This document shows positions 1 through 27,894 of a DNA stretch of 27,894 nt, in pieces. Below the pieces are notes generated by a model. The model did not search any database. It saw only the letters and a list, made by a program, of their open reading frames with translations, and was not told the DNA's origin. Position numbers and translations under genes: made by a program. Origin of the DNA: Candidatus Rifleibacteriota bacterium (GTDB lineage Bacteria; Riflebacteria; Ozemobacteria; Ozemobacterales; Ozemobacteraceae); NCBI GenBank assembly GCA_029565415.1, contig JAKQOH010000086.1:1-27894 (forward strand), given 5' to 3'. Each line of letters starts with the position of its first letter. Position 1 is the first letter of the stretch.

Positions 1-875
1 TCGCCACGATGCTGTCGGTGCGGACGGCCGAGGCGCTGATCGATGCCGGCGGGAAGAACCTGGCCGACATCCGGTCGGCGCTCGAACGGGTGGAACTCCA
101 GCAGAAGGCGGGCCGGGCCGCTCCGGTCGAACGTCTGCGGCTGGAAGCCCGTCATCAGGAAGTGCTGGAGACGATCGAAACCTGGCGTCAGGCCCGGACG
201 ACGGGCCTGGCCCACCTCGGAGCCCTGATGAACCTGGCCTCTCCGCCCGCCGGCATCGCGTGCGACGATCTTCCCGCGCCGGCATCCGAAGGCGGTGAGA
301 CGGCAGAAGCGCTCGTGGCGCGGGCATTCCAGGAACGGCCGGATGTTGCGGGCGCGGGCCACCAGATGCGGCGTGCCGAGCGCACCGAGCGGGCCCAGCG
401 GCGGGCCGGAAAGCCTGTGTTGGCGCTTGTGGCCGGGGTGAACCGGTACGGCGACCGGGACGATGCGCGGCATCTCGGGACCGGCTTCGTCGGCGTGGAT
501 CTGTCGTGGTCGTTGGCCGACGGCGGCCAGCGGCAGGGGCGTCGCCAGCAGGCCCGCGCGGGTCTCGAGGCGGCGAAATCCCGGCTCGATCAGTTGAAGG
601 CAGGCGTGACCGAGCAGATCCACCGCTCTCTCGCGGCACTCCAGACGGCCCGCAGCCGGCTCGAACGAACGAAGGCGGGCCTCGCCGCGGCCGAAGAGGC
701 GCACCGGATCGAGGCCATGAAATACGAACAGGGCCGCGGCACGATCACCGACCTTCTGGACGCCGAGGCCGCCTTGTTCGCCGCCCGGGCCCAGGACATC
801 AAAGCCGCCAACGACCTCTCCGCCGCCCACATCGCCCTCCTGCTGGCCGCGGGCGACGAAAGGCTTGTTCCCTGA
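1..875 (+). CDS. TolC-family outer-membrane efflux protein, C-terminal part (5' end outside window)
   Basis: Outer-membrane channel component of a tripartite exporter or RND efflux system, spanning outer membrane and periplasm. The frame is open from the window edge, so the N-terminus is missing; about 290 residues are visible, roughly two thirds of a usual 420-480 residue protein. The visible part has long alanine/arginine/glutamate-rich helices typical of the alpha-barrel, then a strand-like stretch (GVDLSWSLADGG, near position 500) followed by a second helical half ending in the family-typical YEQGRGTITDLLDAEAAL and a final helix. This matches the second repeat of TolC proteins. Inner-membrane and adaptor partners would lie to the left, out of view. 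The last 39 codons are repeated, with mostly silent differences, at 2573-2689. The family call is secure; substrate and symbol cannot be given. Confidence 0.9.
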   Translation, partial: ATMLSVRTAEALIDAGGKNLADIRSALERVELQQKAGRAAPVERLRLEARHQEVLETIETWRQARTTGLAHLGALMNLASPPAGIACDDLPAPASEGGETAEALVARAFQERPDVAGAGHQMRRAERTERAQRRAGKPVLALVAGVNRYGDRDDARHLGTGFVGVDLSWSLADGGQRQGRRQQARAGLEAAKSRLDQLKAGVTEQIHRSLAALQTARSRLERTKAGLAAAEEAHRIEAMKYEQGRGTITDLLDAEAALFAARAQDIKAANDLSAAHIALLLAAGDERLVP

Positions 876-956
876 CGCATGACGCAAACATCAGTTGCCA
901 CAGCGTTCTGCGCGATTCGACAATGTCAGGTTGTCTCGAGAAACCCTGAAACGGGC

Positions 957-1087
957 TTATTGATTCCTGCATTTCATAAGCCAATTTCATACTCCCGTTC
1001 GTGCTGAGCCTGTCGAAGCACGAGAGGTTCTCGCCCTTCGACAAGCTCATGGCGAACGGGTGGTTTTCATTCTGCAGGACTCAATAA
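957..1087. repeat. Nested imperfect palindrome, MITE/REP-like element
   Basis: An outer pair of 15-base arms (957-971 and 1073-1087, 14/15 complementary, TTATTGA.TCCTGCA) encloses an inner pair of 25-base arms (994-1018 and 1036-1060, 21/25 complementary) that contain GAGCCTGTCGAAG and CTTCGACAAGCTC. The inner core resembles a short palindromic repeat seen in intergenic spaces of many GC-rich bacteria. It has no coding potential and lies between the tolC stop and the end of vapC, filling most of that gap. The RNA would fold into a long hairpin in either direction and may act as a terminator between the convergent genes. Confidence 0.75.
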
Positions 1088-1117
1088 TGGGCTGTGGAGA
1101 GGGAAAACGGCAACGAT

Positions 1118-1519
1118 TTAATCTTGATGCCACGTCTCCAAGCGAAGACCAGGGATTGACTCGAAGTGCTTTTTGTTGCCGGTGACCAGTGTGCAACCGA
1201 TGCTCAAAGCAATGGAGGCGATGAGAAGATCGAAATCCTGGCTGGGTTTTCCAACCTTCCTGAGTTCCGCTTTGATACGACCGAAGAAGCGGGCACTCTC
1301 TTGGCTGTCGGCAAGGATTGTCAGCGGCCGTGCAAATTTTTCAATTCTGGCGATGTTTTCTTCCACACGGCGAGAGTTGAAGGCACCGAAAAAAAGCTCG
1401 GCCAAAACACCGTTGGTAATCGCAATGGATGCAACACCAACCGCTTTGACCTTCTTTTTGAGAGCCTCATCACCATTCAGCAGGCGAACGCAAATATTGG
1501 TGTCGAGAAGGTAACTCAT
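1118..1519 (-). CDS. vapC: VapC-type PIN-domain ribonuclease toxin
   Basis: Toxin of a type II toxin-antitoxin pair; PIN-domain enzymes of this group cut RNA, often tRNA or rRNA, with Mg2+ or Mn2+. The 133-residue length is normal. Acidic active-site positions are visible: D6 in LLDTN, E41 in LAELFFGA, D97 in the DFDLLIASIAL motif, and the family ending TGNKKHFESIPGL. It starts with an ATG that overlaps the antitoxin stop by 4 bases (ATGA), so translation is coupled. A perfect 5-bp hairpin lies over its only SD-like sequence (see 1522-1534). The gene is clearly less GC-rich than the flanking chromosome, which fits acquisition by transfer. The specific RNA target cannot be read from sequence. 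Confidence 0.92.
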   Translation of the reverse strand: MSYLLDTNICVRLLNGDEALKKKVKAVGVASIAITNGVLAELFFGAFNSRRVEENIARIEKFARPLTILADSQESARFFGRIKAELRKVGKPSQDFDLLIASIALSIGCTLVTGNKKHFESIPGLRLETWHQD

Positions 1520-1773
1520 TTCAGGGTTTCCCTGTTTTCGACCGATTGCCGGCTGTCATAGATGACACGAATCTGTTCTTCCACGGAACGATCGTCTTCC
1601 CAGGTGCCGCAAACCTCCAGAAATTCAAGAGTATCCTTGTCGGTAGCACCTGCCTCACCAATCAACTCCTTCTTGAAGAATCGGATCAATTTCTCAAGTT
1701 TCTTTTGCGCGGATTCGGGAAGTCCCTGAATCTCTCGAAGGATTCTTTCTTCGTAAATTGTTTTGGTCACCAT
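1516..1773 (-). CDS. VapB-like antitoxin (DUF2281-like)
   Basis: Putative antitoxin for the VapC downstream, 85 residues. The N-terminal half (about residues 5-35, EERILREIQGLPESAQKKLEKLIRFFKK) resembles the DUF2281 helix pair found in many small antitoxins. The acidic C-terminal part (FLEVCGTWEDDRSVEEQI) looks like the flexible tail that wraps the toxin. The ATG at 1773 was chosen because AGAGGTG lies 9 bases upstream; a longer frame would need a TTG placed at the SD itself. A promoter of good quality lies just upstream (1795-1823), so vapBC is one short operon. No classical SpoVT/AbrB or RHH DNA-binding motif is obvious, so autoregulation is assumed from the family only. Confidence 0.82.
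   Translation of the reverse strand: MVTKTIYEERILREIQGLPESAQKKLEKLIRFFKKELIGEAGATDKDTLEFLEVCGTWEDDRSVEEQIRVIYDSRQSVENRETLK
1522..1534 (-). promoter_or_regulatory. Hairpin over the vapC ribosome-binding site
   Basis: CAGGG-AAA-CCCTG is a perfect 5-bp stem on the coding strand, ending two bases before the vapC ATG. Its 5' arm holds the only SD-like bases (AGGGA) for vapC. A ribosome finishing the antitoxin gene, whose stop overlaps vapC, would open it. This would keep toxin translation dependent on antitoxin translation. The structure is seen; the role is inferred. Confidence 0.5.
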
Positions 1774-1794
1774 GCGTTCATCACCTCTCAAGTC

Positions 1795-1823
1795 AGTTTA
1801 GGCACTTGGTCGAATCATTTCAA
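1795..1823 (-). promoter_or_regulatory. vapBC promoter
   Basis: Read on the minus strand: -35 TTGAAA (1818-1823), 17-base spacer, -10 TAAACT (1795-1800). Predicted start near 1788 gives a leader of about 15 bases before the antitoxin ATG at 1773. Confidence 0.65.
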
Positions 1824-1835
1824 ATTCCAAAGAAT

Positions 1836-1860
1836 AAAAAAACACAGGGGGAAACCGTGT
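1836..1860 (-). terminator. Rho-independent terminator after the RHH gene
   Basis: On the minus strand ACACGG, a 7-base loop and CTGTGT form a 6-bp stem (one G-U pair), followed directly by a run of seven T. It lies about 130 bases after the stop of the ribbon-helix-helix gene and just upstream of the vapBC promoter, so it separates the two transcripts. Confidence 0.6.
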
Positions 1861-1916
1861 GGCTTTGCTCTCGCGTTCAAGGCCCTGTTTCAGATTACCC
1901 CACGGCCATCTGCTTA

Positions 1917-1964
1917 CGGTGAAGAAGAACATGGCCTTTTCCATAGGTTTTTACATCTTCACCG
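1917..1964. repeat. Imperfect inverted repeat between RHH gene and vapBC
   Basis: CGGTGAAGA (1917-1925) and TCTTCACCG (1956-1964) are exact inverted copies. An inner ATGG/CCAT pair (1931-1934, 1941-1944) closes the top, so the 48 bases can fold into one long, interrupted hairpin. It lies in the 3' untranslated part of the RHH transcript. No family recognised. Confidence 0.45.
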
Positions 1965-1992
1965 AACTTCGGCTTGGAGGATGTGGTGTATT

Positions 1993-2262
1993 TTATTTCT
2001 TATCGAATACTTCATCATGGGAAGGGAAACCCTTTTGGCCCCTGCCTTTCTTGATGCCCTCGAGAAGGAAGGAGCTTTTCAGGATGGCCTCGGTTTCGCT
2101 CTCTGCCTGCTTCGTGCCGACCTTCTCTTTCAGAAGCTCAATAGCGGAGCGGATTACCTCGGAGAGGGAAATCTTCTTCCCGTCTCGCTTGCTCCAAAGA
2201 AAGGCAAGGTTTTCCAGAAAGTCATGCTGGGCCGGGTCCAGGTAAATTTGAGTTCTTTTCAT
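1993..2262 (-). CDS. Solitary ribbon-helix-helix (CopG/MetJ-type) DNA-binding protein
   Basis: Small regulator of 89 residues. The start MKRTQIYLDPAQHDFLENLA is the beta strand and first helix of an RHH protein, and KISLSEVIRSAIELLKEK is the second helix with the typical S-E-V-I-R-A-I pattern. Residues 51-89 are a charged tail ending HDEVFDKK, which in antitoxins often contacts the toxin. The ATG at 2262 has GAGGTGG four bases upstream. No toxin gene follows: the next 130 bases hold only a hairpin and a terminator. It therefore looks like an orphan antitoxin or a stand-alone repressor. A near-perfect promoter upstream contains an inverted repeat that fits self-repression. AT-richer than the chromosome, like vapBC next to it. 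Confidence 0.82.
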   Translation of the reverse strand: MKRTQIYLDPAQHDFLENLAFLWSKRDGKKISLSEVIRSAIELLKEKVGTKQAESETEAILKSSFLLEGIKKGRGQKGFPSHDEVFDKK

Positions 2263-2274
2263 AAACCACCTCTA

Positions 2275-2308
2275 TATACATTATGTCGCTATGATGTATA
2301 AGAGTCAA
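2275..2308 (-). promoter_or_regulatory. Promoter with built-in operator for the RHH gene
   Basis: On the minus strand: -35 TTGACT (2303-2308), spacer 17, -10 CATAAT (2280-2285). An inverted repeat TATACATTAT - 6 bases - ATGATGTATA (2275-2284 and 2291-2300, 9/10 complementary) covers the -10 and most of the spacer. RHH proteins bind such short palindromes as dimers of dimers, so a bound regulator would block RNA polymerase. Confidence 0.7.
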
Positions 2309-2481
2309 GAACCCCAACAATGGAGACAACAGCCTGCCGGAGTGTAATTCGCCGACAACCTATCCTCAAAGCCTTCGGGTTTGAAGTGGACCCGGTTTGG
2401 TGGACGGTTCGGGATTTTCGTAATCATGCAGCCTGCGTATGCCGCCTTTCGTATTCCACGGGGGAGCAGTAGTCCAAACCA

Positions 2482-2536
2482 GAATGCCGTCTTCTGAGAT
2501 TCCACCAGCCTTCGATGAATTCGAAGACGGCCATTC
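2482..2536. repeat. Inverted repeat in the islet's right flank
   Basis: GAATGCCGTCTTC (2482-2494) pairs with GAAGACGGCCATTC (2523-2536) with one bulged base; weaker pairing continues outward. It lies in the 310-base gene-free stretch between the RHH promoter and the tolC remnant. Apart from this palindrome I see nothing in 2309-2572: no SD-led frame and no RNA gene. It may be a small mobile palindrome or the scar of one. Confidence 0.5.
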
Positions 2537-2572
2537 TTACTTCGGATTGCGTCTTGAAACGGCGGCGTTCTT

Positions 2573-2689
2573 GACGCCGAGGCGGCCCTGTTTGCGGCCC
2601 GGGCGCAGGACATCAAGGCTGCCAACGATCTCGCCGTCGCCCACATCGCCCTCCTGCTGGCCGCGGGCGATGAACGGCTTGTTCCCTGA
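2573..2689 (+). pseudogene. 3'-terminal remnant of a second tolC-like gene
   Basis: These 117 bases encode the last 38 residues of a TolC protein plus stop (DAEAALFAARAQDIKAANDL... to GDERLVP). They differ from the end of the intact gene (759-875) at 12 positions, ten of them silent; only Ser-Ala became Ala-Val. Similarity starts a few bases before 2573 and ends six bases into the stop region (TGACGC). There is no start codon or upstream tolC sequence, so it is a broken-off tail. The silent-change bias means both copies evolved as protein-coding DNA before one lost its body. From 2690 to 2786 there is only a tract of nine G and no feature. Confidence 0.88.
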
Positions 2690-2786
2690 CGCGTTGCGCC
2701 GGGTGTCGGCCGGGGAATACGACGGTTGAAGCGCCGTCCCGGAGATAACGCCTTTTCCGAGGGTTCCCGCCGGAGGGGGGGGGCGC

Positions 2787-3362
2787 TCAGTCTGACGGCG
2801 GGATATCCTTTCCGCGGCCGGGCTTGGGCGCGAGCCACGCCTGCTGGCCCCGGGAGCATTTCGTGAGCCGGTCGTAGAGCACGACGTTGATGCAGGCGGC
2901 GAGATTGAGGCTGGCCCGGGTCGGAATATAGATCGTGTCGCGGCACCACGAGAGCGTGCGGCGGCCAAGGGTCATGTGCTCGCCGCCGAACACGTAGTAG
3001 GCCAGTTCCGGATGCTCGTATTCGGGCAGGGGGACGGCGTCTTCGACCAGCTCGACAGCGACCGGCACGAAATGGTAGGGCACGGTGAGCCGCAGATCAT
3101 CGACCTCGAGCAGGGGGGTGCGCCGGTACTGGTGGCCCACATCGGTCGAAGCCTTCCGGTAATGCGCCCCCGCGATGGCGATGAGCGAGACGCCGAAACA
3201 GCCGGCGGCCCGCAGCGCGCTTCCGATGTTCTTCGGGTCCTGGGGGTGGTCGATCGCGATGCAGGCCTGGCCCCAGGTGTCGTGGGAGCCGGCGGCGCGA
3301 TCGGCGGCGCAGCGGTCGAGAAGCTGTGCCACGTGTTCATAGGCGGTGTCGGTGTCAGTCAT
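2787..3362 (-). CDS. SpoU/TrmH-family RNA 2'-O-methyltransferase
   Basis: SAM-dependent methyltransferase of the SPOUT class, acting on the ribose of tRNA or rRNA. The 191 residues carry the three family motifs: motif 1 DPKNIGSALRAA (about 42-53, with N45 and R51), motif 2 FGGEHMTLG (125-133, E128), motif 3 IPTRASLNLAACINVVLYDRL (146-166, S151 and N153), which makes the trefoil knot. It lacks the N-terminal substrate-binding domain of RlmB/TsnR types, so it is TrmH/TrmL-like in size. The ATG at 3362 has GGAG seven bases upstream and overlaps the end of the PhnD-like gene by 8 bases, so it is the last gene of the sensor-transporter operon. The exact nucleotide modified is unknown. Confidence 0.88.
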   Translation of the reverse strand: MTDTDTAYEHVAQLLDRCAADRAAGSHDTWGQACIAIDHPQDPKNIGSALRAAGCFGVSLIAIAGAHYRKASTDVGHQYRRTPLLEVDDLRLTVPYHFVPVAVELVEDAVPLPEYEHPELAYYVFGGEHMTLGRRTLSWCRDTIYIPTRASLNLAACINVVLYDRLTKCSRGQQAWLAPKPGRGKDIPPSD

Positions 3363-4332
3363 GCGGTGTCTCCGTTGCGGTGATGGGAAGCGGTGATGAA
3401 GGGGCGACGGCATCGGAAGCGGTGGCCGGCTGGCCGGCGAGCAGCCGCTGGACCTCCTCTTCGGCGGCGAACCGGTCGATGTTGCGCCATTCGGTGAGCG
3501 AGGCCAGCTCATTCCGGGCCGTTGGGTCGAGATGCATGGTCAGAAGCGCGTCGCTGATGCTCGCGAGCAGGGCTGGCGGCAGGTCGTTCCGGATGACGAG
3601 CGGGTCATACGGGATCGGGCCGGTCGTGGCGACATACCGAAGCTGCTCGGCCATGCTGGCGCTCTTGCGGTCGGGGGTGATCGTGTAGACCGCCGCCCCG
3701 TCGTACAGCCCCTTGATGACCCCGTCGATGCTGCTGTCGTGGCTGTGGGTGAAGACGACGCGGCCGAAATAATCCAATGGATATATATTCAACGATGCAA
3801 ACAGCCTGTTCGGGAAGTAGAAGCCCGATCCCGAATTCCGCTCGACATAGGCGAACGTCCGGCCCTTCAGATCGGCCACCGCCTGGAACGGGCTGTCGGC
3901 GCGGACGATGATCTTGCCGAAGTAATCGATGCGGCCCCCCTGCACGGGCCTGCAGATCACGCTCCAGGGTTTGGCGTAGCCGAGATGCTGGAGGGAGGCG
4001 TGGGAGAACCAGGCGATCTCGGCGCGTTTCTCGTCCAGCAGGCGGGCGAGGGTCTCGTAGTCGGCGGCAACGTTGAGCCGCACGGGTCGCTGGAGTTTGC
4101 GGGAAAGATACGAGAGAAGCGGTTCCATCCGGGCCTTGAGCTCGCGCGGTCCGAGAAACGGGATGACGCCGAACACGACGGGTGGCTTCGGATCGATCCG
4201 GAGGGTGACCGGCACGAGCCGGTGGCGCGGTTGCCAGGCAAGAACACCGGCGACGATGAGCAGGATCAGGAGGGTGACCCAGACAACCGCCCGGCCCCGC
4301 CGGACAAGGGAAAGATCGCGGGAAGCGTTCAT
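3355..4332 (-). CDS. Membrane-anchored PhnD-like substrate-binding protein
   Basis: Periplasmic-binding-protein fold of the phosphate/phosphite/phosphonate (PhnD, Pfam Phosphonate-bd) group, 325 residues. Residues 13-33 form one uncleaved membrane anchor with no lipobox, so the protein is tethered to the outside of the inner membrane. The domain runs from about 50 to 300: VFGVIPFLGPRELKARMEPLLSYL, then AEIAWFSHASLQHLGY, the hinge DLKGRTFAYVERNSGSGF, and YDGAAVYTI. No ABC permease or ATPase genes lie near. In many genomes such stand-alone PhnD proteins serve as ligand sensors. The ATG overlaps the stop of the transporter gene by 4 bases. An unusual ATA-TAT codon patch sits near 3780 in an otherwise GC-rich gene. 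The ligand is not predictable. Confidence 0.82.
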   Translation of the reverse strand: MNASRDLSLVRRGRAVVWVTLLILLIVAGVLAWQPRHRLVPVTLRIDPKPPVVFGVIPFLGPRELKARMEPLLSYLSRKLQRPVRLNVAADYETLARLLDEKRAEIAWFSHASLQHLGYAKPWSVICRPVQGGRIDYFGKIIVRADSPFQAVADLKGRTFAYVERNSGSGFYFPNRLFASLNIYPLDYFGRVVFTHSHDSSIDGVIKGLYDGAAVYTITPDRKSASMAEQLRYVATTGPIPYDPLVIRNDLPPALLASISDALLTMHLDPTARNELASLTEWRNIDRFAAEEEVQRLLAGQPATASDAVAPSSPLPITATETPHD

Positions 4333-7160
4333 GATGCGAGATTCTCCTGCGGTCGCAGATAGGCGAGGAGCGCGGCTTCCTCGGCCGGAACGAGCGGGGA
4401 TGCCGGAAGAACGGCTTCCGGAGAAGATTCGGCCGGCAGGGACAGCCCGGAGAGCGCGTTGCGGATATGCAGAACCATGCGGCTCACCTCGTGGGGCAGA
4501 TTGGTTTCGAGGAGCTCCTGGGCGACGGAGCTGGTGAAGGCGTCGGGGCTGCGCAGCCGGTCGAAGGCCGACAGAAGCGTCTCGGGGCGGGGGCCGGCGA
4601 GCAGGACCATGCGGCAGCAGAGCACGGCACGGTCGCTCCAGCGGGAAAGGCCCGTCGCGAGCTCGTCGGCAGACCAGCCCGCTCGGCCGCCGCTCTGCCG
4701 GAGACAGGCCAGGAACTCGGCCTCGCGGATGATGAGCCGAAGCAGGCCGAGCATGCCCTCGTCATCCGGTGTCTGGCCGGGCGGTGTCGGGGAGCTGCCG
4801 ATGACCTGGCGCAGGAGGGGGATCGCGGAGGCCCAATCGGGAAGTTCGGACAGCCGGGGCACCCGGCAGGCTTCCCACAGGGGGGCTGTCGACGGGCTCC
4901 CCGACGGAGCTGCGTGGGTGACGAGACAGGCGCGGAGCAGTTCGACGGTTTCGGGGGTGGCCTGTTCCAGGAGCCGGACGAGCCCCTCGCGTGCTTCGGG
5001 GTGGTCGAAGCTCAGGATGCGGCCGACGATGTCGAGGCCGGCCGAGCCGCCGATCGAGCGGATCGTGTGGCCCAGCTTCTGACGCTCTGCAGCCGTCAGG
5101 CCGTCCATGAGCGACCGGATGCGTGCCAGGCGCTCTTTCGAGGCCTTTTCGACGAGGTTGGCGGCGTGCCGGGCGCGGATCGGATCGGAATGCGCGGCAA
5201 GCCGGTTCAGCGCCGCGAGACCGCCCGAGGTCGGAAGCCGGCCCAGAGCGCGGATCGCGATGCACGCGACATCCGTGTCGGGGTCGTTGGTGAGGGCTTC
5301 CATCGATTCGAGGAAGAGGGGCAGAGCTGTTTCCCCCATGATGGCCGCGGCCGACGCCCGGAACAGGGGGTGGGGCGAGCGGGCCATTCCCGACAGGGTC
5401 GACAGCCCCGCCTCGATACCGCCCGCGTCGCGCGCGAGGCGCAGCATGGCGAGAACGGCGCTTCCCCGGACGCGGTGGTGGTCGTGTTCGAGATACATCG
5501 CGGCCAGCTCCTCGACCGGCAGGCCGCCGTTGGTGCGGCCAAGGGCCTCGAGAAGATCCGCCTGGAGACGGGTGTCGCCGGCCGACTGGAGCAGGCGGGC
5601 GATGTGGGAGACGGCGTCGGCACCGAAGCGCTCCACGGCGAGGCGGGCCAGCGCCGTCAAACAGCGGCTGTCCGTCTCGAGCGAAAGCCTGGGGAAGAGC
5701 AGGAGGCGGAGCGGCCTGTCGGGCAGAAGCTCGATTTCCCCGATCGCCTCGAGGCGGATGACCGGATCCCCTTGGGCGAGCAGCTCCTGGAGCCGCTGCA
5801 GGCGCTCGTTTTCGGGCAAAAAGCCGATCGAGCGCAGGTTCTCGTCATCCGGGGCGGTGCCGGTTCCGGCCAGCGTCTCGCGCAGCGTTGCCGCGTATCC
5901 CTCGTCGATGCGGGAGTGCACGTAGACCATGAGGCCGTAGCAGGCGGCTGCGATCAGGAACAGCCCCCCCACGGGCACGCGGTCGCGCGCGGCGAGCAGC
6001 ACGAGAGAGGCGGTGATGCTCGCCGCCGAGGAGACGGTCGAAATATCGCGCCGGTAGCCGCCGCGGGTGGATGAGGGGAAGGCGCCGAGCAGCAGGGTGG
6101 TGGCGGGCACGGTGAAGTTCTTGCTGTTGAGCAGCACGACGAACTGGGTCACGGCGACCACGATGAAGGCCGGATGCACGGTGGCGGCCAGGCAGAGAAA
6201 CGTCAGCAGGAACGGGGTCAGCAGCAGGATGCGGCCGAGCGGCAGGCTTGCGAACACGCGGTTCATCACGGTTATCTGGAGCGCGATGACGGTGAAGTCC
6301 GCCGCAGCCCCGAACAGGCCGAGGAACGAGGCGATCGCGGCCGCGTCCGCAAAATGGGTCGTCACGGAAACCGAGAACAGGTAATCGATCAGAAACCTGT
6401 TGAACACGATCAGGACGGACGAGGCCAGAAGCAGGACGGCCAGCGGCTGCCGGAACGAGGATGCCGGCGGTTCCGGAACGGCCTGGGCCGCACCCGGGGT
6501 TTTCGTCGTGGGGCCGGCCACGCCTTCCTTGGGGGTGTCGAACAGGCCTATCTGCTGGAGGAGAACGGCGCCGAGGCAGAGAACGGCCGTGTTCAGCCAG
6601 AGCAGGGGCCCGGACCCGACGAAGTCCAGAATGGTTTTCATGAGAATACCGCTCAATATATATCCGGCACTTCCGGCCCCGTAGATGGCCGGCAGGCGGC
6701 GCTTGGCCTCCTGAAGGCTGAGCATCTGGTTCGCCATGGCGGAGAAGGACTGGTTGGTGAGAAGGTCGACGAGCATCGCCCCGACGAGGCCCGCGAGCAG
6801 GGCGCCTCCGGTGGCGAAGCCGGTGGTGAGGCTGGTGGCCACCGAGAACAGCACGACCGGCAGGGAAAGGAACGACAGCATCCAGTGCCCTTCGCGGCCT
6901 TTCAGGCGGCGCACGAAACCATACTGGAGTGCGATGAACGAGACGTTGCCGGCCAGGTAGGCCCAGGGAAGCATCGTCGAGCCGAGATTCTTCAGCAGCC
7001 CGGCAAGCCAGGTCAGATAGAGGACGTTGTTGGTTCCCTTCTGGATCAGGAAAAAGGCGGCGAGAAGCCAGAACAGCCGCGCGCGGTTTGGCGTTGCGGC
7101 CTGGGGAGCGGGTTCCGCCGGGGTCACGGGGCCTTCGACCCGCTGTCGGGGCCGTTCCAT
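4329..7160 (-). CDS. MFS/NTT-like membrane transporter fused to C-terminal HEAT repeats
   Basis: Large fusion of 943 residues. Roughly residues 28-425 are polytopic membrane (about 12 segments), opening with LFWLLAAFFLIQKGTNNVLYLTWLAGLL; layout and style resemble major-facilitator or ATP/ADP-translocase-like proteins. From about 450 to 720 there are repeated helix pairs of HEAT type (RLEAIGEIELLPD, RVRGSAVLAMLRLARD, DVACIAIRALGRLPTSGGLAAL), presumably cytoplasmic, then a less regular helical tail. HEAT fusions are known for NTT-like transporters, but substrate and direction cannot be told. The ATG at 7160 has no SD; a GTG at 7127 overlaps the sensor stop by 4 bases and has AAGG upstream, so the true protein may be 11 residues shorter. 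It is the second gene of the operon. Confidence 0.8.
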   Translation of the reverse strand: MERPRQRVEGPVTPAEPAPQAATPNRARLFWLLAAFFLIQKGTNNVLYLTWLAGLLKNLGSTMLPWAYLAGNVSFIALQYGFVRRLKGREGHWMLSFLSLPVVLFSVATSLTTGFATGGALLAGLVGAMLVDLLTNQSFSAMANQMLSLQEAKRRLPAIYGAGSAGYILSGILMKTILDFVGSGPLLWLNTAVLCLGAVLLQQIGLFDTPKEGVAGPTTKTPGAAQAVPEPPASSFRQPLAVLLLASSVLIVFNRFLIDYLFSVSVTTHFADAAAIASFLGLFGAAADFTVIALQITVMNRVFASLPLGRILLLTPFLLTFLCLAATVHPAFIVVAVTQFVVLLNSKNFTVPATTLLLGAFPSSTRGGYRRDISTVSSAASITASLVLLAARDRVPVGGLFLIAAACYGLMVYVHSRIDEGYAATLRETLAGTGTAPDDENLRSIGFLPENERLQRLQELLAQGDPVIRLEAIGEIELLPDRPLRLLLFPRLSLETDSRCLTALARLAVERFGADAVSHIARLLQSAGDTRLQADLLEALGRTNGGLPVEELAAMYLEHDHHRVRGSAVLAMLRLARDAGGIEAGLSTLSGMARSPHPLFRASAAAIMGETALPLFLESMEALTNDPDTDVACIAIRALGRLPTSGGLAALNRLAAHSDPIRARHAANLVEKASKERLARIRSLMDGLTAAERQKLGHTIRSIGGSAGLDIVGRILSFDHPEAREGLVRLLEQATPETVELLRACLVTHAAPSGSPSTAPLWEACRVPRLSELPDWASAIPLLRQVIGSSPTPPGQTPDDEGMLGLLRLIIREAEFLACLRQSGGRAGWSADELATGLSRWSDRAVLCCRMVLLAGPRPETLLSAFDRLRSPDAFTSSVAQELLETNLPHEVSRMVLHIRNALSGLSLPAESSPEAVLPASPLVPAEEAALLAYLRPQENLAS

Positions 7161-8320
7161 TCACGGCGCCAGATTTCATCCATCAGACGGTGCTTCTCGA
7201 GCGTGGCGGTCATGTCGTTGAAGGCCCGGCACGTCTCGGCCAGCTCGTCGTTCCCCTCGACCGGCAGCCGGTGCGTCACGGCGCCGTTTCCGACCTCGCG
7301 GATGCCGACCGAGAGCCGGTTCAGATGCCCCGCGAGCGGGTGGGCGAGCAGAGCGCCGAACCCTGCCGCCAGCAGCAGCCCGAGGCTCAGCAGGATCGCC
7401 AGATCCTCGAGCAGGTGCATCAGGGGGCCGAGCACTTCCTCCCGGGGCCGCGCCGCGAGCAGATACCCTTGCAGGCGGGAGACGGGCGTGACGACCCCGA
7501 GATACGGCCGGCCCGTCAGTTCGAGCGTGATGGGAACCGGCTCCGATGAAAATGCCGTGACCGTGCCGGTTGCGATGCCCGTCAGACCCTCGGGAAGATC
7601 GTGGCCGCGCGAGGTGATGAGGCTGCCGTTGCGGTCGCAGAGCAGCAGCACGTCGCCCGAGGCGAGGGGGTAGTTCTTGAAGATGTCCATCAGCTCGGGG
7701 CTGTCGAGATTGATCGCGCAGCTCAGAACGCCGATGACCCGCCGCAGCGTCTCGAAATCGAAGATGGGCACCTGCATCACCATCGAGTCGGCGCTGGAGG
7801 AGGTGACGATCTGGTCGGCGAACGTCGATTTCCCGGTTCTGACGGCTGTCAGAAAGGCCTGCTGGGCGGCGACGAGGGAGGGGTTTTTCGCCCCGACCAG
7901 GGTGCGACCGATGTAGAACTCGTCCAGGCCCCGATCCCGGTTCCGATAGGCGAGGTTGGTGATCGTTCCGCTCGCGTCATAGACGAAGATGCTGAACAGC
8001 AGGGGGTTCAGATCCATGAACCGGTACATCGCCTCGAGCTGGCCGTCCCGGTCGAACCGCTGGATCTCGGGCGTGGCGGCCAGCAGGGAAACCTGCCGCT
8101 CGTAGTTGCCGATGACAGCCTCAACGCCGTTCCGGATCGCACCCGTGCGGGTCTTCATCGTGCTGATCGCCTGGCCGACGAGCTCGTCGTGCAACCGCCA
8201 GGCGAGCGCCCCGCCGACGAGCAGCATGGGAACGAGCCCGGCGAGCATCGCCGTCAGGATGACGCGCGTGGCCAGACGTCTATGCCAGGGCAGCTTTCCC
8301 GCCTCGGATGGCGCAGGCAC
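7124..8320 (-). CDS. Cache-HAMP membrane sensor without output domain
   Basis: Membrane sensor of 398 residues: transmembrane segment 16-42, a large extracytoplasmic region (about 45-295) of dCache type (SIFVYDASGTITNL and VPIFDFETLRRVIGVLSCAINL are typical strands), second membrane segment about 304-327, then a HAMP-like linker (326-378, ending CRAFNDMTATLEKHRLMDEI). It stops there: no methyl-accepting, kinase, GGDEF or phosphatase domain follows, and the downstream frame starts a transporter instead. It begins with GTG and a GAGGGGG ribosome site. It is the first gene of a four-gene overlapping operon, so its signal may pass to the transporter-HEAT protein by direct contact. The absence of output is seen; the mode of signalling is inferred. 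Confidence 0.85.
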   Translation of the reverse strand: MPAPSEAGKLPWHRRLATRVILTAMLAGLVPMLLVGGALAWRLHDELVGQAISTMKTRTGAIRNGVEAVIGNYERQVSLLAATPEIQRFDRDGQLEAMYRFMDLNPLLFSIFVYDASGTITNLAYRNRDRGLDEFYIGRTLVGAKNPSLVAAQQAFLTAVRTGKSTFADQIVTSSSADSMVMQVPIFDFETLRRVIGVLSCAINLDSPELMDIFKNYPLASGDVLLLCDRNGSLITSRGHDLPEGLTGIATGTVTAFSSEPVPITLELTGRPYLGVVTPVSRLQGYLLAARPREEVLGPLMHLLEDLAILLSLGLLLAAGFGALLAHPLAGHLNRLSVGIREVGNGAVTHRLPVEGNDELAETCRAFNDMTATLEKHRLMDEIWRREWNGPDSGSKAP

Positions 8321-8359
8321 CTGCGAAGACCCCCTCTCGTTCCCGGTGTTCTGAAGGGC

Positions 8360-8368
8360 AGTATAGCA
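8360..8368 (-). promoter_or_regulatory. Extended -10 promoter for the sensor-transporter operon
   Basis: Minus strand TGC-TATACT: a -10 box (8360-8365) with the TGn extension (8366-8368) and no good -35. Predicted start near 8353, about 33 bases before the sensor GTG. It lies in the 86-base gap after the coiled-coil gene, so the two minus-strand operons can be driven separately. Confidence 0.5.
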
Positions 8369-8406
8369 CGAACCCGGGGCGCAGGAGGCGGGAAGTCCCG
8401 GCCGGT

Positions 8407-9441
8407 TCAGCGAACGCGCATCGATTCTGCCTCGCGAAGCCCCTCTTCGAGCGCGGCGAGCTCGCTCCGGACGGTTCCGAGTCCGGCGTAGATCGCATCG
8501 GACGAGACCTGGAGCGTCTGCACGTCGGTGTAGGTGAGCGCGTTGAGGCGGTCGTACGTGCCCCGGACCGTTTCCAGGATCTGAAGCCGCTGGACTGCGA
8601 TCCGCCGATGGCAGATATCGAGCCGGTCGAGCTCTTCGAGCCGCTGCCGCTTCATTCCGGCCGTGGCCTCGAGCTGGGAACGGATGACGAGATCGGTGGA
8701 AGCGGCGGCCTCGCCGCTGATTTCCTTCAGCTCGTTCTCCAGCTGCGAACGGTTTGCCTGCGCGAGAACGTTCTGCAGATGGGCGCCGCGCAGGAGCAGC
8801 CGAGCATGATCACGCTGCAGCTCCTCGATCTGGCGCACGGTCTCTCCGAGAACACGCTCGAGAGATGGGTCGGAGCCGTCGAAGAAACTTCTGACCCGCG
8901 CCACATCCGCCTCGAGACGGACGAACTCCTGGAGCTCGGCCTCGCCGATCTGCTCTCTGCCGGATCCTTTCTTTGCCGTCTTCAGCAGGCGCCGGTGAAT
9001 GTGCCGACGGCTGTATGCCGCGCCCAGGAGGGAGCCGGCCGCCCCGAGAACCCGCCCGAGGGGAACCAGCCCCAGCCCCGCTCCCATGGCCGTCACGACG
9101 AGAAGCGAGGCCAGGGCGGCGAGGGAAAGACCGGTTTTGAGCAGGATCAGAGGGGCATAACAGACCGCCATGCCGCCGAACAGCCAGGCCACGCTGCGCT
9201 GGTGCAGCGACGCGAGAAACAGCACGGTGAAGGCGATGAACACGAGGCTGCGCTCGGGATCCTCGATGTGACCTCCATACACTGTGAACACGAGGTAGAG
9301 GTTCACCAGGAATCCGGCGAGCGAGATCAGGGTGTCGGAAACTCCGCCGCGCTGCACGGGTGCTTCCACGGAAAGGGGCGCCGCAACCGGAGCCGACGGG
9401 ATGGGGTCATTGCCTTTCAGGGGAGCGATGTTCCGTGTCAT
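8407..9441 (-). CDS. Membrane protein with long cytoplasmic coiled coil (unknown function)
   Basis: Not recognised. The 344-residue protein has a short polar Pro/Ala-rich head (1-35), four hydrophobic segments at about 36-56, 65-80, 83-102 and 104-127, a basic stretch SRRHIHRRLLKTAKK (144-158, suggesting the inside of the membrane), and then about 180 residues of almost continuous amphipathic helix rich in L, E, R and Q, expected to form a coiled coil. The ATG has GGAGG five bases upstream. It begins 26 bases after the vWA-protein stop and in the same direction, so it is probably co-transcribed and may anchor or sense that protein. No enzymatic motif is visible. Confidence 0.75.
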   Translation of the reverse strand: MTRNIAPLKGNDPIPSAPVAAPLSVEAPVQRGGVSDTLISLAGFLVNLYLVFTVYGGHIEDPERSLVFIAFTVLFLASLHQRSVAWLFGGMAVCYAPLILLKTGLSLAALASLLVVTAMGAGLGLVPLGRVLGAAGSLLGAAYSRRHIHRRLLKTAKKGSGREQIGEAELQEFVRLEADVARVRSFFDGSDPSLERVLGETVRQIEELQRDHARLLLRGAHLQNVLAQANRSQLENELKEISGEAAASTDLVIRSQLEATAGMKRQRLEELDRLDICHRRIAVQRLQILETVRGTYDRLNALTYTDVQTLQVSSDAIYAGLGTVRSELAALEEGLREAESMRVR

Positions 9442-9467
9442 ATGAACCTCCGATTGCGGCTGATATA

Positions 9468-12014
9468 TTAGTTCTGCTTCTGACTCATGGAACTGGTAAC
9501 GGCCTGTTCGGACGGGATCTCCTGGCCTCGCACGAGCGGGCTGGAGTCGACGGGGGCGGTTGCCAGCACCGGCAACTCTTCACTGGCCACGGGGGCCGGT
9601 TCCGGGGCGGGAACGCCGAAGAACAGATCGCGGAGAATCACGAACGGAAGGGTGACGATCTTCCAGGTGAACCAGAGGCCGAGCAGGAAAATCGGCAGGT
9701 TGATCGCGAGACTGACGATCGGATTCAGAACGTTGTTCCAGAGGCGGGTTTCCCAGGGGGTGGCATCCTGATACTGGATCGCCGGGACGGTGGCGGGATC
9801 GTTGCCCTCGACCGCTCCGTGCAGGGCGCAGTAGACGACGCCCGTCCCGCCCAGATCGCCGGAGCTCAGGTAGGCGCAGCGGGTTTCGGGTTTCGAGATC
9901 CCGCCCTTGAGGTAGTTGCTCTGCTGCAGCGCGCCGATGACCTGGTCATCGACCATGCGCAGCGGCTGCTGGTTGTCCATGTTGTACATCTCGACGGCCC
10001 CGAGGATCACGCGCATGTTCGCGTAACAGGCTTTTTCACGGCCCTGCTCGCGGGCCTTGCGGAAATTCGGCACGAGAACGGCGGCGGGGAAGAAGCCGCT
10101 GATGCCCCACGAACCGATCGGCTTGGCCTCCTGCCGCTGCACGACCGTCACGACCGGCCGGGGCTGGCCCGCCTGGGACGGCATCGAGACGGTGGATGCA
10201 TCGGCGGGCATCTGGACCGGGGCAGCCATGGCCTGGACGGGGGCGGGCTGGTTCCAGCCATTCGCGGGCTGATTCGGCTGCACCGCGGCGACCTGTTCGT
10301 GCGAGACCGAGACGAACGAGGTGTAGGAGGTCGTGAACTGCCAGGCCTTGCTGAGGCCGATCACTTCGGCTTTCTTCTCGGGCGTTTCACCGTAGGCGCG
10401 CATCTCCTGGATGAGGGCGTCGGCTTTCGTTTTTGCCCAGACCCGGCCGACAAATTTATTTTCATCACTCTTTTTCACGAATGTCGCCACAACCGGATAC
10501 TGCTGCGGGGAGCCGTTCAGCATGCCCTTGAGCGTCAGACTCGCGACACCGCTGCCCTCATACCGGCCGACGACAACGACCTGGGAACCCTTGTAGACGT
10601 TCGGAATGGTCGAGGGGTACAGGTCCGAAACCTTGATCCCGCCCCAGTCGATCGCGAGGTCCACGAGCAGGGGCTTGCTGATCTTCTCGTAGAAGCCCAT
10701 CAGCTGCGCTTCGAGAGCGTCGTTCTCATGGATACAGATCGATTCGCCGCGGTTCTCGAGCGCCAGTTTGTCGAGCAGGCCGGTGCAGACGTTGCCGCCG
10801 ACACCGAGAGTGAAGGTGCGGATCCCGGCTGTGTTGCGGCTTTTCATGTTCGCGGCGATCGTCTCGAACCGGGTCTCGCCGGAGGTCGGCTCACCGTCCG
10901 TCAGGAAAACGATGGCCTTGGTCGAGGGCGACGCGTCGAACAGGCTCACGGCACGGGAAAGCGCCATGTCGATGTTGGTGCCGCCCATGGCCTCGAGGCT
11001 CGAGACGAACGCCTTGGCCGAGGCCCGGTTCTCGGGGCCGGCATTGGCGAGGGCCGGCTGCCAGACGGCCGCGTCGGTCGAGAAGGAGATCACGTTGAAC
11101 CGGTCGTCGGCGTTGAGATGATCGATGAAGAAGTTGTAGGCGGCCTTCGTCTGCCTGAGCTTGTAGCCGCTCATGCTGCCCGACACGTCGAGCACGAAGA
11201 CGATGTCGCGGGCGACGATGTCGGCGGCGTCGACGACTTCCTGCGGGGCGAGCATCATCATGAAATACCCCTTGTCGCCGTCAACGGGCTTCGTCGAGAG
11301 AAAATTGAATCCCATCCGCTGGGCCTCGACCTCGAACTGGAGCTGGAAGTCCGCGGCCGGCAGCTCTTTCGTCCGTTCGAACGTGACCTGCCAGTGGTGG
11401 TCGTCGATCCGGCGGGCGGCGATCTGGTGCGACGGGCTCTTCACCCCGACGATCCGCTTCTGATCGCGGATGTCGATCACGACCGAGACCAGGTCGAGAC
11501 TGCGCTGCTGGATCTGTGAAATATTCATAGGAATATTGTATCGGATGATACCGCTCGAGTAGTCGAGCACCTCGCTGTAGGTGAGGTCGATCTTCGCCCG
11601 GCCGTTCGGGGGAACGGCGCCGACCTTCGTCTCGAAGCTGTTCGGGTCCGCCTGCTGCGCGATCGCGGGCATGAACCCGGCATCCTGGGCGGCCTGGAAG
11701 GTCTGCTGCGCCTCCTGCTTCTCTTCGATGGCTCCGACCTTGCGGACGCCGTTCGGGCCGGTCAGGCCGAACTCCTGTACCGACGCCTTCTCGCCGAGAG
11801 GGAACCGGTAGGACGCCTCCTGTGCGGTGGCGCCCGGGTTGAGAAAGCTCTGTTCGAGCCGGGTGACGGCGACCTGGTTGTCGATCGTCACGCGCACCCG
11901 CTGCTCGAGCATCGGCAGCTCGCCCGCGTTTCCATACAGATGCATGCCCTCGGCGGGCTGCACCAGGAGTGTGATGGTGACCAGGATCGTGATCAGGGTG
12001 ATCAGACGTGTCAT
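9468..12014 (-). CDS. Exported VIT-vWA protein with pilin-like insert and C-terminal membrane anchor
   Basis: 848 residues. A signal peptide (1-23, ending VQPAEG) precedes a VIT domain (about 25-150, with RLEQSFLNPGATAQEASYRFPL), then a von Willebrand A domain (about 268-440) with an intact metal site: D276-S278-S280 in DVSGS, T346 in GGTNID, D373 in LTDGEPTSGE. After an inter-alpha-trypsin-like region comes a Pro/Gln linker (575-635). Residues 640-735 (FFPAAVLVPNFRKAREQGREKACYANM onward, two later Cys pairs) resemble the body of a type IV pilin or pseudopilin. A membrane helix follows at about 763-795, then a Pro-rich tail. The ATG at 12014 has AAGGAGGT seven bases upstream; the frame runs open much further upstream without support. 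Probably a surface adhesion or assembly factor working with the coiled-coil protein downstream. Confidence 0.9.
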   Translation of the reverse strand: MTRLITLITILVTITLLVQPAEGMHLYGNAGELPMLEQRVRVTIDNQVAVTRLEQSFLNPGATAQEASYRFPLGEKASVQEFGLTGPNGVRKVGAIEEKQEAQQTFQAAQDAGFMPAIAQQADPNSFETKVGAVPPNGRAKIDLTYSEVLDYSSGIIRYNIPMNISQIQQRSLDLVSVVIDIRDQKRIVGVKSPSHQIAARRIDDHHWQVTFERTKELPAADFQLQFEVEAQRMGFNFLSTKPVDGDKGYFMMMLAPQEVVDAADIVARDIVFVLDVSGSMSGYKLRQTKAAYNFFIDHLNADDRFNVISFSTDAAVWQPALANAGPENRASAKAFVSSLEAMGGTNIDMALSRAVSLFDASPSTKAIVFLTDGEPTSGETRFETIAANMKSRNTAGIRTFTLGVGGNVCTGLLDKLALENRGESICIHENDALEAQLMGFYEKISKPLLVDLAIDWGGIKVSDLYPSTIPNVYKGSQVVVVGRYEGSGVASLTLKGMLNGSPQQYPVVATFVKKSDENKFVGRVWAKTKADALIQEMRAYGETPEKKAEVIGLSKAWQFTTSYTSFVSVSHEQVAAVQPNQPANGWNQPAPVQAMAAPVQMPADASTVSMPSQAGQPRPVVTVVQRQEAKPIGSWGISGFFPAAVLVPNFRKAREQGREKACYANMRVILGAVEMYNMDNQQPLRMVDDQVIGALQQSNYLKGGISKPETRCAYLSSGDLGGTGVVYCALHGAVEGNDPATVPAIQYQDATPWETRLWNNVLNPIVSLAINLPIFLLGLWFTWKIVTLPFVILRDLFFGVPAPEPAPVASEELPVLATAPVDSSPLVRGQEIPSEQAVTSSMSQKQN

Positions 12015-12330
12015 GGCCGGACCTCCTTCGGTGTCACTCCCGTCGGCGGTGTCCGCGGTCTGCCTGGCTTCCCTGGCGCGGGGCGAATGATGTGAGGTCG
12101 GAATGAATTCAAAACGATTGGCGCGGGATGCGGGGCCTGCTGCGAACTCCGGGGCGGGGCGAGCAGGTGAAGCGCAACATCCGTACCAGCGGGAAAAATA
12201 GCTGCTAAAATGCGCCTGAGGCGTCATTTGGCGCAGATGACCGGACAGCGGGGTCACACCTCGTGCGTCAGAAGTGACGCGGGGAGGATGCCCGAAGTGA
12301 CGCAGGGAGCCGCCGGGCGGGTGCCGGTTT
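12015..12330. other. Gene-free stretch with small hairpins
   Basis: This 316-base gap separates two minus-strand genes and should hold the promoter of the VIT-vWA gene, but I see no convincing -35/-10 pair. It contains TGCGCC-13-GGCGCA (12211-12235), a GCGTCA-GAAG-TGACGC hairpin (12265-12280) and a repeat of GAAGTGACGC (12271-12280, 12294-12303). No frame with a ribosome site is present. Confidence 0.4.
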
Positions 12331-12951
12331 TCAGCGCGCCGGAGGGGTGGTGGGGAAGATCAGTCCTGCGCGAAGCAGATCCCCGCCCGTTTTCAGCCCT
12401 TTCCGCTCGAGGACCGTCCAGAGTTCGCGCAGCACGCCTTTCAGCGCGAGGGTGTCACCCATGGCGCGGTGCGCGTCGGTCAGCTTCACGCCGAGGTGCT
12501 GGGCGACGACACCGAGCTTGTTGGAGGAAAGACCCAGATACTTGCGCGACAGGCGAAGCGTGCACAGCGACGGCATCTGCAGCGGCACCTGGTAAAACTC
12601 GCGCCAGGCGTGACTGATGAACGACCAGTCGAACGGCACGTTGTGCGCCACGAAAAGGCTGCCCTGGAGAAGGCTGGCGATGACCGGAAGAACTTCCCGC
12701 ATCGTCGGTTTGCCGCGAACCATTGCGTCCGTGATTCCGGTCAGATCGGTGATGTTGGGTGGAATCGGCACTCCCGGGTCGATGAGCGTGTGGAACTCTT
12801 CTTCGGCGTCGCCTGTGAGGGAAATCATGGCCACCTCGGTCACTTTCGCGACGGGCGGGGCGAATCCCGTGGTCTCGAGATCGAGAACGACGCAGGGAAT
12901 CGAGCGGATCGGCGTGTGTTCGAACGGGAACCCTTCCACGACTGGCTTCAT
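12331..12951 (-). CDS. DnaQ-like DEDDh 3'-5' exonuclease
   Basis: Exonuclease domain protein of 206 residues, of the DnaQ/PolC-epsilon type, which removes nucleotides from 3' ends of DNA or RNA using two metal ions. All three motifs are present: Exo I VVLDLETTG (D24, E26), Exo II VAHNVPFDWSF (H103-N104, D108), Exo III DAHRAMGDT (H161, D166), so it is a DEDDh enzyme. The middle (ITDLTGITDAMVRGKP) is the usual epsilon-type strand-turn. No polymerase, GIY-YIG or helicase domain is attached. Start at the ATG at 12951 gives the family start; a GTG at 13014 would add 21 residues of poor character, and neither has a good SD. A hairpin CGGGGC-CGT-GCCCCG (12965-12979) lies just upstream of the chosen start. 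It may aid repair or RNA trimming. Confidence 0.87.
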   Translation of the reverse strand: MKPVVEGFPFEHTPIRSIPCVVLDLETTGFAPPVAKVTEVAMISLTGDAEEEFHTLIDPGVPIPPNITDLTGITDAMVRGKPTMREVLPVIASLLQGSLFVAHNVPFDWSFISHAWREFYQVPLQMPSLCTLRLSRKYLGLSSNKLGVVAQHLGVKLTDAHRAMGDTLALKGVLRELWTVLERKGLKTGGDLLRAGLIFPTTPPAR

Positions 12952-13050
12952 GCCGACATGGTAGCGGGGCCGTGCCCCGAGGTCAATATCATCGTGACAC
13001 TCCGGGGCGTTCACGGTATGCTTGTCGCATCAGGCGAGGGAGGTTCGGCG

Positions 13051-13437
13051 ATGAAACTGCTCAAGCTCGTCGGTGTGGTCGACCGCGTCACATCCGGCGT
13101 CGCGGCGATCGTTCCCGACGACGGCTCACGTGAAATGTATATTTCTGCGAATGATATCTCGGGACTGGCCGAGGGCCAGCCGGTCGATCTGGTGGTCGTT
13201 CCGCCGGCCGATCCGAACGGGCTCTGCAAGATCGTCTCGTTTACCCGGAAACGGGTGGCGAAGCCCGTGAAGATCCGCGCCGACGGCACGCTCCTCAAGG
13301 CCATGACCCGCAGCCGCGACCGCCTGAAGGCGACCCTCGACGAGCTCGAGAGCCGCGACGATCCTGATCCCGACCTCGTCGACGATCTCCGGGAAAAGCT
13401 CCGGTTTCTCGATCGCGGCATCGAACTCTTTTCCTGA
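13051..13437 (+). CDS. Small protein with DUF3006-like N-terminal domain
   Basis: 128 residues. The first half (LVGVVDRVTSGVAAIVPDDGSREMYISANDISGLAEGQPVDLVV) has the pattern of DUF3006, a small beta domain of unknown function usually found in Gram-positive-like bacteria. The second half is highly charged helix (SRDRLKATLDELESRDDPDPDLVDDLREKLRFLDRGIELF), perhaps a coiled-coil pair. The ATG at 13051 has GGGAGG seven bases before it; the open frame extends upstream but overlaps the exonuclease gene on the other strand without support. It is divergent from the exonuclease gene, with about 100 bases between them. Cytoplasmic by lack of a signal. Function unknown. Confidence 0.72.
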   Translation: MKLLKLVGVVDRVTSGVAAIVPDDGSREMYISANDISGLAEGQPVDLVVVPPADPNGLCKIVSFTRKRVAKPVKIRADGTLLKAMTRSRDRLKATLDELESRDDPDPDLVDDLREKLRFLDRGIELFS

Positions 13438-13586
13438 GAAGGGAAGCGGCGGCAGCCTGATCCGGCCGATAAGCGTGAGTCCCGTTGCGCAGAATACCTC
13501 CGAAACACACGACGGTATTATGTAAGCCTCTGTGAGGTGTGGGTGTGGGCAGATGTGGCCGGGAGAGTGGAGAGGACGGTGGGGCG

Positions 13587-14357
13587 ATGGTTCCTGTGAA
13601 GATCGAGCTCTGGCCCGAGCTGGCGCGCCTCGTTACGTCGAACAACGTTCGGAAAAAACTCGAAACCCTCCAGAACGGGGTTGATCGAGCATACTCCTCC
13701 CAGGAACTCCCGATATTCCGGTTCATCCTTGACGAAGGTGCCCATCTGTTTCGTCTGCCCCGCGAGATCGAACAGCTGAACGCCGTTTTCCCGCAGATCC
13801 TTGCGGCGACGTATCAGGGGAGCGAGGCAACCCCGCTTGGCCATGAACGTTCCTACGATGAGACGAGAATCCGGCAGGCTCTGAAAACAGCGACATCCCC
13901 CGAGTCGTTTTTTGCCTCCTTCGCGGTGAAACTGCCGGCATCCTCGGAAAAGAAGCTGTTCCGCCGTATCCTTGCTGCCGAGATCCCGGGGGGCACCTCG
14001 CCTCTCTCTAACGAGCGCGACCGGTACGAGGCCCGTCTCTGCTATCGCAGCCTCGGTCATCTGAGGGAGATCCTGAAGACCCTCGGCATCGAACCGAAGC
14101 CCCCCGGCCCCGACGAGCGGCGCCGGCTGCGCAACACCTGCCGGGAAATCGTGGGAATTCCCGATTTGGCCCAGCCCGAAGAGGTTTCGGTCCTCGATCT
14201 GCCGGTTCGCCTCCACGTCGACGGCCGTCCGGATGGAACCGGCGAGATCCGGCTGATGATCCTCGACGATGAGATTCCGGCCGACCGGTGTTTCTCGCTC
14301 CCAGACCGGATCCACGAGCTCGAGACACGACTGTCGTCTTCGGGAAAAGCCCCGTAA
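13587..14357 (+). CDS. Conserved-looking protein of unknown function
   Basis: Not recognised. 256 residues, soluble, without signal peptide or membrane segment. The N-terminal part (KIELWPELARLVTSNNVRKKLETLQNGVDRAY) is helical; the middle is rich in charged helices; the last quarter has strand-like segments (SVLDLPVRLHVDGRPDGTGEIRLMILDDEIP). No catalytic motif is evident. The ATG at 13587 was chosen over an upstream GTG at 13539 because the extra 16 residues are low-quality Gly/Arg sequence; the ribosome site is weak (GGTGGGG four bases off). A TATTAT -10-like box at 13516-13521 lacks a clear -35. A strong hairpin (14364-14398) follows the stop, between this gene and the convergent gene. Confidence 0.7.
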   Translation: MVPVKIELWPELARLVTSNNVRKKLETLQNGVDRAYSSQELPIFRFILDEGAHLFRLPREIEQLNAVFPQILAATYQGSEATPLGHERSYDETRIRQALKTATSPESFFASFAVKLPASSEKKLFRRILAAEIPGGTSPLSNERDRYEARLCYRSLGHLREILKTLGIEPKPPGPDERRRLRNTCREIVGIPDLAQPEEVSVLDLPVRLHVDGRPDGTGEIRLMILDDEIPADRCFSLPDRIHELETRLSSSGKAP

Positions 14358-14363
14358 AAACGG

Positions 14364-14398
14364 CACCCCCGTCCACGAGCGCGTCGTGAACGGGGGTG
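14364..14398 (-). terminator. Intergenic terminator, minus-strand type
   Basis: Stem CACCCCCGT/ACGGGGGTG plus CACGA/TCGTG around a 5-base loop, with a single mismatch between the two parts. On the minus strand it is followed by CCGTTTTT, so it ends the 15349/14418 transcript; on the plus strand the tail is AT-rich but has no T run. It sits between convergent genes and may partly serve both. Confidence 0.75.
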
Positions 14399-14417
14399 TA
14401 AATAAAACGATATTATA

Positions 14418-15329
14418 TCAATCTTTATTCGAGAGCCGGATCCGTTCCAGAATGACCCCTTCCTTGCCTTCGGCGGCGGCCTGGACCAGCAGGATCGTTC
14501 CGTCGGGAGCGAGGCGGCAGGGGCGCTGCAGGGTCAGGCGGCCCGGGCCGGGAATCACGCGCGAAGCGACGGTTTTCCCCCCACGGACGGCATACAGGGT
14601 CCAGACCGAGTCGAGTTCGCCCGAGCCGGTCATGACGTTGAAGATCAGCCGCTGATCGGGATCGATGCCGAGATACTCGACCGACATCACACGCCGGGGG
14701 GCTTCCGGGGTCGGGGCGACCCAGATCAGGCTCCCGTCCTCTTTCTGCACGCGACCGGGCTGGATGGCCCCTTTTCCGGCGCCGGGCGGGGGCAGCACGA
14801 TCGCCGAACCGCGCGCTCCGGCTTCGAGCGCAGCGTGTGCGGGCAGCCGCCGCAGCGGTTTGCCGTTCTGCATCTCGAGGACGACGCCGTCTGCATCGCG
14901 CAGCCGCCAGCCTTCCCCGCTGCGGGAGATGTTCAGCAGATGCAGCGACGTGGCCTCCTGGTCTGAGGGGCGGGCGATCTCGAACTTCGTCGTGTCTTTC
15001 AGGGAAAGAACGAAGACAACCGGGAAGGGAAAGCCGCAGAACGAAAGCGTTTTCCCATCAGCCGAGAGGTCGCAGAACCTGTCACCCTGCTTCGACTCGG
15101 AGATGCGGGGAAGCGCGATCGCCTCCTGGCTGCCATCGGCCTTCACGCGCACCACCCGGTGGTCCGTCGCGAGAAGATAGGCCGAGCCATCGGGACTGCC
15201 GGCAACCGAGAGAAACCTGCCCGGAACGAACACCCCGGCCGGGGCTGCCTCGCTCCCGTGGGTGGCCGCCGCGCCGAATGCCGCCGGAACCGCAAGAAGA
15301 ACGCCCAACAGAATGCTGATGATTTTCAC
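14418..15329 (-). CDS. Secreted beta-propeller-like protein
   Basis: 303 residues with a signal peptide (VKIISILLGVLLAVPAAFGAAA, cleavage about residue 20). The mature part has several short strands of propeller style: FLSVAGSPDGSAYLLATDHRVVRV, RFCDLSADGKTLSFCG, RLAPDGTILLVQ. The SPDG, SADG and APDG turns recall WD40-like/TolB-like blades, but too few clear repeats are visible to count blades. No enzyme motif. The start is a GTG at 15329 with GGAG ten bases upstream; a longer frame runs back into the preceding gene. It lies 19 bases after the SH3b-C39 gene and before a strong terminator, so the two secreted proteins form an operon. Role unknown, perhaps binding or structural. Confidence 0.72.
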   Translation of the reverse strand: MKIISILLGVLLAVPAAFGAAATHGSEAAPAGVFVPGRFLSVAGSPDGSAYLLATDHRVVRVKADGSQEAIALPRISESKQGDRFCDLSADGKTLSFCGFPFPVVFVLSLKDTTKFEIARPSDQEATSLHLLNISRSGEGWRLRDADGVVLEMQNGKPLRRLPAHAALEAGARGSAIVLPPPGAGKGAIQPGRVQKEDGSLIWVAPTPEAPRRVMSVEYLGIDPDQRLIFNVMTGSGELDSVWTLYAVRGGKTVASRVIPGPGRLTLQRPCRLAPDGTILLVQAAAEGKEGVILERIRLSNKD

Positions 15330-15348
15330 GGTAACGTATCTCCGAAGC

Positions 15349-16485
15349 TTACTCGAGCACCATCGCGGCATGCCAGCAGCCGCCGCCGTTCCACCAGGCG
15401 GAGAACTCGTCGAAGGACTTCACATGGTTCACGACGCCGCCGCCCCAGGGGTCATTGTAATAGATGTTGCCCGAATCATCCACGCCCTTGATGCAGACAT
15501 AATGGTTCGTCACGTTCGCGATGACCGGCTTGCCGGCCTTGATCTGCTCACGAATCCACGACAGGCCGACGCTGTAACTCCATTTGGCGTTCGGGAACCC
15601 ATACTGCACCGCCCCCCGACGCAGGCCATCGTGGTTCGTTCCGGCGGCAGCCGTCGAGCCGCAGATATTCCAGAGGTTCGAGGCGAGCGCGCCGGCGTTG
15701 CCCTTTCCGTAATACGCGAGCGCCATGCCGAGCGAGGTCGGGCCGCAGGCCGAGGCGGGGGCAGGGCAGCTCACCTGCATCTGAAGCTGCTCGGGAACGG
15801 GGAGCACCATCTTCCCGTTCGCGCCGGCCGTCGGCTGCTGCTTCGAGGATGTACCCGGAGCGCTCGTGGTCGCGGGAGACGTCGAGGAGCCGGATTTCGA
15901 GACATAGGTCGAGTGGACATACGCCGTCTGGCCGTTGTAGCTGATCCGGTACCAGTCGCCTTCCTGGCCGAGAATCGTGACCTCATCGCCCTCATACAGG
16001 CTGCCGATGATGCTTCCCCACGGCCCCGTGCGCACGTTCAGCGACGGGTCGACGTGCACGACGCCCTTGGATGAGCCGGAGGTGGCTGCCGGCGTGGAGC
16101 TGGCGCCGGCCCGGACATAATCCGAATGCACCCACGCGGTGCCGTCCCCCCATTTGATCTGATACCAGTCGCCATCGGAGCCGATGATCTGAACGGCGTT
16201 GCCGTCATACAGCGAGCCGATGATGGTTCCCCACGGGCCCGTGCGCACGTTCAGCGAAGGGTCCACCTCGACGACGCCCGAGCGCACATCCGACTCCGCG
16301 GCCCCGATTCCGGTCGGTTCGGCCGTTCCGGACTCGCCAACGGACACCGAGTTCGCGTTGAAAACGGCGGTGGCGTCGGCATTCACTTCGTGGCCGTCGA
16401 GGGTGTCCTGCGCCGACTGGGCCCAAGCCGGGGCAAGACAGACCAGAGCCAGGGTGAGGAACAGCACCAGAGAAGACTTTTTCAT
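15349..16485 (-). CDS. Secreted SH3b-SH3b-C39-like cysteine peptidase
   Basis: 378 residues, exported (signal peptide 1-22, APAWA-Q). Two bacterial SH3 domains (about 71-125 and 142-196, each with DPSLNVRTGPWG and DWY) should bind cell wall or peptide ligands. A Ser/Thr/Pro linker leads to a Peptidase_C39_2-type papain-like domain (230-378): C247 in ACGPTSLGMA, H328 in VTNHYVCIKGVD, and D345 in YYNDPWGG make the expected catalytic set. There is no ABC transporter, so it is not a bacteriocin-processing exporter. The ATG has GGGAGA upstream, and a GCCCG-CGGGC hairpin (16506-16520) sits in the leader. Likely an envelope peptidase or wall-remodelling enzyme; cleavage target unknown. Confidence 0.88.
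   Translation of the reverse strand: MKKSSLVLFLTLALVCLAPAWAQSAQDTLDGHEVNADATAVFNANSVSVGESGTAEPTGIGAAESDVRSGVVEVDPSLNVRTGPWGTIIGSLYDGNAVQIIGSDGDWYQIKWGDGTAWVHSDYVRAGASSTPAATSGSSKGVVHVDPSLNVRTGPWGSIIGSLYEGDEVTILGQEGDWYRISYNGQTAYVHSTYVSKSGSSTSPATTSAPGTSSKQQPTAGANGKMVLPVPEQLQMQVSCPAPASACGPTSLGMALAYYGKGNAGALASNLWNICGSTAAAGTNHDGLRRGAVQYGFPNAKWSYSVGLSWIREQIKAGKPVIANVTNHYVCIKGVDDSGNIYYNDPWGGGVVNHVKSFDEFSAWWNGGGCWHAAMVLE
15992..16265. repeat. Internal direct repeat encoding the two SH3b domains
   Basis: About 60 bases (15992-16052) recur almost unchanged 213 bases further (16205-16265), exactly 71 codons apart. They encode the VDPSLNVRTGPWG.IIGSLY core of each SH3b domain. The near identity at DNA level points to recent duplication or conversion within the gene. 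Confidence 0.8.
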
Positions 16486-16615
16486 GACTCATCTCCCAAA
16501 TATTCGCCCGTGGAGCGGGCAATCTATGCATCCTGTCACAATATACCCTGCAGACAGGAAAAGGTTTCACCAGATCCCCATTTCATCCCTTTGCGGAACT
16601 GGCCGCGGGGCCTGG

Positions 16616-17218
16616 TCAATACCTGCGGCGGTCGATTTTCGGAAGCGAAAGATTCGGAAGAACCTGGTAGACGTCGTTTGCGGTGAAGACGACGAGGTCC
16701 GCCAGCTTGAACATGCGCTTCGCCGACTTGTGCGACCGGTGGATCAGCTGGAGAAGCCGGTCGAGATCCTCTCCGGCAATCTGCTTCGAGAGCGTGATGT
16801 GGGGTTTGAAATTCTCGCCGTCGGCATGCGGGAACGCGTCGATGGCTTTGCCCAGGCCATTCCGGATCGCCTCGTGCAGGGCCGCGAGATCGCGGCTGGG
16901 CAGAACCTTCAGATACACCAGCGGGGATTTGCTCGCCTCATACGAAAACAGGTCGAGTCCGCGAACGAACACCTTCATGGGAAGGAACGGCTGGGCGATC
17001 TCGGCGATGCGCGGCAACAGGTTGCGCACATCCCGCTCCGTCATCCCGTCGCCCGGGTAGCCCAGATACTTGACCGTCAGATGTGCCACGTCGAGCGGGT
17101 CGAACTTCGAACAGATGCCGTTCAGCCGCCGGTGCCAGATGGCGATCAGCTTCCGGCTCTCGGCCGGAAGGCGGAACGCGAGGGTGTACGGCAGCTTGCA
17201 GCCCCGGCCGTCCGTCAT
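16616..17218 (-). CDS. 2H phosphoesterase (LigT/ThpR, 2'-5' RNA ligase family)
   Basis: 200-residue member of the 2H superfamily, which opens 2',3'-cyclic phosphates at RNA ends (ThpR) or joins tRNA halves in reverse. The two signature motifs are present: H46-L-T48 in DVAHLTVKYLG and H140-I-T142 in FKPHITLSK. Length and the spacing of about 94 residues between motifs fit ThpR. The ATG at 17218 has a purine-rich AAGGGTGAGA upstream. It is single: the genes on both sides are separated by gaps with hairpins. A large cruciform sits about 40 bases upstream (17254-17296). Function as RNA phosphodiesterase is likely; the natural substrate is not known for the family. Confidence 0.88.
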   Translation of the reverse strand: MTDGRGCKLPYTLAFRLPAESRKLIAIWHRRLNGICSKFDPLDVAHLTVKYLGYPGDGMTERDVRNLLPRIAEIAQPFLPMKVFVRGLDLFSYEASKSPLVYLKVLPSRDLAALHEAIRNGLGKAIDAFPHADGENFKPHITLSKQIAGEDLDRLLQLIHRSHKSAKRMFKLADLVVFTANDVYQVLPNLSLPKIDRRRY

Positions 17219-17253
17219 GCCGTTCTCACCCTTCGGGAAATGCCGATGTGACG

Positions 17254-17296
17254 CGCCCCCACACGATGCCGGATCGGCATCGGCCGCGTAGGGGCG
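17254..17296. repeat. Cruciform-type hairpin in leader of 2H gene
   Basis: Perfect inner stem CGATGCCG-GAT-CGGCATCG (17264-17282) inside an outer CGCCCC/GGGGCG pair (17254-17259, 17291-17296). It lies upstream of the 2H gene start on the minus strand, with an AT-rich possible promoter zone further out (17341-17375, ATGACA and TTCATA boxes, weak). Possible leader structure or small repeat. Confidence 0.5.
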
Positions 17297-17441
17297 AATC
17301 GTGATCCGTCCGGACCCGCCGGCTCCCGATGTTCAGGGGATGTATATGAACGTATCGCTATGATATATGTCATGATTCGTGAATCCACGCGTTCCTCCGC
17401 CGAGCCCGGAACACATCAGAACGGGTTCAGGGCGAAAGAAC

Positions 17442-17469
17442 GAAGGCCCCGGCGGTTACCGGGGCCTTC
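17442..17469 (-). terminator. Terminator of the purine cluster
   Basis: Perfect 11-bp stem GAAGGCCCCGG / CCGGGGCCTTC with loop CGGTTA, 16 bases after the PLP-enzyme stop. On the minus strand it continues GTTCTTTC, a modest T-rich tail. It closes the 24492-17486 gene series. Confidence 0.75.
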
Positions 17470-17485
17470 ATGGTAGCAGAACGAA

Positions 17486-18970
17486 TCAGAGGGTGTCGAG
17501 GACCTTTGTCTGGGCGTTGAACTCTTCGATCAGCTTGTCCCACTGCGGGGCCTGGGCTGCGGCTTCGACCCAGAACTCGGGATCCCACAACTGGTTGATC
17601 TCTTCGAAGGTCTTCCCCTGCTGCTCGACCCAGGTGTAATACTTGAGGTTGTGCAGCTTCTTGCGGTCGTGGTAGCCCAGCTCATGCACGTGCTGGATGC
17701 TCTCGCCGAGCAGGTAGCGTTCCCAGTCGATGACCGCCTGGGTGGAGCTGTATTTCCCGTGCGACTGCTGCAGCTCGGTCAAGCGGGAGCCATACATCTC
17801 GGCGGCATCGGTGAACGGCATGAACAGCACGTCGTTCTCGTCCATCTCGAAGAACTTTGCGGTCTTGATGGCCGAGAGCATGTTGCTGATGCTGCTGATG
17901 CCCATCAGCGGCAGCAGCTTGATGATCTCCTCGGAGATGCCGGCGTCGCGAAGCGCCTTGTGGCCTTCTGGCTCGTTGAACAGGCGCAGGATGCGCATGC
18001 AGTTCTCGTCGTCGACGGCCACGACGCCGTCGGTGTTGCGCACGTTGTGCACCCACGGCACGTGCTTGTCGCCGATGCCTTCGATGCGGTGATCGCCGAA
18101 TCCGTTCCAGAGCAGGGTGGGGCACTGGAGCGCCTCGGAGGCCATGATCTTCGTGTGCGGGAAAAGGGTCTTCAGGTAATCGCCGGCCGCGATCGTGCCG
18201 GCCGAGCCGGTTGCGGAAATCCAGGCCGACAGCCTGTTCCCGGGCTTGGCGATGGCCTTGAACGCCTCCTCGACGGCGGCGCCGGTGACATGATAGTGCC
18301 AGTTATAGTTGCCGAATTCGGCGAACTGGTTGAAGATGACGACCTTGTCGCCGCGGGTCTTGATCAGTTCCCAGCACTTGTCGTAGATCTCCTTCACGTT
18401 CGATTCGCAGCCGGGGGTCGCGATGACTTCGCTGGTGCCGATCTTGCGCAGCCAGTCGAACCGCTCCTTGCTCATGTTCTCGGGAAGGATGGCGATCGCG
18501 GGCGTGTCGAGCAGCGCGCAGTCGTAGGCGCCGCCGCGGCAGTAGTTGCCGGTGCTGGGCCAGACGGCCTTCTGGGTCGTGGGGTCGAACTCACCGCTCA
18601 CCAGACGCGGAACGAGACAACTGAACGCCGCGCCGACCTTGTGGGCGCCGGTCGGGAAATACTTGCCGATCAGGCCGACGATGCGGGCCTTCACGCCGGT
18701 GATCTTCGAGGGCAGCTCGAAACAGTTCACGCCGCCGAACGTGCCGCTGTTCACGTCGTTGTGCCAGCTGATGCGGAACAGGTTGATCGGGTTCACGTCC
18801 CACAGCCCGACGCCCTTCAGCTTCTTCTGCACCTTCTCGGGGATCAGCTTCGGGTTCTTCATCTGGGCGTAGGTCGGGATCAGGATATGTTTTTCATGGC
18901 ACCGCTTCACGGTGTTCGCAAGGACGTCCTTGCGCATCTTGAGTTCGAATTTTTTTGCGTATTTCGACAC
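17486..18970 (-). CDS. Fold-type II PLP-dependent enzyme, probable ammonia-lyase of the purine cluster
   Basis: 494 residues. The PLP lysine is most likely K111 in FPTGAHKVGAAF; STGNYCRGGAY (139-149) is the substrate/cofactor loop, and the glycine-rich phosphate clamp is ATGSAGT (253-259). This is the tryptophan-synthase-beta/cysteine-synthase/threonine-synthase fold. It is about 100 residues longer than diaminopropionate ammonia-lyase (YgeX/DpaL, about 400) and lacks its DGNHGRG form, so it is not a plain DpaL. It sits where DpaL normally belongs beside ygeY, arcC and ssnA, suggesting beta-elimination of an amino-acid product of purine ring cleavage. The GTG at 18970 has AGGAG six bases upstream; an upstream ATG at 19015 lies in a repeat region without a ribosome site. 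Reaction unproven. Confidence 0.82.
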   Translation of the reverse strand: MSKYAKKFELKMRKDVLANTVKRCHEKHILIPTYAQMKNPKLIPEKVQKKLKGVGLWDVNPINLFRISWHNDVNSGTFGGVNCFELPSKITGVKARIVGLIGKYFPTGAHKVGAAFSCLVPRLVSGEFDPTTQKAVWPSTGNYCRGGAYDCALLDTPAIAILPENMSKERFDWLRKIGTSEVIATPGCESNVKEIYDKCWELIKTRGDKVVIFNQFAEFGNYNWHYHVTGAAVEEAFKAIAKPGNRLSAWISATGSAGTIAAGDYLKTLFPHTKIMASEALQCPTLLWNGFGDHRIEGIGDKHVPWVHNVRNTDGVVAVDDENCMRILRLFNEPEGHKALRDAGISEEIIKLLPLMGISSISNMLSAIKTAKFFEMDENDVLFMPFTDAAEMYGSRLTELQQSHGKYSSTQAVIDWERYLLGESIQHVHELGYHDRKKLHNLKYYTWVEQQGKTFEEINQLWDPEFWVEAAAQAPQWDKLIEEFNAQTKVLDTL

Positions 18971-19005
18971 GTTGGTCTCCTGTCTGTTGTTGTCGGACGG
19001 ACCTT

Positions 19006-19093
19006 GGAACACCACCGAGGCACAGAGACACAGAGAATAAAATTATATGTACGAATGTAATATCTCTGTGTCTTCGTGTCTCTGTGGTGTTCC
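19006..19093. repeat. Palindromic repeat (CACAGAGACACAGAG type)
   Basis: Arms of 31 bases (19006-19036 and 19063-19093) match at 27 positions as inverted copies, around an AT-rich centre of 26 bases. The core CACAGAGACACAGAGA/TCTCTGTGTC resembles a short palindromic element common in intergenic DNA of environmental bacteria. It splits arcC from the PLP gene and may reduce read-through or stabilise the upstream mRNA. Confidence 0.85.
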
Positions 19094-19104
19094 TGGCGTA
19101 TGAA

Positions 19105-20064
19105 TCACGGGTACACGTGCGTTCCGGCCTGGCCTTTGACGGCGCGGGCGAGGTTCTCGGGGTTCGTGATGATCGCGTGCTTGCCGCCCGCGCGCAGGAA
19201 GCTCAGGACCGCCTTGCACTTGGGAAGCATCGAGCCCGGCTTGAAGTGGCCTTCCGCGATGTATTTCTCGAGTTCGAGCGCCGTGCACTTGTCGAGGGCC
19301 TTCTGATCGGGCTTGCCATAGTTCAGATACACCTTCTCGACGGCCGTCGAGATGATGAAGGCGTCAGCCTTGAGATTCTTGGCCAGCAGGCCCGAGGCGT
19401 AGTCCTTGTCGATGACCGCCGCGGCGCCCTTGAGCATACCCTTCTCGTCACGCACGACCGGCACACCGCCGCCGCCGACCGCGACCACGACGAAGCCGCG
19501 CTCGGCCAGCGTCTTGATCGAGTCTTCCTCGACGATTTCCTGGGGAAGAGGCGACGCGACGACACGCCGCCAGCCGCGGCCCGCGTCTTCCATGATCTCC
19601 CAGCCTTCTTTCTCCTTGCGTGACTTGGCCTCGGCCTCGCTGTAGAACTTGCCGATCGGCTTCGTGGGCTTGAGGAACGAGGGATCGTCCTTGTCGACGA
19701 CGACCTGCGTGACGACCGTCACGACGTTCTTCTTGATGCCGCGCTTCTTGAACTCGTTCGCCAGCGCCATCTGGAAGTTGTATCCGATCGCGCCCTGGGT
19801 GTCGGCCACGCAGGAATCGAGCGGGACGGGATGGATCTGGGAGATCGACAGATCGCTGCGCAGCAGGATGAAGCCGACCTGCGGCCCGTTGCCGTGCGTC
19901 ACGACGACGTTGTACCCGGCTTCGATCATGTCGGCGATGTGCACCATCGTATTGCAGGCGGCCTGATACTGGTCGGCCACGCTCTGGCGCTTGTCATCCT
20001 GGATCAGGGAGTTGCCGCCGACGGCGACGACGGCCAGTTTGCTGGTCTTCGGTTGTTCGGTCAT
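19105..20064 (-). CDS. arcC: Carbamate kinase
   Basis: Converts carbamoyl phosphate and ADP to ATP, ammonia and carbonate; in fermentation of purines or arginine it is the ATP-yielding last step. 319 residues, normal for the family. Visible signatures: LAVVAVGGNSLI (N-terminal phosphate loop), VVVTHGNGPQVGFILLRSD (family motif), VPVVRDEKG, AAAVIDKDYASGLLA and VYLNYGKPDQ of the amino-acid-kinase fold, and a PGSMLPKCKAVLSFL motif near the end. The ATG at 20064 (AGGAA four bases off) is preferred over 20091, which has no ribosome site. It lies 54 bases after ygeY and before the palindromic repeat. In E. coli the related gene yqeA lies in the yge cluster; no carbamoyltransferase is in the window, so its carbamoyl-phosphate source is not shown. 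Confidence 0.93.
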   Translation of the reverse strand: MTEQPKTSKLAVVAVGGNSLIQDDKRQSVADQYQAACNTMVHIADMIEAGYNVVVTHGNGPQVGFILLRSDLSISQIHPVPLDSCVADTQGAIGYNFQMALANEFKKRGIKKNVVTVVTQVVVDKDDPSFLKPTKPIGKFYSEAEAKSRKEKEGWEIMEDAGRGWRRVVASPLPQEIVEEDSIKTLAERGFVVVAVGGGGVPVVRDEKGMLKGAAAVIDKDYASGLLAKNLKADAFIISTAVEKVYLNYGKPDQKALDKCTALELEKYIAEGHFKPGSMLPKCKAVLSFLRAGGKHAIITNPENLARAVKGQAGTHVYP

Positions 20065-20118
20065 GGGTTCCTGTTTTCCTTTCGGTGTCATAGAAAGATA
20101 TCTATGGCTATTGAAACG

Positions 20119-21321
20119 TCACTTCTTGAGCGCCAGCGGCAGCATGGCGTAGAACTCGGCGCACTTCACGACCTCGGCGAGCGGCACCTGGTCGTTCACG
20201 GTGTGCGCGTGCACCTCGTTGCCGGGCCCGAAGCCGATTGAGGGGATGTTCGCCTTGCCCATCCAGTAGGTGCCGTTCGTCGAGAACACCCACTTGTCGA
20301 CCACCGGCTCCTTGTTGTCGTGGCAGGCCTTGTAGGCTTCGACGCCCGCGGAGACCAGCGGGTGCTTCGGATCCAGGGCCCACGGCGGATAATACTTGCT
20401 GACCGGAAAGACGAAGCCGGTGTAGCTGGGCACGTCATAGAACAGCTCTTCGACTTTGCCGTTCTTCATGCTGGGCAGCGACTCGAGCTCCTTGATCGAC
20501 GACTCTTCGTTCTCTCCGAAGGTGAGGCGCCGGTCGAGGTAGATCGTGCACTCGTCGGGAACCGCGTTCAGGCTGGGGGTCTTGCACTCGATCTTCGAAA
20601 CGACGATCGAGCCCTTGCCCAGGAACGCGTCGTCCTTGAACATGTGGGACATCTTGCTGATCTCGTCAATGATCGGGGTCATCTTGTAGATCGCGTTGTC
20701 GCCGCGCTCGGGGGCCGAGGCGTGGCAGGTGCGGCCCTTGGTCGTCACCTTCAGCTCGACGCGGCCGCGGTGGCCGCGGTAGATGCGCATGCAGGTCGGC
20801 TCGCCGATGACGACGAAGTCCGGCTTGATCTTTTCGGTCTCGACGAGCGAATGCGGGGCGATGCCGTCGCACTCCTCTTCCATGTTGCCGAAATAGTACA
20901 GGCTATACCCGTCGAGCAGCTTGAGATCCTTCAGGATCTTGAGGGCATACACCATGCCGGGGGTCGAGCCCTTCTCGTCGCAGGCGCCGAGCGCATACAG
21001 GATGCCGTTCTCGACCTTGCCCTTGAAGGGGTCCCATTTCCACTGGGTCGGGTCGGCGATGCCGACGGTGTCGATGTGGCTGTCGAATACGATCTTGATG
21101 GGGCCGTTACCGACGCGGCCGACCGAGTTGCCCATCTTGTCGACGAACACCTCGTCGAACCCGAGCTTCTTCATCTCGTCGTTGATGCGCTTCACGACAT
21201 CACCGATCTTCGATTCGTAGCTCGGAATCGCGCAGATGTCCCGCATGAACTGGATCATCGCCGGCTCATGCTTCTTGACTTCGGCCTGGATCTTTTCAAT
21301 CATGCCCTTGTCGATCTTCAT
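20119..21321 (-). CDS. ygeY: YgeY-type M20 metallohydrolase (selenium-linked purine cluster)
   Basis: 400-residue dinuclear zinc hydrolase of the M20/ArgE/DapE fold. Metal and catalytic residues: H82 and D84 in FDSHIDTV, D115 in GACDEKGST, E148/E149 in GNMEEECDG, E174 in VIGEPT, H373 in GPGNEVHAHTVND. The WKWDPFKGKVENGILYALGACDEKGS stretch and the DRRLTFGE segment are those of YgeY proteins, which occur beside selenium-dependent molybdenum hydroxylases and, in recent work on gut bacteria, are needed for urate breakdown. Proposed job: hydrolysis of an N-acyl or ureido intermediate of purine ring opening. It follows ssnA by 30 bases and precedes arcC. Cytoplasmic. Family call firm; exact substrate not. 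Confidence 0.92.
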   Translation of the reverse strand: MKIDKGMIEKIQAEVKKHEPAMIQFMRDICAIPSYESKIGDVVKRINDEMKKLGFDEVFVDKMGNSVGRVGNGPIKIVFDSHIDTVGIADPTQWKWDPFKGKVENGILYALGACDEKGSTPGMVYALKILKDLKLLDGYSLYYFGNMEEECDGIAPHSLVETEKIKPDFVVIGEPTCMRIYRGHRGRVELKVTTKGRTCHASAPERGDNAIYKMTPIIDEISKMSHMFKDDAFLGKGSIVVSKIECKTPSLNAVPDECTIYLDRRLTFGENEESSIKELESLPSMKNGKVEELFYDVPSYTGFVFPVSKYYPPWALDPKHPLVSAGVEAYKACHDNKEPVVDKWVFSTNGTYWMGKANIPSIGFGPGNEVHAHTVNDQVPLAEVVKCAEFYAMLPLALKK

Positions 21322-21351
21322 GTGGTGCTCGCTTTCCTTGTCTTCGTGTAT

Positions 21352-22689
21352 TCAGAACCGTTCCCACAGGGAACGGGCCAGTTCGCGGGATTTCGCGCAC
21401 ATCTCGGCTTCCTCGCCATCCGCCAGGAAGGTGATTTTGCCGTCGTCGTAGATCTTCTTGCCGCGGCAGATCGTCGTGTTGACCGTCGCGCCGGTGAGGC
21501 CGAACAGCATGTGGCCCAGCGTGTTGCCGGCGTTGATCGGGGTCGGGGGCTGGTAGTTCCAGATGACCATGTCGCTGGCCGCGCCTTCCTCGAGCATGCC
21601 GATCGGCGTCTTGAAGATGTTCGAGGCCAGGGCCGGGTTGCTCTGGGAATACATTTTCCATACTTCCCCGTATGCTTTGCGCGGGTCGCCGGCCTGATGC
21701 TTGTGCAGGATATTCGCCAGGGCGAAATCCGGCAGCGGCGACGGCGACATGCCGTCCGTGCCCATCATGACCGGGACTTTTTCCCTCATCATCAGCTCGA
21801 TGTTCGCGCAGCCGACCGCATTGTTCATGTTCGAGCGCGGGTTGTGCACCACGTTGGTGCGCGTGAGCGCCAACGTATGGATGTCCATCTCGTCGACGTG
21901 GACGCAGTGCGCGAAAATGCTGTCGGAGCCGGTGAGCCCGACCCGGTGCAGCCGGTCGATGACCGAGCGGAAGCCGCGCCGCCGGGCGTCCTCGAGATCG
22001 GCCTTGTCTTCGCAGACGTGGATGTGGCACCCGACCTTGAGGCCCTTGGCCAGCTCGGCGGCCCGCGCCAGCGTCGAATCCTCGATCGTCATGCTCGCAT
22101 GCAGACCCATCATCGCGGCCATGTCGGGATCGCTGTCGAGCTTGATGCCACGGATGAAGTTCGCGTTCTCCTCGAGACCCGCGTCACGCCGCGACGCGCC
22201 GTCACGGTCGGAAACCTCGTAGCAGAGACAGCCGCGGAGCCCGCATTTCCGGAAGGCCTGCTGCAGCGTGCTCAGCGAACCGCCGATGGCGTGCGGGCTT
22301 GCGTGATGGTCGATCAGCGTCGTGACGCCCGAGCGGGCGGCTTCGATGAGCGGGATCATCGCGGTCAGATACAGGTCATCGGGTTTGAGGGCCTTGTCGA
22401 GCCGCCACCAGAGGCGCTCGAGGATCTGCACGAAGTTCTCGGGCGGGGCGTCTTTCAGGGCGATGCCGCGCGCGAAGGTCGAATACAGGTGCATGTGCGC
22501 ATTGATCAGGCCGGGCGTCAGCAACAGCCCGTTCGCGCTCTCGAATTTCGCCTTGGGAAACCGTTTCCTCAGCTCGTCCGTCGTTCCGACGCCGTGGATC
22601 TTCTTCTCGTCGAAAGCGACCGCGCCGTCCTCGATCACCTGATGGTTGGTGCCGAGCGTCGCTACCGTAGCATGTCCGATGATCTTCAT
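21352..22689 (-). CDS. ssnA: SsnA-type amidohydrolase
   Basis: 445-residue amidohydrolase-superfamily protein, close in layout to E. coli SsnA (442). Metal ligands: H65 and H67 in NAHMH, H222/H224 in GCHIHVCED, H261 in AHCVH, D312 in GTDGMS. SsnA hallmarks are WWRLDKAL (94-101), TTLIDHHASPHAIGGSLSTL (123-142), HNPRSNMNNAVG and PPTPINAGNTLGHMLFG. It is a deaminase-like or ring-hydrolase enzyme of the purine/selenium cluster; its substrate is not settled. The ATG at 22689 has GAGGTG five bases upstream. A strong promoter lies about 170 bases upstream (22865-22893), so it heads the ssnA-ygeY-arcC block. Confidence 0.93.
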   Translation of the reverse strand: MKIIGHATVATLGTNHQVIEDGAVAFDEKKIHGVGTTDELRKRFPKAKFESANGLLLTPGLINAHMHLYSTFARGIALKDAPPENFVQILERLWWRLDKALKPDDLYLTAMIPLIEAARSGVTTLIDHHASPHAIGGSLSTLQQAFRKCGLRGCLCYEVSDRDGASRRDAGLEENANFIRGIKLDSDPDMAAMMGLHASMTIEDSTLARAAELAKGLKVGCHIHVCEDKADLEDARRRGFRSVIDRLHRVGLTGSDSIFAHCVHVDEMDIHTLALTRTNVVHNPRSNMNNAVGCANIELMMREKVPVMMGTDGMSPSPLPDFALANILHKHQAGDPRKAYGEVWKMYSQSNPALASNIFKTPIGMLEEGAASDMVIWNYQPPTPINAGNTLGHMLFGLTGATVNTTICRGKKIYDDGKITFLADGEEAEMCAKSRELARSLWERF

Positions 22690-22827
22690 CCATTCACCTC
22701 GGGTAAAAGTATCCCTCTTGCCTAATGCCAAAACGGCGATCCGTCACAGACGTTCGCCGCTCCTGTTTCATATCATGGAATATATGGTGCAGGGGACCAC
22801 ACCGTTCATCCCGTTCCTTGTCGTTCT

Positions 22828-22857
22828 GTCCCTTTTCTCATCTCGGGGGAAAAGGAC
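22828..22857 (-). promoter_or_regulatory. Hairpin at predicted 5' end of ssnA mRNA
   Basis: On the minus strand GTCCTTTTC (22849-22857) pairs with GAAAAGGGAC (22828-22837), one bulged base, loop of 11. It begins at about +1 of the predicted transcript. The leader continues about 140 bases more to the ATG and holds a second small stem CGGCGA/TCGCCG (22733-22759). Such a 5' hairpin may protect the RNA or be part of a leader control. Confidence 0.5.
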
Positions 22858-22864
22858 TGGCCGA

Positions 22865-22893
22865 ACTCTACCATACCCCCCGCCCATTGTCAA
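22865..22893 (-). promoter_or_regulatory. ssnA operon promoter
   Basis: Minus strand: perfect -35 TTGACA (22888-22893), 17-base spacer, -10 TAGAGT (22865-22870). Start expected near 22858. This places a 170-base untranslated leader ahead of ssnA, in the otherwise gene-free 22690-23118 stretch, which also holds the repeat at 22951-23067. Confidence 0.75.
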
Positions 22894-22950
22894 AACTTGC
22901 GATCGGGCAGATCGAACAACCGCCGGGCCAAAAAGAAGAACAAGAAAACG

Positions 22951-23067
22951 ATCCGCAGATGACACAGATGTCGCAGATAGAATCACTGGCATTATAGCAT
23001 TGATCGGGCCACGGGGCCGCCCCTGTGCTGGGAAAGATCATCTGTGCCATCTGCGCAATCTGCAGAT
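22951..23067. repeat. Palindromic repeat (CGCAGATGACACAGATG type), copy 1
   Basis: Arms of 28 bases (22951-22978 and 23040-23067) agree at 22 positions as inverted copies, built from the unit .GCAGAT. repeated in register. The centre is about 60 bases with a GC-rich core. A related single arm lies at 24685-24712 (25/28 to the left arm). It sits between the 8-oxoguanine deaminase stop and the ssnA promoter. Confidence 0.82.
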
Positions 23068-23118
23068 CGTCCTCCTTCGGCGTTCGTCCGGTCTCTGGGA
23101 TTCGAGCGTTCTTCGGGG

Positions 23119-24492
23119 TCAGGCCTTGCCGAAATAGAGCTCGCGGCTGCGGCAGTTCTGCAGCCGGACGATCTCGGACAGCTCGTCGTCGCTGAACCGG
23201 GTGAACTTGCCGTCGTTGATCAGCAGCTCGCCGTGGACGACCGACAGATCGACCGTGTCGACGGCACAGAAGATGAGCGCTGCGAGCGGGTCGGTCGAAC
23301 TTCCGGCCTGGCGCAGGGAATCAAGCCGGAAACCGACGAAATCGGCCTCGAAGCCGGGCTGGAGCAGACCGATGTCGTCACGGCCGAGGATCTTCGCACC
23401 GCCCAGCGTTCCCATCTTCAGCACGTCCTTCGCGGTGATGCATTTGGCGCCGTTCTTCACGCGCTGCAGCAGGAGGGCGTTGCGCACCTCGAGCATCATG
23501 TTCGAGCAGTCGTTGCTCGCCGACCCGTCGACCGCGATACCGACCGGAACGCCGGCCTTCTGATACTCGACGACGGGAGCGATGCCCGACCCGAGACGCA
23601 TGTTGCTCGTCGGGCAGTGGGCGACACCGCCCTGAGCCTTCGCCATGCGCGGAATCTCGGTTCCCGAGATATGCACGCAATGCGCGTAGAACGAGTTGCC
23701 GTCCATCCATTCGAGTTGCTCCATCAGCTCGAACGGCCGGCAGCCGTACATCTTGATGCAGAAATCATCCTCGTCGTGCGTCTCGGCCAGGTGGGTGTGG
23801 CACTTGAGGCCGTTTTTGTTGGCGTACCGCTTGGCCTCGACCATCAGCTCCTTCGTCACCGAGAAGGGGGAACACGGGGCCACGACGATGCGGGTCATGC
23901 CGCCCGGCTGCGCTTCGTGAACCTTCTTCACGAGCCGGTCCGTCTCCTCCATGATGACGGCTTCGGTCTGCACGACGGAATCCGGGGGCAGGCCGCCGTC
24001 CTTCTTCGAACGCGACATGCTGCCGCGGCACAGATGGAACCGGAGGCCGGCCCGCTTCGCCGCCTCGACCTGGCGCTCATACAGGTGCGACTGGCCGGCC
24101 GGAACGAGATACGAATGGTCGACGGCCGTCGTGCAGCCGCTCTTGAGCAGCTCGAGCGCGGCGACCGTGGTCGACAGGTGAAAATCCTCGGCCGTCAGCT
24201 TGGCCCACAGCGGATACAGATTGATGAGCCATTCGAACAGTTCGGCGTCCTGCACCTTGGGAAAGTTCCGCGTGAGCGTCTGGTAGAAGTGATGGTGCGT
24301 GTTCACCAGGCCCGGAATAACGATCATTCCTTCGCCGGAGATGGAACGCGCGCTTCCCGACTTCGATGCGAGTTCGGCAGCCGGGCCGACGGCGGCAATC
24401 TTCGTGCCCTCGACGAGCAGGGAGACATGTTCCAGGACCGGAGCGTCGCCGCCGGCCCAGAAATAGCTGATATCTTTGATGAACAGGTTCAT
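23119..24492 (-). CDS. 8-oxoguanine deaminase-like amidohydrolase
   Basis: 457-residue amidohydrolase that should turn 8-oxoguanine into urate and ammonia (or deaminate a related purine), feeding the purine pathway encoded next to it. Metal and active-site residues: H66-H67-H68 in NTHHHFYQTLTRN, H232/H234 and E237 in CHTHLAETHDEDDFC, H271 in AHCVHI, D322 in VDGSASND. The segments SGCTTAVDHSYLVP and AHCPTSNMRLGSGIAPV are those of 8-oxoguanine deaminases rather than of guanine deaminase. The ATG at 24492 has GGAGG seven bases upstream; an ATG six bases earlier is too close. A TAGAAT -10-like box is at 24528-24533. It is the first gene of the cluster in direction of transcription, separated from ssnA by 429 bases. 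Confidence 0.88.
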   Translation of the reverse strand: MNLFIKDISYFWAGGDAPVLEHVSLLVEGTKIAAVGPAAELASKSGSARSISGEGMIVIPGLVNTHHHFYQTLTRNFPKVQDAELFEWLINLYPLWAKLTAEDFHLSTTVAALELLKSGCTTAVDHSYLVPAGQSHLYERQVEAAKRAGLRFHLCRGSMSRSKKDGGLPPDSVVQTEAVIMEETDRLVKKVHEAQPGGMTRIVVAPCSPFSVTKELMVEAKRYANKNGLKCHTHLAETHDEDDFCIKMYGCRPFELMEQLEWMDGNSFYAHCVHISGTEIPRMAKAQGGVAHCPTSNMRLGSGIAPVVEYQKAGVPVGIAVDGSASNDCSNMMLEVRNALLLQRVKNGAKCITAKDVLKMGTLGGAKILGRDDIGLLQPGFEADFVGFRLDSLRQAGSSTDPLAALIFCAVDTVDLSVVHGELLINDGKFTRFSDDELSEIVRLQNCRSRELYFGKA

Positions 24493-24527
24493 TCCCATTC
24501 CTCCGTGGTGGTTTGTTTCAAGCCCCG

Positions 24528-24533
24528 ATTCTA
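24528..24533 (-). promoter_or_regulatory. Possible -10 of the 8-oxoguanine deaminase gene
   Basis: Minus-strand TAGAAT, 36 bases before the ATG; the hexamer 17 bases upstream (TGCCCG) is a poor -35, so an activator may be required. The rest of the gap, 24534-24847, shows only the repeat arm at 24685-24712. Confidence 0.3.
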
Positions 24534-24684
24534 CCACAGACCCGCCCCTCCGGGCACCCGCCATCCGAACATCCGCACCGAAAAAGAGCCGGTTCGTCAC
24601 TCCGATGCTCCGTTGAACTATTCCCCGGTTTCAGGAATGCATCCGCAAAGGGAGGTCTGATGAACCGAAGGTTCTCTGGATTTT

Positions 24685-24712
24685 ATCTGCGCCATCTGCG
24701 TCATCTGTGGAT
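24685..24712. repeat. Single arm of the CGCAGATGACACAGATG repeat, copy 2
   Basis: Reverse complement matches the left arm at 22951-22978 in 25 of 28 positions. No second arm is close by, so it is a half element or a decayed copy. A 23-codon frame with a good ribosome site (24661-24732) crosses it but looks incidental. Confidence 0.75.
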
Positions 24713-24847
24713 CGGTAGGCTTGTGCGATGAGCGCAGCAGGTGGATAGGTCAACGGGCAGGAAACTCCGGGGCGATTCCAGGAGTTTCCGACACCGTTCC
24801 GTTCCGCTGCCGTGCTTCGCCTGAGGCCGTGGACCATGGGGTTGGGA

Positions 24848-24876
24848 TTGACCGGACCTGGGGGTTGTGCTAGACT
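24848..24876 (+). promoter_or_regulatory. Promoter of the TlpA-like gene
   Basis: -35 TTGACC (24848-24853), 17-base spacer, -10 TAGACT (24871-24876). Start expected near 24883, about 29 bases before the ATG at 24912, with AAGGAG in between. Confidence 0.75.
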
Positions 24877-24911
24877 TCGCGCAACACCTGGTTCAAGGAG
24901 TGTCAGACGAC

Positions 24912-25502
24912 ATGATGAAGCGGATCTTCAGGACGTTCTGCGGCGCGGGAATCGCGGCCGGCCTTCTGGTGAGTGCCCCCCTGGCGACGCAAGCCGCCGA
25001 GAGCAAGGATCCTACGAGCATGGTCAGCATCGGTGGCGATGCCGCAACGGCGGCGGAGCCTGAAGTCGAGCTGAAGATCGGTGATCCGGCTCCTGAATTC
25101 TCCCTGCCGAATCTCGTCACCGACAAGATGGAAAGCCTGAAGGATTACGCGGGCAAGCCCATCATCCTGTTCTTCATCCAGAGCGCCTGCTACTCCTGCC
25201 TCCAGGAAGCGAAAGCCCTCAAGACCCTCAAGGAACAGAACCCCGGCGTCGAAGTCCTTGCCGTCGGCGTCGACCTGCTCGGCAAGCCGATGCTGGTCTC
25301 CTGGGCCGCGCACAATAACATCAACTATCCGGTCCTGCTCGACCCGATCTTCTCGGTTCCCGAAAAATACGGCTTCACGTTCACCCCCAGCTCTGTCGTG
25401 ATCGACAAGGCGGGCAAGATCGCCATGATCCACGCCGGCTATCGGCCCCAGGATCTCAAGCTGTTCGAGGACAAGATCAAGGAACTCCTCCAGCAGAAGT
25501 GA
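24912..25502 (+). CDS. TlpA/ResA-like exported thiol-disulfide protein
   Basis: 196 residues with a signal peptide (basic MMKR, hydrophobic 10-25, cleavage near TQA-A). The mature part has the AhpC/TSA-redoxin layout: KIGDPAPEFSLPNL (start strand), the CXXC pair C93-Y-S-C96 in QSACYSCLQEA, a middle insert typical of TlpA, and the cis-proline segment FTFTPSSVVID followed by GKIAMIHAGY. It should reduce or exchange disulfides outside the inner membrane, e.g. in cytochrome c maturation or repair. The ATG at 24912 is preferred (AAGGAG 11 bases upstream). It is monocistronic: own promoter before and a strong terminator just after. Partner not shown. Confidence 0.9.
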   Translation: MMKRIFRTFCGAGIAAGLLVSAPLATQAAESKDPTSMVSIGGDAATAAEPEVELKIGDPAPEFSLPNLVTDKMESLKDYAGKPIILFFIQSACYSCLQEAKALKTLKEQNPGVEVLAVGVDLLGKPMLVSWAAHNNINYPVLLDPIFSVPEKYGFTFTPSSVVIDKAGKIAMIHAGYRPQDLKLFEDKIKELLQQK

Positions 25503-25508
25503 AGTGTT

Positions 25509-25536
25509 CACGGCCCCCGATCTTTCGGGGGCCGTG
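25509..25536 (+). terminator. Terminator of the TlpA-like gene
   Basis: Perfect 12-bp stem CACGGCCCCCGA / TCGGGGGCCGTG around a TCTT loop, starting seven bases after the stop. The following tail TCATTCC is only weakly T-rich, but the hairpin is very stable. Confidence 0.8.
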
Positions 25537-25594
25537 TCATTCCGGCACCTTGAGCAGCCCCGCACGGCGTGCGTGGTTTTGTGATGCAATACAG

Positions 25595-25600
25595 TATAAT
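25595..25600 (+). promoter_or_regulatory. -10 box for the GAF-PAS operon
   Basis: Consensus TATAAT in an AT-rich patch, 35 bases before the TTG start; no good -35 lies 16-18 bases upstream, so it may need an activator or another sigma factor. Confidence 0.5.
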
Positions 25601-25635
25601 ACGATAAAATATATTTGAATCGTGCGGAGGAAGTG

Positions 25636-27138
25636 TTGCCTGAGACGGGAAAGGGCAGAGGAGCCACCCTCACGACGGCCCAGGTCGAGATCCTGATTGC
25701 GACGTGGCGTCAGATCTGTGTCGAAGAGCACCTCGAGGGCATCTACACGCTGCTTGTCGAATCGGCCCGCAAGCTCACCGAGGCGGAACACGCATCGATT
25801 GCCCTGATCGAGGAGAGCAAGCTCCGGTTTGTCGGCTCGACGCGGGATGATCATGCGCGCCGCGGCGCCATCGCCATTCCGCTCGGCTCGGGCATTCCCG
25901 GCAAGGTCGCCCAGGACGGAATCGGTCGCCGGATCGAGAGCGGCGGCTATATCAGCCCCGTCTCGCAGGTCGCAGCCCCGCCGCCTGGCACGCAGGAGCA
26001 CAGTTCGATGGCCTGCGTTCCCCTCAAGGTGCGGGACGAGATCATCGGCACCATTCAGGTGTACAACCGCATCGGGGCTTCGAAATTCGACGAATCCGAC
26101 CTCGAGGCCCTCCAGGTGCTTGCCGACCACTCGTCCGTCACGGTCGAGCGGCTGCGCCTGCAGAAAAACCTGGTGATCGAATCCAGCCGCGTGAGGGGTA
26201 TCTTCCAGGCACTCACCGACGGCATCATGGTTGTCGATACGGCAGGCAATCCGATCCTGTACAACCAGGCGGTCGAGTCGATGTTCTTCCCCGAAGGAAA
26301 GCAGAATTATGCGCTCTCCACCTACATCAGCAACGTCATCCGGACAGGGGAGGCTGCGGGGGGCTCATCCGAAGTCGTTCTGCTCAAACCGCACGAAATG
26401 ATCCTCTCGAACCGGTTCGTCACGCTGCGCGAAGCCGACGGGAAGGCGGCCGAAGTCATCGTCTCGATCCGCAACATTTCCGACCAGCGCGCCATTGAGC
26501 GGCGATTCTCCCAGTTTTATGCCCTGATGCTTCATCATCATAACCGGCTCGTGGCCAAAACCTGGAAACACCGTAAGAAAGCTTCGGTCCGCAAGCTGCT
26601 GCGCCGCCAGCGGGAGTCGATGCGACACCTCATTTCCCTGACCGAACTGAAAAGCGGCCCCCTCCGGATCGAACGGGGCAACTGCAGCCTCACGGATCTG
26701 TATACCCGTGTTCGTGACCGGTTCGTGAAGCAGTTCGCAAAAGCCCAGATCCATCTCGACGATTCCGGCCTGCTGGCGCATGGCCAGATTGCAGGTCGAT
26801 TCGACCGCGGCCGGATGCTCCAGATGTTCCGCACGTTGTTCCGAAAGGCACGGAGCGTTCTGGCGGGGGGGGGCCGGCATGTCTGGCGCGCGACCACGAC
26901 GCCCGGCCACGTGGAGATCTTTATCCATCTTGAGGGCGATGGCGTGCGGGAGCGGATTCCCGAGGACATCCTCGACTGGAATGCCCAGGTGGACCGGATC
27001 CTGTCCGGGGAAAGTTCCGCTCTCGACCTCGATCTGGCGTTTCTGAGTCACGTGGTGCATGCCCACAAGGGGACGATCGCCATCTGCCGGGATGCCGAAC
27101 GAGAGGTGACCATCAGGGTCGCCCTCCCGCTGGAGTGA
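25636..27138 (+). CDS. GAF-PAS signalling protein with degenerate histidine-kinase core
   Basis: 500 residues, cytoplasmic. GAF domain about 15-178 (LLVESARKLTEAEHASIALIEE ... MACVPLKVRDEIIGTIQVYNR). PAS domain about 185-290 (GIFQALTDGIMVVDTAGNPILYNQAVESMF). Next a helical region with HHHNRLVAKTWKHRKK, where a HisKA phosphohelix would lie, then an HATPase-like tail. In that tail the N-box is absent and the last motif reads LDLDLAFLSHVVHAHKGTIAI, keeping the shape of the kinase end (glycines for ATP lost). It is thus probably not an active kinase. The TTG at 25636 has GGAGG five bases upstream; the longer frame starting at 25615 has none. It lies 4 bases before an RsbW-like gene, suggesting it controls that ATPase. 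Confidence 0.83.
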   Translation: MPETGKGRGATLTTAQVEILIATWRQICVEEHLEGIYTLLVESARKLTEAEHASIALIEESKLRFVGSTRDDHARRGAIAIPLGSGIPGKVAQDGIGRRIESGGYISPVSQVAAPPPGTQEHSSMACVPLKVRDEIIGTIQVYNRIGASKFDESDLEALQVLADHSSVTVERLRLQKNLVIESSRVRGIFQALTDGIMVVDTAGNPILYNQAVESMFFPEGKQNYALSTYISNVIRTGEAAGGSSEVVLLKPHEMILSNRFVTLREADGKAAEVIVSIRNISDQRAIERRFSQFYALMLHHHNRLVAKTWKHRKKASVRKLLRRQRESMRHLISLTELKSGPLRIERGNCSLTDLYTRVRDRFVKQFAKAQIHLDDSGLLAHGQIAGRFDRGRMLQMFRTLFRKARSVLAGGGRHVWRATTTPGHVEIFIHLEGDGVRERIPEDILDWNAQVDRILSGESSALDLDLAFLSHVVHAHKGTIAICRDAEREVTIRVALPLE

Positions 27139-27142
27139 GCCG

Positions 27143-27613
27143 ATGACACCGCTGAAAACGGGATACCAGCGTCGGCGCTATGCCTTCGACGAGGTGGTTC
27201 GGCTTCCAAGCAGCATGTCCGAGATCGGGAAGATCCGCGATCGCGTTGCGGAGCGGCTCGAGAAGCTGGGGTACGCGCCCCGTCTGACGATGAACGTTTC
27301 TCTCGCGCTCGAAGAGGCGATGGCCAACGCCATCGATCACGGCAGCCTCATGGGACAGAAGGTGATCGAGGTGGGAATGACGGTCAGCGAGACCTGCTGC
27401 ATCCTCCAGGTGACGGATTTCGGCGGCATCACCTTCAACCCCGAGTATTTCGAGAAGCTCGCCGAAGTGAAAGACTGGGGAAAAGGCGGCCGCGGGATTT
27501 TTCTCATCAAGCGCCTGATGGATGAAGTCTACTACTTCTTTCACCCTGAGAAGAGTACATCGGTGGTCATGATCAAATACAGGGAAGGACCCTCTCAGAC
27601 AAGGATCGGGTGA
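27143..27613 (+). CDS. RsbW/SpoIIAB-like HATPase (anti-sigma or kinase switch protein)
   Basis: 156-residue stand-alone GHKL ATPase (HATPase_c_2). The N-box is LALEEAMANAIDHG (E57/E58, N62), the G1 box VTDFGGITFN (D92, G94-G95), and the G2 box GKGGRGIFLIKRLMDEV (113-129). These are the ATP-binding marks of RsbW-type serine kinases that bind a sigma factor or an anti-anti-sigma (STAS) protein. ATG at 27143 with GGAG seven bases upstream, just after the preceding stop (27138), so it is co-transcribed with the GAF-PAS protein. No STAS protein, PP2C phosphatase or sigma gene is in view; they may be elsewhere. Confidence 0.9.
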   Translation: MTPLKTGYQRRRYAFDEVVRLPSSMSEIGKIRDRVAERLEKLGYAPRLTMNVSLALEEAMANAIDHGSLMGQKVIEVGMTVSETCCILQVTDFGGITFNPEYFEKLAEVKDWGKGGRGIFLIKRLMDEVYYFFHPEKSTSVVMIKYREGPSQTRIG

Positions 27614-27636
27614 TCCCTGGGCTGCAATATTCTGGG

Positions 27637-27665
27637 CGGGCCCGGTGAGTACCCCGGCCGGCCCG
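27637..27665 (+). terminator. Possible terminator after the RsbW-like gene
   Basis: CGGGCC (27637-27642) and GGCCCG (27660-27665) form a stem with inner GC pairs; an outer CTGCA/TGCAG pair is also present. A smaller stem GGATC-GGGT-GATCC overlaps the stop codon (27603-27616). No T run follows, so this is a weak call. Confidence 0.4.
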
Positions 27666-27756
27666 GATGCAGGGTGGAAGGTACACCGGATATGGGGCCG
27701 ACGAAGAAATTGTTGGGGCCTCGAAGCCGATGAATACAGGGATTGCGTGGCTCCGG

Positions 27757-27806
27757 AAAAAATTCAAAAAAAGGGTGTTGACTCCGGGGACGAAGGCTGG
27801 TAATAT
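27757..27806 (+). promoter_or_regulatory. Strong rRNA-type promoter with UP element
   Basis: A 16-base A-rich tract (27757-27772, AAAAAATTCAAAAAAA) lies right before -35 TTGACT (27778-27783), spacer 17, -10 TAATAT (27801-27806). With a start near 27813 the tract falls at about -41 to -56, the standard place for the RNA polymerase alpha contact. The transcript begins with a small stem GAGGT-CACAA-ACCTC and a GCTCATTGAGAAC sequence near 27858, like boxA-type leaders. Between 27666 and 27756 I see no gene. The driven gene starts beyond the window. Confidence 0.72.
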
Positions 27807-27894
27807 AGACCCTACCAACGAGGTCACAAACCTCCGCGGAACCGATCGAAAGACCGGTGCTCATTGAGAACAAGATCGAGGGACCAAGGAAGAC

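Follow-up and report, generated by a model that had tools for sequence, protein, structure and literature searches.

Three of the four overlapping genes at this locus constitute, on the evidence of comparative sequence analysis, a conserved cassette, encoding a Cache-HAMP sensor that ends without an output domain, a transporter in which an NTT (ATP/ADP-carrier-type) domain is fused to HEAT repeats, and a PhnD-like binding protein. In the window, by which we mean the whole stretch of 27,894 nucleotides that was analysed, the genes lie on the minus strand in the order sensor, NTT-HEAT, PhnD-like protein and SpoU-type methyltransferase (Table 1). The overlaps at the sensor/NTT-HEAT, NTT-HEAT/PhnD and PhnD/SpoU junctions are 37, 4 and 8 bases, respectively, the last of these holding only if the SpoU gene begins at the ATG at 3362 and not at an alternative upstream ATG at 3512. 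This anatomy bears out the four overlapping genes described in a first-pass annotation of the sequence, with the start of the sensor at 8320, not 8368. Pfam scanning of 19 window proteins, from the region between positions 2787 and 26130, detected no ABC ATPase or permease family, in agreement with the earlier description of a PhnD-like gene without ABC partners, and among the same 19 proteins there was no response regulator and no cNMP_binding domain. Promoter and terminator scans gave results at about chance level.

Table 1. Positions of the cassette genes, their domains and the adjoining SpoU gene in the window.
Feature	Position	Strand	Basis or remark
Cache-HAMP sensor without output domain	7124..8320	-	398 aa; dCache_1 and HAMP (Pfam)
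HAMP domain of sensor, residues 325-375	7196..7348	-	PF00672, 36.4 bits
C-terminal tail of sensor, residues 376-398, with Trp 384 and Trp 388	7127..7195	-	W384 invariant in 30/30
NTT-HEAT protein, 943 aa	4329..7160	-	HEAT_2; profile relatives with PF03219; model and fold match
Membrane domain of NTT-HEAT, residues 24-416, NTT/MFS fold	5913..7091	-	twelve long helices in model
HEAT solenoid of NTT-HEAT, residues 439-907, presumably on the cytoplasmic side	4440..5846	-	HEAT_2; helical repeats in model
PhnD-like binding protein, 325 aa, with N-terminal hydrophobic anchor	3355..4332	-	PF12974, 185.6 bits; hydropathy
S-G-S-G of PhnD-like protein, residues 167-170, putative oxyanion-binding loop	3823..3834	-	S-x-[ST]-G motif
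SpoU-type RNA methyltransferase, passenger	2787..3362	-	SpoU_methylase, 54.2 bits (Pfam)

A genome-contig search under six patterns returned one relative, a Candidatus Ozemobacteraceae MAG (locus L001), in which the gene order is that of the window: VWA, a gene like that of the 344-aa protein, sensor, NTT-HEAT, PhnD and SpoU. Among the 39 whole genomes searched of the phylum of G001, the genome of L001, the profile of the 943-aa family identified 39 core NTT-HEAT places (E at most 1e-100) distributed over 25 genomes, a count that stands apart from the window, L087 (a divergent class) and one of the two L090 gene pieces, and that takes as two places L053 and L076, which are probably opposite ends of a single G007 gene split between contigs. 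The source names of the phylum's profile matches were mostly Riflebacteria, Ozemobacter and Ozemobacteraceae, with one Cloacimonetes. We read the DNA around all 39 core places with profiles of the three cassette families, and found a co-oriented Cache-HAMP gene immediately before NTT-HEAT at 35 of the 36 places that could be tested on that side (L039, L062 and L076 being untestable), the sole exception being L051, where a core NTT-HEAT stands without a sensor. A PhnD-like gene lay within 3.5 kb downstream at 23 of 34 testable places and was absent at 11, where L047, L048, L050, L053 and L056 were untestable, and where the places counted include L061 and L069, which end less than 1 kb downstream, and L068, which has a gene between NTT-HEAT and PhnD. 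The sensor and NTT-HEAT were both kept at all of the 11 places without PhnD apart from L051. With starts assigned automatically and the window included, the sensor/NTT-HEAT junction was overlapping in 23 of 32 cases measured (L090 not counted), and the NTT-HEAT/PhnD junction overlapped by exactly 4 bases in 15 of 23, which is the usual form for coupled translation. Several genomes carried two to four cassettes or core places.

Outside the phylum, the full cassette with a core NTT-HEAT was present in at least one of 247 genomes (G227), a lower bound because only the best six or three candidates per genome were scored among the 286 relatives (39 of the phylum and 247 others); a phylum search from G227 led to two other-phylum genomes. 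The protein searches each scored approximately 8000 candidates. No output-less Cache-HAMP gene was found in the flanks examined of 12 more distant NTT-HEAT places outside the phylum, one distant place (L102) has a HAMP protein with a kinase-like end, and no relative was found on viral contigs. The order sensor, NTT-HEAT, PhnD is repeated in many genomes, more than chance would give, and the repeated placement of the sensor beside the transporter suggests that the sensor acts directly on it. The proposal of the first-pass annotation is supported in part, in that sensor, transporter-HEAT fusion and PhnD recur together, and the neighbourhood search, by finding the order in many genomes, disposes of the counter-possibility raised there that the gene order is unique to one genome.

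The surrounding genes were far less constant. The RNA methyltransferase had also been claimed as a member of the unit; L001 was the one locus of the 39 searched at which a SpoU gene adjoined the cassette, and we reject it as a fourth component. The sensor gene is preceded, on its own strand, by genes for a VIT/VWA protein and for a 344-aa protein that Pfam does not match (window 8407-12257). Of the 39 loci searched, only L001 and L040 also have them, with other genes in between at L040, and they are therefore a lineage feature at most and were discarded as components. The neighbours scanned, one or two per locus, shared no signalling or output enzyme: L001 and L040 have GDPD encoded on the opposite strand, and elsewhere we found TPR (L043), SpoIID (L060), AMP-binding/MFS (L063) and protein kinase (L075) genes, an RHS-repeat gene (L068) and an ArsR-type regulator (L073). 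At L064 an ABC ATPase gene directly follows NTT-HEAT, and for this reason an ABC partner may exist at that locus. At two loci a protein of approximately 960-980 aa with an N-terminal PNP_UDP_1 domain (nucleoside phosphorylase superfamily) is encoded after PhnD in the same operon (L052:4421-7306 and L067:11844-14798), which is perhaps a hint of a nucleoside or nucleotide link.

HAMP domains are familiar from kinases, cyclases and chemoreceptors. In the window sensor, Pfam scored dCache_1 at 43.5 bits, slightly below the cut-off of 45, and found no domain after HAMP; among 30 aligned sensors HAMP was present in all, dCache_1 in 26, and an output domain, kinase included, in none, which confirms the earlier reading of a sensor that ends after HAMP. 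All 37 core sensors (35 of the phylum, that of the window and that of L097) stop 15-33 residues after HAMP, and all 37 possess an aliphatic-Trp pair within 18 residues of the HAMP end, taken in this test as profile position 372; W-x3-W occurs in 25 of them. As controls we took 20 long HAMP proteins from the phylum, with open frames between 564 and 2257 aa, and none had the pair at the tail position; about half of these controls are mutually close relatives, and Pfam did not name their output domains. The first-pass annotation had also raised the possibility of a sensor kinase frameshifted in this assembly. With an output domain in 0 of 30 relatives, and a short Trp tail stopping 15-33 residues past HAMP in 37 of 37 core sensors, we reject a frameshifted or truncated kinase. 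Comparison of the sensor with PDB sequences gave only three matches, all chemoreceptors, and a single-sequence AlphaFold model of the sensor was discarded (mean pLDDT 43.1).

A second group of output-less Cache-HAMP proteins (L077-L085) is mixed with respect to Trp. Those of L079-L082 and L085 are without Trp, and no HEAT gene adjoins them; that of L078 has Trp and is followed by a HEAT_2 membrane protein. Trp is likewise present at L083, where the gene adjoins a distant NTT-HEAT relative recognised by Pfam as MFS_1 only, and at L077 (a contig end) and L084, where no HEAT gene was seen beside the Trp-tailed sensor. Most sensors of this group adjoin a metallophosphoesterase-like gene upstream, and at four to five of the loci a repeat-rich protein of glycine-zipper/plectin type is encoded downstream of the output-less Cache-HAMP gene. 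At L086-L088 an output-less Cache-HAMP protein beside a divergent NTT-HEAT has Phe instead of Trp, its tail reading MKDVFGF; the divergent NTT-HEAT, of 1211 aa, precedes the sensor at all three loci (L086:2591-7400, L087:4340-9154, L088:5109-9923).

The assignment of the transporter draws on profiles and on structure prediction. Pfam recognised HEAT_2 in the 943-aa window protein, and no Pfam model recognised its membrane part; TLC matched at E 0.01 in one of 27 members, the window protein being unmatched. Searches with the family profile extend to PF03219 proteins that bear the name ATP:ADP antiporter. With a profile of the membrane domain, AtNTT1 (E 6.9e-12) and one further ADP,ATP carrier were matched, roughly half of that domain being covered. 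An AlphaFold2 model built from 23 sequences (mean pLDDT 80.1, pTM 0.56) has twelve long helices at residues 24-416 and helical repeats from residue 439, and a Foldseek search with this model returned AtNTT1 and Chlamydia pneumoniae NTT1 first and then other MFS transporters, the top three matches being NTTs. This NTT/MFS fold, together with the HEAT_2 match that every one of the 27 aligned members has after its NTT domain, substantiates the transporter-HEAT fusion that had been claimed. A cNMP_binding domain was found in none of the 27 aligned members, and was present in two more distant NTT-HEAT proteins scanned. Across 20 divergent members, seven positions of the membrane domain do not vary, and 19 of the 20 have an acidic residue where AtNTT1 has the Glu of its LVEVTW stretch. 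Nucleotide exchange has been shown for single-domain NTTs.

NTT-HEAT and NTT-HEAT-cNBD fusions were described by Major et al. (2017; excerpts of PMC5381601), according to which they range from Cyanobacteria to Chlamydiae and oomycetes and the interplay of NTT and HEAT is unknown. Part of the wider family has a cNBD, either joined to the HEAT part or in a gene next door. The cassette protein resembles the fusions of these excerpts in having an NTT-type membrane domain followed by HEAT repeats, but differs from them in the absence of a cNBD from all 27 aligned members, and in its neighbours, an output-less Cache-HAMP sensor encoded separately upstream and, in many cases, PhnD downstream; the excerpts make no mention of either partner.

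The best solved relatives of the PhnD-like protein are ArrX (E 4e-38), PtxB and PhnD, with AioX further down. Its strongest hydrophobic stretch in the window, residues 15-33, is by hydropathy a predicted N-terminal anchor, consistent with the membrane tether originally proposed for the third protein. A lipobox was present in 4 of 20 cassette PhnD proteins and a strong N-terminal hydrophobic stretch in most of the others; that of L097 has a weaker stretch, which could be a cleaved signal. The motif S-x-[ST]-G, which we take to be the oxyanion-binding loop in PhnD relatives, occurs in all 20 of the proteins examined (19 aligned and that of L097), and we infer that the cassette proteins bind a ligand of the oxyanion or phosphonate type. 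PhnCDE and PtxABC are ABC importers of phosphonate and phosphite. These importers share a PF12974 binding protein with the cassette, whereas in the window no ABC ATPase or permease was found among the 19 proteins scanned, and the PhnD-like protein is tethered, as predicted, and stands beside NTT-HEAT.

We compared the distances of the three proteins among cassettes, leaving aside L087, L090 and L097, and set the correlations against swaps in which partners were reassigned within genomes holding several cassettes. The NTT-HEAT/sensor correlation was 0.871 over 35 cassettes, reached by none of approximately 1000 swaps (maximum 0.869); that of NTT-HEAT/PhnD was 0.915 over 24 cassettes, reached by 1.2% of swaps; and that of sensor/PhnD was 0.862 over 21 cassettes, reached by no swap. 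The nearest out-of-genome neighbour was the same cassette in 15 of 18, 10 of 12 and 7 of 10 comparisons for these pairs, respectively. In the 21 three-gene cassettes, the partial correlation of PhnD and sensor given NTT-HEAT was 0.18 (bootstrap -0.07 to 0.44), compared to 0.65 for PhnD and NTT-HEAT given the sensor (0.37 to 0.84) and 0.55 for sensor and NTT-HEAT given PhnD (0.34 to 0.79), values to be read with the provisos that distance pairs are non-independent and that longer proteins yield less noisy distances, which may favour NTT-HEAT as hub. Within NTT-HEAT, PhnD had its higher partial correlation with the membrane domain (0.63, as against 0.34 for HEAT), and the HAMP-tail region with HEAT (0.32, as against 0.05 for the membrane domain), the interval of the latter difference (-0.11 to 0.54) including zero. 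The covariation thus fits an arrangement around NTT-HEAT as the hub, with PhnD paired to the NTT domain and, by a weak contrast, the HAMP-tail region to HEAT.

We favour, at about an even chance, a model in which the three proteins form a membrane unit around NTT-HEAT as its hub, with the sensor gating NTT-HEAT by its tail and PhnD presenting an oxyanion-type ligand. The Cache domain would sense an outside signal, and HAMP would relay the change to the Trp tail. The tail would dock on the solenoid that the HEAT repeats form in the NTT-HEAT protein made along with it; HEAT would in turn gate transport through the NTT domain, or make the carrier's state readable. Ligand binding outside may thus change the transporter, as the first-pass annotation proposed. 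From outside, the NTT domain could be served by the PhnD-like protein, which would capture an oxyanion-type ligand, such as phosphate, phosphonate or similar, and deliver it at the outer face of that domain. The sensor would take the place of the cNBD as regulatory input to the HEAT part. Since no signalling enzyme is common to the neighbours examined, it is more likely that the HEAT part receives the sensor's own tail than that it recruits a further protein, with an unlinked partner as a possibility. Weighing against the model are the core NTT-HEAT of L051 with no sensor, the 11 of 34 places with no PhnD, the Trp-tailed sensors of L077 and L084, the membrane part that Pfam does not recognise, and an AtNTT1 match restricted to about half of the membrane domain. 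More tentatively, the cassette may represent a new mode of transmembrane signalling, in which the transporter, of the nucleotide-carrier type, has a HEAT solenoid that directly takes up the short Trp peptide at the end of the HAMP relay, while the anchored PhnD-type protein feeds or triggers the carrier from outside.

The PhnD-like protein could also act by way of the sensor. In AioXSR, according to excerpts of PMC5908839, the loaded binding protein is thought to be a ligand of the sensor kinase, and a relay of this kind, in which ligand-loaded PhnD docks on Cache and the sensor switches NTT-HEAT or an unlinked partner, would accord with ArrX as the best solved PhnD relative, with the recovery of AioX, and with the PhnD/sensor correlation of 0.862 that no swap reached. 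The AioXSR and ArrXSR systems of these excerpts resemble the cassette in that a PhnD/PtxB-like binding protein is encoded with a membrane sensor, but the cassette has NTT-HEAT in place of a histidine kinase or response regulator, with no kinase in any of the 30 aligned sensors, and its PhnD covaries more with NTT-HEAT than with the sensor, the PhnD/sensor value dropping to 0.18 given NTT-HEAT while PhnD/NTT-HEAT stays at 0.65 given the sensor. Moreover, 11 of 34 places do without PhnD and keep sensor and NTT-HEAT (except L051, with neither sensor nor PhnD), and we regard such a relay as rather unlikely. Information could instead flow from transporter to sensor, with NTT-HEAT (together with PhnD) reporting substrate or flux to the sensor, and an unlinked output binding the tail or HEAT. 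There is a precedent in DctA and DcuS, where excerpts of PMC8307970 place the sensor-transporter contact near the membrane-proximal linker; both systems have an outside ligand-binding sensor working with a transporter, the contact in the cassette being a presumed one, and sensor and NTT-HEAT do covary. DcuS, however, is a kinase in its own right, whereas none of the 30 sensors here has an output domain, and no output enzyme is common to the neighbours scanned; we judge this direction of signalling to be unlikely.

It is improbable that the sensor acts in trans, with ordinary HAMP kinases or chemoreceptors as its partners, and adjoins NTT-HEAT for joint expression only. These genomes do contain many HAMP proteins, and two related sensors (L077 and L084) carry the Trp tail although no HEAT gene was seen next to either, but the sensor covaries specifically with NTT-HEAT, lies next to it at 35 of 36 places, and has a Trp tail found in 0 of the 20 long HAMP proteins tested. 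Genome compaction can create overlapping genes, and the fourth gene (SpoU) is indeed a passenger; even so, it is highly improbable that unrelated genes came together here by chance, or that a frameshift cut the sensor short, in view of the 35 of 36 neighbourhoods, the 37 of 37 tails, the cassette outside the phylum and the swap test.

Our literature search, conducted in open-licence PMC papers, found no report of a Cache-HAMP/NTT-HEAT/PhnD assembly, as the first-pass annotation had supposed in knowing of no named system with this gene set, and none of an output-less HAMP sensor whose conserved Trp tail is tied to a transporter. The parts are of known kinds, the NTT-HEAT fusion being published, and the combination appears new as far as that literature extends. 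If the more tentative reading of a relay plugged into HEAT is true, an outside signal would gate transport without phosphorylation, a second messenger or a transcription step, and paralogous cassettes could give a cell several differently tuned sensor-gated transporters. The sensor-gated model would also imply that a HAMP domain can end in a transporter-docking peptide. For one NTT-HEAT subfamily, the cassette offers a testable answer to the role of HEAT, as receiver of a sensor tail, and the invariant Trp provides a handle for breaking the sensor/HEAT link.

Two other regions of the window contain features of separate interest. A 137-base direct repeat occurs at 749-885 and 2563-2699, the copies being 87% identical; the second copy duplicates part of the 3' end of ORF 9-875, and small ORFs that by eye are toxin-antitoxin-like lie between the copies (1118-1519, 1516-1791 and 1993-2262). 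On the minus strand at 17486-24600, genes for a PALP enzyme, an amino-acid-kinase family protein, an M20 peptidase and two amidohydrolases stand in a row and perhaps form a catabolic operon.
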